64,000 nucleotides of DNA from Natrinema salinisoli. Its GTDB lineage: Archaea > Halobacteriota > Halobacteria > Halobacteriales > Natrialbaceae. Made by a program: the position numbers and the translations under genes. The stretch is from NCBI RefSeq assembly GCF_020405205.1, contig NZ_CP084469.1:1488001-1552000 (forward strand), in the 5' to 3' direction. Below the pieces are notes generated by a model. The model saw only the letters and a list, made by a program, of their open reading frames with translations, was not told where the DNA came from and searched no databases. This document shows, piece after piece, positions 1 through 64,000 of the stretch (positions are counted from its first letter, which is position 1; the number at the start of each line of letters is the position of its first letter).

Positions 1-1
1 C

Positions 2-100
2 CAGCTCGATAGGCGAACGAACTACTACGCGATCACCGAATCCGGTCGACAGCAGATCGAAGAGCGACGGGAGTGGGAGGCACAGTACGTCGAATTTTAG
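2..100 (+). CDS. PadR-like regulator, C-terminal fragment
   Basis: The window opens inside a gene read in frame 2 and ending in TAG at 98-100. The 32 visible residues include TNYYAITESGRQQIEERREW, which resembles the C-terminal part of the winged-helix domain of haloarchaeal PadR-family transcription regulators (wing strand RTNYYAIT, then a basic and acidic helix). The 5' part lies outside the window, so the DNA-recognition helix, the effector and the operon cannot be judged. It points away from the polysaccharide locus only in the sense that it ends before it; the next gene starts about 200 bases later. Confidence 0.6.
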   Translation, partial: QLDRRTNYYAITESGRQQIEERREWEAQYVEF

Positions 101-204
101 CGCTGCGAACGCGACGGACTGACCTCCAGCGATCGGTGGCTCGCGTTCGTCTCCCCGTCTGCACGTCCGTCGAGCAGCCGCCGGTTCCTGTCGGTAACAC
201 GACC

Positions 205-213
205 ATAACAAAG
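205..213 (+). promoter_or_regulatory. ATAACAAAG motif upstream of DUF1616 gene
   Basis: Exact ATAACAAAG in the space between the PadR-like fragment and the DUF1616 gene, same strand as the gene, 90 nt before its ATG. It belongs to a set of identical or near-identical sites upstream of polysaccharide genes across the window. Function is inferred from recurrence and orientation only. Confidence 0.5.
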
Positions 214-303
214 AACGCGAGAGTACACCGATGGACCGAGAATGACAGTCGCTCTGTTCGCACGGAGATCGAACGCTGACCAGCGAGCGTCGGTGTATAA
301 TCG

Positions 304-1293
304 ATGAGCCATCGGCGAAATACCTGGATGGGGTTGAGCCTCGTTCGGCGGTATCCGATCGATCTCGCGGCCGTCTCGATCGGTGCGGTACTCGCGTACC
401 TGATCGTGACGTCGGTCGGACGTGAGAGCGGCCTCCGGCTCTTCGTGACGTTTCCGCTCGCCCTCTTTCTTCCCGGTTACGCACTCGTGTCGGCGCTGTT
501 CCCGGCAGGCGCACGCGATCCGGCGGAGACGCCGACCACGACTGCTGAGGGCCGCCCACGAGGAATCGACGTCACCGAGCGCGCCGGACTGGGGTTCGTT
601 CTGTCACTGGCGGTCATCCCTCTGGTCGTCATACTGCTGCCCCTCGCCGGAGTCGGGTTGACTGCGACGTCGATCGTAACGGTACTCAGCGTCGGGACGA
701 TCGTCGTCGCACAGGTCGGCGTCGTTCGACGGCTCCGAACGCCGGACAGCGAACGGTTTTCCGTCTCACCGGCCGTGGCTCTCGAGCGGCTCGTCGGCGA
801 CGACAACGCGCTCGCGACCGCGTCGACGGTGTTCCTCGTCCTGGCGATCGGGGCGGCGATCAGTGCGTTGTTCGTAGCCGTCCTGTTTCCCGTGTCGGCC
901 GGCGGGTTCAGCGAACTCGCGCTCTACAGCGAAAACGAGGCCGGCGAGGTCGTCGCCGGCGAACTTCCCAGCGAGATCGAGTCCGGGGAATCGATCCCCC
1001 TGACGATCGCGATCGAAAACCAGGAGGGGACCGACCGGGAGTACACGGTCGTCGTCCAGGAGCAGTTCCTCGAGGACGGGACGGTCGTCGAGCGCACGGA
1101 GTTACGGCGCATCGACGCGACGGTGTCGGACGGCGCGACGGGGACCGGAGAGCGATCGGTGACGCCGACGGCGGAGCCGGGTGACACGGTTCGGATCAGC
1201 GTGTTGCTCTACGACGGCGATCCGCCGACTTCCCCGACGAACGAGAACGCAGCCGAGGAGACCCATTTCTGGGTCACGGTGACCGAGGAGTGA
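304..1293 (+). CDS. DUF1616 membrane protein
   Basis: 329-residue integral membrane protein of the DUF1616 family, often found in haloarchaeal polysaccharide loci; molecular function unknown. Hydrophobic segments lie at roughly residues 18-38, 45-65, 97-142 (two helices) and 175-200. They are followed by a soluble C-terminal beta-rich part of about 125 residues, probably extracytoplasmic, with IPLTIAIENQEG and YTVVVQEQ strands and ending FWVTVTEE. A paralogue at 40818-42077 shares the segment ESIPFVIAVDN...YTVVVQEQRLEDG and carries an extra acidic tail. The ATG at 304 is the only start that precedes the first helix closely. It may be expressed alone: the next gene is convergent. Confidence 0.8.
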   Translation: MSHRRNTWMGLSLVRRYPIDLAAVSIGAVLAYLIVTSVGRESGLRLFVTFPLALFLPGYALVSALFPAGARDPAETPTTTAEGRPRGIDVTERAGLGFVLSLAVIPLVVILLPLAGVGLTATSIVTVLSVGTIVVAQVGVVRRLRTPDSERFSVSPAVALERLVGDDNALATASTVFLVLAIGAAISALFVAVLFPVSAGGFSELALYSENEAGEVVAGELPSEIESGESIPLTIAIENQEGTDREYTVVVQEQFLEDGTVVERTELRRIDATVSDGATGTGERSVTPTAEPGDTVRISVLLYDGDPPTSPTNENAAEETHFWVTVTEE

Positions 1294-1591
1294 GAGCGGG
1301 TCGCGACTCGCCAGCCGGAGTTCGTTCGACGGAGTCCGATTTCTTTCGCCCGCCACGGTGATCCTGTTCTCGAGGAGACGGCGGCGAACGTCGCGTTGTG
1401 GAGAGCGGTATCGGAATCACCGACAGTCAGTGCGAACCCGATCACACGGACGCGTCGGCGACGTGGAAACGGGTCGACCGAACGGAGCGGTCGCCAGACC
1501 GCTCGCACGGAACGGTGTCGAGGGATACCTCGGGAGGAGAGCGCCGGCTGCGGCAGGGAACAGGAGCGGCAGAACGCGGGAATCCGGTCGG

Positions 1592-2128
1592 CTATCGGCT
1601 CGCACGCTGGAACGGAAGCTGTAGCTCCGGACGCCGTGAGACGTGCTGTGCGACCGAGAGACCGAGGACGACGACACAGAGTGCGAGTGCAATGATCGGA
1701 GCCATGGCCGTCGTCAACGGTCCGATCGCGAACGCCGCCAGTCCGAACGCGACGCACCCGAGGACCGTCACGGCCGCGTACCGCCGATGCCACTGCGTTT
1801 GATCCTCGAGGTGGCGATCGAGATACGGTTCGAAGCGCTCCGTGCTCGGCAACAGCTCGATCTCGTGACCGTCCGGGTCCCAGTCGACGATACCGTGGTC
1901 CTCGAGCATGGGCAGGTGGGTCTGGTACAGCGAGATGTAGACCCGCCGTCGCTGTGTTCGGGTCACGTCGTCGATATCGGTGTCGTTCTCCCAGGCGGCG
2001 ACCTGTTCGACGAGCGGGGCGAGGTCGCAGGACCCGCCCTGCCGTTTCAGGAACTGGACCGTTCGCCGCCGGCGCGCATTGCTAAAGACATCGAACAGTT
2101 TGGCTTGCGTGAGTTCGCTGTCAGACAT
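1592..2128 (-). CDS. DUF7344 winged-helix membrane-linked regulator (left copy)
   Basis: 178 residues. The N-terminal half is a haloarchaeal winged-helix module of the DUF7344 type: LFDVFSNARRRRTVQFL, then LVEQVAAWEND and RRVYISLYQTHLPMLEDHGIV. The C-terminal part has two hydrophobic helices (about residues 120-160), so the DNA-binding domain is probably tethered to the membrane. A second copy at 53645-54241 has the same architecture, and the two stand near the two ends of the polysaccharide locus. It is transcribed away from the wbp-like operon, with a near-perfect inverted repeat about 80 nt upstream. Role as locus regulator is inference; no ligand or target is known from sequence. Confidence 0.78.
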   Translation of the reverse strand: MSDSELTQAKLFDVFSNARRRRTVQFLKRQGGSCDLAPLVEQVAAWENDTDIDDVTRTQRRRVYISLYQTHLPMLEDHGIVDWDPDGHEIELLPSTERFEPYLDRHLEDQTQWHRRYAAVTVLGCVAFGLAAFAIGPLTTAMAPIIALALCVVVLGLSVAQHVSRRPELQLPFQRASR

Positions 2129-2208
2129 GTGTGCTCTCGTCGTGTCGGATCGGCTCCCGGTCCCGTCCGACGGGTGTGGTCGGATTCCTCACAGCAGGGG
2201 ATGCCATC

Positions 2209-2230
2209 GTGTGACACTTTACTATCACAC
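2209..2230. promoter_or_regulatory. Inverted repeat, candidate operator
   Basis: Arms GTGTGACA and TATCACAC are separated by CTTTAC; the arms are complementary at 7 of 8 positions (outer six perfect). The site lies about 80 nt upstream of the DUF7344 start and contains the AT-rich centre of the region, so it could be an autoregulatory operator. Inferred from symmetry and position only. Confidence 0.4.
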
Positions 2231-2413
2231 TGCTACCCGTCCGAAAGCGAATTGTACCAGTTAGCACCCGTGACTGACGTCTCATACGAGGGTTTTCGGA
2301 TCTACCCCGGCGGGGACGCTCCGTCGCGGGCGTAAACGAGCGGGAGACGGCGGTCGCCGTCCGTTCGGCTCGGTGATACTGTAGTTCGTGGCTACGGACG
2401 CCACAGGCCGGGG

Positions 2414-2422
2414 ATAACAAAG
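2414..2422 (+). promoter_or_regulatory. ATAACAAAG motif upstream of sugar-nucleotide operon
   Basis: Exact ATAACAAAG, same strand as the operon starting at 2596 and 173 nt before its ATG. If it is a core promoter element, the transcript would have a leader of about 150 nt; if an operator, the distance is unconstrained. Confidence 0.5.
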
Positions 2423-2595
2423 CCTCGTTACCGGCTGTTTGAGCACGACTGCCCACGCGGGTATCGATTCACTATGAAACGAATACGGGACGGACCACGA
2501 GATGAATTACCGGTTCGAACGGACGCGACGGGCCGTCGTCGCGGTCGAGCGAGCGAGAACAGGGGACCCTCGCCGGACGAAAGAGGTGAGAGCCG

Positions 2596-3186
2596 ATGAG
2601 CGAAGCGGTCCGTGAGGTGATACGCGGCGACGGTTGTCTGATCGACGACGACGCAACGGTCGGCTACGGCGAGTTCGACGACCCGACTCGGATCGGCGAC
2701 GACGCGACGATCAGGGCCGGGTCGATCGTCTACGGCGACGTGACGATCGGCGACGGGTTCGCGACCGGCCACGACGTGCTGGTTCGCGAGGGGACGACGA
2801 TCGGCGACGGCGTCCTCGTCGGAACGAAGACGGTCATCGACGGGGAGACGACGATCGGCGACAACGTCAGCCTCCAGACGTCCGTCTACGTCCCGACGCA
2901 GACGACGATCGGGAGCAACGTCTTCGTCGGCCCGGGGGCGGTGTTGACCAACGACGAGTACCCCGTCCGAACCGACGACGGACTCGAGGGGCCGACGATC
3001 GAGGACGGCGCATCGATCGGTGCGAACGCGACGCTGTTGCCGGGCGTCACCGTCGGCGAGAACGCGTTCGTCGCGGCCGGTGCCGTCGTCACCGAGGACG
3101 TCCCGGCCGACAGTCTGGCCGTCGGGACGCCTGCCACCGTCCAGGACTTACCCGAGCCGCTCGAGGGGGCGAACCAGCTCGCATGA
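2596..3186 (+). CDS. Hexapeptide-repeat N-acyltransferase (WbpD-like)
   Basis: 196 residues made almost entirely of left-handed beta-helix hexapeptide repeats (IGDDATIRAG, VTIGDGFATGHDVLV, TTIGDNVSLQTSVYV, IGANATLLPGVTVGENAFVAAGAVVTEDVP). This is the fold of trimeric acyl-CoA-dependent sugar N-acetyltransferases. It is the first gene of a five-gene operon and overlaps the next gene by ATGA. Beside an aminotransferase, a Gfo/Idh/MocA dehydrogenase and a nucleotide-sugar 6-dehydrogenase, the likely job is acetylation of the 3-amino group of UDP-2-acetamido-3-amino-2,3-dideoxy-glucuronic acid, as WbpD does in Pseudomonas. The fold is clear; the substrate is inferred from context. Confidence 0.82.
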   Translation: MSEAVREVIRGDGCLIDDDATVGYGEFDDPTRIGDDATIRAGSIVYGDVTIGDGFATGHDVLVREGTTIGDGVLVGTKTVIDGETTIGDNVSLQTSVYVPTQTTIGSNVFVGPGAVLTNDEYPVRTDDGLEGPTIEDGASIGANATLLPGVTVGENAFVAAGAVVTEDVPADSLAVGTPATVQDLPEPLEGANQLA

Positions 3187-4412
3187 CCGAACCGAATCCA
3201 GAGACCGACGGCGGTATCGATTCCGGTGGCGGTTCCGAGTCCGGCACTGACGCCGGTGTGGGTACCGACGGGACGGACAGCGAGCTCGGATCGAACGGAG
3301 AGCCGACGCCGGTTCCGATCGCTGATCCGGAGCTCAGTGCCGACGCGATCGAACGGGTCGAATCCGTGCTCGAGAGCGACCGGCTCGCCGACGGGCCGGA
3401 AGTGAGAGCGTTCGAGGACGAGTTCGCGACCTACTGTGGTGCCGACGAGGGAGTCGCGACGGCGAACGGAACGACCGCGCTCCACGCCGCGCTCGAGGCG
3501 CTCGGCGTCCAAGACGGTGACGCGGTGATCACCTCGCCGTTTTCGTTCGTGGCGAGCGCGAACGCGATTCGACTGGCCGGCGGGACGCCGGTCTTCGCCG
3601 ATATCGATCCCGAGACGTACACCCTGGACCCGGACGCCGTCGAGCGAGTACTCGAGGAGCGAGACGACATCGTCGGTATCCTTCCCGTCCACCTCTACGG
3701 GCTGCCCGCCGACATGCCCGCGCTGTGTGCCCTGGCGGACGAACGCGATCTGTTCGTGGTCGAAGACGCGTGTCAGGCCCACGGAGCGGCGATCGACGGC
3801 ACTCGAGTCGGCGGGTTCGGCGACGCCGCGTGCTTCTCGTTCTATCCCACGAAGAACATGACGACCGGCGAGGGCGGAATGATCGTCACCGATCGGGACG
3901 ATATCGCCGACCGAACCGCGAGCTACGTCAATCACGGCCGGGACACGAGCGGCACCGGGGGATACGACCACGTCGATCTCGGCCACAACTACCGACTGAC
4001 GAGCGTCGCCGCGGCGATCGGCCGCGTCCAACTCGAGCGGCTGTCGCAGTTCAACCGCGCTCGGCGGGAGAACGCCGCCGTGTACGACGACCGGTTCGCC
4101 GACCTCCCGCTCGAAACGCCGACGGTGCCGGCGGGCTCTCGACACGTCTACCATCAGTATACGGTTCGGACGGACGACCGGGACGGGCTCGAGACGACCC
4201 TCTCGGAACGGGAGGTCGGAACCGGCGTCTACTACGAGACGCCGATCCACCGCCTGCCGGCCTACGAAACGGTCAGCACGGCCGCGGCGACGCTACCCCG
4301 AGCCGAACGGGCGGCCGACGAAGTCCTCTCGCTCCCCGTCCATCCCGGGCTCTCCGAGCGCGACCGACGGATCGTCGTCGAAGCAGTGTGCGATCACTTT
4401 GCCAGTCAATGA
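3183..4412 (+). CDS. DegT/DnrJ/EryC1 sugar aminotransferase (WbpE-like)
   Basis: 409-residue PLP-dependent sugar aminotransferase. I chose ATG 3183, which overlaps the previous stop as ATGA, rather than the longer open frame upstream, because that frame is only a shadow of the acyltransferase gene. The first 45 residues are a Gly/Asp/Ser-rich tail. The DegT fold follows, with substrate loop ATANGTTALHAAL, VVEDACQAHGA (PLP-ring Asp) and FYPTKNMTTGEGG, whose Lys224 should form the Schiff base. C-terminal YETPIHRLPAY and SLPVHPGLS are typical of the family. Expected reaction: transfer of an amino group from glutamate to the 3-keto sugar made by the next gene product. Confidence 0.88.
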   Translation: MTEPNPETDGGIDSGGGSESGTDAGVGTDGTDSELGSNGEPTPVPIADPELSADAIERVESVLESDRLADGPEVRAFEDEFATYCGADEGVATANGTTALHAALEALGVQDGDAVITSPFSFVASANAIRLAGGTPVFADIDPETYTLDPDAVERVLEERDDIVGILPVHLYGLPADMPALCALADERDLFVVEDACQAHGAAIDGTRVGGFGDAACFSFYPTKNMTTGEGGMIVTDRDDIADRTASYVNHGRDTSGTGGYDHVDLGHNYRLTSVAAAIGRVQLERLSQFNRARRENAAVYDDRFADLPLETPTVPAGSRHVYHQYTVRTDDRDGLETTLSEREVGTGVYYETPIHRLPAYETVSTAAATLPRAERAADEVLSLPVHPGLSERDRRIVVEAVCDHFASQ

Positions 4413-5434
4413 CTACGAACCGTAGGACGAACACAACGACCGAAGAACCGATTCGGGCCGGTGTCATCGGCGTCGGCTCGATGGGACAGAACCACGCCCG
4501 CGTCTACGGCGAACTACCGACCGTCGACCTCGTCGGTGTCACGGACCGTGACGACGAGATCGCCCGGAACGTCGCCCGCGAGCACGGAACCGAGCCAGTC
4601 GGACTCGAGGCGCTGCTCGATCGGTGCGATCTCGTCACGGTGGCCGTCCCGACCGGAGCCCACTACGAGACGGTTTCGACCTGCCTCGACGCGGGCGTCC
4701 ACGTCCTCGTCGAGAAGCCGATCGCCGGGACCGTCGAGGAGGGGCAGCAGCTGGCCGAGCACGCCCGCGAGGCCGGGCTGGTGTTGCAAGTCGGTCACAT
4801 CGAACGGTTCAATCCGGCAGTCCAGACGGTCGAAGATCTGATCGGCGACCTGGACGTGATCGGCGTCGAAGCCGAGCGGCTCGGCCCGCCGGTCGACCGG
4901 ACGGCACCGGGCAACGTCATCTACGACCTGATGGTTCACGACGTCGATATCGTCGGGTCGATACTCGACGCGAAACCGCGATCGATCGCCGCGATGGGAA
5001 CCGACGACGGGCAGTACGCCACCGCGACGATCGAGTACGGCGACGTCGTCGCGACGGTGACCGCGAGCCGCGTCACCCAGAAGAAGGTGCGAAAGCTCAC
5101 CGTCACCGCCCGCGACTGCCTCCTCGAGGTGGACTACCTCGAGCAGTCGGTGTTGATCCACCGCGATTCCTACCCCGAATACCTCTCGGGCGACGGCCAG
5201 CCCCGCTACCGCCACGAGAGCGTCGTCGAACGCCCCCACGTCGACACCGGCGAACCGCTGCGATACGAGCTCGAGTCGTTCGTCTCGGCGGTTCGATCCG
5301 GCTCGGAACCGGTCGTCACCGCCGAGGACGGCATTCAGGCGCTCGAGACGGTCCAGTTGATCGACCGGCTCGCGACGGGGCCGACGGACGACGGCGAGGA
5401 CGATCCGTCTCGGGAACCGGAGGTGGAAGCCTGA
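4409..5434 (+). CDS. Gfo/Idh/MocA UDP-sugar 3-dehydrogenase (WbpB-like)
   Basis: 341 residues, starting at ATG 4409, which overlaps the preceding TGA. The N-terminal Rossmann domain has GVIGVGSMGQNHARVY (about residues 18-33) and the family signature VEKPIAGTVEEG (Lys103). The C-terminal sheet domain contains VIYDLMVHDVDIV, with the His near the active site. In this operon the best role is NAD-dependent oxidation of C3 of a UDP-2-acetamido sugar acid, giving the keto substrate for the aminotransferase. Two more distant Gfo/Idh/MocA proteins occur at 13521 and 51948, so the family name alone does not give specificity; the operon does. Confidence 0.85.
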   Translation: MTTNRRTNTTTEEPIRAGVIGVGSMGQNHARVYGELPTVDLVGVTDRDDEIARNVAREHGTEPVGLEALLDRCDLVTVAVPTGAHYETVSTCLDAGVHVLVEKPIAGTVEEGQQLAEHAREAGLVLQVGHIERFNPAVQTVEDLIGDLDVIGVEAERLGPPVDRTAPGNVIYDLMVHDVDIVGSILDAKPRSIAAMGTDDGQYATATIEYGDVVATVTASRVTQKKVRKLTVTARDCLLEVDYLEQSVLIHRDSYPEYLSGDGQPRYRHESVVERPHVDTGEPLRYELESFVSAVRSGSEPVVTAEDGIQALETVQLIDRLATGPTDDGEDDPSREPEVEA

Positions 5435-6951
5435 TGCCCGGAGGTTCGAACGGTCGAACTGACGGAAGCGACGAAACCGACGAAATCGATTCCCGGGCGG
5501 CGTCCGGGCTGTACGGCTCGAGCCGGTCGGAACGCCGACAGCGCGACCGGTTGACGAACGGCGAGCTCCCGGTCGCGGTCTACGGACTCGGCAAGATGGG
5601 ACTCCCGCTCGCGGCCGTCTACGCCGAGACGACGGGCAACGCGATCGGCGTCGACGTCGACCCCGCAGTCGTCGACGCGGTTGCCGACGGCGAGAGTCAC
5701 GTCGTGGGGGAGCCTGGACTCGACGAGCTCGTCGCCGAACAGGTCGACGCCGGTCGGCTCACGGCGACGACGGACGGGACGGAAGCGGCCGAGACGGCAC
5801 GAATCCACGTCATCATCGTTCCGACGCTGCTGGATGACGACGACCAACCGGACCTCTCGACGGTCGAATCCGTCGTCGACGATATCGCGGCCGGCCTCGC
5901 TCCCGGCGACCTGGTGATCGCGGAATCGACGCTCCCGCCGGGGACCTGTCGCGACGTCCTCGAGCCACACCTCGCGGCCGAAAGCGACCTCTCGCCCGAC
6001 GAGTTCGGGCTCGCGTTCTGTCCGGAACGGACGTCGTCGGGGACGGCGCTGCGGGACATCCGCGGCCGGTACCCGAAGGTCGTCGGCGGCGTCGACGACG
6101 AGAGTACGCGAGCCGCAGCGATAGTCTACGGCGAACTCTCGGACAACGACGTTCACGCGGTTTCCGACGCGACGACGGCGGAAGCCGTCAAGGTGTTCGA
6201 GGGGATCTACCGCGACGTCAACATCGGCCTCGCGAACGAGCTGGGTCGACTCGCCGACGAGCTCGGAATCTCCGTCCGCGAGGCGATCGACACGGCCAAC
6301 GACCTCCCGATGTGTCAGTTACACGACCCGGGCCCCGGCGTCGGCGGTCACTGTATTCCCTACTACCCGCACTTCCTGCTCGACCGGACCGACGAACCGA
6401 TGCACGTGACGCGGACGGCTCGCCGGGTCAACGACGAGATGCCGTCAGTCGTCGTCGAGCGGCTCGAGCGGGAACTCGAACGCGTCGACACCGACCTCGC
6501 TGACGCCTCTGTCGTCGTCCTCGGGATAACGTATCGCCCCGGCGTCGAGGAAACCCGCGCCTCGCCCGCGATCGACGTCATCGACGCGCTGCACGAGCGG
6601 GGGGCGGCCGTCGCGGGCGTCGACCCGCTCGTCGATCCGGCCGACTACGGCGCGCGGCCGGTCGCGACGGACGACCTGACCGAGGAGGCGTTCGACGCCG
6701 CCGTGATAGTCACTCCCCACGAGGCGTTCGACCGAATCGACTGGGACGCCCTCGAGCCCACGGTCGTCGTCGACGGACGGGACGCGGTCGATCTCTCGGA
6801 GACGGCACATCGCGAGTACGCCTTCGCGGGCTCGAGCGACGGCCGGCCGCCGCGTCGTGAGCGAACCCCCGTTTCGGAGACGGAGACCGGATCGACACCG
6901 GCGGACGGCGAACCGACGCCTCGGCGGACGGACGGTGGAAACGATGTATAA
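5434..6951 (+). CDS. Nucleotide-sugar 6-dehydrogenase (WbpA/WecC-like)
   Basis: 505 residues; ATG 5434 overlaps the previous stop as TGATG. UDP-glucose/GDP-mannose dehydrogenase family: N-terminal Rossmann motif VAVYGLGKMGLPLA (residues 47-60), central AEAVKVFEGIYRDVNIGLANE, catalytic Cys307 in GPGVGGHCIPYYP, and C-terminal GITYRPGVEETRASPA. It should oxidise C6 of a UDP-N-acetyl-hexosamine to the uronic acid with two NAD+. N- and C-terminal extensions of about 40 residues each are acidic or polar and probably disordered. Its place in the operon suggests UDP-GlcNAc to UDP-GlcNAcA as the first step of a diacetamido-uronic acid route. A WecC role on UDP-ManNAc is the main alternative. Confidence 0.88.
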   Translation: MPGGSNGRTDGSDETDEIDSRAASGLYGSSRSERRQRDRLTNGELPVAVYGLGKMGLPLAAVYAETTGNAIGVDVDPAVVDAVADGESHVVGEPGLDELVAEQVDAGRLTATTDGTEAAETARIHVIIVPTLLDDDDQPDLSTVESVVDDIAAGLAPGDLVIAESTLPPGTCRDVLEPHLAAESDLSPDEFGLAFCPERTSSGTALRDIRGRYPKVVGGVDDESTRAAAIVYGELSDNDVHAVSDATTAEAVKVFEGIYRDVNIGLANELGRLADELGISVREAIDTANDLPMCQLHDPGPGVGGHCIPYYPHFLLDRTDEPMHVTRTARRVNDEMPSVVVERLERELERVDTDLADASVVVLGITYRPGVEETRASPAIDVIDALHERGAAVAGVDPLVDPADYGARPVATDDLTEEAFDAAVIVTPHEAFDRIDWDALEPTVVVDGRDAVDLSETAHREYAFAGSSDGRPPRRERTPVSETETGSTPADGEPTPRRTDGGNDV

Positions 6952-8029
6952 GGGAAAACGGATCGGCGTCGTCGTGACGGCCTACGACGAGGCGGCGTTC
7001 GTCGGTCGCGTCATCGAGACGGTCCCGGACTTCGTCGATCGGATCTACGCCGTCGACGACGGTTCGCCGGACGAGAGCTGGGACGTGATCCGACGCGTCG
7101 CCGAGACCATCAACGAAACCGCGGCCGATGGAGACACCGAACCGGCTCTCACGGTGGCCGACGGGGGAGACGACCGGCGCGTCGTCCCGATTCGCCACGA
7201 GGAGAATCACGGCTACGGCGCGGCCGTCAAGACGGGCTACCGTCGTGCCGTCGACGACGAGATCGACGTCGTCGCCGTCATGAACGGCGACGGACAGATG
7301 GATCCCGCGATTCTCGATCGGATCATCGACCCCGTGGTTACCGGCGAGGCCGACTACGCCAAGGGGAACCGACTCCTCCATCCCGAGGACCGCGAGGACA
7401 TGTCGCGGTTCCGGTTCGTCGGAAACGCCATGCTCACCGGCCTCTCGAAGTTCGCCTCGGGCTACTGGTCGATCGGGGACCCCCAGAACGGGTATACGGC
7501 CATCTCGCGGGAGGCGATCGAGTGGCTCGACCTCGAGTCGATCACCGATCAGTACGGCTTCCTCAATCACCTCCTGACGCATCTCAACGTCGCGGGGTAT
7601 CGGGTCGCGGACGTGCCGATGTCGGCCGTCTACGGCGACGAGGAGAGCAGTATCAAGTACGTGCCGTTCGTCCGGTTCGTCTCGCTGCTGTTGCTCCAGA
7701 GTTTCTGCTGGCGGCTGAAGACTCGGTATCTCGTTCAGTCGTTCAATCCGGCGGTCGTCTTCTACGGGACGGCCGCCCTGGGTCTCGCCGGCGGGCTGTC
7801 GGGAATCGTCGGCTCGCTCGGCCGGGCGGCGCGAGGCGAGGACGGCATCGCGGGTGTGGCCGCCTCGTTCGTCGCCGCGTTGCTCGGTCTCGTCTCCCTC
7901 GGCACCGCGATCCGGCTCGACGCCGAGGCGAACGAACCCCTCGAGGTCCAGTCGGTCGATCGCACTGGAGCGGCGAAACGGGAGCGAGAGCAGGAGGATC
8001 GAACGGCAGCACACCCGGGCTCACGGTAA
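6944..8029 (+). CDS. GT2 glycosyltransferase with C-terminal membrane helices
   Basis: 361 residues. The start ATG 6944 overlaps the previous gene by 8 nt and begins MYKGKRIGVVVTAYDEAAF, the usual first strand of a GT-A fold. Motifs: YAVDDGSPDES (nucleotide binding), HGYGAAVKTGYRRA, and the metal-binding MNGDGQMDP. After residue 250 come hydrophobic segments (VSLLLLQSFCW; VVFYGTAALGLAGGLSGIVG; VAASFVAALLGLVSLGTAI), which place it on the cytoplasmic face of the membrane. It resembles dolichyl-phosphate mannose synthase-like GT2 enzymes, so the acceptor may be a dolichyl phosphate lipid. As last gene of the operon it may transfer the sugar made by the preceding four enzymes. Confidence 0.85.
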   Translation: MYKGKRIGVVVTAYDEAAFVGRVIETVPDFVDRIYAVDDGSPDESWDVIRRVAETINETAADGDTEPALTVADGGDDRRVVPIRHEENHGYGAAVKTGYRRAVDDEIDVVAVMNGDGQMDPAILDRIIDPVVTGEADYAKGNRLLHPEDREDMSRFRFVGNAMLTGLSKFASGYWSIGDPQNGYTAISREAIEWLDLESITDQYGFLNHLLTHLNVAGYRVADVPMSAVYGDEESSIKYVPFVRFVSLLLLQSFCWRLKTRYLVQSFNPAVVFYGTAALGLAGGLSGIVGSLGRAARGEDGIAGVAASFVAALLGLVSLGTAIRLDAEANEPLEVQSVDRTGAAKREREQEDRTAAHPGSR

Positions 8030-8156
8030 CGCCGGGCTCGGGGACCGCAACGTCGTTCGAACCGCGTCGCGTTCTCGCGACGACCGGCGACGGTACATGC
8101 GATTTCTGCCGACGGTGGCGAACGGGACGATATCGACTCCGGAACGGACAGCGGAC

Positions 8157-8363
8157 TCACTCGATGGAGTACGTGACGATGTCCTCGCTCTCGCAGGCGG
8201 GACACCGATTCGTTCCGGCCGAGACGTTCGTTCCGCAGTTTCGACACTCGTAGACGACCGTGACTGAGGGGACGCCGTCGCCGTCTTCCGAAGCGGATTC
8301 GGGAGTGTTCGCCGCGGTATTTCGACCGGGTAACAGTTCACTGAGGAGTGTGGAGAGACTCAT
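8157..8363 (-). CDS. Small zinc-ribbon protein
   Basis: 68 residues. Starting from the ATG at 8363, it has a polar N-terminal half and a C-terminal zinc ribbon: YECRNCGTNVSAG followed by NRCPACESEDIVTYSIE, with four Cys in two CxxC pairs. A longer upstream reading has low-complexity Arg-rich sequence and was not used. Such small zinc-ribbon proteins are common in haloarchaea and mostly uncharacterised. It lies tail to tail with the GT2 operon, downstream of a DUF354 gene on the same strand (111 nt gap). Confidence 0.7.
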   Translation of the reverse strand: MSLSTLLSELLPGRNTAANTPESASEDGDGVPSVTVVYECRNCGTNVSAGTNRCPACESEDIVTYSIE

Positions 8364-8473
8364 AGAACGGGGGCTTGTCGGACCTTTTCCGGATACGAAT
8401 AAAAGTGTTTCGTGAGCAACGAGACGACAGTCGTGTCGGTGAGACGGTATCGGCGCGAAGAGCGAACGATCCC

Positions 8474-9574
8474 TCAGATCGTCCGTGAACGCGGCTGTAG
8501 TGCTCGTTTCGTCGACCCGTCGAGTCGGCCGGGTTCGCCTCGAGAGGTGGCCACGTCGACGAGGAGGTCGGTGAGGTTCACCAGCCCGCCCACGTACTCC
8601 CGCCGTCGGTCCTGCCACCGGTCGCGTGCATCGTCGTCCGCGAGAATCTCGAGAGATCGATCGCGAATCGCCTCGTACTCGTCGAACTGCTCGGCCAGGC
8701 CGGCGCGCTCGAGTTCCCGGAACTCCCCGTACTCGTGGTCGTCGGTCCCGCGATAGCGGAAGGCGGGCGTTCCGAGCAGCGCGGCTTCGGTGGCCATCGT
8801 CCCGGTGTCGGCGACCAGCAGCGAGGCCTCTGCCATCGCATCGTGGATCAACGCGGGGTGGAGGTCGTACGGTCGCGCCGGGAGGCCCCGGAGATCCATC
8901 TCGTTGCCCTCGTCGGAGACGAAAACGGTCGCCGCCTCGCTCAGCCGCTCGATCAGGTCCCGTCGCTGGTCGGGCCGAAATCCCTCGAGGCCCGCGTCGT
9001 GGAGCGCGTCGAGGGCGTTGAATCGGACGATGACGTACGGTTCGTCCGGATCGACGTCGAGGTACTCCCGAATATCCCCGTTCGTCTCGAAGACGTCCGG
9101 ATGGAGATAGGCGCACTCTTTGAAGCCGTCGAAGGTGTAGTGGTCATCGCCGAGATCGCGGCGAGTGACCGCCGGCGAGAGGATACAATCGGCGAAGGGG
9201 CGCGAGACGGTGTGGTTGAAGTCGCCGGGTTCGTCGTCGAGCACGAGTACTACCGGCGTCCGCGTGAGCGTTCCGGCATAGGCGGCGAAGGGGCCGCGAC
9301 CGAAGACGACGTCGGGAGCGAACCGAAGCGCTTCGATCCCGATCCTGCAAAACTGGCCGCCGAGCTCGCGGGCGAACTGAAGCGTCGAGTATCCGTCCGT
9401 CCGGTGGCCGCCGTACACTCGGTAGGGCAGCTCGAAAAAATCGAGTAGGTCGGTCGTACAGGCGTATTCCCGGGTGAGCACGAGCACCTCGTGTCCCGCT
9501 TCCTCGAGCCGATCGACGGTGTGTCTGTACAGGTGAACGTGTGCGGGCGTGTTCGCCAGGACGAGGATCCGCAT
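8474..9574 (-). CDS. DUF354 glycosyltransferase-like protein (copy 1)
   Basis: 366 residues of the DUF354 family, which has a GT-B-like fold related to UDP-GlcNAc 2-epimerases and glycosyltransferases; no function is established. It begins MRILVLANTPAHVHLYRHTV; the C-terminal Rossmann half has VADTGTMATEAALLGTPAFRY, the expected donor-binding loop. The paralogue at 21572-22690 starts almost identically (NTPAHVHLYKHAVQTL) and shares FKECAYLHPDV and ALLGTPA. Both are monocistronic or first genes near motif sites. Likely a cytoplasmic glycosyltransferase of the locus; donor and acceptor unknown. Confidence 0.78.
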   Translation of the reverse strand: MRILVLANTPAHVHLYRHTVDRLEEAGHEVLVLTREYACTTDLLDFFELPYRVYGGHRTDGYSTLQFARELGGQFCRIGIEALRFAPDVVFGRGPFAAYAGTLTRTPVVLVLDDEPGDFNHTVSRPFADCILSPAVTRRDLGDDHYTFDGFKECAYLHPDVFETNGDIREYLDVDPDEPYVIVRFNALDALHDAGLEGFRPDQRRDLIERLSEAATVFVSDEGNEMDLRGLPARPYDLHPALIHDAMAEASLLVADTGTMATEAALLGTPAFRYRGTDDHEYGEFRELERAGLAEQFDEYEAIRDRSLEILADDDARDRWQDRRREYVGGLVNLTDLLVDVATSRGEPGRLDGSTKRALQPRSRTI

Positions 9575-9599
9575 CGACGTTCGCTACCCGCTCTCGGCC

Positions 9600-9608
9600 C
9601 ATTGTAAT
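9600..9608 (-). promoter_or_regulatory. ATTACAATG, variant of the recurrent motif
   Basis: On the minus strand this reads ATTACAATG, one or two changes from ATAACAAAG, and lies 25 nt before the start of the DUF354 gene, the position expected for a TATA box of a leaderless transcript. Included as a weaker member of the motif set. Confidence 0.35.
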
Positions 9609-9697
9609 CGCATAGCTACACCGCCTGTCGATCGAACGTCGGCATCTCCGGCCGCCACGTCCCGGTGTACGTGAAGAAAACTCCCGAAGCGGTGTGG

Positions 9698-9706
9698 CTA
9701 ACAAAA
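9698..9706 (+). promoter_or_regulatory. CTAACAAAA, variant of the recurrent motif
   Basis: Plus-strand CTAACAAAA, 32 nt before the GT4 start at 9739. It shares the TAACAAA core with the exact sites and is divergent to the variant at 9600-9608. Confidence 0.45.
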
Positions 9707-9738
9707 CGACGTCAGTCCCTTCTTTCAGGCACTTCGAG

Positions 9739-10719
9739 ATGGACGTCCTCACGCTTACGACGAACGCCGACGCCCCGTTCATGATCCAGCAGATGGCCGC
9801 GCTCGAGGACCGGGGCGTCTCGTTTTCGACGCTGTCGGTCGCCGGCGACGTCGACGCCGATACCGACCGGAGTCCGGCGGACTACGTTCGCACCGTTCCG
9901 AAAGTCGTCCGGGAAGCGGGAAACGGCTACGACCTGATCCACGCTCACTACGGCCTGACGGCACCGATGGCGCTCGCACAGGTCCGGAAACCGGTCGTCC
10001 TCTCGCTGTGGGGGTCGGACGTACACGGACCCGTTGCCCCCATCAGTCGGCTCTCCGTCCCGCTGTGTGACGCGGTCGTCGTCATGTCCGAACGGATGCG
10101 CGAGGCCCTCGGCAGCGACTGCACGGTGATTCCGGACGGCGTCGACCTCGAGACGTTTCGGCCGGAACCCCAGGCTCGTGCCCGATCGAGGGTCGGGTGG
10201 GACGACGAGGACGCGTATGAAGTACTATTCCCGTACCCGCCCGCACGCGAGGTGAAGAACCACCCGCGGGCCGAACGGATCGTCACCGTGGTCGACAATC
10301 TCCTCGAGCGCCCGGTGCGGCTCCGGACCGTCTACGGCGTCGATCACGACGCGGTCCCGGACTACATGAACGCCGCCGACGCGCTCCTGTTGACTTCCGA
10401 CAGCGAGGGATCGCCCAACTCGGTGAAGGAGGCGCTGGCCTGCAATCTCCCCGTGGTCGCCCTCGACGTCGGCGACGTCCGGGAGCGACTGGCCGGCGTC
10501 GACCCGTCGCACGTCGCCACCAGCGACGACGAATTGATTCGCGGACTGATCGACGTCCTCGAGCGGGGCGAACGGTCGAACGGCCGGGAGGCCGCCCGCG
10601 AGGTCAGTATCGACCGGACCGCAGAGCGGATGCTCGAGGTCTACGAGCGGGTCGCCGGCCGGCCCATCGAGACCGAGGGCGAGAAGCGGCCCGCACGGAG
10701 CGTCCCTCGAGTCGAGTGA
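9739..10719 (+). CDS. GT4 glycosyltransferase (copy 1)
   Basis: 326 residues. I chose ATG 9739 (MDVLTLTTNADAPFMIQQM) because the paralogue at 36830 begins the same way (MNVLQLTTNAEATYITNQV); the upstream in-frame ATG at 9694 lies inside the promoter motif. GT-B fold, GT4 family: N-terminal half with LIHAHYGLTAPMAL; C-terminal donor-binding half with TSDSEGSPNSVKEALACNLPVVA, where the two Glu contact the nucleotide-sugar. Cytoplasmic. Donor sugar not predictable. Confidence 0.85.
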   Translation: MDVLTLTTNADAPFMIQQMAALEDRGVSFSTLSVAGDVDADTDRSPADYVRTVPKVVREAGNGYDLIHAHYGLTAPMALAQVRKPVVLSLWGSDVHGPVAPISRLSVPLCDAVVVMSERMREALGSDCTVIPDGVDLETFRPEPQARARSRVGWDDEDAYEVLFPYPPAREVKNHPRAERIVTVVDNLLERPVRLRTVYGVDHDAVPDYMNAADALLLTSDSEGSPNSVKEALACNLPVVALDVGDVRERLAGVDPSHVATSDDELIRGLIDVLERGERSNGREAAREVSIDRTAERMLEVYERVAGRPIETEGEKRPARSVPRVE

Positions 10720-10852
10720 GCTCACCGAAGCGTCATCTCCGGGGCAAGTGGTTCACGTCGGACCGGAGTCCGTCACAGTGCGAGTGAATTCAGTCTGCGA
10801 GACCGGCCGTGTATCGTCACTCGACCTCCGACACGGAGGTGGAGTGTGAGTG

Positions 10853-11224
10853 CTAGTTCTCGGTGTCGCCCTCGAGCGCGACGCAGTCGAGCTCGATCGT
10901 CTCGAACGCCTGATCGCTCGAGAGGATCGCGTCGTTCGCGAGCGCTGCGTGGAAGGCATCGAACGTGTTTAACCCGTCGTCGATGTACGCCGACGCCTGA
11001 AACACGGTATCCGGATCGACGTCCGTCTCGGCGAGTTCGATGATCGCGAGCGTCGCTTCCTCTCGATCGAATGCGAACCGCTCCTCGACCAGAAAGAGTT
11101 CGATGAACGTCGCCAGCGAGACCTCGAGTTCGCCGCGGTGCTCGTCGAGTTTCGATTCCGCGCGATCGGCGAGCCAGTCGTCGGCTTTGAGTAGCGCGAG
11201 CCAGAAATCCGTATCAGCGTACAT
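10853..11224 (-). CDS. vapC: PIN-domain toxin (VapC)
   Basis: 123-residue PIN-domain ribonuclease. It begins MYADTDFWLALLKADDW, with the first catalytic Asp4, then ATFIELFLVEERF (second acid), NTFDAFHAALA and AILSSDQAFE (the remaining acidic positions), in the order seen in VapC proteins. It overlaps the upstream AbrB-type antitoxin gene by 11 nt, the standard antitoxin-first arrangement. Such toxins cleave RNA, in known cases tRNA or rRNA. It sits in the middle of the polysaccharide locus and may stabilise it or be an unrelated insertion. Confidence 0.85.
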   Translation of the reverse strand: MYADTDFWLALLKADDWLADRAESKLDEHRGELEVSLATFIELFLVEERFAFDREEATLAIIELAETDVDPDTVFQASAYIDDGLNTFDAFHAALANDAILSSDQAFETIELDCVALEGDTEN

Positions 11225-11459
11225 GCTCGGTCGCTTGTTCCCGACCTTCGTCGAGCCCAGCCTCCCGCAGTTCGTCCATGGACGCGGCTTTCAACTCGTC
11301 GCTGGCGGCGTTGCGCAGCGACTCCAGTGGATCGTCCGGAACGGGCATGAGTTTGATACCGTCTTCCAGTTCGACGAGCCGATACCGCTCGCCGAAGCGC
11401 TCGCGGACCGCCTTCGGAATCGTGATCCGTCCGCGTTCGTCCGTGGTGATCTCGGACAT
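11214..11459 (-). CDS. vapB: AbrB-family antitoxin (VapB)
   Basis: 81 residues. The N-terminal swapped-hairpin AbrB DNA-binding domain is plain: ITTDERGRITIPKAVRERFG followed by YRLVELEDGIKLMPVP. The C-terminal 35 residues (DPLESLRNAASDELKAASM and onward) would wrap the toxin. It precedes and overlaps vapC. Autoregulation of the pair by binding its own promoter is usual for the family, and a TATA-like box lies 28 nt upstream. Confidence 0.87.
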   Translation of the reverse strand: MSEITTDERGRITIPKAVRERFGERYRLVELEDGIKLMPVPDDPLESLRNAASDELKAASMDELREAGLDEGREQATEHVR

Positions 11460-11487
11460 ACCTACCTAATGACGACGAGCGGGCAAG

Positions 11488-11497
11488 AGATAAATCT
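11488..11497 (-). promoter_or_regulatory. TATA box of vapBC
   Basis: Minus-strand AGATTTATCT, 28 nt before the vapB ATG, fits a canonical haloarchaeal TATA element for a leaderless or near-leaderless transcript. It differs clearly from the ATAACAAAG sites of the surrounding polysaccharide genes. Confidence 0.5.
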
Positions 11498-11617
11498 ATT
11501 CCCATTCGTTTATCACGAGTGGGATCTACGGAGTCCATTGACCAGTTATCCTGGTGTGATGTGAGTCACGAGAAACTACCCGGGTCCACTTCGATTCGTC
11601 CGGATCGACGATCGGAC

Positions 11618-12598
11618 TTATTGGACTTCCGCCCGATACCACGCCATCGCCTCGGGCACGTGCGCCTCGAGGGGCTGATACTCGTAGCCCAACTCCTCGC
11701 TGGCTTTTCTCGAGGTGTAGAACAGCCGCTGGGTCGCGAGCTGGGCCATCTCTCGGTCGAAGGGGAATACCCGGCGATCGGCGACGGCGTCGACGACTTC
11801 GGCGACGGGGCCGGCGGCGTGGATCGCGGTCGCGGGAACGCGGATCCGTGCGGGGGAGCCGTCGGCGGCGTCGGCGATCCGGGAGACCGCTCGCTGGTAG
11901 GTGAGGTTCTCGCCGCCGAGGATGTAGTGTTCGCCGCTGGAGCCGTGCTCGGAGGCTGCTACCAGGCCGTCGACGACGTCCGAGACGCCGACGATGCTCA
12001 GGCCGCCCGGGAGGTGGGCGGGCATCGTTCGTTCGACGCCCATCGCGAGCAGCTGGGCGGTGAACGCCTCGTCGCCGGGGCCGAAGATCGACGTCGGGTG
12101 GACGGTGACGGCATCCCCGTCCGTTTCCGCGTATCGATCGACCAGGTTCTCCGCCTCGGCTTTCGACGCCTGGTAGGCACCGATCGGTTCGGCCACGTCA
12201 GTCTCGTCGGCGAAATCCGCGTCACCCTGTGGTCGGCGCGTCCCGGCGGTGCTGGTAAACACCACCCGACCTGCATCGCTGCGACGACACGCTTCGAGCA
12301 CCTGCTCGGTCCCGTCGCGATTCACCTCCCGGACGGTCTCGGGGCCGGCGTCCCAGAGGCCGATCCCCGCGAGGTGGAAGACGGCGTCGGCACCGTCGAC
12401 GAGTTCTCGCAGCGTCTCGTCGTCGAAGAGATCGCCGACGTACCAGTCCACGTCCTGAAGCTCACCGCGGTCGGACGTCGGTCGGCTGAGCCCGCGGACC
12501 GTCCAGCCCGCCTCGAGCAGGCGGTGACAGAGGGCCGACCCGAGGAACCCGGTCGCGCCGGTGACCGCCGCGGTCCGAGATTCGGTCGTCGCGGTCAT
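11618..12598 (-). CDS. Extended SDR NAD-dependent epimerase/dehydratase
   Basis: 326 residues. It has an N-terminal Rossmann motif VTGATGFLGSALC and catalytic YQASK (Tyr/Lys) preceded by the Ser/Thr of TSTAGTRR, with HPTSIFGPGD typical of extended SDRs acting on nucleotide sugars or related NAD(P) substrates. Third gene of an operon whose order is Gfo/Idh/MocA, DUF362, SDR; it overlaps the DUF362 gene by 4 nt. Substrate unknown; a 4-reductase, epimerase or dihydroflavonol-reductase-like activity are all possible. Confidence 0.82.
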   Translation of the reverse strand: MTATTESRTAAVTGATGFLGSALCHRLLEAGWTVRGLSRPTSDRGELQDVDWYVGDLFDDETLRELVDGADAVFHLAGIGLWDAGPETVREVNRDGTEQVLEACRRSDAGRVVFTSTAGTRRPQGDADFADETDVAEPIGAYQASKAEAENLVDRYAETDGDAVTVHPTSIFGPGDEAFTAQLLAMGVERTMPAHLPGGLSIVGVSDVVDGLVAASEHGSSGEHYILGGENLTYQRAVSRIADAADGSPARIRVPATAIHAAGPVAEVVDAVADRRVFPFDREMAQLATQRLFYTSRKASEELGYEYQPLEAHVPEAMAWYRAEVQ

Positions 12599-13524
12599 CG
12601 ACCACCCTCGAGTTGCGGCGGGACGGCGTCGCCGGCCACGGCCGCGTAGACGCGGTAGGCCGTTGAGACGGCGGGATGCGTGTCGTCCGCCGGTGGCAAC
12701 CCGCCCGCCGGTATCCGGTCTCGGAGGCGTTCGAGGTCGACGTCGACTCCCTCCACGGCGACCGGTCCCTCGTCCCCGCGAGCCGTCTCGAGCGCCTCAT
12801 CGGTCTCGATCGACCGCCCGAGCAGTGAGGTCGCGACGGCGTCGACGGCGGGTGCCGATCCCGCGAAGAGCGTGTTCGCGGCGACGGGATCGCCGCCGTA
12901 TGCGGTCGTCGCGTCCAGCACCGCAATCGCAGGATCGAGGACGCGCGTCGCCGCGATCGGGGCCCGCGAGGGGGCTGCGTCGCACTCGACGAGCGAGCCG
13001 AGCGTTCGCATCGCACCCGCGGCCGGCCCGTCCTCGGTCGGCCGTAGCGACGGCACGACGACCACGCGACTCTCGGCGAGGCGATCCGGTACCGAGAGCG
13101 AGACCGGACGCCCGTCGATCGCGCAGACCTCGTCGGTCCGAGCGTCGTCCGCCAGATCGACGACCGTCGCGTCGAATCGCTCCAGCAGGCTCACATAGCC
13201 GAGATACGCCGCGGTTCGGTCGAAAGAGATCCGCTCGTCGCTCGCGCCGGCGACGGCGATTTCCGCGTCCGTCCGCCGCTCGAGGCGGGCGACGATCGAG
13301 CCGACGACGGCGGGGTCCGTGACCATGCCCGACGAGGGGTGGAACGGGTAGTGTGCATCCGGCACGACGGTGATCCGATCGGCGTCCGCGAGCGTCTCGA
13401 GGGCCGACCCGAGCACGTCTCGAACCGGCGACTCGAGGGCGGCCATTCGGGCGTCGATATCGGGAACCCAGCCGCGGCGGTCGGCGGCGTCGACGGCGGC
13501 TGCACGGACCGGCGCGGAGCTCAT
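12595..13524 (-). CDS. DUF362 family protein
   Basis: 309 residues resembling DUF362 proteins, with VPDAHYPFHPSSGMVTDPAVVGSIV near the N-terminus, DRTAAYLGY and the C-terminal GDPVAANTLFAGSAPAVDAVATSLLG. I see no Cys cluster, so the iron-sulfur extension of some family members is absent. Function of the family is unknown. It is sandwiched by 4-nt overlaps between the oxidoreductase gene upstream and the SDR gene downstream, so the three products probably act on one substrate. Confidence 0.75.
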   Translation of the reverse strand: MSSAPVRAAAVDAADRRGWVPDIDARMAALESPVRDVLGSALETLADADRITVVPDAHYPFHPSSGMVTDPAVVGSIVARLERRTDAEIAVAGASDERISFDRTAAYLGYVSLLERFDATVVDLADDARTDEVCAIDGRPVSLSVPDRLAESRVVVVPSLRPTEDGPAAGAMRTLGSLVECDAAPSRAPIAATRVLDPAIAVLDATTAYGGDPVAANTLFAGSAPAVDAVATSLLGRSIETDEALETARGDEGPVAVEGVDVDLERLRDRIPAGGLPPADDTHPAVSTAYRVYAAVAGDAVPPQLEGGR

Positions 13525-14639
13525 GGGGACACCTCCGGCGTCTCGAGCCCGTCGGGAGCCGCGTCCGCCTCCTCTCGGTCCGCGGCGAGCTCGTAGGCCC
13601 GTTCGGCGAGCGCGAGCGTGCGCCGGCCGTCGGCCCCGTCGATCGGCGGCTGCTCGCCCTCGCGGACCGCGGTGCAGAAGTCCGCGAACGCGTCGTAGTG
13701 GGCCTGGAGGTAGAACGTGGGACCAAAGACGTCCGGCTCGTCCCCGGTAAGTCGACTCGCGACGTTCGACAGCGCCGATTTAGCCGCGCCCGCGTAGAAG
13801 TTCTCCGGCAGGTGGTCCTGGTTACTGATCGTCCCCGTCACGCCCTCGAGGCGCAGCCGGGTGTTGACCTCCGGCAACTGCTCCCACTGGTAGGTGCCAC
13901 AGTGGAGCGTGATCGTCGTTCCCGTCTCCGGCGCCTCGACGAGCACGGTCGCGGCGTCCTCGGCCTCGGTATCGAGCGTCCGCCCCATCGCCGCGTCCCT
14001 GATCTCGAGGTCGCCGAACAACCACTCGAGAACGTCGAAACAGTGAATTCCAAGTTCGAACAGCGAGCCGCCGCCGGCCGCGTCGGGGTCCATGGGCCAT
14101 TCGGGCGGCGCCTCGCCGGCGGGCGGTCGACCGAGCGGGTGATCGTTGAGTCGCGTGATCGAGGCGTAGGGAACGTGGCCGACGCTCCCCTCGTCGTAGG
14201 CGTCTTTGACTCCTGCCATGTCGGGCTGGTAGCGCAGCGTGTGATCGACACCGACGGCGATCCCCGCCTCGCGGGCGGTCTCGAGCAGTCGATCGGCCTC
14301 CTCGGTCGATCGGGCGAGGGGTTTCTCGACGAAGACGTCGACGCCGGCCTCGGCGGCCCGCTCGACGGCGTCGGCGTGGAGGAAGGGAGGAAGAGCGACG
14401 ACCGCCGCGTCCAGCTCCTCGGACTCGAGCAGCGTCCCGTAGTCGTCGTACGTGCGAGAAACGCCGGCACGTTCGGCTCGCGTGCGGTTCTCGGGAACGG
14501 CGTCGGCGGCCGCCACGACCTCGACGCCGGACATCGAGACAGCCGATTTCAGGTGTACTGAGCCGATGTTTCCGACCCCGAGAACGCCGAGCGACAGTCC
14601 AGTCGAGCCGGTCAATCGGTTCAAAAGCGGTAGTGCCAT
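13521..14639 (-). CDS. Gfo/Idh/MocA oxidoreductase (copy 2)
   Basis: 372 residues, first gene of the three-gene minus-strand operon. Rossmann motif GVLGVGNIGSVHL, family signature VEKPLARSTEEADRL, and LFELGIHCFDVLEWLFGD, where the His corresponds to the catalytic region. Longer and clearly different from the WbpB-like copy at 4409. It probably oxidises or reduces a ring hydroxyl of a sugar, nucleotide-sugar or inositol using NAD(P). An ATAACAAAG site lies 26 nt before its ATG. Confidence 0.82.
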   Translation of the reverse strand: MALPLLNRLTGSTGLSLGVLGVGNIGSVHLKSAVSMSGVEVVAAADAVPENRTRAERAGVSRTYDDYGTLLESEELDAAVVALPPFLHADAVERAAEAGVDVFVEKPLARSTEEADRLLETAREAGIAVGVDHTLRYQPDMAGVKDAYDEGSVGHVPYASITRLNDHPLGRPPAGEAPPEWPMDPDAAGGGSLFELGIHCFDVLEWLFGDLEIRDAAMGRTLDTEAEDAATVLVEAPETGTTITLHCGTYQWEQLPEVNTRLRLEGVTGTISNQDHLPENFYAGAAKSALSNVASRLTGDEPDVFGPTFYLQAHYDAFADFCTAVREGEQPPIDGADGRRTLALAERAYELAADREEADAAPDGLETPEVSP

Positions 14640-14665
14640 CTGCCAGAGACCGGGGCAGCAGCGGG

Positions 14666-14674
14666 CTTTGTTAT
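14666..14674 (-). promoter_or_regulatory. ATAACAAAG motif, promoter position
   Basis: Exact ATAACAAAG on the minus strand, 26 nt before the ATG of the oxidoreductase/DUF362/SDR operon. This is where a TATA box should be for a leaderless transcript, and no other AT-rich element lies in the gap. Confidence 0.6.
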
Positions 14675-14766
14675 CGGCGTCGTATCAATCTGGGGCCGCG
14701 TGTAGCATCTCGTTCACGCTCGCTCGCCGGCTGTAGCCACGGAATTCGATCATGACGGACGACAGG

Positions 14767-15711
14767 TCAGTTCCAGCTCACGGTCGGATGGCCGTCGGCC
14801 ACCGTCGACACGCCGGTGATTCGACAGGCGACGTCGGCCATCGTCTCGACGGTCAGATCGGTCTCGGAACGGCGCTGATCGAGGTAGGCGAGGATCGCAC
14901 GCATGCGACGATCGTCCCGCTCGTGGGTCAGGTTGTTCGGGTGGAGCCACATGTGGAAAACCCCGTCGTTCGTCGCTGCTTCGTCGATGCCGTACCGAGC
15001 GAGCGCGACCATCGGATCCTCCCAGACCGATTCGGCGACCGTCCGCGCGTGCCCCTCGAACCCGAAGAGGAATATCGAAGCGGGTATATCGACGAGCCCG
15101 TGTTCGTCGATGGTGGGTTCCACGAGTATCGATCGGTTGAGCACCGTCAGGTCGAACATACACCGAACGCCGTATCCGGTCGGCGATTTGCTGCGATAGG
15201 CGCTGATCCCATGGTCGGCCAGAACGTCACGGTGGCCGACGTCGTTGCGCGGATAAACGAACGATTTGACTGACTGGTTCCAGTCCGTGGCGATTTCGAT
15301 ACTGCGCTCGAGTTCGGCGACTGCGAGCTCGCGGTCCGTCTCGGGCCGACCGAAGAGGACGTGGGAAAACGAGTGGCTGGCGAACTCGTGATCGACGTCC
15401 GACTCGAGGGTTTCTCGCACGAGGTCCGGACCGAAGCGCAAGTCTTCGCGATCCCGCCAATCGCCTCGTTCGCGTTCGAACCAGCCGTCCGGGGCCGGGT
15501 GGTCGGCGTGCTCTCCGTCGCAGCGATCGAGCAGCAGGTGACCAACGACCGCCCAGGTCGCCGGAATGTCGTACTCCGAGAACAGATCGAGCAAAACCGA
15601 CCACCCGCGGCGACCGGCCTCGACCCGTTCGGACGGCGGATTCGGAAGATCGTGAAAGCCCCAGCCCAGTTCCGCATCGAGAGAGATCACGACGCTACCC
15701 ACAGCAACCAC
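14767..15711 (-). CDS. NodB-type polysaccharide deacetylase (copy 1)
   Basis: 314 residues, with a GTG start at 15711 (a second in-frame GTG at 15702 is possible; the nearest ATG is out of frame). NodB fold: first motif VVISLDAELGWGFHD with the catalytic Asp, metal motif EFASHSFSHVLFG, and SFVYPRNDVGHRDVLADHGI. No signal peptide, so it acts in the cytoplasm or on a lipid-linked intermediate. It should remove N-acetyl groups from a hexosamine, or be a related hydrolase. An ATAACAAAG site lies 44 nt upstream. Confidence 0.82.
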   Translation of the reverse strand: MVAVGSVVISLDAELGWGFHDLPNPPSERVEAGRRGWSVLLDLFSEYDIPATWAVVGHLLLDRCDGEHADHPAPDGWFERERGDWRDREDLRFGPDLVRETLESDVDHEFASHSFSHVLFGRPETDRELAVAELERSIEIATDWNQSVKSFVYPRNDVGHRDVLADHGISAYRSKSPTGYGVRCMFDLTVLNRSILVEPTIDEHGLVDIPASIFLFGFEGHARTVAESVWEDPMVALARYGIDEAATNDGVFHMWLHPNNLTHERDDRRMRAILAYLDQRRSETDLTVETMADVACRITGVSTVADGHPTVSWN

Positions 15712-15755
15712 CCCGTCGGTCCTGTTCCATAGCCCAACTGCTTTCTCTCGGATAT

Positions 15756-15764
15756 CTTTGTTAT
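15756..15764 (-). promoter_or_regulatory. ATAACAAAG motif upstream of deacetylase
   Basis: Exact minus-strand ATAACAAAG, 44 nt before the GTG start at 15711. It is back to back with the plus-strand site at 15905-15913 in a divergent promoter region. Confidence 0.55.
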
Positions 15765-15904
15765 GAATTTCCTGCCTGGGTCACTTGTCCTCATCGTGAG
15801 CGTACGCGGCCAGTAAGCGGGAATTGTGCGCGAGGGTCGGTGAGATTAGCAGTAATTCGATCGAACAAGAACACGTCAATCGAGCCGGATACTGAAGCAT
15901 CTCT

Positions 15905-15913
15905 ATAACAAAG
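15905..15913 (+). promoter_or_regulatory. ATAACAAAG motif upstream of phosphatase-family gene
   Basis: Exact plus-strand ATAACAAAG, 57 nt before the ATG at 15971. Forms a divergent pair with the site at 15756-15764. Confidence 0.55.
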
Positions 15914-15970
15914 CGGTCCTCGGCCGATCAGCAGGATAGCAGGCGTTCGTAACGTCTCAACTGTTCAATC

Positions 15971-17563
15971 ATGAGCGGATCTACAATACCCTCCGAGCGA
16001 GCGTTCGTGCTCGGACTCGACGGCGTACCGTGGAGACTCATCGAGCGATGGAGCGACGAGGGTGAACTCCCGAACATCGCCCGGGTTCGCGAGGAAGGCG
16101 CATCCGGTACGCTCGATAGCACGCGTCCACCGACGACGCCGCTCGCGTGGCCGTCGATCGCGACGGGCGTCTGGCCGGACAAGCACGGCATATACGGCTT
16201 TCAAAACCTCTCTTCGGAGTATAGTCACGAAATGTATACGAGCCGCGATCTCGCACAGCCGGCCCTCTGGGACCAGCTCGGACCGTCCCACGTCGGAAAC
16301 GTGCCGATGACGTATCCGGTCCGCGAGATCGACGGCACCATGGTCACCGGGATGATGACTCCCTCGACGGATCGGGAGTTCGCGCACCCGCCCGAACTAC
16401 AGGACGAGATCGACGCCCGGATCCCGAACTACGAGATCAGCCTCGACTACCCCGAGTACGCCGATCGACCGGACGAGTTCGAGGCCGCCGTCGACGAGAT
16501 GCTCGCCAAACGCCGCGAACTCATGCAGATCCAGATGGATCGGGCCGGTGACGACTGGCAACTGTTCTTCTTCGTCTACACCGCACCCGACCGGTTCCAG
16601 CATCTCGTCTGGGACATGGATCGATTACTCGCTCACTACAAGAAACTCGATCGGATCGTCGGCGACGTCGTGGACTACACGGACGACCACGACGCGGACC
16701 TCTACATCGTTTCCGACCACGGCTTCGGCCCGATCGACGAACTCGTCTACGTCAACCGTATCCTGGAACGGGAGGGGTACCTGTTCCAGCGCGAGGACGA
16801 GGGTACTCGAGGGGCGCTCGCGAGCCTCGGTATCTCCCGCGACGCCATTACCGGCGCACTCAGCCGCGTCGGGATCACCGAAGAAACGCTCGTGCAGTCG
16901 CTCCCCCGACGGCTGGTCGACTCCGTCGCCGAACAGATCCCCGGCGACCACGCCCTCTACGACGTCGACTACGACCGCACCGTCGCGTTCGTTCACGATA
17001 CGGGCAACTGCTACATCAACGACACCGACCGCTTCGATAGCGGTCTCGTCGCCCCGAGCGAAGTAGCGCAGGTGAAAGCCGACATCAGAGCCGCGTTCGA
17101 GTCGGCCACCGACGAGAGCGGCGACCCGCTACTCGAGGTTCACGACGGCGACGAACTGTTCCCGACGGACGACGAGTCCCCGGATCTGGTGGTTAGCGGC
17201 CGCGGGGTCTACGAGTCCCGGAGCGGGATGTCCGAATCGGTCCTCGGCGACACCGGTACCTACGAGGCGAGTCACCGCAGCGAGGGGATCGTCCTGTGTC
17301 GCGGTCCCTCGATCGCAGCGGGGGCAACGTTGCGCGGTGCCCGCGTGGTCGACATCGCACCGACCCTGCTTCACGGAATCGGCGAACCGGTGCCGAAAAA
17401 CGCCGACGGGCGGGTGCTGTTCGATGCCTTCGACAACGAAGCCACGCCGGCGAAGACCAAAGTCGAACGCACGGCGACGAGTCGGCTCGAAACCGACGAG
17501 GAGGTCGACGAGGAGTTCGGCGAGGTCGAAGATCGACTGAAGGGGCTCGGCTACATGGAGTGA
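15971..17563 (+). CDS. Alkaline-phosphatase-superfamily phosphodiesterase (copy 1)
   Basis: 530 residues of the type I phosphodiesterase/nucleotide pyrophosphatase branch. N-terminal FVLGLDGVPWRLIERW carries the first metal Asp; RPPTTPLAWPSIATGVWPDKHG holds the Thr nucleophile region; LYIVSDHGFGPIDE gives metal Asp and His; the C-terminus ends DRLKGLGYME like its paralogues. No signal peptide or membrane helix is visible. Two paralogues occur at 23008 and 62403; this one is the most divergent. Such proteins hydrolyse phosphodiester or pyrophosphate bonds, so nucleotide-sugars or lipid-linked sugar phosphates are plausible substrates. Confidence 0.83.
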   Translation: MSGSTIPSERAFVLGLDGVPWRLIERWSDEGELPNIARVREEGASGTLDSTRPPTTPLAWPSIATGVWPDKHGIYGFQNLSSEYSHEMYTSRDLAQPALWDQLGPSHVGNVPMTYPVREIDGTMVTGMMTPSTDREFAHPPELQDEIDARIPNYEISLDYPEYADRPDEFEAAVDEMLAKRRELMQIQMDRAGDDWQLFFFVYTAPDRFQHLVWDMDRLLAHYKKLDRIVGDVVDYTDDHDADLYIVSDHGFGPIDELVYVNRILEREGYLFQREDEGTRGALASLGISRDAITGALSRVGITEETLVQSLPRRLVDSVAEQIPGDHALYDVDYDRTVAFVHDTGNCYINDTDRFDSGLVAPSEVAQVKADIRAAFESATDESGDPLLEVHDGDELFPTDDESPDLVVSGRGVYESRSGMSESVLGDTGTYEASHRSEGIVLCRGPSIAAGATLRGARVVDIAPTLLHGIGEPVPKNADGRVLFDAFDNEATPAKTKVERTATSRLETDEEVDEEFGEVEDRLKGLGYME

Positions 17564-17675
17564 CGGAGGCCCGCCGAACGACGTGCCGGACGACACGTGG
17601 CGCTGTCCGCACAACGTGCTCGACGAATCGCGTTTTCGGTCCCGCAACCGGTGCGGTCGCGCGATGCCCGCGCAG

Positions 17676-19067
17676 TCAGGACTGGTTTCGCTCGAGCGAC
17701 ACGGTGATGACGTTTCCAGTTTCCGATCGGTCGAACGAGATGTGGCCGTCCGAGAGGTCGACGACCCAGTAGACGAGCCAGAGCCCGAGTCCGGACGTGT
17801 GATAGACGTCGTCCATTCCCCAGTCACCGGTCAGGACGCGGAATTCGACCTCCGGAATCGGCGGACAATCGTCCCGAATCTCGATGTCGACGGTTTTCGG
17901 CCCGGACCGAACGGTCACCGACAGCTCCGGATGGCCGTCCGTGGCGTGGCGAACGGCGTTCTCGAGCAGTTCCGTGATCGCCAGTTCGACCTCGTGGAGG
18001 GCGGTCGCCGTCGCCGACTCCGGTACCGTCGTTTCGATGGTCGCGTTCGGGTACCGGCCGCGTGTCGTTTCGATGGCGTCGGTGACGACCGGGACGAGAT
18101 CGATCGCGTTCGGAACCGTGTTCCCGGTGAGCAAATCGATGATTTCGCGTTGCTTGTCGGTGCTCTCGAGGAGATCCCGGCCCTGCTGTCGAATGATTTC
18201 TGCGCGCCCGCGAGCCGGGTCGGACGCCTCGCTGGCGATGCACTCGGCGTTGCCGAGGATGACGGCCATATCGTTTCGCAGGTTGTGCCGAAGCAGCTTG
18301 TCCATGACTGCCAGTTGGCGTTCCCGCCGCCGTCGATCCGTGATATCTCGAGAGAAGCCGACGATCCGGACCACCTCGCCGTTCTCGACGATCGGTTCGG
18401 ATCGCACCCACACCCACCTGCTGTAATCGGCCTCCGGATTGACGCGATACTCGATGTCGACCGATTCGCCGCTCGAAGCGCGTTCCATCGCCTCCCGAAC
18501 GCGATCGATGTCGTCGGGGTGGACGACTTCGAGGAACTGCGTCGGATCCTCCCGGAGCGCCTCGACGGGGCGGCCGAAGACGTCCTCGTAGGCCGGGTTG
18601 ACGAACAGTAACTCGGACCAGTCCCCGCTGAACATCCACAGGACGTCGCCGACCGTGCCGGCGATCGTGCGAAGTCGGCTCTCGGCGTCGCGGCGGTCTC
18701 GTTCCGCGGCCACTTGCTCGGAGATGTCCCGAGAGCTGACGACGTATCCCTCGAGGGTGTCGTCGGGGAGGTCGGTGAAGCGACTTTCCAGCCACACCCA
18801 CTCGCCGTCGCTGGTCGCGTGGCGATAGCGGACCGTCGCCGACGGCTCGTTCGACGAACCGATCGCTCGGAACTGAGCTGCGACCGTCCGCTCGTCGTCC
18901 GGGTGGACGTAGTCACGGGCCGGCTGGCCGATAAGCTGGTCCGGTTCGTAGCCCAGAATCGCCTCACTCGCCTCGTTGACGTAGACGTACTGCAACTCGT
19001 CGTCGACCACGGCGATTTTGTCCTGCGTGTACTCGAGCAGGAACGGTGTCAGCTCTCCGATCTCCAT
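17676..19067 (-). CDS. PAS-PAS sensor histidine kinase
   Basis: 463 residues, starting at ATG 19067 (MEIGELTPFLLEYTQDK); an upstream in-frame ATG would add only a low-quality basic stretch. Two PAS domains (about residues 8-118 and 130-245) each end in a typical RDI(S/T) coil. The HisKA box LLRHNLRNDMAVILGNAE follows, with phospho-acceptor His261. The ATPase domain shows ELLENAVRHATDG (N box) and SGLGLWLVYWVVDLSDG (G box). No membrane helix, so a cytoplasmic sensor. No response regulator is nearby, as is common for haloarchaeal kinases. Convergent with the phosphatase-family gene. Confidence 0.9.
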   Translation of the reverse strand: MEIGELTPFLLEYTQDKIAVVDDELQYVYVNEASEAILGYEPDQLIGQPARDYVHPDDERTVAAQFRAIGSSNEPSATVRYRHATSDGEWVWLESRFTDLPDDTLEGYVVSSRDISEQVAAERDRRDAESRLRTIAGTVGDVLWMFSGDWSELLFVNPAYEDVFGRPVEALREDPTQFLEVVHPDDIDRVREAMERASSGESVDIEYRVNPEADYSRWVWVRSEPIVENGEVVRIVGFSRDITDRRRRERQLAVMDKLLRHNLRNDMAVILGNAECIASEASDPARGRAEIIRQQGRDLLESTDKQREIIDLLTGNTVPNAIDLVPVVTDAIETTRGRYPNATIETTVPESATATALHEVELAITELLENAVRHATDGHPELSVTVRSGPKTVDIEIRDDCPPIPEVEFRVLTGDWGMDDVYHTSGLGLWLVYWVVDLSDGHISFDRSETGNVITVSLERNQS

Positions 19068-19440
19068 TCGCCTGATCTGGTATGATTTGGGAGAGGGGGC
19101 AGAAAAACGTGTGGGAAACGTTCGCATTCCAGCGGCGTCCCCGTCCGACGGAGACCCGTCGGTTGAACGTTCTCGCACGGAGCGGACGGCCGCTCACCCG
19201 TTCTCGCGTTCCGCCGCGGCGATCGTGACTGTTCGGTATGCGATTATTTACTAATGTCCTGTCTCCGATCCGATGTAATCGGTCACAGAACGTTATGAAC
19301 GGAGCCCAGATTCGAAGCGGTCCAGTCGCCCAAAGCGGCGTCTGGCCCGTCCACGACAACGGAGCCACTCGTCCGGTTCGAAGAGAGTGCGTCCACGCAC
19401 TCGCCACGCGATCCACGCGACCGACCGAGGTGGCAATGCG
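19068..19440. other. Divergent intergenic region, no gene seen
   Basis: 373 bases between the histidine kinase and the 2-epimerase gene. There is an AT-rich patch near 19238-19252 but no exact ATAACAAAG site and no gene I can support. Confidence 0.55.
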
Positions 19441-20499
19441 ATGAGGGTGTTGTCGGTGGTCGGCGCCAGACCGCAGTTCGTCAAAGCGGTCGCCGTCTCA
19501 CAGCAACTCGAGCGAGACCACGAGGAACTCCTCGTCCACACCGGCCAACACTACGACGCCGAACTCTCCGAGGTGTTTTTCGACGAACTCGCCCTTCCGG
19601 AGCCGGCGTATCACCTCGGTGTCGGCTCCGCGCCCCACGCCACGCAGACGGCCGAGATGATGACCCAGTTGGAGCGAATCGTCGACGCCGAATCCCCCGA
19701 CGTCGTCCTCGTCTACGGCGATACCAACTCGACGCTCGCGGGCGCACTCGTGGCGGCGAAATCGTCCCCGCTCCTCGCTCACGTCGAAGCCGGCTTGCGC
19801 TCGTACGATCGGTCGATGCCCGAAGAGACGAATCGTCGGCTCACCGATCACTGCTCCGACGTCCTCTTCGCACCGGGGCCACACGCGAAGCGGACCCTCG
19901 AGGAGGAGGGGATTTCGGAGAACGTGTACGCCCCCGGAGACGTGATGTACGATACGCTCCTCCAGATCAGGGAGCGACTCGACGGAGCCGCGACCGGCGA
20001 GCCCACCGTTCCCGACGAGTACGTCCTCGCGACGGTCCACCGCGCGAAGAACACGGACGATCGGGATCAGCTCGCGGGGATCGTCGACGCACTGACGCGA
20101 CTCGCGACGCCGGTCGTCTTCCCGGCACACCCGCGGACGGTCGACTCGCTCCACGAACACGGCCTCTGGGAGCAGTTGACAGCGGACGTCCGCGTTATCG
20201 ACCCCGTCAGCTACACCGAATTCATCGAACTGGTCGAGGGGGCACACTGCGTCGCGACGGACTCCGGCGGGGTCCAGAAGGAGGCGTTCTACCTGGACAC
20301 GCCGTGCGTGACGCTCCGCGACACGACCGAGTGGACGGAGACGGTCGACGCCGGGTGGAACGAACTCGTCGGGGCGACGCCCGAGCGAATCGTCGACGCC
20401 GTTCGCGCCGCCGAGAATCCGCCGTCCAAGCCCGACCTGTACGGGAACGGGAACGCGGCGGCTCGCATCGTCACCCACCTCGAGCACCACGTGGACTGA
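19441..20499 (+). CDS. wecB: UDP-N-acetylglucosamine 2-epimerase, non-hydrolysing
   Basis: 352 residues; ATG 19441 begins MRVLSVVGARPQFVKA, the family's conserved N-terminus. GT-B-like fold with catalytic residues in the expected places: VYGDTNSTLAG (Asp94), AHVEAGLRSYDRSMPEETNR (Glu116 and Glu129), and ATDSGGVQKEAFYL in the C-terminal domain. It inverts C2 of UDP-GlcNAc (WecB/MnaA activity), or of UDP-2,3-diacetamido-glucuronic acid (WbpI activity); the presence of the WbpDEBA-like operon makes the second choice realistic. The next gene starts 1 nt after its stop, so the two are co-transcribed. Confidence 0.88.
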   Translation: MRVLSVVGARPQFVKAVAVSQQLERDHEELLVHTGQHYDAELSEVFFDELALPEPAYHLGVGSAPHATQTAEMMTQLERIVDAESPDVVLVYGDTNSTLAGALVAAKSSPLLAHVEAGLRSYDRSMPEETNRRLTDHCSDVLFAPGPHAKRTLEEEGISENVYAPGDVMYDTLLQIRERLDGAATGEPTVPDEYVLATVHRAKNTDDRDQLAGIVDALTRLATPVVFPAHPRTVDSLHEHGLWEQLTADVRVIDPVSYTEFIELVEGAHCVATDSGGVQKEAFYLDTPCVTLRDTTEWTETVDAGWNELVGATPERIVDAVRAAENPPSKPDLYGNGNAAARIVTHLEHHVD

Positions 20500-20500
20500 C

Positions 20501-21514
20501 ATGACGGCGGACTTCGACTCCCGAACGGAACCCGTCCCACCAAACGAGGACGGGACCGATCGATCGCCGCTCGGAGACGGGCGGATAGCCGATCTCCCGC
20601 GCGATCAGTCTCCCCTCCCCGACGATTCCGCGTTCGCGCTGTGTCTGACCCACGACGTCGACCGCCCGTACAAGGGACTCCGATCGCTGTACTACGCCAT
20701 GCGAGAGCGGCCGGGGTATCACCTGCGAACCGCGCTCTCGTCGTCGAATCCGTACTGGCAGTTCGACGAGATCATGGCCCTCGAGGAGGCGTTGAACGTC
20801 CGATCGGCGTTCTACGTTCTGAACGAACAACACCTGCTGGCCGATCGGTCGGTGCGGGAGTGGCTCTCGCCGGCGAACTGGGTCCAGCACCTGGGGCGGT
20901 ACGATATCACGGCCCCCGATATCGTCGATGTCGTTCGCGAGCTCGACGCGGGCGGCTGGGAAGTCGGGCTCCACGGATCGTACCACTCCGCGGACGATCC
21001 GAACCGGTTGCGCGAGGAGAAGACCGCACTCGAGGACGTGCTCGGCCGGTCCGTCACCGGCGGTCGGCAACACTACCTGCGGCTCTCGGTCCCGGAGACA
21101 TGGGAGTATCACCGTGCGATCGGTCTCGCGTACGATGCGAGCCTCGGCTCGAGCACGGATTGCGGGTTCCACGCGGGATACCGGCCCGTTCGCCCGTTCG
21201 ACGACGACTTCCTCGTCTTCCCGCTGACGATCATGGAGCAAGCGCTCCCGGATCCCGGTACGGACTTCGAGGCCGCCCGCGAGACCTGCGAGCGACTGCT
21301 GACGGAAGCGGCGGAGAACGACGCCGTGATGACGGTTCTCTGGCATCCCCGCTACTTCAACGAGCGAGAGTTCCCCGGCTACCGAGCCCTGTACCGATGG
21401 CTCATCGAACGAGCACTCGAGCTCGGCGCGTGGGTCGGGTCGCCTCGAGACCTCCGCGCGGAACTCGAAGGCGACGCGAGCGGCGAGTCACGGGTTTCGA
21501 GCGTCGGACCGTGA
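20501..21514 (+). CDS. Polysaccharide deacetylase family protein (copy 2)
   Basis: 337 residues. The first 40 are polar. The NodB-like fold follows, with FALCLTHDVDRPYKGL (catalytic and metal Asp pair), VRSAFYVLNEQH, and GWEVGLHGSYHSADDP, which provides the two metal His residues; MTVLWHPRYFNER is the C-terminal His motif. This subfamily is typical of polysaccharide and exosortase-type loci. No signal peptide. It follows the 2-epimerase gene by 1 nt, which suggests action on an N-acetylated sugar made in that pathway. Confidence 0.82.
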   Translation: MTADFDSRTEPVPPNEDGTDRSPLGDGRIADLPRDQSPLPDDSAFALCLTHDVDRPYKGLRSLYYAMRERPGYHLRTALSSSNPYWQFDEIMALEEALNVRSAFYVLNEQHLLADRSVREWLSPANWVQHLGRYDITAPDIVDVVRELDAGGWEVGLHGSYHSADDPNRLREEKTALEDVLGRSVTGGRQHYLRLSVPETWEYHRAIGLAYDASLGSSTDCGFHAGYRPVRPFDDDFLVFPLTIMEQALPDPGTDFEAARETCERLLTEAAENDAVMTVLWHPRYFNEREFPGYRALYRWLIERALELGAWVGSPRDLRAELEGDASGESRVSSVGP

Positions 21515-21571
21515 GCCGGAACGGCTATCGGAGAACGAAATCGGTCGCGAACGGTGACCGGCGGTCGGAAA

Positions 21572-22690
21572 TCAATCGCTGCCGACGCCGATCTGCGGTT
21601 TCGGTTCGGTTCGTTTCGGCTGGTCGAACTGCCGGACCGAATCGAGCGCGCTGACGTCCCCGCGGGCGGACGCGATATCGACGATCACGTCGGTGAGATT
21701 CGCCGTCCCCGAGAGGAACTCGTTTCGTCGCCGTTGCCACGTTTCGTCGACGGCATCGTCCCGAAGCAGGGTCGTCGACAGCTCGAGGATCTCGTCGAAC
21801 CGAGACACGTTGTGGATCAGCCCCTCGTTCTCGAGTTCCACGAAGTTCCCCATGTCGGAGTCGCCGACGAACGAGTTGGATCGGATCGCCGGCGTTCCGA
21901 GCAGCGCGGCTTCGGTGACCATCGTCTGCGTATCGGCGATCAGCAGCGTCGCTTCGGCGAGCGCGTCGTGCATCAACGCCGGGTGAAGATCGAACGTCCG
22001 CGCCGGGAGGTCCGAGAGGTCGACGCCGTTTCCTTCGTCGGAGACGAGGACCCGCGCGTCGTCGCTGAGCCGTTCGACGAGACGGCGACACTGGTCGCCC
22101 GTGATCCCCTCCTTGCCGACGTCGTGTTGCGATCCGAACGCGTTGAGCCGAATGATCGCGTACGGTTCGTCGGCGTCGAGCTCGAGCCGCTCCCGGATCG
22201 ACGGGTTCGGCGCGTAAACGTCCGGATGGAGGTACGCGCACTCTTTGAACCCGGAGAACACGTAGTGATTCTCTCCCAGATCCTTCCGGAAGGTGTGGGG
22301 CGTGAGAATGGCGCGAGCGAACGGCGTCGAAACCGAGTGGTCGAACGATGCCGGTTCGGAATCGATGAGCAGGACCGTCGGCGTCCGAGTGACTGCACCC
22401 GTGTGGGCCGCGTATCCCCCCATTCCGAAGACAAGGTCCGGGTCGAACCGTCGCGCGTGCCGGATAGCTCGCACGTAGTGCATCGGCAGGCGACTCAGCA
22501 GCGATCCCTTCGACGTGTCACAGTAGCCGTAGACCTCGAAGGGCAGTTCGTACCACTCGAGCAGATCGACCGTACAGGTGTAATCTCGAGCGAGGACGAG
22601 CACCTCGTGTCCGCGGTCCCGGAGCGTCTGTACGGCGTGTTTGTACAGATGAACGTGTGCCGGCGTGTTCGTGAAAAACAGGTATCTCAT
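21572..22690 (-). CDS. DUF354 glycosyltransferase-like protein (copy 2)
   Basis: 372 residues. ATG 22690 (MRYLFFTNTPAHVHLYKHAV) matches the start of the paralogue at 8474-9574; the upstream in-frame ATG would run through the promoter motif. GT-B-like DUF354 fold with VLVSDEGNGVDLSDLPA and IADTQTMVTEAALLGTPAIR. Similarity to copy 1 runs along the whole length. Function unknown beyond likely glycosyl transfer or sugar-nucleotide chemistry. Convergent with the deacetylase gene at 20501. Confidence 0.78.
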   Translation of the reverse strand: MRYLFFTNTPAHVHLYKHAVQTLRDRGHEVLVLARDYTCTVDLLEWYELPFEVYGYCDTSKGSLLSRLPMHYVRAIRHARRFDPDLVFGMGGYAAHTGAVTRTPTVLLIDSEPASFDHSVSTPFARAILTPHTFRKDLGENHYVFSGFKECAYLHPDVYAPNPSIRERLELDADEPYAIIRLNAFGSQHDVGKEGITGDQCRRLVERLSDDARVLVSDEGNGVDLSDLPARTFDLHPALMHDALAEATLLIADTQTMVTEAALLGTPAIRSNSFVGDSDMGNFVELENEGLIHNVSRFDEILELSTTLLRDDAVDETWQRRRNEFLSGTANLTDVIVDIASARGDVSALDSVRQFDQPKRTEPKPQIGVGSD

Positions 22691-23007
22691 GTTGAAAGCC
22701 ACCGTATTCTGGACGAAGAATAGGCAATTCACCGTGTTTGTTATCTCGGTCGTACCGATACGCACCGGCGAACGTATCACGAGCGCCGATTCTAGCGTAA
22801 ACGGTACAGATCAGTAGCGAAGACATACCGGGATTCTCGAGACCGCTCCTCGCTCGAGGGGCGATCTCTCACCGATATCGCTGACTCCCGTCACGGGCTT
22901 AGGGGGCGATTGACATCCCTCTCTGCCTGACCGGACGAAGTGTACCGAGCGGCGGGAAAATGCGGTTCGCAATCCGTCCGTTCGCTCGGGGAAACACCCC
23001 TCGACCC
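22691..23007. other. Intergenic region with one motif site
   Basis: 317 bases upstream of the DUF354 gene and downstream of the phosphatase-family gene. Apart from the motif at 22736-22744 I see no gene or clear structure. Confidence 0.55.
22736..22744 (-). promoter_or_regulatory. ATAACAAAC motif upstream of DUF354 gene
   Basis: Minus-strand ATAACAAAC, identical to the consensus over the first eight bases, 45 nt before the DUF354 start. Confidence 0.55.
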
Positions 23008-24621
23008 TCACTCGAGGTAGCCGAGATCGGCGAGTCGGTCCTCGACTGCCTCGTCGGCGGTCGCGACGGAGTCGGTCTCGCCGAGTCGCGGGTACGATCG
23101 CGTTCCCGGCGGCTCGACGCAGGGGAGCGGGCGGCCGTCCATGCGATCGTCGATCGGGACGTCGAGCGTCGCGAGCACGGTCGGCGCGACGTCGAAGAGG
23201 TGGGCGTTGTCGATGCCGTCGGCGTGATCGATATCGACGCCGCGGGCCGCGAACGTCCCCTCGAGCTTGTGGTTCCACGGCTCGCTCGGCGGGCCGAACT
23301 GCTGCTCTCGGAGCGTCGCGGACAGGAAGTGATCGAAATCAGCCGGAACGGTGACGATGTCGACTGCGTGTTCGCTCTCGGGACCGTGAAAGAACTCCTC
23401 TCGAGGCCGAACGGCGTCGAAGATCGGCTCGCCGTCCGGCGTCCGCACGGATCGGAGGGCGTCGATGAGTCGGGTTCGAACGGTCTCGTACTCCTCGGGC
23501 GGGACGACGCCGTCGGGCTCGCGGCCCTCGACGTTGAGCCGGACGCCGAGTTCGACTCGCGACCGCACGTACGCGGTCGACGCCGGAAAGTCGACCTGCG
23601 TCGCGCCCGCATTGACGACCCCCGTCGGCGCGTACTTCGCGACGAGATCCTCGATTCCGAGCCGTTCGAGGACGGCTCCGATGCGCTGGCTGGTCACGCC
23701 GACCCGGGCGGCGGTCGCCATCGCGCGTTCGGCGACGCCCGGATCGCGACTGCCGGTGGCTTCCCCGCGCTTGAGGTCGTTTTCGCGAATCGTCGACCAG
23801 GCCGGCATTCCCCGGCCGCCGTTCTCGGTCGCGACGACCCCCTCTCGGCGAAGGTATTCGTTGACCCGGAATTCGTGCCCGTCGTACGGTCCCATCCCGT
23901 GATCGCTCGCGATGATGACGTTGTCCGGGTCGCACCCGTCGAGGATTTCGGCGACCTGCCGGTCGACCTCGCGGTAAATCCGACGGATCGCCGCGTCGTT
24001 TTCCGGCTCCTTGTGGAAGATCGAGTCGGTTCCCTGGAACTCGACGAAGCCGAACTCGGGATCGTACCGGTCCGCGAGGTACCGAAACGCCTCGCCACGC
24101 ATGCGCGCACACTCGGCGTACGCCGTTCCGAGGTCGGCCGCGTCCTCGTCCGGGTAGACGCGGTAATCACCGATTTCCTCGCGGACGTCCGAGAGGAGAC
24201 CCGACGGATGACAGTCCGGGTCCTCCGGCGCGGTGTACCCCGGGATCAACGCGCCGTCGAACGTCCGGGGCGGATGCGTGACCGGGACGTTAATGACGAC
24301 GCTCGTGAGCCCGCGTTCCGAGAGCAGTTCCCACAGCGCTCGCTCGTGAACGTCGCTCGCGTTGACCACGTCCCAGTCGTATCCCTCGAACCGAAGGAAG
24401 CCGAAGACCCCGTGCTTTCCGGGGTTCTTTCCGGTGTACAGCGACGGCCACGCCGAGGCCGTCCAGGGCGGCATCTGCGACTCGAGGGACCCGCTCGCTC
24501 CCTGGTCGTAGATCGATTCGAGCGTCGGGAGCTCGCCGTCCTCGAACATCGGATCCAGTATCCGATCACAGGCGGCGTCGATCCCGACGAGTAGCGTCCG
24601 AAGAGAGGCGCTGTCGTCCAT
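23008..24621 (-). CDS. Alkaline-phosphatase-superfamily phosphodiesterase (copy 2)
   Basis: 537 residues, close paralogue of the gene at 62403. N-terminal TLLVGIDAACDRILDPMF, then MPPWTASAWPSLYTGKNPGK with the Thr nucleophile region, VIIASDHGMGPYDGHEFRVN with metal ligands, and WNHKLEGTFAARG near the C-terminus, which ends RLADLGYLE. The first metal motif is IDAAC rather than the commoner LDGAT, a feature shared with the 62403 copy (LDAGC). No signal peptide. Likely hydrolyses or transfers a phosphodiester group on a sugar or lipid intermediate; exact substrate unknown. Confidence 0.83.
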   Translation of the reverse strand: MDDSASLRTLLVGIDAACDRILDPMFEDGELPTLESIYDQGASGSLESQMPPWTASAWPSLYTGKNPGKHGVFGFLRFEGYDWDVVNASDVHERALWELLSERGLTSVVINVPVTHPPRTFDGALIPGYTAPEDPDCHPSGLLSDVREEIGDYRVYPDEDAADLGTAYAECARMRGEAFRYLADRYDPEFGFVEFQGTDSIFHKEPENDAAIRRIYREVDRQVAEILDGCDPDNVIIASDHGMGPYDGHEFRVNEYLRREGVVATENGGRGMPAWSTIRENDLKRGEATGSRDPGVAERAMATAARVGVTSQRIGAVLERLGIEDLVAKYAPTGVVNAGATQVDFPASTAYVRSRVELGVRLNVEGREPDGVVPPEEYETVRTRLIDALRSVRTPDGEPIFDAVRPREEFFHGPESEHAVDIVTVPADFDHFLSATLREQQFGPPSEPWNHKLEGTFAARGVDIDHADGIDNAHLFDVAPTVLATLDVPIDDRMDGRPLPCVEPPGTRSYPRLGETDSVATADEAVEDRLADLGYLE

Positions 24622-24645
24622 CGATCGCTGCTCCGTTACTGTTCC

Positions 24646-24655
24646 CTTTCGTTAT
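24646..24655 (-). promoter_or_regulatory. ATAACGAAAG, variant motif at promoter position
   Basis: Minus-strand ATAACGAAAG, one inserted base relative to the consensus, 24 nt before the ATG at 24621. The paralogous gene at 62403 has the exact motif with the same 24-nt spacing. Confidence 0.5.
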
Positions 24656-24809
24656 GGTCGTGATTACGCGACCGAAAAACGCCGTTCGAAAACGTATCTC
24701 TCGTAACGGCACTCGTGATCGCCGCGTAACGACTGCGCCGATCGGCTACCGATTCACCGGGCGAGAAACGAACCGCTCTCCGGTACGAAACGCGGAACGG
24801 AAACTCCCG

Positions 24810-25820
24810 TTATTTCACCGAATCGTACAGCGAAGCCACCTGGCGCATCCCCCATTTTCCGTACTCCAGACTGTAGTAGGTCCGCAACTCGGGATTGAAC
24901 TTCGCCTTGTAGCGATTGATGCGACGCGTGTCGGCGCCGACGAGGTCGTACGTCTCGAGGCCCCGCTCGAGGCCGTCGCTCATGATCGCCCAGTCGAGCA
25001 GATCGTTCGTCGGGATGTCGACGTCGGCATCGGTTCGAACGCCCCCCATCCACCTGCCCGTGTACTCGCCGTACTCGAGGGCCAGGATACCGCCGACGAA
25101 CTCGCCGTCGATGCGGAGGGTATACGGGCGGACGTGTCCGGTCGCCGATTCCGCGGCGAGATCGAGGACGAACTCGACGGGGACGCCGAACCCGATACCC
25201 TGGGACTCGTAGCGGTTCGCAACCTGCTCGTGGATCAGCCGGATCTCTTCGGGTCCGCCGACCTCGATCTCGTAGGCGTCGTCGTCGGTGTTTCGGATGT
25301 TGCTCCGCGCGTCGCTGCTGAACGTCATCAGGAGGTCGTCCCTATCGAGCGTGAGATCGACGGCGTAGGTGTACTCCGGGGTTTCGTCGTACTCGTTCCA
25401 CTTGAACGGCCGCGAGTCGGCGAAGGCCGGCGAGGTCCGAACGTGGCCGTACTTCGGAGCCAGTTCCGACTCGATCCACTCGAAGCAGCCGTCCATGAAG
25501 CGCTGCCGACGGCGCTCGCGCTTGCGCTGTTTCAGTTTGTCCATGTTCAGGAAGGCCGGCCCGAGATACGGAATCCGGAGGTGCGGCGGCGGGGAGAACA
25601 CCGTCGTGACGAATCCTTTCGTGATCTCGAACACGGGGAACAGACCGACCACCTCCTGCCCCTTGAACCCGATCAGGGGATGAAGCGTCGCATCGGCGTG
25701 CTCGGCTTGTACCCGGAGCGCTTCGTACTCGTGACACAGCGTTCCTTCCGGCGATCGCTCGACGTAGCCATTCCACTTGTCTAGGTCGTCGCCCGTGGCG
25801 AGACGGACTTCGATGCTCAT
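24810..25820 (-). CDS. FemAB-like GNAT acyltransferase (copy 1)
   Basis: 336 residues with two GNAT-like halves, as in FemAB and BioF2-like acyltransferases. Marked segments: WNGYVERSPEGTLCHEYE, VFSPPPHLRIPYLGPAFLN, FSSDARSNIRN, and INRYKAKFNPELRTYYSLE near the C-terminus. Bacterial FemAB proteins add amino acids from aminoacyl-tRNA to murein precursors; archaea lack murein, so here a surface polysaccharide or lipid-linked sugar is the likelier acceptor. A paralogue at 35716 shares the SPPPH, DARS and YKAKFNPEL segments. A weak motif variant (CTTACAAAG, 25898-25906 minus) is 77 nt upstream. Confidence 0.78.
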   Translation of the reverse strand: MSIEVRLATGDDLDKWNGYVERSPEGTLCHEYEALRVQAEHADATLHPLIGFKGQEVVGLFPVFEITKGFVTTVFSPPPHLRIPYLGPAFLNMDKLKQRKRERRRQRFMDGCFEWIESELAPKYGHVRTSPAFADSRPFKWNEYDETPEYTYAVDLTLDRDDLLMTFSSDARSNIRNTDDDAYEIEVGGPEEIRLIHEQVANRYESQGIGFGVPVEFVLDLAAESATGHVRPYTLRIDGEFVGGILALEYGEYTGRWMGGVRTDADVDIPTNDLLDWAIMSDGLERGLETYDLVGADTRRINRYKAKFNPELRTYYSLEYGKWGMRQVASLYDSVK

Positions 25821-26442
25821 TCCAGCGATCCCTCCGCGGTGACCGCTCGCGCGAGCAGCGTCCGATAGTCCATATCAACCGGCTCGATTCACACGCACTT
25901 TGTAAGCGTTCTATTTCCGTCATCCAATTCGAATTGTCTCGATTTCTGACAGATCGATCTTGCAGGCGGAAGCCGATAGGAACCAGTTACTGGGGCGGAC
26001 TGAAATTCGGCCGGGACTGCGTACTGATCGAGAATGTCGGGTATCCGTTTCACAATCCCGCCACAGCAGTGAATACTCAAACAGCGTCCTCGAGCGCCTC
26101 GAGCAGTGGATTAAACCGACGGGTGACGACGACTGACTAGTCGGTGTTCCGGTACGCAAACGACGCTGAAAAAAACGCGCTCGAGATCCGTTCGCCTACG
26201 TGCACCGGCGAAGCGGGTGTGTTCTCGTCGGACCTCTCCTCGCGATCGGTAGGTCCCGCCTTCGAACGCTATCGGATCCAGCCCCGACGGTGCTGGGGAC
26301 CGGTCATCGAACGACTTTCGGCACCGGATCGGTGCGCCACACCGTCATCAGCGTCGTCCCCGTCCACAGCGTGCGGACGAATCGATTCCGGACCGAGAAA
26401 CAAACCCGGAGCCGCTATCGTCTCCGTCGCACTGACGAGCAG
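25821..26442. other. Intergenic region, no gene supported
   Basis: 622 bases between the FemAB-like gene and the end of the beta-helix gene. It holds a weak motif variant at 25898-25906 and a short minus-strand stretch near 26085-26135 that reads like a gene's last residues (RRFNPLLEALEDAV, then stop) but has an upstream stop. That stretch may be debris from an older gene. Nothing else supportable. Confidence 0.5.
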
Positions 26443-27990
26443 TTACTCCCGAGCGTCGTACTCGACGTCGACCAGTGCGTTCCCGTTCAGCCAGAAGTCC
26501 GTAATGTCGCCGCTGAACCAGTAGGCATCCTTCGAATCGTCGACGGTGCCTTCGACGCTGTTGCCGCCGTCGATCGTGGCGTCTCCCTGGGTCGCTTTCT
26601 CGACCGTGCCGGAGGCCTCGAACGAGTACGCAGCCCGGTCGCCGGTTTCGGTCGCATCGATGACGAGAGCGTTCGACGGACCGCTGGAATCCTCGTCGTC
26701 ACCGTCGGACGTCGCGTCGATGACCTCCTCGACGGACATCTTTTCGCCGTCGAGCTCGACCCACATGACGTCCGGATCGTCGATGGTGATGGAGGTGACG
26801 GGACCGTGGACGCGGTACGCGTCGCCGAATCCGTTTCCGGTGAGCCCCTCGACGGTGGTCGTGCCGTCAGCAACGTCGATCGTGTCGTTTCCGTTTGCGC
26901 CGATCGAATTACCGGCGGGGGAATCGTAGTCAGCCGTTGCCTTCTCGACGTCACCCTCTACGACGAACGAGTACGTATCGTTGTACGCGTCCGACGAGGT
27001 CACGAACGCCAGGAGGTGGGAGCTCTCGGACGAATCAGGTTCTTCGTCCGTGGTGGTCTCGTCCGATCCGCTGGTTCCGTCGGTAGCGGTGCCGGCCGCG
27101 GCCGCTTCGGCCGACGTCGGTGCGCCCACGTCGGCCGGGCCGCGGTTGTTCGGTGACCCGGACGAGGAGCCGTGAATTTCGTTCTGGGAGCGCTCGAGTT
27201 GCTGGGTGCCCCAGCTGGTGTCGTTGACGGTCAGTTCACCGTAGGGGCCACCGGACTCCTGGGAGCCACTGCCGACGCGGATGTCGTAGCCGGACCCGCC
27301 GAAGTCACAGCCGTTGGCCTCGAGCTGATCGCTGAAGAGACACCAGAGCCCGCGGTCGCAGTTCCATGCGACGCAGTTCTGGACGGAGGAGCCGTCCGAG
27401 CCGATCCGAAGGCCCGAGGAGCCACAGTCGGCAGCGTAGGTGTTCTCGATCTGGACGACGCCGCCGTTGCCACGGTCTGCGAGACCGGGGCCGCTGGCGT
27501 AGATACCGTTGTCGGGGAAGCCCTGGATGTTGCACCCGCGGATGGTGAGCGTGCCGGAGTGATCGTTGTGGACGTATATCCCGCCGGGGTCGCCACCGCC
27601 GGCGGCACCGTCACCGAGATAGACGTTCTCGATGAGGCCGCTCGCGTCGGCGCTTTCGACCTCGACGATGATCACCTGACTGCCGGGGTCGTGATCCCAC
27701 TCACCTCTGACGCCGATGTTGCGCATCTCGAAATCGTCTGCGGTTGCGGAGATGCTGTAGCCGGCACCACTGGCCGTGATGTCGATGAGCTTGTTCTCCC
27801 ACGTTTCGCCGCTGGAGATGTCTTTTTCGAACGTTTCGCCCGGCGACACTTCGATTACGTCGTAGTCGTCGTCGGCGGCGACCGCTTGCGTCCCGAGTGC
27901 GAATGCACTGGCGACACCTGTGGCCGCTTTCAAATAGGATCGTCGATCGATGTGACCGATTCTCGCATTGTCCTGAGAGTCTTCGCTCAT
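26443..27990 (-). CDS. Tat-exported beta-helix protein with two C-terminal repeats
   Basis: 515 residues. N-terminal Tat signal IDRRSYLKAATGVASAFALG, then about 260 residues of right-handed parallel beta-helix: FEMRNIGVRGEW, IENVYLGDGAAGG, LTIRGCNIQGFPDNGIYASG and SSVQNCVAWNCDRGLW. A hinge GAPTSAEAAAAG and an acidic Thr/Ser linker follow, then two copies of a repeat domain of about 75-100 residues (YSFVVEGDVEKA...DAYRVHGPVTSI; YSFEASGTVEKA...DAYWFSGDITDF), ending VDVEYDARE. No C-terminal anchor. Extracellular; may bind, cut or scaffold polysaccharide. Paralogues at 46292 (no repeats) and 47934 (four repeats). Confidence 0.82.
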   Translation of the reverse strand: MSEDSQDNARIGHIDRRSYLKAATGVASAFALGTQAVAADDDYDVIEVSPGETFEKDISSGETWENKLIDITASGAGYSISATADDFEMRNIGVRGEWDHDPGSQVIIVEVESADASGLIENVYLGDGAAGGGDPGGIYVHNDHSGTLTIRGCNIQGFPDNGIYASGPGLADRGNGGVVQIENTYAADCGSSGLRIGSDGSSVQNCVAWNCDRGLWCLFSDQLEANGCDFGGSGYDIRVGSGSQESGGPYGELTVNDTSWGTQQLERSQNEIHGSSSGSPNNRGPADVGAPTSAEAAAAGTATDGTSGSDETTTDEEPDSSESSHLLAFVTSSDAYNDTYSFVVEGDVEKATADYDSPAGNSIGANGNDTIDVADGTTTVEGLTGNGFGDAYRVHGPVTSITIDDPDVMWVELDGEKMSVEEVIDATSDGDDEDSSGPSNALVIDATETGDRAAYSFEASGTVEKATQGDATIDGGNSVEGTVDDSKDAYWFSGDITDFWLNGNALVDVEYDARE

Positions 27991-28285
27991 TTCACGTTAT
28001 TCCTGATAGTATGAAGTTCTGAATATTCGCCTTCACATGACTCACATATATATGGGGAGTGATATCCGGGTCGGTGAATACGGAAATGAGTGACAAATAC
28101 GCCCGCTCAGACCCGCTCGGTTCGCAAGAGGTCAGGGAATAGAAAGCAATGGGCTCGGAGCGGGAGGAGACCGGAGTCAAAAAGGACGGAGAAATTTCAG
28201 GAGTGGTTGAGCGATTACAATGTCTTGTTTTGGTATGTTACGTTTGAGATAACGATATGGATCGATGAGTGTCCATACATCCATC

Positions 28286-29539
28286 ATGAAACGACGGGCG
28301 TATCTCGCGGCCGCAGTGATGGGGCTCGGCGGGTGTACTGCACAGCGCGACGATGCGAACGAGAACGGAACGAGTGGACGAGTGGACGAAACGGACGGCG
28401 AGAAATCCGATTCCGACGACGAGACGTCGACTGCTGACGGTGATTCGTCGCAAGCCATCGAGATCATCGACGATTTCGGCGATCTCTCCCGCTGGGACGT
28501 TCTGGCCGGATCGCTCGATGTCGACCGGAAGCGGGGAACCGACGGCTCACAGGCTGCAGTCCTCGCGGCCGCGGGAAGTGACCAACGGGTATCGATCAAA
28601 CGGGAGCTGTCGGCACCCCTGGACTGTTCGACGACGATTCCCGGAGTATCGATCGCCGTAGAGGAGTCTGTGAGACCGATTATCCAACTGTTCGATTCCG
28701 AGGGCGATCACGTGGAGTTCCGGCGTGGAATCAAGGGCGATCGCCGGAGTATGCGGTACGATTTCGGCCTCAGTGATATCGACGGTGATCCCGATCTTTC
28801 GGCGATCACCGAGATTCGGATCGCCCTCTGGGTCGGTGACCAGTCGAGAACGCTCCGGGTCGACGAACTCTTCCTCGCTCCGAAACCCGACACCGGGACC
28901 GTGATGATCCAGTTCGACGACGGGTACGAAACCGACTACACCGAGGCGCTACCGATCCTCGATCGGTACGGGTACCCGGCCGTCACGTTCGTCAATCCCG
29001 TGACGATCGGTACCGCCGACCGACTCGATCTCGCTCAGTGCAAGCGGTTACGGGACGCCGGTTGGACCGTCGGGAATCACACGTACTCTCACGCCCGCCT
29101 CGAGAACCTGACTCCGGACGAGCAGGCCGACGAAATCGGGAAAGCGAAAGCGTGGTTGCTCGAGCACGGCTTCGAACGCGGCGCGCGGTACTTCGCGTAT
29201 CCGTTCGGGGAGTGGGACGAACACACGCTCGAGATCGTCGACGAGAACCACGAGATAGCCTTTTGGGGCGGCGAAGACGTCTACGGACACGCCGTCAATC
29301 CGTTGTTATATCCTCGAGTCGGCGAGCCGTCGGCCGAGACGGCGATCGAGTTGCTCGAGAGAGCGGCGGCGTGGGGCGGGCACGTTGCGTTCCTTTACCA
29401 CGAACTCAGCGGTGAACTGCGCAGCGACTTCGAATCGACGATCGAGCACGCTCACGACCTGGAGTCGGCGGGCGAGATCCGATTCGTCACGCCGTCCGAT
29501 CTCGAGACGGAGCTGGCAGCGTATTCTCACACCGAGTAA
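28286..29539 (+). CDS. Secreted lipoprotein polysaccharide deacetylase (copy 3)
   Basis: 417 residues from ATG 28286 (an ATG at 28265 is also in frame). It begins MKRRAYLAAAVMGLGGCTA: twin Arg, short hydrophobic stretch and lipobox ending at Cys17, so a Tat-exported lipoprotein. An acidic linker leads to a beta-sandwich-like region (residues about 65-200, LDVDRKRGTDGSQA to FLAP). The NodB domain follows with VMIQFDDGYETDYTEALPIL, VGNHTYSHARLENLT, YFAYPFGEWDE and FLYHELSG, a complete metal and catalytic set. It likely de-N-acetylates polysaccharide outside the cell. Divergent from the beta-helix gene. Confidence 0.86.
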   Translation: MKRRAYLAAAVMGLGGCTAQRDDANENGTSGRVDETDGEKSDSDDETSTADGDSSQAIEIIDDFGDLSRWDVLAGSLDVDRKRGTDGSQAAVLAAAGSDQRVSIKRELSAPLDCSTTIPGVSIAVEESVRPIIQLFDSEGDHVEFRRGIKGDRRSMRYDFGLSDIDGDPDLSAITEIRIALWVGDQSRTLRVDELFLAPKPDTGTVMIQFDDGYETDYTEALPILDRYGYPAVTFVNPVTIGTADRLDLAQCKRLRDAGWTVGNHTYSHARLENLTPDEQADEIGKAKAWLLEHGFERGARYFAYPFGEWDEHTLEIVDENHEIAFWGGEDVYGHAVNPLLYPRVGEPSAETAIELLERAAAWGGHVAFLYHELSGELRSDFESTIEHAHDLESAGEIRFVTPSDLETELAAYSHTE

Positions 29540-29738
29540 TCGGCCACGGTGGGGTTGGTCCCGAGATCGGATGGATCGTCCCTGTCGCTGCGAGCGGTGA
29601 GACGGGGAGACGCGTTTCGGATAGTGTGGTCGAGACGGAGGCGGATCGTCCGAGAACCGCGATCGTTCCGGGGAACTCCGTCGATCGAATCCTCTCCGAG
29701 AGACTGGTAGCTGGGTGTTACTCTCATAAACGTCCACC

Positions 29739-29747
29739 ATTACAAGG
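29739..29747 (+). promoter_or_regulatory. ATTACAAGG, variant of the recurrent motif
   Basis: Plus-strand ATTACAAGG, 28 nt before the ATG of the large membrane protein at 29776. It has T for A at position 3, as at 9600-9608. Weak member of the set, kept because of its position. Confidence 0.35.
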
Positions 29748-29775
29748 AGGGTGTCAGCCGACGGACCGGTAACGA

Positions 29776-31578
29776 ATGTCGAGTCAGCGTTCGCAGACGA
29801 CGACGCCGAAAGAGAGTGGAGCGCTCGCGGTCGGATTTCTCGCACTGGCCGGTGCCATCGGTGTCGCCCACGTGACGCCAGCCGACGGCTACGAACTCTC
29901 GCTGTACGCGGGGACGCCGACGACGGTCTGGATCCTCCTCGGCGTCTCGTTCTGCCTGTCGCTGGCCGTCGCACTCGCGACGACCGCGCCATGGTACCGT
30001 CGCCTCTCGCTCTGTCTGGGCGCTGGAGCAGCGATCGCCTTCGTCGGGATGCCCGTCCTCCGCGGCTACCACTTCATCTCCGGTGGGGACGCACTCACGC
30101 ACCTCGGCTGGGCGCGAGGGATTCGGGACGGGATGTTCAGCCCGCTCGAGTTGCGATACCCCGGGTTGCATACCGTCTCGACGCTGTTTAGTACCGCACT
30201 CGGAATCGACCTCACGCACGCGATGATGCTCGTGATCGTGCTCCTCTTCGGACTCTTTTTCCTGTTCGTTGCGCTGTCGACCGACCTCGTCTTCGAAAAT
30301 CGATACAGCGTGACGGTCGGCGCGTTCTCGGCGTTTTTGCTCCTCCCGATCACGACACTCAGCACGTTTGTCACACCGCACCCAATGTCACAGTCGATTC
30401 TGTTCTCCGCAGTCATCGTCTATTCTCTCCTGAAGTATATGCAGGGAAACCAGGTGGCGGCATCGGTGTCTTCGCTCGGCGTGCTGTTGGCCATGTTGTC
30501 GATCGCAGTCGTCCTCTACCACCCGCAACTCGCAGCCCACTTGCTGGTCGTCTTCGTCGGGATCTGTGCCGTCCAGTTCCTCTTCCGCCGGTTCGGTTCG
30601 ACGACCCCGATCGCGACGCATCGATCGGTGTACGGGCAGACTGCGATCCTCACGGGCGGGTTTCTGCTCTGGGTCGCGAATCACGGGCTCCTCGTGGATG
30701 TGATCAGGTTCCACCTGGTCAGTACGCTCGAGTACTTCCTCGGTGGGACCGGGTCCGCGGGTGACGCCATCGATTCTCAGAGCAACTCGATCGCGCAGAT
30801 CGGTGGGAGCGTCGTCGAAATCGTGCTGAAGCTGCTCGGCCCGTCGCTCGTTTTCGGCGTGCTCGCCGCGTTGCTCGTGGGCTGGACGCTCATCGAGAAC
30901 GACGGTCGCCTTCTCCGGGAGACCGAGGGAGTGATTCACTACTTCACCGTCGCCCTCGTCGGGTTGGGCGGGCTGTTCGCCGTCTATTTCTTCGGATCGA
31001 CCGAAAAGATGTACTTCCGCGTGTTCGGATTCACACTGTTGTTCATCACGATCATGGGTGCTGCGGCGATCGCGTACGGGATGGACGCCCTCTCGAAGAA
31101 TCGGTCGACCACAGCCGTCCACAGTATCGCCGTTCTCGGATTCGGTGTGCTACTCGTCGTCTCGCTGCTCGCGGTATTTCCGTCGCCGTATATCTACGGT
31201 ACGTCTCCGCACGTGACAACGCAAGCCATGGACGGCCACGAAACCGCCTTCGACCGCGGAGACGACGACATCCCGTACATCGGCATTCGTAGCGGACCGA
31301 ATCGGTACGTGGACGCCACGACTGGCGACCTCGAGCGAACGGAACGCTACGAGGGGATCAGTGGGCCGGAAATCGAGGAGGGGATCAGCAGACAGTACGA
31401 GGACGATCGATATCTCGTCGTCAAGCAGCGCGATCTGGACCGGGAACTGATCGCGTTCAAGGAACTGCGCTACACCGAGGCGCAACTGAACTCGATCGAA
31501 TCACAACCGGGAGTCAATCGGGTACAGACCAACGGTGGGTTCGAACTGTACCACGTTCGCGGAACGGCGGACGCCTGA
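29776..31578 (+). CDS. Large polytopic membrane protein, GT-C-like (copy 1)
   Basis: 600 residues with about eleven or twelve hydrophobic helices (first near residue 16, last near 450) and a soluble C-terminal domain of about 140 residues, probably outside. After the third helix comes the loop SGGDALTHLGWARGI, with acidic residues where GT-C glycosyltransferases carry their catalytic acid, followed by YPGLHTVSTLFS. A paralogue at 43880 keeps GDALTHLGW and YPGLHTI and the extracellular C-terminal region (FDVYDELNYHEA there, IAFKELRYTEAQ here). A lipid-linked-sugar glycosyltransferase or polysaccharide polymerase is the best guess; no named family is certain. Confidence 0.75.
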   Translation: MSSQRSQTTTPKESGALAVGFLALAGAIGVAHVTPADGYELSLYAGTPTTVWILLGVSFCLSLAVALATTAPWYRRLSLCLGAGAAIAFVGMPVLRGYHFISGGDALTHLGWARGIRDGMFSPLELRYPGLHTVSTLFSTALGIDLTHAMMLVIVLLFGLFFLFVALSTDLVFENRYSVTVGAFSAFLLLPITTLSTFVTPHPMSQSILFSAVIVYSLLKYMQGNQVAASVSSLGVLLAMLSIAVVLYHPQLAAHLLVVFVGICAVQFLFRRFGSTTPIATHRSVYGQTAILTGGFLLWVANHGLLVDVIRFHLVSTLEYFLGGTGSAGDAIDSQSNSIAQIGGSVVEIVLKLLGPSLVFGVLAALLVGWTLIENDGRLLRETEGVIHYFTVALVGLGGLFAVYFFGSTEKMYFRVFGFTLLFITIMGAAAIAYGMDALSKNRSTTAVHSIAVLGFGVLLVVSLLAVFPSPYIYGTSPHVTTQAMDGHETAFDRGDDDIPYIGIRSGPNRYVDATTGDLERTERYEGISGPEIEEGISRQYEDDRYLVVKQRDLDRELIAFKELRYTEAQLNSIESQPGVNRVQTNGGFELYHVRGTADA

Positions 31579-32059
31579 CGACCCGGCGTTCACCGGGGGA
31601 TCAGTCGCTTCGAGGCCACGTCCGTCCGCGGTCAGTCACACTCGTCGTGGGACCGTCTCGCACGGCGGTGATCGCGTTCCGCCGAGACGCCCGTCCGATG
31701 CCGACGACGAGTATCGCCGTCTCCGTTCCGGTCGCTGGGTCATCGACAGTTCTCGAGCGGAACGGCCGATCGACCGCATTGTGGTTAGCTGATGAATAAC
31801 AATGGCCGATATGCTGCTTGTGTCAGCCGTCTATGGGACGATACAGACGACAAGTACTCGGTACGCGGGACCGGCCGAGCGATATCGTCGGTCGGTGCGG
31901 GGGTAGCGTTCTACGTCGATCCGCCGGCCGTCGACGTTCGTCTCCGCTCTCGCGTCCGCGGGCTGAGCGGGCTGCTGGTACCGCGACACCGAGGCGATAC
32001 TCCACGGATCCGGACTCACGGTACGGTCGCCGGCCGATCGGACGCGAGAACGACACGGC
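31579..32059. other. Intergenic region with an ATAACAAT site
   Basis: 481 bases between the membrane protein and the flippase gene. ATAACAAT at 31796-31803 on the plus strand matches the shorter form of the recurrent motif, 256 nt before the flippase start. No gene I can support. Confidence 0.5.
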
Positions 32060-33520
32060 ATGACAGTCACGGAGCAGCTGCGTTCGCGATTCAAGTCCGA
32101 GTTCGCCGGACGGATCGTCGCGATGATCTCCAGCGGCCTCCTGATGGTCCTGTTGGCCCGGCTACTCGGCCCGAGCGAGTACGGACTGTTGTTCCTCGCC
32201 ATCGCGGTCTTCGGAGTGCTCGGTATCGGGAGCAAACTCGGGATCGCGAAATCGTGCGCGCGGTACGTTACCGAGTACAAACAGAACGATCCGTCTCAGA
32301 TCCCCCACATCCTGCGCATCTCGATGCTGTTCAACGTCGGGACGATCCTGGTAGTGGGACTCGGCCTGCTTATCGGCCACCGCAAGTTGTCGGTCGCCCT
32401 GGGCGAGCCGTCCTTGGTCCCGTTTCTCCTGCTCGGCGTCCTCTTCCTCGCGTTTCAGGCGCTGGCGACGTTCACGCGACTCGTTCTCCAGGGGTTCGAG
32501 GAGATCAAGCTCGCGGCGACGCTGCACGCGGTCAATCGGGTTTCGCGACTCGTCTTCGCCGTCGGATTCGTCGTGCTCGGATTCGACGCCATCGGCGCGC
32601 TCTTCGGCTACATACTGAGTTTTATCGTCGTGGTGCTTCCCGGTCTGTGGATCGTCTACAGTCGGTTTTACCGCGGCCACGATGCGGCGACGATAGAGTC
32701 CGGCCTCCGACGACGGATCGGCGAGTACACGATCCCGTTGACGGCGACCAGCACGGCGAACGTCCTCGACAAACGGGTCGACACGATCCTCATCGGGGTC
32801 TTTCTGACGCCAGTCGCGGTCGCCTACTACGAACTCAGTAAACAGATCGTCGAATTCCTCGAGACACCGGTTTCGGCGCTCGGGTTCACGCTTTCGCCGT
32901 CGTTCGGTGCGCAAAAGGCGGACGGGAACATCGAGCAGGCCGCGCGGGTGTACGAAGAAGCGCTCACCCACTCGTTGTTGTTATACATCCCGGCCGCGGC
33001 CGGACTCGTGCTCGTCGCCGAACCGACGATCGGACTGGTGTTCGGCGAGGAGTATCTCGGTGCGGTCACCGTCTTGCAGGTCCTGTCGCTCTACGTGATC
33101 CTGCAGGCGATCACGAAGATCACCAGCAACGGCCTCGACTTTCTTGGACGGGCGAAAGATCGCGCGATCGTCAAGGGCATTACGGCGGTTCTCAACGTCG
33201 GCCTCAACGTCGTTCTGATCCCGCGGTACGGCGTCGTCGGCGCGGCGGTCGCGACGGTCTTTACGTACTCGATGTACACCGCCGCGAACGTATTCATCAT
33301 TCACCAGGAGTTCGGACTGCGTCTCGGACACCTGTTCCGGCGGCTGACGGCGATCATCAGCGTCACGCTCGTGATGGCCGCAGTCGTCTCGTCTACCAAC
33401 GACGCGATCGACGGCTGGGTGTCGCTCGCCGGTATCGTTACGCTCGGCGTCGCCGTGTGGGCAACGCTGTCGATCGCGACGGGACTCCTCGACGTTCAGA
33501 AGATCAGGGCAGCAACATGA
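32060..33520 (+). CDS. Oligosaccharide flippase, Wzx-like (copy 1)
   Basis: 486 residues with about 14 predicted membrane helices, typical of the polysaccharide transporter branch of the MOP superfamily. N-terminal LLARLLGPSEYGLLFLAIAVF and SCARYVTEYKQND, and mid-protein NVLDKRVDTILIGVFLTPVAVAYYEL, are family landmarks. It would flip a lipid-linked glycan to the outside. The paralogue at 50451 shares these segments. It overlaps the following methyltransferase-kinase gene by 4 nt, so the two are translationally coupled. Confidence 0.88.
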   Translation: MTVTEQLRSRFKSEFAGRIVAMISSGLLMVLLARLLGPSEYGLLFLAIAVFGVLGIGSKLGIAKSCARYVTEYKQNDPSQIPHILRISMLFNVGTILVVGLGLLIGHRKLSVALGEPSLVPFLLLGVLFLAFQALATFTRLVLQGFEEIKLAATLHAVNRVSRLVFAVGFVVLGFDAIGALFGYILSFIVVVLPGLWIVYSRFYRGHDAATIESGLRRRIGEYTIPLTATSTANVLDKRVDTILIGVFLTPVAVAYYELSKQIVEFLETPVSALGFTLSPSFGAQKADGNIEQAARVYEEALTHSLLLYIPAAAGLVLVAEPTIGLVFGEEYLGAVTVLQVLSLYVILQAITKITSNGLDFLGRAKDRAIVKGITAVLNVGLNVVLIPRYGVVGAAVATVFTYSMYTAANVFIIHQEFGLRLGHLFRRLTAIISVTLVMAAVVSSTNDAIDGWVSLAGIVTLGVAVWATLSIATGLLDVQKIRAAT

Positions 33521-35400
33521 GCGAGAACACACCGACATACGATCCCGAATCGCGCCACGAGTTCCCCGGTGACGTCCTCGTCTGTCCGGACTGTTCGAAT
33601 CCGCTATCGTCCGGTGAACGTTGCTGTGGCAGCTGTGGAACCGGCATATACGAACGGAAGGGAATCCTCTCGTTCAGTACCGAAAGCGATGACTCGGATC
33701 CGTATCTCTCCGAACACCGACTCGAAGAACTCGCGGCCGCTGTGGCGAATCACCCCGTTCGGACGGCGGCGGCGGACGTCCTCGCCGACCGCGATCGGTC
33801 GGACGCGCTGGCCGAACTGTTCGACGTCCGGCGCGACCTGTGGCAGGTCCTCGTCGCCGAACACATCTCCGGGCGGTGTCTCGACCTCTACAGCGGGTAC
33901 GGCCGCCGCGCCATGGTCCTCGCCGAACGGACCGACGCGGTCTACACCGTCGATCCTTCGCTATCGAAGCTGCGTATCGTCGACGACCGCGACGATTACG
34001 CCAGTTCCGATCGCGTGGTCCCGATCCACACGACCGATCGACGACTCCCGTTTTCGGCCGGCGCGTTCGACACCATCGTCGCCGATTTCACCGGCAAGCG
34101 CGACCTTCGCTCCCGACTGGATCGGCTGACCGACTGCCTCGCGGCCGACGGGTCGCTGATCTTCACCGCCGACGGATGGCCGTCGAACACGCCCCTCGCG
34201 CGCGTCCTCGGTTTCGATCGGGCCGACCAGGAGTCCTCGAGATCGATCGGTGATCTGAGCCCGGGAACCGCGGACGGATACCGATCCCTGGCGCGATCGG
34301 TCGGGTTCGACGATATCTCCGTCTACACGCTGTTTCCGGACGCGTCTCGTCCGCTGTATGCGTTCGACGTCGATTCCGACCGAGCCCTGGAAACGATCCT
34401 CAGCTCCCACTCGAACGCCTACGACCGGTTCGGAGACGCGATCGAACCCGCCACGAGACGCGGACACAGGCTCGTCAAACAGTGCTATCCGACGTATCTC
34501 GTCGCGTGCACGAACAGTCCCGAACCGCCGGCGTTCGAGTTTTCGGATCCGCTTGTCGTTCAGGGTCGCACGCGAACGGTCGTTCTAAATCTGGACGAGT
34601 CGGGGATCGACACCGTCTGGAAGATACCGAATCGGAACGCACACCGACCGTATACGAGCAACGAGAACGCCGTCATCGCCGAGCTCAGATCCAGAGAGGC
34701 CCCGATCACGTCGACGCTCCCGGCCGGCGAAGCGCTCGAGTCCCGATTCGGCCCGGTGAGAAAGGAACGACCGGTCGACGGCACCCCTCTCGAGGAGGAG
34801 ATCGACGGCGGCGTCGAGTCGTTCGAGCGAGTGCTCCGGCTGAGCTTCGACTGGCTCATCGACTTCCAGCGCGCGTTCCGGAGCGAGTCGTTCGTCCGGT
34901 CCGCCGACGCCGTCCGCGAGGACTTGACGTTCGAACCGGCCGATCTCGTGGCGTCGCGTATCGACGAGGACGTCGAAACGTTCACGACGCCCGTCCACGG
35001 CGACTATATGCCCGGTAATATTCACCACGAGGACGGGGAGATCACGTCGGTCATCGACTGGGAGTACGGGAGTCTGGCGGCGTCGCCCGTGGTCGATGCC
35101 GGATTCCTGCTCCTCAACGTGGCGTCGTGGGTTGTTCAGAACTTCCGGGAGCGGGTTCGGACGATACTGTGCCGGCGAAACGAGTACTCGCGTCGCGTCC
35201 GGTCGTGCGTTCGCGATTACTGTGACGCCGTCGGTCTTCCGTACCGGTCGTTCGAACTGTATTTGCCGGCGGCGTACCTGCACCGCATCGTCCGGGATCG
35301 GGAACTGGACGCCGTGAGGACGTATACGAGGCAGTTGGACACGACCATCCGTCGAACGAAGGTCCTCCTCGACGTGCGCGACGAGATGATCATTTCTTGA
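33517..35400 (+). CDS. Zinc ribbon-methyltransferase-APH kinase fusion (WbdD-like layout)
   Basis: 627 residues from ATG 33517, overlapping the flippase stop as ATGA. Three parts are visible. Residues 21-45 form a zinc ribbon (Cys23, 26, 37, 40). Residues about 105-330 are a class I SAM methyltransferase (CLDLYSGYGRRAMVLAE, YTVDPSLSKL, FDTIVADF). Residues about 350-627 are an aminoglycoside-phosphotransferase-type kinase: VWKIP (Lys369), NENAVIAEL, catalytic HGDYMPGNI (Asp496, Asn501) and metal-binding IDWEYG (Asp514). All kinase motifs are intact. Methyltransferase followed by kinase is the order in bacterial WbdD, which caps O-polysaccharide chains with a methyl phosphate. A capping role here is inference. 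Confidence 0.8.
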   Translation: MSENTPTYDPESRHEFPGDVLVCPDCSNPLSSGERCCGSCGTGIYERKGILSFSTESDDSDPYLSEHRLEELAAAVANHPVRTAAADVLADRDRSDALAELFDVRRDLWQVLVAEHISGRCLDLYSGYGRRAMVLAERTDAVYTVDPSLSKLRIVDDRDDYASSDRVVPIHTTDRRLPFSAGAFDTIVADFTGKRDLRSRLDRLTDCLAADGSLIFTADGWPSNTPLARVLGFDRADQESSRSIGDLSPGTADGYRSLARSVGFDDISVYTLFPDASRPLYAFDVDSDRALETILSSHSNAYDRFGDAIEPATRRGHRLVKQCYPTYLVACTNSPEPPAFEFSDPLVVQGRTRTVVLNLDESGIDTVWKIPNRNAHRPYTSNENAVIAELRSREAPITSTLPAGEALESRFGPVRKERPVDGTPLEEEIDGGVESFERVLRLSFDWLIDFQRAFRSESFVRSADAVREDLTFEPADLVASRIDEDVETFTTPVHGDYMPGNIHHEDGEITSVIDWEYGSLAASPVVDAGFLLLNVASWVVQNFRERVRTILCRRNEYSRRVRSCVRDYCDAVGLPYRSFELYLPAAYLHRIVRDRELDAVRTYTRQLDTTIRRTKVLLDVRDEMIIS

Positions 35401-35715
35401 CGTCGTGACGAACGAACCACGGCGGCCCATCCAACCTTGTGAACGAACGGGACCCGAACCGACGCCCTGCCACTGCTGACAGATACCGAGCACCGCAAAC
35501 GGGCACCGACTGTTGCGACGGCACGCCCGGCAACGCCGACCGCTGGGAGATAGTCGGTCACCGGATCGCGCGCTTCGACGGTCCGATCGCCGTTTCACCG
35601 CATCGCTATTCGCGGGTAGAACCGCGCTACCGTTCGACCCCCGCGGATCGCGTCGGGTATCGTCTTCTTACTTTTCGGTGTGGTCGTGGAAGGCTGAATC
35701 AGTGAAAAACGAGGA
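35401..35715. other. Intergenic region, nothing seen
   Basis: 315 bases between the fusion gene and the FemAB-like gene. No motif site of the ATAACAAAG type, no gene and no clear repeat. Confidence 0.5.
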
Positions 35716-36774
35716 ATGATTGAGGTTCACCAGCTCACGGACGAGGAACAGTGGAATACGTACGTCGATCGTTCCCCTGCGGGGTCGATCTTTCATCGAT
35801 CCGAGTTCCTCCGGGCGATCGCGGCGGAAACGGGGATGGAACTCGAACTCCTCGTCGGAAAAAACGGGGAGCATCCGATCGGAATCCTGCCGCTATTCAC
35901 CGATTCGACGGGACCGTTCAGGATGGTCTTCTCGCCGCCACCGCACGCGGGCGTTCCGCATCTCGGCCCCGGAATGATGCTCGATCCGAACATCAAGTAT
36001 CGGAAAGCGGCGCTGCGTACCAAGGAGTTCGTCGAAGCGTGCGTCGACTGGATCGATCGCGAGCACGATCCGCACTATATCAGGATCATCACCAATACCG
36101 AATTCGGGGAAGTTCGCCCGTTCCGCTGGCTCGGGTTCGACGTCACGCCGCGGTTCACGTACGAACTGGACATCGATCGCGGGGAATCCGACCTCCTCCG
36201 ATCGTTCTCGCGGGACGCGCGCAGCTCGATTCAGGACAACTACAACCCCGAGTACGCGATCGCAGACGGCGGACAGCGACTCCTCGAGGACGAGACCGAT
36301 CCCGAATACACGATCGAGAACGGCGGCGAAGCGGAGATCGAGTACCTCGCCGATCGGCTCGAACAACGGTTCGACGAACAGGGCGAAGCCTTCCCGCTCT
36401 CGGCCTCGTTCCTCAGGACCATTTACACCGATCTTCCGGACGAGACGATCGACGTCTATCAGTTCCGGAGCGACGGGCAGCCGGTTTCGGGTCGAATCTC
36501 GCTCTTCTACGGCGGTTGGCTGACGTACTGGCAGGGCGTCCCGAAACCGTCGGTCGACGTCGACGTCCCGATCAACGATCTCCTCAACTGGCGCTCGATC
36601 CGTCGCGCGCGCGAACTGGAATGTGACACCGCCGAACTGTCCGGCGCGAACATCGAGCGGCTCTGGGATTACAAAGCGAAATTCAACCCCGAACTGGCTA
36701 CGTATTACATCCTCGAACGAACGAGCGCGAGCACGGCACCGCTTCTCAAGCTGTACAAGTGGTGGCAAGCGTGA
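35716..36774 (+). CDS. FemAB-like GNAT acyltransferase (copy 2)
   Basis: 352 residues, paralogous over its full length to 24810-25820. N-terminal WNTYVDRSPAGSIFHRSEFL, VFSPPPHAGVPHLGPGMML, SFSRDARSSIQDN, and C-terminal LWDYKAKFNPELATYYILE. A stretch around residues 175-215 contains two similar segments (NPEYAIADGG; DPEYTIENGG), a small internal duplication absent from copy 1. Expected to transfer an acyl or aminoacyl group to a sugar. Followed 55 nt later by a GT4 gene on the same strand, probably one transcript. Confidence 0.78.
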   Translation: MIEVHQLTDEEQWNTYVDRSPAGSIFHRSEFLRAIAAETGMELELLVGKNGEHPIGILPLFTDSTGPFRMVFSPPPHAGVPHLGPGMMLDPNIKYRKAALRTKEFVEACVDWIDREHDPHYIRIITNTEFGEVRPFRWLGFDVTPRFTYELDIDRGESDLLRSFSRDARSSIQDNYNPEYAIADGGQRLLEDETDPEYTIENGGEAEIEYLADRLEQRFDEQGEAFPLSASFLRTIYTDLPDETIDVYQFRSDGQPVSGRISLFYGGWLTYWQGVPKPSVDVDVPINDLLNWRSIRRARELECDTAELSGANIERLWDYKAKFNPELATYYILERTSASTAPLLKLYKWWQA

Positions 36775-36829
36775 CGAGGGAGGGGTCGTTCCGCTTCCGC
36801 CCGTCCGGACGAACGGTCGTCACTCACGG

Positions 36830-37762
36830 ATGAACGTGTTACAGCTAACGACGAACGCGGAGGCGACCTACATCACGAACCAGGTCGAAGCACTTCGCGA
36901 ACTCGGCGTCGAGAGCGACGTCCTCGAGGTCCCCGATCGCTCCGAATCGGACGGACGGAGCCCGGTCGATTACCTCCGGTTCTGTCCGCTCGTTCGGAAC
37001 CATCTGTCGTCGGAGTACGACCTCGTCCACGCGAACTTCGGGCTGACCATCCCGGCTGCACTGACCCAGACCGGGGTTCCCGTCGTGACGAGTCTGGTCG
37101 GGAGCGATCTCATGGGCCGATTCGGCGTCGTTACGAAGTCGTTCGCTCGGTTCTGTGACGAGGTCATCGTCGTCAGTCCGGAAATGGCCGAACTGCTGTC
37201 CACGGACGCGACCGTGATCCCCTACGGAATCGATTTCGATCTCTTCCATCCGATGGAGCGCGCGACCGCCCGGAACGCGGTCGGCTGGGAGACCGACGGC
37301 TATTGCGTATTATTCCCGTACAGTCCCGATCGAGCCGTGAAGGATTATCCGAAGGCCGAACGCGTCGTCGACGCCGCGTCGTCAGAGCTCGGCGAAGACA
37401 TCGAGTTGAAGGTGATCACCGGAAACGATTACTCGGAGATGCCCTACTACATGAACGCCGCGGACGTACTCTTACTCACCTCCCGTCGCGAGGGGTCTCC
37501 GGTCACCGTCAAAGAGGCGCTCGCGTGTAACACCCCCGTCGTGGGAACCCCCGTCGGTGACGTTCCCGAGCGGGTATCGGACGTCGACGCGAGCGGCACT
37601 GGCGACTCGGTCGACGAGTTAGCGACGCTGGTCCGTCGTGCACTCACGGGGGACGGATGCGAGAACGGTCGGGAGGAAGTGTGGAACCTCCGACTCGAAC
37701 GAATGGGTGAGCGGATTCTCAGCGTTTACGAGCGAGCGGTCGAACGGCGCTCGACGGGCTGA
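36830..37762 (+). CDS. GT4 glycosyltransferase (copy 2)
   Basis: 310 residues from ATG 36830 (MNVLQLTTNAEATYITNQV), aligned with the GT4 at 9739. GT-B fold: LVHANFGLTIPAAL in the acceptor half; YYMNAADVLLLTSRREGSPVTVKEALACNTPVV in the donor half, with the EX7E pair. The upstream in-frame extension is a shadow of the FemAB-like gene and was not used. Cytoplasmic; donor unknown. Confidence 0.84.
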   Translation: MNVLQLTTNAEATYITNQVEALRELGVESDVLEVPDRSESDGRSPVDYLRFCPLVRNHLSSEYDLVHANFGLTIPAALTQTGVPVVTSLVGSDLMGRFGVVTKSFARFCDEVIVVSPEMAELLSTDATVIPYGIDFDLFHPMERATARNAVGWETDGYCVLFPYSPDRAVKDYPKAERVVDAASSELGEDIELKVITGNDYSEMPYYMNAADVLLLTSRREGSPVTVKEALACNTPVVGTPVGDVPERVSDVDASGTGDSVDELATLVRRALTGDGCENGREEVWNLRLERMGERILSVYERAVERRSTG

Positions 37763-37970
37763 TTCCGGTATCGGGTGGACACGTCGCAGCGTCTCACCCG
37801 TTAGCGAGCACTCCCGCAGCGTTCCCGAACGGACCGGTAACGTGGTCCCGCCGTATCGGTCGCCCGCTACGCCGGTGTACTCGAAACGGGAGATGACTGT
37901 ATTCCGTGGAACCGTCGTGACAGTCGGCGGCGTTCCCTGACGGACCGACCGACGGCAGCGAGACGACGGA

Positions 37971-39035
37971 CTACAGTTGACGACGTCCGATCAGTGTTGC
38001 AACCAGTGCCGCCAGAACCGCGGCAGTAACGCCGAAGCCGGGCATCTCGTCGTCGCCCTCGTTGACGGTCACCTCCGTCGTCGCGTTCGCTGCCCCGACC
38101 GTGTACGTGCCGGCTTCGTCGAACGTGGCGTTCGTCGACAGCGTGGTCGTTTCGCCGGGCTCGAGCGACACCGTCTGCTCGTCGACGGTCTCGCCGTCGA
38201 CGGTGAACGGAACGGTAACGTTTCCGGGGGTCGCGCCGTCGTTTTCGACCGTGGCCTCGACGGACACGGAATCACCCGGCCTCACCGACTCGGTCACGTT
38301 CAGGTCGGTAACCGAATGCGAGGTGCACTCCCCAGACGTGATCACGACCGGTTCGTTCATGTCGAGCGAGGTCCGCTCGCGACCGGTGTCGGTCCCCGAA
38401 ATCACTTCCCAGTCGCGGACTCGGCCGTCGTACAACTGCTTGGCAGCGTCGTCGTTGAACCGCGGCTCGATCGTGATCGAGAACTCGTCGTCCAGCCCGC
38501 CGTTGAACGCGGCACCGTCGCTCCGGTTCTCGGACCAGACCCACGTGATGCGACTCGAGTCCCCGCTGTGATCGAACTCGTCGTCGGCGCCGTCGTACCC
38601 GTCGTCCTCGACGACCCACTCGCCGTCTTCGGGCAAGCCGCTGAACGTCATCGTCGCCGCGCCGCCAGGCGAGTCGCCATCGTATCGGTCGTGAAGCAGT
38701 ACGAGACTGAGCCCGTCACTCCCCTCGTACAGGAAGACGGAACTCGTATCGTCTTCCTGGAGGTGAGTCGTCCCGTGGGAGCTGTAGGAGTACGAGCTCG
38801 GGGTGGTGTTCGGCGTGCGGTAGTCGTAGAATTCCTCGATGGTCCGGGCGCCGTCACCGATCGGTTCGACGGTCACACAGTCGTCTCCCTGTGCCACGGC
38901 GTACTCGTCCGGATCGGGGGGAGCAGTCGTTGCGCCGGCCACTGCCGTCGCACTGACGGCGAGCGCGACCACTACTGCAATCGTGGCGAGAATCGAATAC
39001 GTTACAGTATTCGTGGTACTGTTTCGTCGTGTCAT
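37971..39035 (-). CDS. PGF-CTERM surface protein with CARDB-like domain (copy 1)
   Basis: 354 residues. N-terminal signal helix (ILATIAVVVALAVSATAVAG), a beta-rich Ser/Thr/Asp-rich domain of about 210 residues (YDYRTPNTTPSSYSYSSHGT, SSVFLYEGSDGLSLVLLHD), then a CARDB-like Ig-type domain (SVRPGDSVSVEATVENDG, DGETVDEQTVSLEPGETTTL). It ends in MPGFGVTAAVLAALVATLIGR plus a short basic tail: a PGF-CTERM sorting signal recognised by archaeosortase A, after which the protein becomes lipid-anchored. Several N-x-S/T sequons. Tandem paralogue at 39408. No archaeosortase gene is in the window. Confidence 0.88.
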   Translation of the reverse strand: MTRRNSTTNTVTYSILATIAVVVALAVSATAVAGATTAPPDPDEYAVAQGDDCVTVEPIGDGARTIEEFYDYRTPNTTPSSYSYSSHGTTHLQEDDTSSVFLYEGSDGLSLVLLHDRYDGDSPGGAATMTFSGLPEDGEWVVEDDGYDGADDEFDHSGDSSRITWVWSENRSDGAAFNGGLDDEFSITIEPRFNDDAAKQLYDGRVRDWEVISGTDTGRERTSLDMNEPVVITSGECTSHSVTDLNVTESVRPGDSVSVEATVENDGATPGNVTVPFTVDGETVDEQTVSLEPGETTTLSTNATFDEAGTYTVGAANATTEVTVNEGDDEMPGFGVTAAVLAALVATLIGRRQL

Positions 39036-39407
39036 TATTCGTCCTGGATCCGTCGAGACCGTTCACACGAATTGTTATGTCATCGTTTCTAATCTCGTAA
39101 CGCAGTGTTTGTGGCATCTCCGACGACGACTTCCCGCAGGCAGGCAGTAGATTGTAACCCCCATTTCATGCGGTGACTTCCGTCACTTCCGCTTTCGAGG
39201 CCGATCACGATCGTACAGATAGATCGCCGGTCCGCGGCGTGCGTTACTGTCCGAGCCGCGAGCTCCGGAGGCGACCGACCAGCCGCATCAAGTGTCGCGA
39301 GTCGAGCTGCGTTCCGTCCGCGTGGTCGGCGGCATCATTCCGAGTGTCTTCGCCATGAAATCCGAATTCAAAACAGGACGCCGATAGAACAGCAGTCAAC
39401 AATCCGT
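39036..39407. other. Intergenic region with an ATAACAAT site
   Basis: 372 bases between the two PGF-CTERM genes. ATAACAAT occurs on the minus strand at 39071-39078, 35 nt before the start of the downstream copy. No gene supported. Confidence 0.5.
39071..39078 (-). promoter_or_regulatory. ATAACAAT motif upstream of PGF-CTERM gene
   Basis: Minus-strand ATAACAAT, seven bases in common with the strict motif, 35 nt before the ATG at 39035. The sister gene has the same octamer. Confidence 0.45.
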
Positions 39408-40481
39408 TTACCCTCGATACCGAACGAACAGTACGCCGAGAGCTGCCATCAGTATCACGGCACCGACGCCGAACCCGGGCATTCGATCGCCGCTATCGGT
39501 GACAGTCATTTCCGTCGTTCGGTCGCCAACCTCGACGGCGTACGTCCCCGCCTCGTCGACCGTTGTCGTCGTCGACAGGGTAGCGGTCTCACCGGGCTCG
39601 AGCGTCACTTCCTGCTCGTCGACCGTCTCACCGTCGATAACAAACGGAATTTCCGTCGATATCGTCCGCTCACCGTCGTTCGTGACGGTCGCCGTAATAT
39701 CGACGGGGTCGCCCGCCGTCACCGTTCCGTCCGTCTCCAATTCGGAGATCGCGTACGAGGTGCAGCCGCCGGATCGGAGATCGATCGGTTCGGACATGTC
39801 CAGTGACGTCCGTTCGTGACCGTCCTCGGTCGCCGAAAGCACCTGCCAGTCGGTTATCTCGCCCTCGTACACGCGGAAGTCGGCCGCATCGTTAAATGCC
39901 GGCTCGATCGTGAGATCCACGTCGTCTTCCAGACCGCCGCGGAAGGCGGCCCCGTCGTTTCGGCCGTCAGTGTAGGCCCAGGTGATTCGACTCGAGTCCC
40001 CGCTGTGATCGAACTCGTCGTAGCGACCGTCGTAACTGTCGTCCTCGACGGCCCACTCGCCGTCTTCGGGAAGCCCGTCGAACTGCATCGTCACCGCACC
40101 ACCCGCCGAGCTACCGTTGTACTGATCGTGAAGCACAACGAGACTGACACCGTCACTCCCCTCGTACAGGAAGAGCGAGCTCGTGTCGTCCTCCTGAAGG
40201 TGGGTGGTGCCAAACGAGCTATAGTCGTACGAACTCGGGGTCGTATTCGGCGTTCGATAGTCGTAAAACTCCTCGACGGACTGCGAGCCGTCGCCGAGCG
40301 GTTCGATAGTGTAACACTCATCACCTTGCACGACCGCGTACTCGTCGGCGTCCGACGGTGCGGATTGACCCGCGACGGTACCGACACCGACCGCCGTTCC
40401 GAACGCGAGCGCGGTGACTGCTGCAATTGCGGCGAGAACCGAACACGTCCCGATTACGGAAATATTGTCGCGTAATGTCAT
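39408..40481 (-). CDS. PGF-CTERM surface protein with CARDB-like domain (copy 2)
   Basis: 357 residues, paralogous along the whole length to 37971-39035: signal helix after MTLRDNISVIG, EEFYDYRTPNTTPSSYDYSS, FLYEGSDGVSLVVLHDQYN, the CARDB-like domain (TVTAGDPVDITATVTNDGER; VDEQEVTLEPGETATLS) and the terminal MPGFGVGAVILMAALGVLF with RYRG. Secreted and then anchored through archaeosortase A processing. Partner or enzymatic role unknown; the two copies probably arose by local tandem duplication. Confidence 0.88.
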   Translation of the reverse strand: MTLRDNISVIGTCSVLAAIAAVTALAFGTAVGVGTVAGQSAPSDADEYAVVQGDECYTIEPLGDGSQSVEEFYDYRTPNTTPSSYDYSSFGTTHLQEDDTSSLFLYEGSDGVSLVVLHDQYNGSSAGGAVTMQFDGLPEDGEWAVEDDSYDGRYDEFDHSGDSSRITWAYTDGRNDGAAFRGGLEDDVDLTIEPAFNDAADFRVYEGEITDWQVLSATEDGHERTSLDMSEPIDLRSGGCTSYAISELETDGTVTAGDPVDITATVTNDGERTISTEIPFVIDGETVDEQEVTLEPGETATLSTTTTVDEAGTYAVEVGDRTTEMTVTDSGDRMPGFGVGAVILMAALGVLFVRYRG

Positions 40482-40817
40482 GGTTGTCTCGTCTTTCCGA
40501 GTTACCGGAGTATCTGCTATTCGAACTGGTAACGGGATCTGGTATTGTTATGCAGGCAATTAATCAAGAATCGTGACTGTTTCGTCGCCGATCACTGATC
40601 GCGACTGCGACTGACCGATGGGTGTCTTCGAACGACCTACCGACCGACCGAAGCGCGGGGACCGCCGCGCTCGAGCGGGAGATCATGGAACACGAACCCT
40701 TCGAAAGAGCGCGGAACGCCACACCAATCGGCGACGAGGACGATTCCCTCACGGCTCCCCGTTTCCGAGGGAAGAGCGAGAGACCCAATGGGACGATTCG
40801 CTGCAGGAGGGATCCGC
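40482..40817. other. Intergenic region with an ATAACAAT site
   Basis: 336 bases between a PGF-CTERM gene start and the end of the DUF1616 gene. Contains ATAACAAT at 40544-40551. No gene supported; open frames here are shadows of the acidic tail of the DUF1616 gene. Confidence 0.5.
40544..40551 (-). promoter_or_regulatory. ATAACAAT motif upstream of PGF-CTERM gene
   Basis: Minus-strand ATAACAAT, 62 nt before the ATG at 40481. Confidence 0.45.
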
Positions 40818-42077
40818 TTATCCGTCAGTTTCGTTCGCGCCCGCGCCGCTTCCGTCGTCGGTCGTTTCGTTGCCGCCGTCGATCGTTTCGTTGCCGTCGT
40901 CGGTTTCATCGTCGGATTCGCTCTCGTCGTCGTCGTCGCCGAACAGGCCGTCGTCATCATCGGACGAATTGCCCTCGGAATCGCTCGATTCGGAATCGCT
41001 CCCGCTATCGCCCGGTTCCGAATCGTCACCAGGATCATCCGCCTCAGAAGGGGAACCGTCCGCCTCAGTGACGGTCGTCCAGAAGAACGCGTGTCGATAG
41101 GCGTTCTCGTGGGTCGGCGTCTCCGGAACCCCGTCGCGAAACAGCATCACGGAGACTCGAACGGTCCCCTCGTCAGCCGTCGGTGTGACGTTCTGTTCGT
41201 AGTGGCCGGTCGCGTTCTCACTGACCTGCCGATCCATCCGTCGTAACTCCGTGCGGTCGACTACGTCACCGTCCTCGAGACGCTGTTCCTGAACGACGAC
41301 GGTGTAGTTCATATCTCGATCTTCCCGGTTGTCGACGGCGATCACGAACGGGATCGACTCACCCGGTTCGATCTCGGACGGGTAGCCCGAGGCGACGAGT
41401 TCGTCCGAGTCGGTTTCGGTGAGCAACTGCAGGTTCGTGTACTGTTCCCCCTGCTGTGGCGAGACGAACGCGTACCCGGCGGTCGCCAGTGAGAGCACGA
41501 CGGCGAGAACGAGCGCAACGTTGACGGCGACGTGAAGCGACGATTCGACGCCGAAGATCGCCGCGTGAACCCCTTCGAGTCGTCGACCGAGCGCGATTCC
41601 GTAGCGATCAGCGGGGGGAACGACCGACCGTCGAATAGCAGCAAATCCGGCGCCGAAGAGGGTGAAACAGCCCACGGTAGTAATGACGACCGGTCCGGTA
41701 TACCCCCAGGGCGTCGCGGCGATGAGCAGGGCCAGCAGCGGCAACAGCGCGAGACTTACTCCGAACGAAAGCGCCACGCGCTCGCTGTCCGTCACCGACA
41801 CCGCCTGTCGTATCAGCAGGCGATCCTCGGCGGCCACCTCCTGAGCGGACGATGACCGCGGAAAGAGCGCCGAAACGGTCACGTATCCCGGTGCGAAAAC
41901 CAACAGCGGTAGTCCGATCGTTGCCCGTAGCAGCGGCGACGACACGTCGACAACGGTCAGTACGACGATCGCGATGGCGACGAAACCGGCGACACCGACC
42001 AGATCGGTCGGAACCCCGGTGACGAGACGCTTGCTCCGCCGTCGAACGGCCGCGAACAGATGTGAGATGACCTTCAT
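40818..42077 (-). CDS. DUF1616 membrane protein with long acidic tail
   Basis: 419 residues. Membrane helices near residues 28-50, 53-72, 105-125, 127-150 and 185-210, followed by a beta-rich extracytoplasmic region with GESIPFVIAVDNRED and YTVVVQEQRLEDG, clearly paralogous to 304-1293. After residue 340 the protein adds about 80 residues of Asp, Ser, Glu and Gly, which the other copy lacks. GTAACAAT (42116-42123, minus strand) is 38 nt upstream, a weak motif variant. Function unknown; probably a component of the polysaccharide assembly machinery. Confidence 0.8.
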   Translation of the reverse strand: MKVISHLFAAVRRRSKRLVTGVPTDLVGVAGFVAIAIVVLTVVDVSSPLLRATIGLPLLVFAPGYVTVSALFPRSSSAQEVAAEDRLLIRQAVSVTDSERVALSFGVSLALLPLLALLIAATPWGYTGPVVITTVGCFTLFGAGFAAIRRSVVPPADRYGIALGRRLEGVHAAIFGVESSLHVAVNVALVLAVVLSLATAGYAFVSPQQGEQYTNLQLLTETDSDELVASGYPSEIEPGESIPFVIAVDNREDRDMNYTVVVQEQRLEDGDVVDRTELRRMDRQVSENATGHYEQNVTPTADEGTVRVSVMLFRDGVPETPTHENAYRHAFFWTTVTEADGSPSEADDPGDDSEPGDSGSDSESSDSEGNSSDDDDGLFGDDDDESESDDETDDGNETIDGGNETTDDGSGAGANETDG

Positions 42078-42210
42078 TATCCTTGTCAGTTGTCGGTTGC
42101 TCGAGTACGCCAGCCATTGTTACTCGTCGGATAACCGCGGGGCCGCTCGCACAGTCGCGATATTACTAAAAAGCGCGTCTCGAGTCAGCGAGATCGATCA
42201 GTGGCGATCC

Positions 42211-43518
42211 TTATTTTTCCGACCGGACGAGACGTAGGCCCGCTTTCGCCGCCGTCCAGGCCGGATACGCAGTGTTGTAGACCGTGTTCGGTGCGTTTCG
42301 CGCGCCCGCCCGGAGGAGCCGATGGGAGAGCGGCGGCTCCGACGCCGAGATCAGGTCGTCCAGATCGACGGTCTCGAGCCACTCGAAAAAGGTTCGTTCG
42401 GCGGGCGTCGCGGGCTCCGTGTCGCGGACACGCTCGCGGATGTCTGCCCACATGTGCCGTTCGTCCCGCCCGAGGACCCACTCGCCGCGCTCGAGGGAGC
42501 GACGGAGGCGGTGGTAGTCGCCGTCGTCGAAGGGATAGCCGTGATCGTCGGGCTCGAGGCCCGAAAGGCGGAGGCCAACTGCGGTTCGGTAACACTTCTC
42601 GCACACACCGCAGTTACCGTCCATTCGATCGTTGCAGGTCTGGAGCTGCAGCGTCGGCGATTCGGTCCGGACGTAGTCGGCGATCCGATCGAGTCGTTCC
42701 TGACGAGTGAGATCGTAGCCGTCGTGGTGACACTGCGTCCCGGCCCACCGGACGTGGTCGTCGATGTCGGGACGAGAGCCCCATTCGAGATCGATTCCGT
42801 CCCAGTGAGTCGCGGCGACGTAGAGATCCGTCATCCCGCGCGCGTAGGCCAGCGGCGCACAGAGTCCGAGCAGCCCCAGGCCGTGGCCGACGGAGCTGTA
42901 CCAGCCGCCGTCGACGTGGCGCTTGTAGTGGGCCAGCAACATCGGGTGGTCGAGGAACGACAGCATGTTCGACTGGACGAACGCCGTCTCGCAGTCGTGC
43001 TCGTGGGCAAAGCTCGAGACGCGCGACCGGAGGGCGTCCCACTTCTCGTCGTCGCCGGCGTCCGGGGTGATCGTCCAGCCCCGGATGCTGATCAGGGTCG
43101 GCGACTCCTCGCGGTGGCGGACGTACGAATACGTCGAGTCGACACCGCCGGTAAAGAGCAGGCCGGTCTCGTCGGTCCCCTCGGGGTCCGGATCGATCGT
43201 GCTGCGGGCATAGAGCGTCCCACCGTCGATGAACTCGTACATGGCAGACAGCGACTCCGCGACGTCCTCGAGCGCGCGGGCGAACGTCGCGTCGACCTCG
43301 TCGACGTAGACGTCGGCCCCGTTGGCCCACGCGACCGGACAGACCTGCGCGAGGACGGGAATCGCGAGCACGCCGTCGGGGACGTCCGCGATCGAAACGT
43401 CGTAACTGGTTCGGAACGGTTCGTCGGTCACGAACCGCTCCAGGTCGGCCGAAGCGCGAACCGAACACTCGAGCGTTCCGTCGTTGGCAGTGAGCCGGTC
43501 GATGATAATCGATGACAT
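42211..43518 (-). CDS. PP-loop ATP pyrophosphatase family enzyme, QueC-like
   Basis: 435 residues. A PP-loop motif LLFTGGVDSTYSY (about residues 120-132) binds ATP for adenylation, and a Cys cluster TCNDRMDGNCGVCEKCYRT late in the protein looks like a structural zinc site, as in QueC-type enzymes. The N-terminal 115 residues and the C-terminal helix-rich 100 residues are extra. In this locus, ATP-dependent amidation of a sugar acid or acetamido group is a reasonable guess; a nucleoside role is the alternative. Neither can be settled from sequence. Confidence 0.72.
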   Translation of the reverse strand: MSSIIIDRLTANDGTLECSVRASADLERFVTDEPFRTSYDVSIADVPDGVLAIPVLAQVCPVAWANGADVYVDEVDATFARALEDVAESLSAMYEFIDGGTLYARSTIDPDPEGTDETGLLFTGGVDSTYSYVRHREESPTLISIRGWTITPDAGDDEKWDALRSRVSSFAHEHDCETAFVQSNMLSFLDHPMLLAHYKRHVDGGWYSSVGHGLGLLGLCAPLAYARGMTDLYVAATHWDGIDLEWGSRPDIDDHVRWAGTQCHHDGYDLTRQERLDRIADYVRTESPTLQLQTCNDRMDGNCGVCEKCYRTAVGLRLSGLEPDDHGYPFDDGDYHRLRRSLERGEWVLGRDERHMWADIRERVRDTEPATPAERTFFEWLETVDLDDLISASEPPLSHRLLRAGARNAPNTVYNTAYPAWTAAKAGLRLVRSEK

Positions 43519-43879
43519 AGATGGAGGTCGTTTCGTTCTCGGACGAGGTGATCACGATCGACTACAAAAACCACCGGAACCGTTGATCGATCGGCGCTCG
43601 AGAAGTCGACCCGTAGCCGACCGTCCGGTGCCGATAGGAGCACCATACCGCTGTGTCGATGATTGCAGCGGTCGATCGCCCGTTACTGCGGGGACGTCGC
43701 TCGTTCGTGTGAGACGGGCGATCGGGGCCGTGATAGCCCGATACAGCGGTTCAAGAACCCGTTATCGACACTTACTGCTGGTCTCCAAGGTAGGAAACGG
43801 ATAACAAACCGCGGCAGTGACGACGGGTCGGGCAACACATGCGTTTCGAGAGTGATTCGGTCGAACGCGGTGAGACGGC
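43519..43879. other. Divergent intergenic region with one motif site
   Basis: 361 bases between the PP-loop gene and the second large membrane protein. Holds ATAACAAAC at 43801-43809. No gene supported. Confidence 0.5.
43801..43809 (+). promoter_or_regulatory. ATAACAAAC motif upstream of membrane protein gene
   Basis: Plus-strand ATAACAAAC, 70 nt before the ATG at 43880. Confidence 0.55.
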
Positions 43880-45673
43880 ATGAGACGATCGACGCTCGAC
43901 GTGACGCTCACGATCGGCTTTCTCGCGATCGCGCTGGGTGTTCTCGCGGCGAGAGCGAACCCGGCAACTGCCTACGAGTCGTCGGTCTACACCGGATCGC
44001 CGCCGATCACGTGGGCCCTGTTCGCGCTCGCGCTCGCGATCGCGGTCGCGACGACGCTTTCCTGTCGCGGCCGACGGCAGGGACTCGGAATCGGGCTCGG
44101 CGCGACGACGGTGACCGCGATCGTGAGCCTCCCCGTGATCCGGAACTACCGCTTCGCCGGGATGGGCGATGCGCTGACCCATCTGGGCTGGACGCGGGAC
44201 ATCGTCACCGGCGGGACCCCACCCCACGAACTGTTCTATCCCGGGCTGCACACCATCGCGACAGTGCTTCACTTCGTCGGCGGCGTCTCGATCGAGCGCG
44301 GGCTGTTAATCGGCATGGTCGTCCTCTTCGTCCCGTTCCTCGTCTTCGTCCCACTCGCCGTCCGGGCGATGGGGACCGGTGAATTGGCCGTCGGCCTCGC
44401 CGCGATCACCTCCTGGATGGTGTTACCGGTCAACAACATCGCGACGTTCATGGGCGTCCACACGAACTCGAACGCGCTCTTTCTGGTTCCCGCCGTGGTC
44501 TTCGCGCTCGTCGCCTACCTCCGACGGCGGTCAACTCGCGAGCGACTCCCGCTCGGACTCTCCCCGTTCACCGTTCTCGTCTACCTGACCGGTCTCGTGA
44601 TCTTGCTGGTTCACCCACAACAGATGTTCAACGTCTTCATCCTCGTCGCCGCAGTCAGCGGGGTGCAGTTCCTCGCACGCTGGCGGTTCGACGACCATCC
44701 GATGCTCGAGCACCCGACGACGTACGCGCACACGATCGGGCTCGGTGGGTTGTTCGGCCTCTGGGCGCTGAGCAACGAACGGTTTCGAAACGCCGCGGCC
44801 GGACTCGTCTCCGGGCTGCTCGCGCAGGACATCGGTGCCGGAGCCGAAGTCGGTCAGCGAGGGTCGTCGCTGACCGATATCGGCAGTAGCCTCACCGAAC
44901 TCTTCGTGAAGATGTTCCTCGACGCGGCGATCGTCGGACTCATCGTGGGTCTGTTCGTGCTGGCCGTCTGGCTCGGTCGCTCGAGCCTCGACGCCGAGAC
45001 CAGATCGTTCGTCAACTACCTCGCGCTCGCGCTCGTTCCGCTCGGCGCCATGTTCGCAGTGTACTTCGTCGGGACGCCGACGATGGCGTTTCGACAGGTC
45101 GGTTTCATCTACGTGATCTTGACGATACTCGCCGGTGTCGCGCTGGCACAGCTCGTGGGCGGCCTCTCGAGCGTGATCACGAGACCCGGTGCGAACGCGG
45201 TTACGGCGCTGGTACTCGGCGCCTGTCTGGTGCTCGGATTGATGACCGTGTTCGTCTCCCCGATGATCTACAATCCGGGCCAGCACGTGACTCCCGAGAT
45301 GATGAGCGGCTACGAGGACGGTCTGGATCACGGTGCCGAGGACGTTCCCTACGCTGGCATGGGGTACGATCCCTACCGATACGACCACGGAATCAACGGG
45401 ATCCCCGGCGGCGGTGGCAATATCGGTGGTGGGTCAGCAACCACCGGAACCGTCAACGCCAGCGTGTTCTCGGCGGGTAACTACACCGGGGCCTACCCCA
45501 CCGACGAGTACTACTTCACCGTCACGGAGTGGGACAGGACGAAAGAATTCGACGTCTACGACGAACTCAACTACCACGAGGCCGCATACGAGGGACTCGA
45601 TACCGAACCGAACGCGAACAAAGTCGTCTCGAACGACGAGTTCGAAATGTACGCCATCGACAGCGAGCCGTAG
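43880..45673 (+). CDS. Large polytopic membrane protein, GT-C-like (copy 2)
   Basis: 597 residues, paralogous to 29776-31578. Eleven or so membrane helices, the loop GMGDALTHLGWTRDIVTG after the third helix, FYPGLHTIATVLHFVGG, and a C-terminal extracellular region with a Gly-rich patch (GIPGGGGNIGGGS) and FDVYDELNYHEAAYE. The shared Asp/His loop in both copies is the best candidate for an active site. Probable transferase or polymerase on a lipid-linked glycan at the outer face of the membrane; no named family is certain. Confidence 0.75.
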   Translation: MRRSTLDVTLTIGFLAIALGVLAARANPATAYESSVYTGSPPITWALFALALAIAVATTLSCRGRRQGLGIGLGATTVTAIVSLPVIRNYRFAGMGDALTHLGWTRDIVTGGTPPHELFYPGLHTIATVLHFVGGVSIERGLLIGMVVLFVPFLVFVPLAVRAMGTGELAVGLAAITSWMVLPVNNIATFMGVHTNSNALFLVPAVVFALVAYLRRRSTRERLPLGLSPFTVLVYLTGLVILLVHPQQMFNVFILVAAVSGVQFLARWRFDDHPMLEHPTTYAHTIGLGGLFGLWALSNERFRNAAAGLVSGLLAQDIGAGAEVGQRGSSLTDIGSSLTELFVKMFLDAAIVGLIVGLFVLAVWLGRSSLDAETRSFVNYLALALVPLGAMFAVYFVGTPTMAFRQVGFIYVILTILAGVALAQLVGGLSSVITRPGANAVTALVLGACLVLGLMTVFVSPMIYNPGQHVTPEMMSGYEDGLDHGAEDVPYAGMGYDPYRYDHGINGIPGGGGNIGGGSATTGTVNASVFSAGNYTGAYPTDEYYFTVTEWDRTKEFDVYDELNYHEAAYEGLDTEPNANKVVSNDEFEMYAIDSEP

Positions 45674-46255
45674 TGACGTGAAACGCTATTCGCTCCCCAG
45701 TGGGGCTCATCATCGTACCGATCGAACGACGTAGTATGTGGCCCCGCTTTCAGTCCACCAACCAGTACGCGGGACGCGCCGGTAGTCTCCCACCGTGGAA
45801 GAGTGGCCACCGGATGTGTTCGTACGCACGCGCGAGACCAGTCTCCAAACACACCACTGCACCCGCACCGCTCTGGACGTGCTCGTACGAGGTCGCTCTC
45901 GTGCGAGGTCGCTCTCGATGACCTGCTCGAGCGAAACCGTTCTCGCTGACGGCCTGTCGCCGTCGACGATCGGTGAAACACCGAGTAATAGACTATTACG
46001 GGCCTGGAAATACGTAACTGCAGAGTCGAAACGATAGTGCGCCACGGATCACTGCCGACACCGCCGACCGCCGGATCCGGGGCCGTATGGGGGCTCTCGA
46101 GGCATCAATATCCTATTTCCGCGGCAAAGACGCGATTACGAGATCGAAATTCGTCACGAATTCGTTCGTAATTTCGTGGAGTTCCATCGGTAGATTGTGG
46201 CCTAATAACCAGCGTTAGAAAAATATTCTGTAAATTTAAGCCATGAGCGCAAGAA
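45674..46255. other. Intergenic region, AT-rich toward its right end
   Basis: About 580 bases without a gene. The left 350 bases have ordinary composition; from about 46100 the DNA becomes AT-rich up to the beta-helix promoter and includes a nested inverted repeat (46145-46176). Confidence 0.55.
46145..46176. repeat. Nested inverted repeat
   Basis: Outer arms CGAAATT and AATTTCG are perfectly complementary and enclose the perfect 10-base palindrome ACGAATTCGT at 46156-46165. It lies about 115 nt before the beta-helix start and could be an operator. Confidence 0.5.
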
Positions 46256-46267
46256 AAAGTTTATGAG
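46256..46267 (+). promoter_or_regulatory. Beta-helix promoter AAAGTTTATGAG
   Basis: The 12-mer AAAGTTTATGAG ends 24 nt before the ATG at 46292. The same 12-mer with the same 24-nt spacing precedes the ATG at 50000 on the other strand. TTTATG would be the TATA box of a leaderless transcript. Confidence 0.65.
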
Positions 46268-46291
46268 TGTAAGGCGGAGTTACGCAAGTGT

Positions 46292-47242
46292 ATGGCGCAG
46301 AACTCCCGTACGTCCGAGACGGAATCTACTCCGACTGCAGGCCGTAACAGCGAATTAACCCGCCGTAACTACGTTCGCTCGATCGCCGCGGTGGCGACCG
46401 CGGCGACCGCGATTGGCGGGGCCGGCACCGCTGCGGCACAGGACGACTACGAGGTCATCGAGGCCCAGGGGCAGACGATCACCATCGACGCCGGTCAGAC
46501 CTGGGAGAACAAGCTCATCGACATGACGACCGGCCAGGACATCGTCGTCACTGCTCACAGCAGCGACTGGACGATCCGAAACATCGGCTTCAAGGGCGAG
46601 AACACGTCCGGAACCGGTAGCGCAACCTTCGGCATCTCCGATACGAGCGGCGGTACCTGTACCGTCGAGAACGTCTACCTCGGTGACGGCTCGAGCTCCG
46701 GGAACGGGAATCCGAACGGGCACGGCCAGACCGCGTTCTGGGTCGCACCCGATCACAACGGCCACATCGATTTCAAAAACGTCAACATCCAGAACTTCGC
46801 GGACAACGCGATCTACGGTTCCGCACCCGGCAATAAGGGCGGCGGGACGATCCACATCGACAGTAGCTTCGCCGCGAACTGTTACGTCTCCCACTTCCGA
46901 CTGGGCACCGAAGGGAGCAAGGTCACGAACTCGAGCGTCTACGTCGACAGTAGCGAGGGGTACGTCGGCCGCGGCATCTGGGCGTGGGCCCCCGGCACGG
47001 TCGAAGTCGAGGGCTGCCAGATCGAGATGAACGGGCAGAACAACGCCATCGTCGCCGGTGCGAACGGAAACCCGACGGAGGTCACCGTCACGGACTCCGA
47101 TTACGACGACCAGGCCGGGATTTCCGAAGAGGCCGGCTCGAGCGTCCAGCTCGGCGACGGCGTCGGCACCGATCCCGAAGCAGTCATCCCCGAGGGCGTG
47201 CCGACGAGCCCCGAAGAAGCGGCATCCGGCTCCCAGAACTGA
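46292..47242 (+). CDS. Tat-exported beta-helix protein without C-terminal repeats
   Basis: 316 residues. Tat signal TRRNYVRSIAAVATAATAIGG, then a compact right-handed beta-helix: WTIRNIGFKGEN, VENVYLGDGSSSGNG, IDFKNVNIQNFADNAIYGS, IHIDSSFAANCYVSHFRLG. It stops just after the hinge GVPTSPEEAASG, exactly where the two paralogues begin their repeat domains, so this is the minimal member of the family. Extracellular. The stop codon is immediate; no debris of a repeat domain follows. Confidence 0.82.
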   Translation: MAQNSRTSETESTPTAGRNSELTRRNYVRSIAAVATAATAIGGAGTAAAQDDYEVIEAQGQTITIDAGQTWENKLIDMTTGQDIVVTAHSSDWTIRNIGFKGENTSGTGSATFGISDTSGGTCTVENVYLGDGSSSGNGNPNGHGQTAFWVAPDHNGHIDFKNVNIQNFADNAIYGSAPGNKGGGTIHIDSSFAANCYVSHFRLGTEGSKVTNSSVYVDSSEGYVGRGIWAWAPGTVEVEGCQIEMNGQNNAIVAGANGNPTEVTVTDSDYDDQAGISEEAGSSVQLGDGVGTDPEAVIPEGVPTSPEEAASGSQN

Positions 47243-47933
47243 GCCGACCCTGAACGACGCCCCGCTGACGCAGGCTTTCCGACGCACCGCTGACGCAGAC
47301 CCTCCGACGCCCCGCTGACGCGATCTACTATCGGGCGATCGGATCCCTCCATCCGCCATCGTACGCGTTCGCTGTTATTTTCTCAGTTTTCGATCGGCCA
47401 GCTTCGGCAACCGATGGTCACCGCGAGAACCTGCTTCGATACCGATAGCGCCGGGCCACCGGATACCAAAGGCAGAGTTGTCGAGTCAGCGCACGGTGTT
47501 TCCGTTCGTGCCCGGAGATGGCGTCGCAGGCTGTTGCGCTTCGTGATCGGTATCGGGCCGCGGATAGTCGACTTCCAGAGACCGGTGCAGTCGGCGGAGA
47601 TGACGGGACGTAGTGCCATCGATCCCCGAGAGGACCGGGTATCGATCGGGTGGTCCCCACGAGCGCGAGCTCACTCCGGTGGCTCGAGCGGGAGGGGTCC
47701 GTTACCCTGTGTGAAGTATCCTCGCAGACGTGACTCACGGAACTGTCTCCGCAGCCGGTCGACGACTCTCTCCGGGAAAAGCGACGACGACCGCAGCGTG
47801 AACTGGGCTGAAACGAACGAGTTCGGTCAAGAAACGTGACGTACCAGGTTCTCGAGCGCCGGGAACCGGGAGAAAGAGTCGGACTTCGGCAAACTGTTGG
47901 CGAGACGGTGCGCTCGGCGAACCCAATCGTGAG
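47243..47933. other. Intergenic region between convergent beta-helix genes
   Basis: 691 bases between the ends of two convergent beta-helix genes. The first 90 bases hold a three-copy tandem repeat. The rest has ordinary composition and several overlapping open frames with no recognisable protein. Confidence 0.5.
47255..47329. repeat. Tandem repeat, three units of 25 bp
   Basis: Three consecutive 25-base units beginning CGACGCCCCGCTGACGC, CGACGCACCGCTGACGC and CGACGCCCCGCTGACGC. The first 16-17 bases are nearly identical and the last 8 vary. The array starts 12 bases after the stop codon of the beta-helix gene. Confidence 0.75.
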
Positions 47934-50000
47934 TTACTGCTCCCGCGCGTTGTACTGAACGTCGACCGTCGCGTCACCGAGGATCGTGAAGTCCTCGATG
48001 TCGCCGTCGAACCAGTAGGCGTCGAGCCAGTTGCCGACGCCGCCGCGAACCGTCGTATCTTCGACGACGTCGTCATCGTTTACCGACGCGTCGCGGTACT
48101 CAGCCTGGATGACCCTGCCGTCGACGCGGAACGAATACGTGCTCGGCTCGGACGTTTCGGTCCCGTCGAAGACGACCGCGTGAGGGAGGAGTTCGGGGTC
48201 GCCGTACTCCTCGAGGTCGATCTCCTCGCCGTCGACCGTGATCGTGGGCGTCCCGTTAGTCAGCGACACGTCGGTCACCGTTCCGGAGAACCGGAAGCGA
48301 AGACTGTCGTCGGTGACGGTGCTCTGTACCGTCGAGCCCGAGATCGTCGTCGCCTCGTCTTCCGGATCGCCGTCGCCCGCGAATTCGATGTCGCCGTCGA
48401 CCGTGATCTCGAAGCCGACCGGTTTTCCGGGCCCCTGTACCTCGAGAACGTGCGGGAGGTCGGAACCAAACTCGGACGGATCGACCTGTTCGCCGTTGAC
48501 GGAGACGGTCCCCGGACCGTCGACGGTCAGTTGTTCGATGTCCCCGCTGTAGCGGAATGCGTCCTTCCAGTCGGCGACGGTCCCGTAGACGGTACCGTCC
48601 TCGATGGTATCCTCGTCGTCGATCGAGGCGCCGTCGTACCCGCTCCGTTCGGCCTCGCCGCTGACGGTGAATTCGTAGCGGGTGACGTCCTCGGCGCTGC
48701 CGTCGATCAGGACGACGTTTTGCAGGACATCGTCGATATCGGCGGGGTCGATCTCGACGCCGTTGACCCGGACGGTCGCATCGCCGTCGACCGACAGGCG
48801 CTCGATCTGGCCGTCGAAACGGAAGGCGTCGAGGTAGTCGGCGACGGTACCGCTCGCAGTGGTGCCGTCGACGGTTGCCGCCTCGTCGATCGTCGCGTTC
48901 TCGTCGGTGCTCGGCTCGACCGCGTCGCTGACCACGAATTCGTAGCTCGTGGTGTCGGTCGTGCCGTTCCCGTCGAAGACGATCGTGTTCGCCAGCGACG
49001 AGTCGCCGGTCTCTTCGTTCGATTCGCTACTCGATGGAGACGGCGACGATCCGCCGCTCGCGGCCTCTTCCGCGGATGTCGGCACACCTTCGGGCATCGA
49101 GAGGTCGGGGTCCGATCCGAGCCCGCCTTCGCGAGAGAGCCGAACGTCTCCGCGCTGGCTGATCCCGTCGAATTGCGTGTCCTCGATCGTGACGCGCGTC
49201 GTCTCACCGTTTCGACCGAGGTGGATGGCGTCGTTGTAGGACCCGGAGCTGAAGTCGCAGCCGGACACGACCATCCGTCCCGGGTTCCAGCCCCAGAAAC
49301 ACCGCCCGTTATATCGGCCGTTACTGTCGTTGTACGCGACGGAGTTCGTACACTTCGACCCGTTGGAGCTCAGCCGGAAGCTCGAGACGTAATTGTTCGC
49401 CGCGTAGCAACTGTCGATGTGGACGGTTCCACCGTTCCCGTTGTATCCGGGTGCGGACGCGTAGATCCCGTTGTTCGGCCAGTCCTGTACGTTGCAGTGT
49501 CGAATGTCGATGTGGCCGCTGTGCTCAGGTGCGACCCAGATTCCACATTGCCCGTGTGAACTGTAACTACTCGGGCGTACACAGCCGTCGCCCATGTAGA
49601 CGTTCTCGATCGTCGACGTATTGCCGCCGACGTCGGCCACCGCGATCGCGTGGTTGTCGTAGCGGTGGGTTCCGACGAACCCGACGTTCCGGATCGTCCA
49701 GTTCGTCGACTCTCGAGCGTAGAGTCCGAACCAGTTCCCGTTCGAAAAATCGATTAGCTTGTTTTCGAAAACCTCGCCGTCGTCGATGGTGTACCACTCG
49801 TTGGAGGCTTCGATAACCTCGTACTCCTCGGCGGCGGTCGCACTCCCCGTCGCCAACCCGCCACCGACGACGGAGGCCGCACCCGTCAGCTTCAGGTACG
49901 AGCGTCGATCAAGTAATTCACTATTACCGCCATTCTCACCGCTTTCGGGGCCGCTACCCGATGAAGAGTCGTCATCCGCTACCGAATTGTCGCGTGCCAT
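47934..50000 (-). CDS. Tat-exported beta-helix protein with four C-terminal repeats
   Basis: 688 residues from the ATG at 50000 (MARDNSVADDD). An ATG at 50021 is in frame but would overlap the promoter; spacing to the AAAGTTTATGAG box matches the gene at 46292 only for 50000. Tat signal LLDRRSYLKLTGAASVVGGG, beta-helix (WTIRNVGFVGTH, IENVYMGDGC, IDIRHCNVQDWPNNGIYAS), hinge EGVPTSAEEAASG, then four repeats of about 88 residues with the pattern Y-x-F-x-V, DAFRFDGQIERL and GDATVRVNGVEIDP. Ends VDVQYNAREQ, like the paralogue at 26443. Secreted; probably polysaccharide-associated. Confidence 0.83.
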   Translation of the reverse strand: MARDNSVADDDSSSGSGPESGENGGNSELLDRRSYLKLTGAASVVGGGLATGSATAAEEYEVIEASNEWYTIDDGEVFENKLIDFSNGNWFGLYARESTNWTIRNVGFVGTHRYDNHAIAVADVGGNTSTIENVYMGDGCVRPSSYSSHGQCGIWVAPEHSGHIDIRHCNVQDWPNNGIYASAPGYNGNGGTVHIDSCYAANNYVSSFRLSSNGSKCTNSVAYNDSNGRYNGRCFWGWNPGRMVVSGCDFSSGSYNDAIHLGRNGETTRVTIEDTQFDGISQRGDVRLSREGGLGSDPDLSMPEGVPTSAEEAASGGSSPSPSSSESNEETGDSSLANTIVFDGNGTTDTTSYEFVVSDAVEPSTDENATIDEAATVDGTTASGTVADYLDAFRFDGQIERLSVDGDATVRVNGVEIDPADIDDVLQNVVLIDGSAEDVTRYEFTVSGEAERSGYDGASIDDEDTIEDGTVYGTVADWKDAFRYSGDIEQLTVDGPGTVSVNGEQVDPSEFGSDLPHVLEVQGPGKPVGFEITVDGDIEFAGDGDPEDEATTISGSTVQSTVTDDSLRFRFSGTVTDVSLTNGTPTITVDGEEIDLEEYGDPELLPHAVVFDGTETSEPSTYSFRVDGRVIQAEYRDASVNDDDVVEDTTVRGGVGNWLDAYWFDGDIEDFTILGDATVDVQYNAREQ

Positions 50001-50450
50001 GCGGTCGGGTAATACCAACATGCGCTCATAAACTTTCCCCTTAATTCTGTATAAAATAAACAGACTTTCAGAGATTTAGATAATATATTCTATTATTTTA
50101 TAGTATTTTAATACGTATGTTTTATATTGAACCCGCCGGGCGGCGACTGGGTAATACCGTATTACCGCTGTTCCGCCCGGGAATTCGGACCCTCTCCATG
50201 ACGATACGGTTCAACGGGACGGGAGGACCAGTACTCGACGCGAGAGGGATCGTAGTAACCGACGGCGATCGAACACGACGACGAAATTGGCTCGGCAACT
50301 CATCGCGAAAAACGGACAACGGACAGTCCAGAGCCGTTTGACGGTAGAGATCGGGATAGTCCGTCCAGCTCCGAGCTGCCAAAACGAGTTGCCGAATCGA
50401 ACGCACGTCGGTCGATGTCTGGTCCCTCGCGTCCGGCAGCCGTTGAAGCG
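50001..50450. other. Intergenic region with a strong AT-rich island
   Basis: 450 bases upstream of the four-repeat beta-helix gene. Bases 50041 to about 50133 are almost entirely A and T (runs such as TATAAAATAAA and TATTTTATAG), extreme for this genome. The remainder is ordinary. No gene supported. Confidence 0.6.
50025..50036 (-). promoter_or_regulatory. Beta-helix promoter AAAGTTTATGAG
   Basis: Minus-strand copy of the 12-mer found at 46256-46267, 24 nt before the ATG at 50000. It fixes the start codon choice for this gene. Confidence 0.65.
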
Positions 50451-51914
50451 CTAGATGCGCGTCCCGATCTCGGAGATATCGACGAGACCGCTCGCGACAG
50501 ACAGCACTGCCCACACCGTTACGCCGGCAGCAACGACGGCGAGCAAGGTGGCGACCCCGGTGACGAACGGCTGCAACGCGACGACGGCAACGGTCATCGC
50601 GACGGTCACGCCGCCGGCGGCCGCGATCGACGACGCGAGACTGCGCCAGTGGAGGTCGAGTTCTCGGTCGATGAGAACCACGTTGTAACAGACCATGAGG
50701 CCGTAGCAGAGCGCCGTCGACATCGCCGCGCCGACGACGCCGATCGCCGGGATCAACACGAGGTTCAGCCCGAAGTTCAGCGCACCGGTGACTCCTTTCC
50801 CGATCGCCCGTTCCGTCGCCCGACCCAGATAATCGAGGCTATCGTTGGTGATCTTGTCGATCGCCTGAAACAGGACGAAGACGCTGAAAACCTGCAAGAC
50901 GGGCGCAGCACCGGCGTATGCGTCGCCGAAGACGAACCGAATTCCCGGGTCAGCCAGGAGCACGATCCCGGCAACGGCCGGCAGGTAGACGAGGAGGACG
51001 TACTCGAGCGACTGTTCGTACACGCGAGCGGCTCGGTCGAGGTGATCGGCGGATTTGTGTTCACCGAACGTCGGTGCAAGGGTGAAGCCCAGCGAGTCAG
51101 CGGGCGCGATCACGAAAGTCGAGACCTGTTTGGCGAGTTCGTAAAAGCCGACGGCAACCGGCGTCAGGAAGAAGCCGACCATCAGCGTGTCAACGCGCTT
51201 GTACAATACGTTCGCACCCTGTGACGCCGTCAGCGGGAGACTGTACCTGGCGATCCGCGTCGACAGGCCGGGCTCGCTCGAGTCGGCGGTCGGATACGAC
51301 GACACGATCCGGTAGAGGAGGACTCCGCCGACGACGACGGCGAGCAGATAGCCGACGACGAAGCCGGCCAGCGCGCCGTACGCACCGAAGCCGGCGACCA
51401 GGAAGAGCACGATGAACCCGAGCCGACCGACGCTCGAGACCGTACTGGTCGCCGCGGTCAGTGTGACCCTCCCGAAGCCCTGGAACGCGATCAGCAGGTA
51501 GCCGTGGGCGACTTTGACGACGATGTAGACGACGCCGAGCGCGAGCAACGGCTCCAACCGGGGTTCGCCGTACACGGTGGCGATCCAGTCGCGAGAGAGG
51601 ACGAAGAGAAGACAGACCAGTGTGACAGTACCCACGTTGAACGCGACCGACGAACGGACGATGTGCGGGATCTGGGACTCGTCGGTCTCCCGGTACTCGG
51701 TGACGAATTTCGCCATCGATTTCGGGATCCCGAGGGTTCCGAACAGCGTCGCGATCGAGAAGACAGCGATGGCGAGGAAGATGAGCCCGTATTCGTCGGG
51801 TGAGAGGAACACCCGCGTGAGCAACAGGATGATGGCCCCCTGTGCCCCGAGTCGGAGCAGCTGCGCGCCGAACGTGGCCGTGACTCCGCGGACGATACGC
51901 TGTGAGAGAGACAT
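50451..51914 (-). CDS. Oligosaccharide flippase, Wzx-like (copy 2)
   Basis: 487 residues, about 14 membrane helices, same family as 32060-33520: FLSPDEYGLIFLAIAVFSI, MAKFVTEYRETDESQIPHIV, NVLYKRVDTLMVGFFLTPVAVGFYEL, and FQAIDKITNDSLDYLGRA match segment by segment. Presumably flips a second lipid-linked glycan, or the same glycan at another stage. It lies 33 nt downstream of the oxidoreductase at 51948 on the same strand, likely one transcript. Confidence 0.88.
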   Translation of the reverse strand: MSLSQRIVRGVTATFGAQLLRLGAQGAIILLLTRVFLSPDEYGLIFLAIAVFSIATLFGTLGIPKSMAKFVTEYRETDESQIPHIVRSSVAFNVGTVTLVCLLFVLSRDWIATVYGEPRLEPLLALGVVYIVVKVAHGYLLIAFQGFGRVTLTAATSTVSSVGRLGFIVLFLVAGFGAYGALAGFVVGYLLAVVVGGVLLYRIVSSYPTADSSEPGLSTRIARYSLPLTASQGANVLYKRVDTLMVGFFLTPVAVGFYELAKQVSTFVIAPADSLGFTLAPTFGEHKSADHLDRAARVYEQSLEYVLLVYLPAVAGIVLLADPGIRFVFGDAYAGAAPVLQVFSVFVLFQAIDKITNDSLDYLGRATERAIGKGVTGALNFGLNLVLIPAIGVVGAAMSTALCYGLMVCYNVVLIDRELDLHWRSLASSIAAAGGVTVAMTVAVVALQPFVTGVATLLAVVAAGVTVWAVLSVASGLVDISEIGTRI

Positions 51915-51947
51915 CGTGAGCAGTGAGTGGGGGCTATCGCCGCCCGA

Positions 51948-53096
51948 TTAGAGGTCGGCGGAGACCGACGACTCGTCGTCTCGCGTCTCCGACCGTTCCC
52001 CCGCGTCCGCCACCTCCGGCAGATCGGCCCCGTCCTGCGGGCGAGCGGACTCCCGAATCGCTTCCATAATGCGGATCGTCCACTTCGACTGCTCGAGCGG
52101 GACCGGCACGTCGGACCCACCCTCGATTGCGTCAACGAACCCGTCGAATATCGCACAGTGGGAATTCGTCTCGGTTTCCGCCTCCCAGCTGTCGTCGAAG
52201 CGAGACACCGCGACTGATTTCGCGTTCTCGAGCGTACTGGTGACCTGTGCCAGCGACACGTCGAGGCTCTTCTTCGAGCGAGCGAGGACCGATGACGTGT
52301 AGTCCTCGTTGACTTCGTAGAGCGACTGGTTGATCTCGTCGACGATCAGCGACTTCTCGGTCCCGGTGATCACGTGGAGGCGCTGGGGCAGCGATCCCGA
52401 GATCATCGTCACGTTACAGAGCGCGCCCGCCTCGGAGACGTACTGTGCCTGTGCCTGATCGTACTCGAAGCCGTCCTCGTAGTCCGTCGAGAGGACGGTC
52501 TGTGCGGAAATATCGTCGCCGCGTTCCGGCCAGCCGCCGACGCCCAGGATCGAGTAGATCGGATGGGGAAGCCCCTCTTCGAACTCGCCGCCGGGCAGCT
52601 CGAACACCCACGAGCCGCGGTTGACCTGATCCGGTGGCGTCAGTCCCGCGTAGAGGACGTCCACGGACCTGATCCGCCCGAGTTCGCCGGCGTCGATCAG
52701 CTCGCGAGCCTTCCGGGGTGCCGGATAGAACAGGTGATTGTGAATGACCGTCGCTGGCGTTTCGTATTCCTTCGAGAGGGCGATGAGTTCCTCGGCCTCC
52801 TCGACGGTGACGGTCGCCGGCTTCTCGATAATGACGGCGACGCCGGCTTCGATCGCCTGCCGCGCGATATCGAAGTGTGTCTGTACCGGCGTGCACACGT
52901 GGAGGCAGTCGAGTTCGTCGAGGAGATCGGTGAAATCCGTCACTGCCATCGTCCCGAATTCCCGAGCCCGCTTCCTGGCCAGTTCCGCGTCGATATCACA
53001 GACCGCGACCAGTTCCATATCGGGGTTGTCCCGGGCACCGGCGAGATGCGCCCGCGAGACCGTTCCCGCGCCGACAACTGCGGTTCGCACGACCAT
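51948..53096 (-). CDS. Gfo/Idh/MocA oxidoreductase (copy 3)
   Basis: 382 residues. Rossmann motif AVVGAGTVSRAHL, EKPATVTVEEAEELI with the conserved Lys, and FEEGLPHPIYSILGVGGW in the C-terminal domain, where the His sits in the active-site region. The C-terminal 35 residues are acidic and probably flexible. Distinct from the other two family members in the window. Likely oxidises or reduces a nucleotide-sugar ring position; substrate unknown. Upstream, ATTAAAACT is a conventional TATA box. Confidence 0.82.
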   Translation of the reverse strand: MVVRTAVVGAGTVSRAHLAGARDNPDMELVAVCDIDAELARKRAREFGTMAVTDFTDLLDELDCLHVCTPVQTHFDIARQAIEAGVAVIIEKPATVTVEEAEELIALSKEYETPATVIHNHLFYPAPRKARELIDAGELGRIRSVDVLYAGLTPPDQVNRGSWVFELPGGEFEEGLPHPIYSILGVGGWPERGDDISAQTVLSTDYEDGFEYDQAQAQYVSEAGALCNVTMISGSLPQRLHVITGTEKSLIVDEINQSLYEVNEDYTSSVLARSKKSLDVSLAQVTSTLENAKSVAVSRFDDSWEAETETNSHCAIFDGFVDAIEGGSDVPVPLEQSKWTIRIMEAIRESARPQDGADLPEVADAGERSETRDDESSVSADL

Positions 53097-53644
53097 GTGC
53101 GGACCGTCACCTCACCCGTCATTAGTTTTAATCCGGTTACTTCACTGTGGCTAACTATCTCTCGGCGTACTGTCCGTATACGATACCGCTTACCGGGCGT
53201 GACATCCATCCATCCCGACGGACCTACACCACGGCGGGCGGTGGGACGGGACTGGCGGCTTCCGGACCGATGTCCTTCTCGAGGGAGTCGCGAATCGAGG
53301 CGGGCGTGGACGCCACGGGTAGAGTACTGGTACTGGTCGAGAAAACGGCTCCCGCGCCGAGAACAGCTGCTGGCACGCGACTGTTCCGGTAGTGGATGAC
53401 GGTCGTCGGGAGCCGTTCGACTCTACGTAAGCGGATGCTAAAAAGCTTCTTTGCGGTCACGAGGGGACGCCGCGGTGATCGGATACGGGGGTCACGCGAC
53501 GGGACCGTACTCGGTGTTCGCGAAGACGATCAAATCAGTGCTTAAGAAACCGACAACCGGCAGCGAACGCCGCTCGAACGGACGTCAGCGGACAGTACTA
53601 TCGGGGTCCGGTCGCCACACGATCGCAACCGTCGCGATTAAGGG
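53097..53644. other. Intergenic region, no gene supported
   Basis: 548 bases between the oxidoreductase start and the end of the DUF7344 gene. Apart from the TATA-like box at 53124-53132, I see short open frames on both strands with no family resemblance. Confidence 0.5.
53124..53132 (-). promoter_or_regulatory. TATA box of oxidoreductase-flippase operon
   Basis: Minus-strand ATTAAAACT, 27 nt before the ATG at 53096. A conventional haloarchaeal TATA element, in contrast to the ATAACAAAG type elsewhere in the locus. Confidence 0.5.
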
Positions 53645-54241
53645 TTACTCGATACGGGACAGTTTGCCGTCGACGTTGCGTTCGCGGGAGCGGTTCCGGA
53701 CGACGTGGGCGACCGAGAGACAGAAAAAGGCACCGACGACGACGCCGGCGAGGGCGGTCAGCGGGAGGGACGACAGCACCGGCACGCCGAGAACCGCCGC
53801 GCCGAGAAAGGCAGCGCCGATCACGCTGAGACCGGCGTACCACCGGTCCCACCGGTCCTGTCGATGCGTGTCCGTATCGAGGTACATCATTAACAGGTCG
53901 GCGTTATCGGCCAGCGAAATCAGCCCGCGATCCTGATCGTACTCGACGATTCCGGCGTCGTCCATCTTCGGCAAATGGGTCTGATAGAGCGCGACGTAGA
54001 CGCGCTTGCGCTGATCCGAGCTGAGCGCGTCCACCTCGGTTTCGTTTTCCCACGCGGCAATCTGTTCCGCGAGTTCACCGAGCGTCACCGTTTCGTCGGC
54101 TTCCAGCAAGTATGCGAGAACCTCGCGTCGGCGTCTGTTTTTCAAAAGTTCGAAAATAACGTCCTTCGAAAGGCGTTCGTCTCCGTCGGCGTCGGCGACG
54201 GATGCGATTTCGTCGGGCAAGGACGTATCGATCGAGGACAT
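53645..54241 (-). CDS. DUF7344 winged-helix membrane-linked regulator (right copy)
   Basis: 198 residues from ATG 54241 (MSSIDTSLPDEI); a longer reading adds 13 residues without support. Winged-helix module VIFELLKNRRRREVLAYLLE, LAEQIAAWENETEVDALSSD, RKRVYVALYQTHLPKMDDAGIVEYD, then two membrane helices (YAGLSVIGAAFLGAAVLGV; LTALAGVVVGAFFCLSVAH). Same architecture as the copy at 1592-2128. Probably a DNA-binding regulator tethered to the membrane. Signal and targets unknown. Confidence 0.8.
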   Translation of the reverse strand: MSSIDTSLPDEIASVADADGDERLSKDVIFELLKNRRRREVLAYLLEADETVTLGELAEQIAAWENETEVDALSSDQRKRVYVALYQTHLPKMDDAGIVEYDQDRGLISLADNADLLMMYLDTDTHRQDRWDRWYAGLSVIGAAFLGAAVLGVPVLSSLPLTALAGVVVGAFFCLSVAHVVRNRSRERNVDGKLSRIE

Positions 54242-55081
54242 TATGAGGACCCTCCTGTCGTATCGGTTCCATTCGAGCACGACGCCCCCTGGGCACGGTG
54301 CTCGACGTCACCGAAGCGTCGGCTTGACGGTGACCGCTGTACGTTCGAACGGCGAGTCGGGATCACGTTTGACACACCAGGTTGTACACCAACAGAGATA
54401 CTCTTAAACACGGCCACGTTTCGCACCGTCTGCAAAGGGGGTACGCGGCGACTTCTCGAGGGGAGTATCGCAACGCCCGAGGACCGTCGTGACGGGCGGT
54501 TTCGGCTCTCCCAGAAGCCGAACGGTACTCGGCGATTGCGCCCGTATATCGACCTCGTACGGGAGATATCTCCGGATGAAGACCGGACGCTGGCACGGGG
54601 TGGAGGGCTGGTTACCAACACGGTGCTAATTCCGAAAGTCCGAAGCAACCAATATAAAGTCAACCAACAGTTCACGCACGAACAACGGATTTACACCGTG
54701 AATCGGAGGTTTACGTTAGCTATTCGACGAAACGAGTACCACGTTTCATGTTGCATGTGTTCATTGCACACACTGGGTCGAAGCGAACGGACGACGGTCG
54801 CTTCACCCGGACAGGACCGATGGGACACGGTCTCGACGCGACCGTCACACCGGTCGCTCGGGGCGGATGACGGTCGCATGGTCTATCTTCCGTTCTCTCT
54901 TTCGATGGCGAAGACGGACTCGTTTGGGACTGCATTCCGTCGCTCGGAACTGGTCACGTGATTCCCCGCCATTGATTCGGCGGATCGTCGCAGTGACTGA
55001 CAGCCGCAATGTAGTAAGTCGCTGTTTCCCGCGAAACCATGTGAACCCCTTACAGTGCCGGCCCGGTTTCCCCCGGTAGTG
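54242..55081. other. Long non-coding region upstream of TFB
   Basis: 840 bases between the DUF7344 gene and the TFB gene. A TATA-like AATATAAAG at about 54651-54659 and an AT-rich stretch to about 54730 have no protein gene just downstream. A long stop-poor frame across the left part is opposite the DUF7344 gene and has no protein character. A non-coding RNA is possible but unsupported. Confidence 0.45.
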
Positions 55082-56041
55082 ATGACGCGGTCTATCATTG
55101 ATCAACACAGCAGCGAATCACAGTCCGAGGAGGTCGAGACTGGATTGTGTCCCGACTGCGAGACAGACACGATCGTCCACGATCCGGACCGCGGTGAGCA
55201 AGTCTGTAAGGAGTGTGGGCTCGTCCTCACCGAGGATCCCATCGATTACGGGCCGGAGTGGCGGGCGTTCAACGCACAGGAACACGACGAACTCTCCCGC
55301 GTCGGTGCACCGTTGACCCAGTCGATGCACGACCGCGGGTTAACGACCACCATTGATTGGCGGAACAAGGACGCCAACGGCCACTCGATGTCGGCCGACA
55401 AACACGGCCAGCTCCATCGGCTTCGCGTCTGGCAGGAACGAATTCGCACGAAAAACGCGGGCGAACGCAACCTCAAGTACGCCCTCTCCGAGATCGACCG
55501 GATGGTTAGCGCGTTAGGCGTTCCCAAGCCGGTCAAGGAGACTGCAAGCGTCATTTACCGGCAGGCACTCGAGCAGGACCTCATCCGCGGCCGCTCGATC
55601 GAAGGCGTCGCGACCAGCGCGCTCTATACTGCGTGTCGGAAAGAGGACATTCCCCGCAGCCTCGAGGAAGTAACGTCGGTTTCACGGGTCGACCAGCGGG
55701 AGATCGGGCGGACGTATCGGTACATTGCGGACGAACTGGACATCAATCTCGAGCCGACGAACCCCCGACAGTTCGTGCCGCGCTTTTGCTCGGAACTGGA
55801 TGTCGACAAGGACGTCGAGACCAAGGCCATCGAGATCATCGATCGCACGACCGAGAAGGGGCTCCACTCGGGCAAGTCACCGACCGGGTTCGCCGCCGCG
55901 GCCATCTACGCCGCCGGCCTCCTCTGTGACGAAACCATCCCGCAGCGAGCGGTCGCCGACACCGCCCAGACGACCGTCGTCACCGTCCGGAACCGGTATC
56001 GCGAGCAGCTCGAGGCGATCGACCAGCAGCCGGCTACATGA
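55082..56041 (+). CDS. tfb: Transcription initiation factor TFB
   Basis: 319 residues from ATG 55082 (MTRSIIDQHSSES). N-terminal zinc ribbon CPDC...CKEC (Cys23, 26, 42, 45), B-reader/linker region YGPEWRAFNAQEHDELSRVG, then two cyclin-like repeats (residues about 120-210 and 215-310) with the conserved RGRSIEGVATSALYTACR and GKSPTGFAAAAIYAAGLL. It recruits RNA polymerase to TBP-bound promoters. Haloarchaea carry several TFB genes with different promoter preferences, so this one need not be the general factor. Its 3' end overlaps the convergent small gene by 8 nt. Confidence 0.95.
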   Translation: MTRSIIDQHSSESQSEEVETGLCPDCETDTIVHDPDRGEQVCKECGLVLTEDPIDYGPEWRAFNAQEHDELSRVGAPLTQSMHDRGLTTTIDWRNKDANGHSMSADKHGQLHRLRVWQERIRTKNAGERNLKYALSEIDRMVSALGVPKPVKETASVIYRQALEQDLIRGRSIEGVATSALYTACRKEDIPRSLEEVTSVSRVDQREIGRTYRYIADELDINLEPTNPRQFVPRFCSELDVDKDVETKAIEIIDRTTEKGLHSGKSPTGFAAAAIYAAGLLCDETIPQRAVADTAQTTVVTVRNRYREQLEAIDQQPAT

Positions 56042-56222
56042 TCGACCGCTCGTCCTCGCCGCCGCCCTCGGTGTAGAGGGCTTCGTCGGCAAGCGCGTGG
56101 AGGTTCTCGTAGGGGACGAACGCGATGAACGCGTCGTCGTCGCCGTAGAGTTCGACGCCGTTCTCGGTGTGATCGTACCGTTCGCACTCGATCTGTCCTT
56201 CGGGGAGGATTGCACGGTACAT
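56034..56222 (-). CDS. Small conserved haloarchaeal protein
   Basis: 62 residues, starting MYRAILPEGQIECERYDHTE and continuing ELYGDDDAFIAFVPYENLHALAD. I recognise no named domain; the beta-rich acidic sequence looks like a small soluble protein. It is tail to tail with TFB (8-nt overlap) and head to head with the helicase gene. An AT-rich patch about 22-30 nt upstream may be a TATA box used in both directions. Confidence 0.65.
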   Translation of the reverse strand: MYRAILPEGQIECERYDHTENGVELYGDDDAFIAFVPYENLHALADEALYTEGGGEDERSIM

Positions 56223-56349
56223 ATTGGGATTCGATGTCGTGCAGTCAAATATAGCTATCCGGAAACGGGAGACAGACTCGCCTCGCGGGAGCGTCGCCGG
56301 AGACCGCCGAACGAAATCGGTTTACCCGCACCGCCGTTACGACTCGCCA

Positions 56350-58284
56350 GTGACCGACGAACGTTCTTCGGAGCCAACCGACGACGAGCGAAGCGAGTCC
56401 ACGGCACCGGGTAGTGCGGAGCCGACCGATGCGGGCGAGGAGAACGCCACGGGCGACGAGAACGACCCGAAAGACGACTTCACGATCGCCGATTTCCACG
56501 ACGCCAGCCAGCAGGAGGGACGGCCGGTCCTCACCGCCGCAGCCGTCTCCCGTGCCCTCGAGATTTCACAAGAAAACGCCAACGACCGACTCGAGGCCCT
56601 CGCCGAGAACGGCGCCCTCGAACGCCACGCCGTCTCGACGGACCCGGTGGTCTGGTATCCCAGCGAACTCGAGGATCTGACCGACAGGGAGCGGGTGGTC
56701 GTCTTCCCGAAGCGCCGGGAGATCATCGTCGATCGACCCGACCAGTTCACCCGCGCACAGCTCTCCCAGTTCGCTCACCTCGCCGATGCGAACGGCGAGC
56801 AGGGCTACCGCTACGTCGTCCGCCCGGAGGACGTCTGGGGGACGCCACACGACTCGTTCGACGACCTCGCGCGGACGATGCGGCAGGCGCTGAGCCAGCG
56901 CTCCGCGGACCTCGAGGACTGGGTCGAGAGCCAATGGGATCGCGCCCACCAGTTCCGACTCGTGACTCACGAGGACGGCTACACCGTGCTCGAGGCCCAG
57001 AGCCCCGAGATCATGGGCAACGTCGCCCGGCAGAAACTCGACGAGGAACACGTCCACGCGCCGATCTCCGAGACCGAAGACTGGGTGCAGGAGGGGTCGG
57101 AGGCCGCGATCAAGCGGATCCTCTACGAGGCCGGCTATCCGGTGCAGGATCACCGCGAACTCGAGTCCGGCGAGGAACTCCCGATCGATCTCGAGGTTCG
57201 GCTGCGGGACTACCAGCAGACCTGGGTCGATCGGTTCACGGAGGCCGGCGAGGGCGTCTTCGTCGGCCCGCCGGGGAGCGGCAAGACGGTGGCCGCGATG
57301 GGCGCGATGGCCCACGTCGACGGCGAGACGCTCGTCCTCGTCCCGAGTCGCGACCTCGCACAGCAGTGGGCCGACACGATCGTGGAGTACACCTCGCTCG
57401 AGCCCCACCAGATCGGCCAGTACCACGGCGGCCGGAAGGAGGTCCGGCCGGTGACGATCGCCACCTACCAGATCGCGGGGATGGATCGCCACCGCTCACT
57501 GTTCGACGATCGCGAGTGGGGACTGGTGATCTTCGACGAGTGCCAGCACGTTCCCTCGGACGTCTACCGACGGAGTACGCACCTACAATCGAAGCACCGA
57601 CTCGGCCTGTCAGCGTCGCCCATTCGGGAGGACGACCGTCAGAAGGAGATCTTCACCCTCGTCGGCCCGCCGATCGGCACCGACTGGGAGGCGCTGTTCG
57701 ACGCGGGCCACGTCGCCGAACCCGAACTCGAGATCAGGTACGTTCCGTGGGGCGACGACGAGCAAGCGAACGCCTACGGCTCGGCCGAGGGCCAGGAGAA
57801 ATACCGAATCGCCGCGCGGAACCGGGGGAAGATCGACGAGGTCCGCTACCTGCTGTCGGCCCACCCCGACTCGAAGGCGCTCGTCTTCGTCGACTACCTC
57901 GAGCAGGGCCGCGAGCTCGCCGAGGCGCTCGACGTGCCCTTCCTCAGCGGCGAGACGCCACACCACGAGCGGCGGCGACTGCTCGAGGAATTTCGGCGGA
58001 ACGAGCGGGATCTGCTGCTCGTCTCCCGAGTCGGCGACGAGGGGATCGACCTGCCGACGGCCGATCTCGCCATCGTCGCCTCCGGCCTCGGCGGCTCCCG
58101 CCGACAGGGAACCCAGCGCGCCGGGCGGACGATGCGGCCCGCCGGTGGTGCGCTCGTCTACGTCCTCGCGACGCGGGGAACGCGCGAGGAGGACTTCGCC
58201 CGGAAGCAGCTCCGGCACCTCGGTCGGAAGGGCATGACGATCCGTGAGCAGACGGTCGATCGCGAGGACGACGGGGACCGCTGA
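56350..58284 (+). CDS. DEAD/DEAH (XPB-like) superfamily 2 helicase
   Basis: 644 residues from the GTG at 56350 (VTDERSSEPTDDE). An ATG at 56224 is in frame, but the added 42 residues are basic, low in protein character and overlap the divergent promoter. The acidic N-terminus is followed by a winged-helix-like region (FTIADFHDASQQEGRPVLTA; RALEISQENANDRLEAL) and the helicase core: VFVGPPGSGKTVAA (Walker A), VIFDECQHVP (motif II), LSASPIRED (III), VSRVGDEGIDLPTADLAIV and GTQRAGRTMRP (VI). XPB-like domain order suggests DNA repair or transcription-linked remodelling. Confidence 0.85.
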   Translation: MTDERSSEPTDDERSESTAPGSAEPTDAGEENATGDENDPKDDFTIADFHDASQQEGRPVLTAAAVSRALEISQENANDRLEALAENGALERHAVSTDPVVWYPSELEDLTDRERVVVFPKRREIIVDRPDQFTRAQLSQFAHLADANGEQGYRYVVRPEDVWGTPHDSFDDLARTMRQALSQRSADLEDWVESQWDRAHQFRLVTHEDGYTVLEAQSPEIMGNVARQKLDEEHVHAPISETEDWVQEGSEAAIKRILYEAGYPVQDHRELESGEELPIDLEVRLRDYQQTWVDRFTEAGEGVFVGPPGSGKTVAAMGAMAHVDGETLVLVPSRDLAQQWADTIVEYTSLEPHQIGQYHGGRKEVRPVTIATYQIAGMDRHRSLFDDREWGLVIFDECQHVPSDVYRRSTHLQSKHRLGLSASPIREDDRQKEIFTLVGPPIGTDWEALFDAGHVAEPELEIRYVPWGDDEQANAYGSAEGQEKYRIAARNRGKIDEVRYLLSAHPDSKALVFVDYLEQGRELAEALDVPFLSGETPHHERRRLLEEFRRNERDLLLVSRVGDEGIDLPTADLAIVASGLGGSRRQGTQRAGRTMRPAGGALVYVLATRGTREEDFARKQLRHLGRKGMTIREQTVDREDDGDR

Positions 58285-58291
58285 AATCGGT

Positions 58292-58621
58292 TCAGTGGCT
58301 CTCGACCTCCGCTCTCGGCGGCGGGTCCGGTTCGACGGATTCGACGGTTTCGACGCTGACGCCGACGCCGGCCTCGAGTTCGCGTCTCGCGACCGCGTCG
58401 AGGTCGCCGTCCGCGGCCGAATCGAAATCGACGCGGACGCGGAGTTCGACGCTCGTGTCGTTGAGTCCGGGCGAAACCTGGCGAACGTCAGCATCTTCGA
58501 TCGCATCGACGGCATCGATTCGGTTCACGATTCGAACTGCGCCGTCGGCGAGGCTGCCGGTCGCGCCGAGCGGGACGCGCACGGTCAGCGTCGCCACGAC
58601 TGGTTTTGCTGGTCGGTTCAT
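58292..58621 (-). CDS. Hypothetical protein
   Basis: 109 residues, MNRPAKPVVATLTVRVPLGATG... with VRIVNRIDAVDAIEDADVRQVSPG and VELRVRVDFDSAADGDLDAVARREL. A beta-alpha pattern with strong acidic bias. I recognise no family. It ends 7 nt after the helicase stop on the opposite strand. GC-rich third positions and regular secondary-structure pattern favour a real gene. Confidence 0.6.
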   Translation of the reverse strand: MNRPAKPVVATLTVRVPLGATGSLADGAVRIVNRIDAVDAIEDADVRQVSPGLNDTSVELRVRVDFDSAADGDLDAVARRELEAGVGVSVETVESVEPDPPPRAEVESH

Positions 58622-59213
58622 ACTCCCCCGTCGAGAGTCGAACTCGACGTTCGGGCCCGTTGCCCGCGTGTTCCCGGTACAACACGGGGGAAAGCGATCC
58701 CCGCGCCGTCGCGATCAATGCTGACCGACCGCCGAGCTCGCCTGGCAGACGGACCGAACGGGCCCCGAAAAACCAGATCCAGTCGGCTCCGGCCGAGCAC
58801 CGATTTACGCGGCGCGGACGGAGCCAGTGCCGACCGATTCCGGTCGCGATGACCGGCTAGGATTCCGTCCATCACCGCCGTGCCCGGTTCCGCCCCCGTA
58901 TTCGTATGGGGGTTCGGCCGTTGCGATCCGCATCCCCGACGGACGCTGGTCAGGGATGCGGATCGGTGGGATGGATGGGATCATCGATCGGCGAACGATC
59001 ACAGCATCTAACGACAGTAATATAATCCTTTTCAGCGTGTGTTCACACACAACACGGTTCGTCCCGTCTCCGCGAGCGAATCGGAATCGAGAGAGGCACT
59101 GGTCACGGAGACCGGACCGGCAGTAGCACCGACGCGTGACCGAAATAGCCGTCGGCTCACCGGTCGTGGCGAGGCCAATATTGAAGGTCACGTGTTCGGA
59201 CTGTACTGATAGT
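58622..59213. other. Intergenic region upstream of HerA-type gene
   Basis: 592 bases. It holds an AT-rich box (TAATATAAT, about 59018-59026) and GTGTGTTCACAC (59037-59048), with five-base inverted arms, but no gene I can support. CAATATTG near 59176-59183 is in the right place to start a leaderless transcript at the mini-ORF. Confidence 0.5.
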
Positions 59214-59252
59214 ATGAACGAGTCGCGCACGATCGGGGTGGGACGTCGGTGA
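59214..59252 (+). CDS. 12-codon upstream ORF overlapping the HerA-type start
   Basis: ATG at 59214 opens a 12-residue frame (MNESRTIGVGRR) whose TGA at 59250-59252 overlaps the GTG start of the next gene (GTGA). An AATATT box lies about 31 nt upstream, so the transcript may begin at this ATG without a leader. The peptide could couple translation to the main gene. Alternatively the ATG is chance. Confidence 0.35.
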   Translation: MNESRTIGVGRR

Positions 59253-60997
59253 GCGACGGCGCCCAGCAACGCCAGATTCTCGTCGGCGAGACGGCCGACG
59301 GTGTGGACCTGAAGTTACCCGTGGTCGAACTGCTCACGGGTCGCGGGTTCGTCACCGGCAAGTCGGGATCGGGGAAGTCGAACACCGCGTCGGTCATCGC
59401 CGAGGAACTGCTCGAGGCCGGCTACCCCCTGTTGATCGTCGACACGGACGGGGAGTACTACGGACTGAAGGAGGAGTACGAGATGCTCCACGCCGGGGCC
59501 GACGAGGAGTGTGACATCCAGATCGGGCCGGAACACGCCGAGCAGATGGCCACGCTCGCGCTCGAGGAGAACGTCCCGGTCATCCTCGACGTCTCGGGCT
59601 ACCTCGACGAGGACGTGGCCGACGAACTGCTCAGGGAGGTCGCCCGCAACCTGTTCGTCAAGGAGAAGAAGCTCAAGAAGCCGTTCCTGCTGGTCGTCGA
59701 GGAGGTCCACGAGTACATCCCGGAGGGCGGCGGCGTCGGCGAAACCGGGAACCTGCTGATCAAGATCAGCAAGCGCGGGCGCAAACACGGGCTGGGTATC
59801 GTCGGCATCAGCCAGCGGCCGGCCGACGTCAAGAAGGACTTCATCACGCAGGCGAACTGGCTCGTCTGGCACCGCCTGACCTGGGACAACGACACGAAAG
59901 TCGTCGGTCGGATCATCGACACGGAGTACAAGGAACTCGTGTCCGATCTCGACGACGGACAGGCGTTCGTCCAGACCGACTGGACCGAGATCGACGTCCG
60001 GAAGGTCCAGTTCCGACGAAAGCGAACGTTCGACGCCGGGGCAACGCCCGGCCTCGACGACTTCGAACGGCCCGAACTCAAGTCCGTCTCGGACGCGCTG
60101 GTCGGCGACCTCCAGGAGATCTCCGAGCGCAAGGACCGCGAACAGGACCGGATCAACGAACTCGAGAACGAACTCGAAAAGAAGGAGAAACGGATCGAGA
60201 CTCTCGAAGACGAGCTCTCCTCCGCGCGGGACGTCTCGAGCGCGGCCAGACAGATGGCCGACGCCCTGCAGAACACGGACACCATCCAGTCGGAGCTTCC
60301 GGGAACTGACGGGGATCTGCGCCGGCTTCACGAGGAGGTCACCGAACTCGAGAGCGAACGCGACGAACTGCAGGAGACGCTCGCGACACGCGAGGATCGG
60401 ATCGAGGAACTCGAGACCGAACTCGCGACTCGAGCGGACGAGATCGACCGTCTCCGGAGCGAGAACAGGGAGTTGCGGAGCGTCGTCCGCGACCTCAGCT
60501 ACGAGGAGAGCTACGGGTCGGACGGTACCGATGCCGAGGACACGGGTACCGAGGAGAGCCCGGAGGATGAGGGCTCGTCGATCGTCCACGCCGGCGGCGA
60601 GGACCACGAGTACGGGTACACTCCCGGCCCGGAGGAGTCCGACGCGGAGTCGGACCCGGACGGGAGCGAGGAACGGGAGTTCGTCGTCGCGGACGAGAAA
60701 CGCGAACTGTCGGAGTTGCTCGAGGTCCCCTGGATCGGCGATCGAGTGACGCGGGCCTGCGAGGGGTCGCAGTGTTCGACCGACACGGCCGAGGAGATTC
60801 TGGGCGTGTTCGCACGGAACGGCCCGCTCGAGGCGAAGCGCGTCGCAGATCACGTGGATCGATCGCGAGTCGCGGTCCAGAGTCTGGTCTCGGAGCTTCG
60901 GACGGAGGGATTGCTCGAGCGATCTGGGGAACGGACCTACGAGCTGTGCGACGACGTCCGCGAGGAATTGCCGGCGGCGACCGCGAACACCGAGTAG
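59249..60997 (+). CDS. HerA-type ATPase with coiled coil and winged helix
   Basis: 582 residues, GTG start at 59249. An N-terminal HerA/FtsK-type ATPase domain (DUF87) carries VTGKSGSGKSNTASVI (Walker A), DTDGEYYGL, FLLVVEEVHEYIP (Walker B) and GLGIVGISQRPADVKK. From about residue 285 to 415 there is a long heptad-rich coiled coil (INELENELEKKEKRIETLED; ELESERDELQETL). An acidic linker then leads to a C-terminal winged helix (GVFARNGPLEAKRVADHVDR). HerA proteins act in DNA end resection with NurA or as DNA translocases; no NurA-like gene is adjacent here. Confidence 0.85.
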   Translation: MSDGAQQRQILVGETADGVDLKLPVVELLTGRGFVTGKSGSGKSNTASVIAEELLEAGYPLLIVDTDGEYYGLKEEYEMLHAGADEECDIQIGPEHAEQMATLALEENVPVILDVSGYLDEDVADELLREVARNLFVKEKKLKKPFLLVVEEVHEYIPEGGGVGETGNLLIKISKRGRKHGLGIVGISQRPADVKKDFITQANWLVWHRLTWDNDTKVVGRIIDTEYKELVSDLDDGQAFVQTDWTEIDVRKVQFRRKRTFDAGATPGLDDFERPELKSVSDALVGDLQEISERKDREQDRINELENELEKKEKRIETLEDELSSARDVSSAARQMADALQNTDTIQSELPGTDGDLRRLHEEVTELESERDELQETLATREDRIEELETELATRADEIDRLRSENRELRSVVRDLSYEESYGSDGTDAEDTGTEESPEDEGSSIVHAGGEDHEYGYTPGPEESDAESDPDGSEEREFVVADEKRELSELLEVPWIGDRVTRACEGSQCSTDTAEEILGVFARNGPLEAKRVADHVDRSRVAVQSLVSELRTEGLLERSGERTYELCDDVREELPAATANTE

Positions 60998-61039
60998 CTG
61001 GATTCTGACGTATCGGCAGTCACGAGCACGCGGTCGAAG

Positions 61040-62158
61040 TCACCGCCGGAGTCGATCGCCGACCGCGTCGATCGTCGACGGGTCGATCCCCTGGTGGACG
61101 GGGAGTGCGACGAGTTCGTTCGCGAGTCGGATCGACGTTTCGTAGGTCTCGTCTTCGCGGACGGACCGACGGAGGATCGGCCAGGAGTGAGCGCCCACGA
61201 CGCCGGCGTCGTTCAGTTCGTCGAGGAACGCTACCTGGTCACTGGCTCGGACCGCGAACTCGTAGGGACTGATACCCGCTGGAAGGGCGTCGTAGAGCGG
61301 GGTTACGTCGTCGCGTCCGTCCAGCACTCGCTGCCACGCGCGGAAGTTCTCACGACGCGCGGCCCGGATCGGATCCGGATCGGCGACGCTGGCGACGGCC
61401 CCCGAAATCCTCGACATGGGTATCTTGGCGTCATCGTACCGACTGCGAGGGTCAACCGACGACGGATCGACGTCATCGGAGAGGACGATGTCGACCGACC
61501 GTTGAAGCGACGGAACGGTTTCGAGGAGCCTCCTCGCGACTGACGTCGCCACGAACTGGCAGTCCGCGGTCCCCACTCGGTCCGACCTGCCGGCCAACGA
61601 CGACGGCTCGAACTGTGCCCGAACCTCGTCTCCGGTACGGTAGAGCACCGCTCCGTCGGGAACCGGAAGCAGTTTTCGCAGCGTCGTGACGCCGAAGTCG
61701 CCGTGGGTTCCCAGCAGCGTCCCGTCGTGGACGCTGATCGGGGCGTGTGCGTTGTCGTCAATGTGATAACAGTCGTGCTCGTCGGTCAGCGCGGCGATCC
61801 GCTCGAGCCCCGGCTGCGGGAAGCCGAAGTAGTTGACCGACATGACGGCGGCGGTATCGTCGTCGATCCGCGCCTCGAGATCGGCGAAATCCGGTGCGAA
61901 CGTCTCCCGGATAGCGTAAAACCGGGACTCGAGGCCGAGTTCGTGGAACGGTTCGACGACCGCAGGCGAGAGGTACGCCGGTACGAGGACGTTCTCACCG
62001 GGGTCGACGAGGCCGGCGAGACCGTCGCGGAGCGCGATTTTGCCCGAGCCGTAGTACGTGTACGTGCTGTCCGGAGCGTGCCGCTCGACGAACGAGCCGA
62101 TTCCGTCCCCTGATTTCGAACGCGACGCGTCGAACACCGAAGGAGTTGCGCGGATCAT
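61040..62158 (-). CDS. DegT/DnrJ/EryC1-like aminotransferase (copy 2)
   Basis: 372 residues from the ATG at 62158 (MIRATPSVFD). A start at 62266 would add 36 residues, but their codons have unusually many A or T third positions, so I prefer the shorter form. PLP-dependent fold: YYGSGKIALRDGLAGL, YLSPAVVEPFHELGL, YHIDDNAHAPISVH (PLP-ring Asp) and TTLRKLLPVPDGAVL, with Lys162 as Schiff-base residue. More divergent than the copy at 3183, with no obvious partner gene. Probable sugar aminotransferase; a non-catalytic relative is possible. Convergent with the HerA-type gene. Confidence 0.75.
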   Translation of the reverse strand: MIRATPSVFDASRSKSGDGIGSFVERHAPDSTYTYYGSGKIALRDGLAGLVDPGENVLVPAYLSPAVVEPFHELGLESRFYAIRETFAPDFADLEARIDDDTAAVMSVNYFGFPQPGLERIAALTDEHDCYHIDDNAHAPISVHDGTLLGTHGDFGVTTLRKLLPVPDGAVLYRTGDEVRAQFEPSSLAGRSDRVGTADCQFVATSVARRLLETVPSLQRSVDIVLSDDVDPSSVDPRSRYDDAKIPMSRISGAVASVADPDPIRAARRENFRAWQRVLDGRDDVTPLYDALPAGISPYEFAVRASDQVAFLDELNDAGVVGAHSWPILRRSVREDETYETSIRLANELVALPVHQGIDPSTIDAVGDRLRR

Positions 62159-62369
62159 ATGGAGAAACGGTGCGTCGGGGCACCAGTAGAGCGAATCATC
62201 GACGTAATACAGTACTGACCGTGCCCTTAGTGATAGGGTCGATACAGGCCGGGGACGCAGGGACAAGAGCTACTTACTCGTCTCGGCCGCGATCGACAGT
62301 CTCGGCGTCTGAACTGGTATTCCGAGCGTACAGTCACCAGTACGAGCCTACAACACCCCAGCACATTGC

Positions 62370-62378
62370 ATAACAAAG
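62370..62378 (+). promoter_or_regulatory. ATAACAAAG motif at promoter position
   Basis: Exact plus-strand ATAACAAAG, 24 nt before the ATG at 62403. The paralogous gene at 24621 has a near-identical element at the same distance. Confidence 0.6.
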
Positions 62379-62402
62379 CACCGGCGAACGGATATCCCCG
62401 CT

Positions 62403-64000
62403 ATGGCAGGTTCGACGGACGAAGAGGACCTTCGTCTGCTCGTCGTCGGGTTGGACGCCGGTTGTCGACCAATACTCGAACCCCTTTTCGAGTCGGGAGA
62501 CCTTCCGACCCTCCGGGGACTCTTCGAGCGCGGAACGTCGGGACCGCTCGAGTCCCAGATTCCGCCGTGGACCGCGAGCGCCTGGCCGTCACTGTACACC
62601 GGGAAGAATCCGGGCAAGCACGGCGTCTACGACTTCCTTTCCTTCGACGGTTACGACTGGGACGTCGTCAACGCGACCCACGTCAGGGCGCGGCCGATCT
62701 GGGAACTGCTGAGCGACCACGGGCTCTCGAGCGTCGTCGTCAACGTCCCCGTGACCCATCCCGCTCGTCCGTTCGACGGCGCGTTGATTCCGGGACTGAC
62801 CGCTCCCGAGGATCCGGACTGCCACCCGGAGGGGATCCTCGAAGACGTTAAGCTGGCGTGTGGCGGCGAGTACTGGCTCTACCCGCAGAGCGGGCCACAC
62901 CCGGACCGATCGATCGAGGGGTACGAACGCGCGATCGAACTCAGAGGGAAGGCGTTTCGATACCTCGCCCGGCGGTTCGACCCCGACTTCGGCTTCCTTC
63001 AGTTCCAACAGACCGACTCGGTGTTTCACGAGCGACCCGGCGACAAACGAGCGATCGAGGCGGTCTACCGCGAGGTCGACCGACAGCTCGCGGAGACGCT
63101 CGAGCGAACCGACCCCGAGAACGTGCTGGTCGTCAGCGACCACGGCATGGGCCGAGTGACCGGCGACGAGTTCCGGGTCAACGAGTTCCTTCGAGACCGC
63201 GGGTACGTGAGTGTTCGGAGCGACGGCGGTGGCATGCCCAACTGGTCAAAGTCGTGGGAGAACGACCTGCTCGAGGGGTCGGAGGCCAGTGATCGCGAAC
63301 CGACGCCGCTCGAGCGGGCGATGAACGTCGCGGCGACGGTCGGACTGACGACCCAGCGCGTCGCGAGCGCACTCGACCGAGTGGGGCTCAAGGAAGCGGT
63401 CGGTACGCGGGTGCCCAACGACGCGATTCGGGCGGCGAGCGAACAGGTCGATTTCCCCGAGTCGGAAGCGTACGTCCGTTCGAAGAGCGAACTCGGCGTC
63501 CGGATCAACCTCGCCGGTCGCGAGCCGAACGGCCGGGTTCCCGAGTCGGCGTACGAAGCCGTCCGCGAGGATCTCATCGAGGCGCTGTCGGCAGTTCGAA
63601 CGCCCGATGGCGAGCCGATGTTCGACGCCGTCGAACCGAGGGAAACCCATTTCGACGGACCACACGTCGAGGCGGCACCTGACATCGTAACGGTTCCGCG
63701 CGGATTCGATACCGCAATCGCAGCCGACCTCGGGAAAGGGCAGTTCGGCGAGCCGATGGAACCGTGGAATCACAAGCGAACCGGTATCGTCGCGGCCGCC
63801 GGCTCGACGTTCGACGAGTCCGCCTCGCTCGAGGGGGCGACGATCTTCGATATCACGCCGACGATCTGTTCGCTCTTCGACGTCCCGGTCGACGCGGCGA
63901 TGGACGGCGAATCGCTTCCGATCATCGAGGGGAGTGCGGAACAACCGTACCCGGCGTACGATCCGGCCCCGCGTCGAACGACCGACGGCAGGGCCGTCGA
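62403..64000 (+). CDS. Alkaline-phosphatase-superfamily phosphodiesterase (copy 3), 3' end missing
   Basis: 532 codons are visible before the window ends; the paralogue at 23008 (537 residues) suggests only a few tens of residues are missing. LLVVGLDAGCRPILEPLF, then IPPWTASAWPSLYTGKNPGK with the Thr nucleophile region, VLVVSDHGMGRVTGDEFRVN and WNHKRTGIVAAAG match copy 2 almost segment by segment. No signal peptide. The same LDA-x-C start motif and the same promoter motif spacing tie it to copy 2, although the two genes are 38 kb apart. Confidence 0.83.
   Translation, partial: MAGSTDEEDLRLLVVGLDAGCRPILEPLFESGDLPTLRGLFERGTSGPLESQIPPWTASAWPSLYTGKNPGKHGVYDFLSFDGYDWDVVNATHVRARPIWELLSDHGLSSVVVNVPVTHPARPFDGALIPGLTAPEDPDCHPEGILEDVKLACGGEYWLYPQSGPHPDRSIEGYERAIELRGKAFRYLARRFDPDFGFLQFQQTDSVFHERPGDKRAIEAVYREVDRQLAETLERTDPENVLVVSDHGMGRVTGDEFRVNEFLRDRGYVSVRSDGGGMPNWSKSWENDLLEGSEASDREPTPLERAMNVAATVGLTTQRVASALDRVGLKEAVGTRVPNDAIRAASEQVDFPESEAYVRSKSELGVRINLAGREPNGRVPESAYEAVREDLIEALSAVRTPDGEPMFDAVEPRETHFDGPHVEAAPDIVTVPRGFDTAIAADLGKGQFGEPMEPWNHKRTGIVAAAGSTFDESASLEGATIFDITPTICSLFDVPVDAAMDGESLPIIEGSAEQPYPAYDPAPRRTTDGRAV

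What the first reader, a model, noticed from the sequence alone, without database searches (positions are those of the whole stretch)
33517..35400. Archaeal methyltransferase-kinase fusion with the layout of WbdD, a polysaccharide chain terminator
One protein joins a zinc ribbon, a SAM methyltransferase and an APH-type kinase with all catalytic residues intact, and is translationally coupled to a Wzx-like flippase. In bacteria, WbdD (methyltransferase then kinase) phosphorylates and methylates the non-reducing end of O-polysaccharide and so sets chain length. The same domain order in a haloarchaeal polysaccharide locus suggests chain-end capping, which I do not know to be described in archaea. 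Known WbdD systems use ABC export, not a flippase, so the analogy may be partial.
Basis: partly seen in the sequence, partly recalled or inferred. Interest (0 to 1): 0.75.

Follow-up and report, generated by a model that had tools for sequence, protein, structure and literature searches.

The report
Archaeal methyltransferase–kinase beside a sugar-lipid flippase
A protein found only in salt-loving archaea, in these searches, joins a methyl-adding domain to a phosphate-adding domain and is usually encoded right after a sugar-lipid flippase, so it probably tags surface sugars with phosphate (and sometimes methyl) before export, echoing a bacterial chain-capping enzyme but without that enzyme's length-measuring and export parts.

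Summary
Window 33517-35400 encodes one 627-aa protein: zinc ribbon, class I methyltransferase (MT), APH-type kinase. It overlaps the upstream Wzx-like flippase by 4 bp (ATGA). A confident model (pLDDT 87.7) has WbdD as its top Foldseek match in the PDB, over both domains. The protein belongs to a haloarchaeal family (29 of 392 genomes of the order). The kinase signature is kept in all 39 genes or gene pairs read. The MT's SAM motif is eroded in 13 of 39, in at least three lineages, so phosphorylation looks like the core activity and methylation optional. Five genomes carry MT and kinase as two overlapping genes. Among 34 fused copies, 20 have the flippase immediately upstream on the same strand. 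A GT-C-fold protein and a secreted beta-helix protein often lie nearby. The chain-length reading is not supported: no coiled-coil ruler in any member, no Wzt_C exporter in the genome, no sequence-level homology to WbdD beyond the SAM motif, and a flippase as the linked exporter. Best explanation: it phosphorylates, and where the MT is intact methylates, a sugar of a lipid-linked glycan before flipping. Substrate and both activities are untested. New variant of a known kind.

The parts
33517..35400 (+). Fused zinc ribbon - methyltransferase - APH-type kinase (MTK), 627 aa
   Evidence: model pLDDT 87.7, pTM 0.88
33583..33636 (+). Zinc ribbon C23-x2-C26 ... C37-x2-C40
   Evidence: Cys invariant in the eight closest sequences; model aligned from residue 20 to RlmA(I) 1p91, Z 14.4
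33877..33909 (+). SAM-binding motif I of the methyltransferase domain, CLDLYSGYGRR (residues 121-131)
   Evidence: motif eroded in 13 of 39 relatives
34543..35397 (+). APH-type kinase domain (residues about 343-627)
   Evidence: PF01636 over cut-off; predicted fold; K369 invariant
34996..35064 (+). Kinase catalytic signature HGDYMPGN...VIDWE (residues 494-516)
   Evidence: invariant in the 26-row alignment and kept in 39 of 39 genes or pairs, W to F in some split forms
33517..33520 (+). ATGA stop-start overlap between flippase and MTK
   Evidence: same 4-bp overlap in 8 of 34 fused loci
32060..33520 (+). Wzx/MOP-type polysaccharide flippase
   Evidence: PF01943 1.9e-24, PF13440 8.3e-23
29776..31578 (+). 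600-aa membrane protein, DUF6541-like, predicted GT-C fold (oligosaccharyltransferase/ArnT-like)
   Evidence: model pLDDT 69.6; Z 22.3 to STT3 8agc_A, 19.4 to AglB 3waj, 18.0 to ArnT 5f15; a protein in the same position on a related locus is annotated DUF6541
28265..29539 (+). Polysaccharide deacetylase-family lipoprotein
   Evidence: PF01522 2.9e-25
26443..27990 (-). Secreted (Tat-type signal, by eye) beta-helix-family protein, recurrent neighbour
   Evidence: beta-helix Pfam hits in 4 of 14 members of the family
35716..36774 (+). FemAB/GNAT-type transferase downstream
   Evidence: PF13480 7.5e-14
36830..37762 (+). GT4-type glycosyltransferase downstream
   Evidence: PF13692 2.2e-12

Best explanation
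MTK is a cytoplasmic glycan-modifying enzyme. Its APH-type domain transfers phosphate from ATP to a hydroxyl of a sugar on a lipid-linked glycan. In lineages with an intact SAM motif, including this one, its MT domain adds a methyl group to the same substrate, either to the phosphate as in WbdD or to a hydroxyl. The modified lipid-linked glycan is then moved outward by the co-translated Wzx-like flippase and transferred by an extracytoplasmic enzyme, plausibly the neighbouring GT-C protein. Shown by computation: domains, fold, kinase residues, conserved linkage, split-gene equivalents. Inferred: the activities, a glycan substrate, the order of events. Unknown: which sugar, terminal or internal, methyl on O or on P.
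For: Kinase signature kept in 39 of 39 genes or pairs. Confident model whose top Foldseek match is WbdD across both domains, E 2.1e-8. Flippase immediately upstream on the same strand in 20 of 34 fused loci, adjacent in 23, 4-bp overlap in 8, although this genome has only six flippase genes over cut-off. Separate MT and kinase genes with a 4-bp overlap in five genomes, also in glycan-gene surroundings. GT-C within six genes in 10 loci, beta-helix protein within four genes in 17. Same module on a Halomontanus rarus plasmid. Precedent: Klebsiella O7 ORF6 combines an MT with a kinase most similar to the aminoglycoside kinase AmiN, and phosphorylates then methylates glycan ends (PMC11231755).
Against: No activity has been measured. 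APH-family kinases also act on small molecules, so a free sugar or another metabolite is possible. Eleven of 34 fused copies have no flippase next to them and eight have none within four genes. The flippase-adjacent loci are related by descent and are not independent counts. MT activity is uncertain even here.
Confidence: 0.6

Rival explanations
1. True chain-end capping: MTK phosphorylates and methylates the non-reducing end of a polysaccharide and so limits chain length, as WbdD does.
For: Same domain order; WbdD is the top structural match; MT and kinase both present here.
Against: No coiled-coil ruler in any member, with WbdD as positive control; no Wzt_C domain in the genome; linked exporter is a flippase; MT motif eroded in a third of members.
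Confidence: 0.12
2. Phosphorylation of a free sugar or other precursor: the kinase makes a sugar phosphate for a nucleotide-sugar or lipid-donor pathway and the MT part is a binding or accessory domain.
For: The APH superfamily contains small-molecule kinases (general knowledge); MT motif loss in several lineages.
Against: Fusion or tight coupling to an MT and to a flippase rather than to nucleotide-sugar genes.
Confidence: 0.17
3. Drug-modifying or resistance cassette: an RlmA-like zinc-ribbon rRNA methyltransferase joined to a macrolide/aminoglycoside-type kinase, with a MATE-superfamily exporter.
For: RlmA(I) 1p91 is tied for the highest Z against the model; weak APH/Mph sequence matches.
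Against: The exporter matches Polysacc_synt far better than MatE (1.9e-24 against 4.8e-9); neighbours are glycosyltransferases, deacetylases and a GT-C protein; MT motif erosion.
Confidence: 0.04
4. Methyl-dependent tagging of a dolichol-phosphate-linked oligosaccharide, like the transient methylation reported in Halobacterium, with the kinase secondary.
For: Methylation at the non-reducing end of the DolP-linked tetrasaccharide, with no methyltransferase assigned in that paper (PMC8674786); MT next to a flippase.
Against: In this family the kinase, not the MT, is the invariant part; that paper argues methylation is not essential for crossing the membrane.
Confidence: 0.07

Closest known systems
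WbdD (E. coli O9a; PDB 4azt, 4ax8, 4azs)
   Same: MT domain followed by a protein-kinase-superfamily domain in one protein; top structural match of the model; Pfam gives WbdD both MT and APH matches; polysaccharide setting.
   Different: WbdD has a C-terminal coiled-coil ruler, recruits the polymerase WbdA, works with ABC export, and its kinase is described as eukaryote-like (PMC3482155). Here: zinc ribbon, no ruler, flippase partner, no sequence homology beyond the SAM motif.
Klebsiella pneumoniae O7 ORF6 N-terminal module
   Same: MT followed by a kinase whose closest solved relative is the aminoglycoside kinase AmiN; shown to phosphorylate then methylate a glycan (PMC11231755).
   Different: ORF6 carries a CBM, a coiled coil and glycosyltransferase modules and serves an ABC-export system; its sequence was not compared here.
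Three-component extracytoplasmic glycosylation (donor synthase, MATE-family flippase, GT-C; Citrobacter youngae O1/O2)
   Same: Flippase linked to a GT-C-fold transferase (PMC11127046).
   Different: The donor-making enzyme there is a polyprenyl-phosphoribose synthase; no methyltransferase-kinase takes part in donor formation.

Membership tests
WbdD-type chain terminator | Methyltransferase domain followed by a kinase domain in one protein | tested here: met
WbdD-type chain terminator | Sequence homology to WbdD across both domains | tested here: not met
   hhalign of family profile against WbdD: probability 5%, 37 aligned columns, SAM motif only
WbdD-type chain terminator | C-terminal coiled-coil molecular ruler | tested here: not met
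   crude heptad score at most 0.43 in 34 members against 0.68 in WbdD; shuffled background about 0.3. The last model helix is residues 604-626
WbdD-type chain terminator | Accompanied by an ABC exporter with a glycan-end-binding Wzt_C domain | tested here: not met
   no PF14524 match in the whole genome; linked exporter is a Wzx-type flippase
WbdD-type chain terminator | Phosphorylates then methylates the non-reducing end of the glycan | not testable with these tools
   needs enzyme assay and glycan analysis
APH / PF01636 phosphotransferase family | Profile match above the curated cut-off and HGDxxxxN ... DxE-type signature | tested here: met
   35.2 bits against 23.2; signature invariant
Class I SAM-dependent methyltransferase | Rossmann-type MT fold | tested here: met
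   Z about 13-14 to many MTs over residues 56-335
Class I SAM-dependent methyltransferase | SAM-binding motif and acid after strand 2 | tested here: inconclusive
   G127, G129 and D146 kept here, third Gly missing; motif eroded in 13 of 39 members
Wzx/MOP flippase (neighbour gene) | Polysacc_synt profile above cut-off | tested here: met

The most novel reading that the evidence does not exclude
Haloarchaea carry an independently built methyl-phosphate capping system: an MT-APH kinase, not homologous to WbdD across its length by sequence, caps a lipid-linked glycan before a flippase, so that phospho(methyl) tagging acts as a gate for flipping or for GT-C transfer, rather than as a signal to an ABC exporter.
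Probability: 0.2. Interest if true: 0.75.

Novelty: new variant of a known kind. Interest (0 to 1): 0.5.

Why it matters
In the papers searched I found no glycan phosphorylation or methyl-phosphate tagging system described in archaea. A conserved flippase-linked methyltransferase-kinase would give a genetic handle on how haloarchaea modify lipid-linked glycans before export, and would show that the MT plus kinase pairing known from bacterial chain terminators also occurs outside ABC-dependent export. The unequal conservation (kinase invariant, MT motif repeatedly eroded) gives a direct prediction: phosphate in all carriers, methyl in some.

Tried and rejected
Peptide-pattern scan of genome contigs with the single protein and of viral contigs: no relatives. 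The alignment A1 was too diverse for a pattern scan. A second genome-contig scan with A2 found three haloarchaeal relatives and one weak Verrucomicrobiales match in the kinase. No phage match; two plasmid matches, both haloarchaeal. Phylum-wide profile search outside the order hit only stretches within the methyltransferase part. I considered the beta-helix protein as a dedicated partner and rejected that: its family is in 115 of 125 genomes of the taxonomic family, whereas MTK is in 28, so only the physical clustering is informative. Promoter/terminator consensus scan gave nothing above shuffles. PDB sequence searches matched MTs and APH kinases separately and listed no WbdD among the rows shown. 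Literature searches found no description of this archaeal family.

Full report
Observation. The ORF at 33517-35400 (+) encodes 627 aa and starts at the stop codon of the upstream flippase gene (ATGA overlap). Pfam places an APH kinase at 448-556 above cut-off and a methyltransferase at 122-212 below cut-off; the zinc ribbon is seen as four cysteines, invariant in the eight closest sequences, without a Pfam hit above cut-off. The upstream gene is a Polysacc_synt-family flippase. The AlphaFold model is confident (pLDDT 87.7, pTM 0.88).

The family. The protein has relatives in 29 of 392 sampled genomes of the same order and 28 of 125 genomes of the same taxonomic family. A profile search of 393 genomes of the phylum found the fused form only within the order; hits outside it lay within the methyltransferase part alone. 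Named carriers include Natronolimnohabitans and Halomontanus rarus, where the gene lies on a 402-kb plasmid. In five genomes, four of one genus plus Halorussus limi, the zinc ribbon-methyltransferase and the kinase are two genes overlapping by 4 bp. Of the two split methyltransferases scanned, both match Pfam methyltransferase families above cut-off, one of them strongly. This supports treating the fused MT segment as a genuine methyltransferase by descent.

Uneven conservation. In a 26-row alignment the invariant positions include K369, H494, G495, D496, N501, D514, W515 and E516 of the kinase and none of the SAM motif. Over 39 genes or pairs, the kinase signature is always kept (with F for W in some split forms, and R for K in the N-lobe of split forms), while a simple rule (G129 and an acid at 146) scores the MT motif as eroded in 13; on a kinase-domain tree this needs at least three changes. 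The window's copy sits in a 14-member clade in which 12 members have both the motif and the zinc ribbon. The rule is mine and crude: it measures motif loss, not activity.

Gene neighbourhood. Genes were called with a home-made composition scorer and grouped by BLAST and HMMER. Of 34 fused copies, 20 have the flippase immediately upstream on the same strand, 23 have it adjacent, 26 within four genes; 8 overlap by 4 bp and four more lie 3-6 bp apart. This genome has six flippase genes over cut-off, so the linkage is not chance, though the loci share ancestry. A beta-helix family protein lies within four genes in 17 loci; it is widespread in the taxonomic family, so it is a frequent neighbour, not a dedicated partner. 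The 600-aa membrane protein upstream of the flippase in the window has a GT-C fold by prediction: moderate confidence (pLDDT 69.6), but the top matches are all GT-C enzymes, Z 22.3 to yeast STT3 and 19.4 to archaeal AglB. The rest of the window carries glycosyltransferases, a UDP-sugar dehydrogenase, an epimerase, oxidoreductases and deacetylases. Some compact loci (L046, L047, L052) have flippase, MTK and beta-helix protein with no glycosyltransferase cluster recognised within six genes.

Comparison with WbdD. Foldseek ranks WbdD first, E 2.1e-8 over both domains, with a large rmsd (17.8 A) that suggests a different domain arrangement or poor global superposition. Profile comparison with the WbdD sequence of E. 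coli HS aligns only 37 columns around the SAM motif. WbdD-type terminators are described in the literature as having a coiled-coil ruler and an ABC exporter that recognises the capped end (PMC3482155, PMC11231755, PMC11127046). No fused member shows a coiled coil by a crude heptad score, while WbdD does, and the genome has no Wzt_C match. Klebsiella O7 ORF6 is a second, experimentally shown MT-kinase with an AmiN-like kinase, so this combination exists in more than one form.

Interpretation. The most economical reading is cytoplasmic phosphorylation, with optional methylation, of a lipid-linked glycan before flipping and external transfer. The kinase assignment is strong; the glycan substrate is inferred from linkage; methylation in this copy is plausible; terminal position and chain-length control are not supported by any result here. 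A flippase-dependent route would let such an enzyme mark each exported unit rather than measure a long chain, but this argument rests on general knowledge of Wzx pathways.

Limits. Neighbour counts depend on my gene caller, which adds some spurious small ORFs. Taxon searches sampled genomes. Structure matches show fold, not function.

Noticed in passing
window 29776-31578 and 43880-45673: Two copies of a 600-aa membrane protein family (DUF6541-like); the model of the first matches GT-C enzymes (STT3/AglB/ArnT).
   Followed up: partly
window 47934-56041: Second block with a flippase (50451-51914), a large beta-helix protein (47934-50021), a small regulator-like gene (53645-54280) and a TFB-like gene (55082-56041). 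The TFB and regulator-like families also lie upstream of flippase-MTK in L044, L054 and L087-L089, and upstream of MTK in L050, so this may be the same locus type without an MTK.
   Followed up: no
L047, L052, L056: The flippase/MTK/beta-helix block lies next to a dnaK-like gene in L047, L052 and L056, with a TrkA-like gene on the other side in L052 and L056; L046 also has both genes in its 19 kb. This suggests a preferred insertion site.
   Followed up: no
L103 (NZ_CP119800.1 9905-29794): Halomontanus rarus plasmid carries DUF6541, flippase, MTK, beta-helix, deacetylase, beta-helix, ArsR and TFB genes in one block.
   Followed up: partly
window 15971-17563 and 23008-24621: Two type I phosphodiesterase/nucleotide pyrophosphatase family genes within the glycan region.
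   Followed up: no
window 42211-43518: 435-aa protein with a PP-loop-like look and a CxxC cluster (by eye), no Pfam match; relatives recur in L044, L050 and L054.
   Followed up: no
window 37971-39035 and 39408-40481: Two related secreted proteins ending in a PGF-CTERM-like tail (by eye).
   Followed up: no
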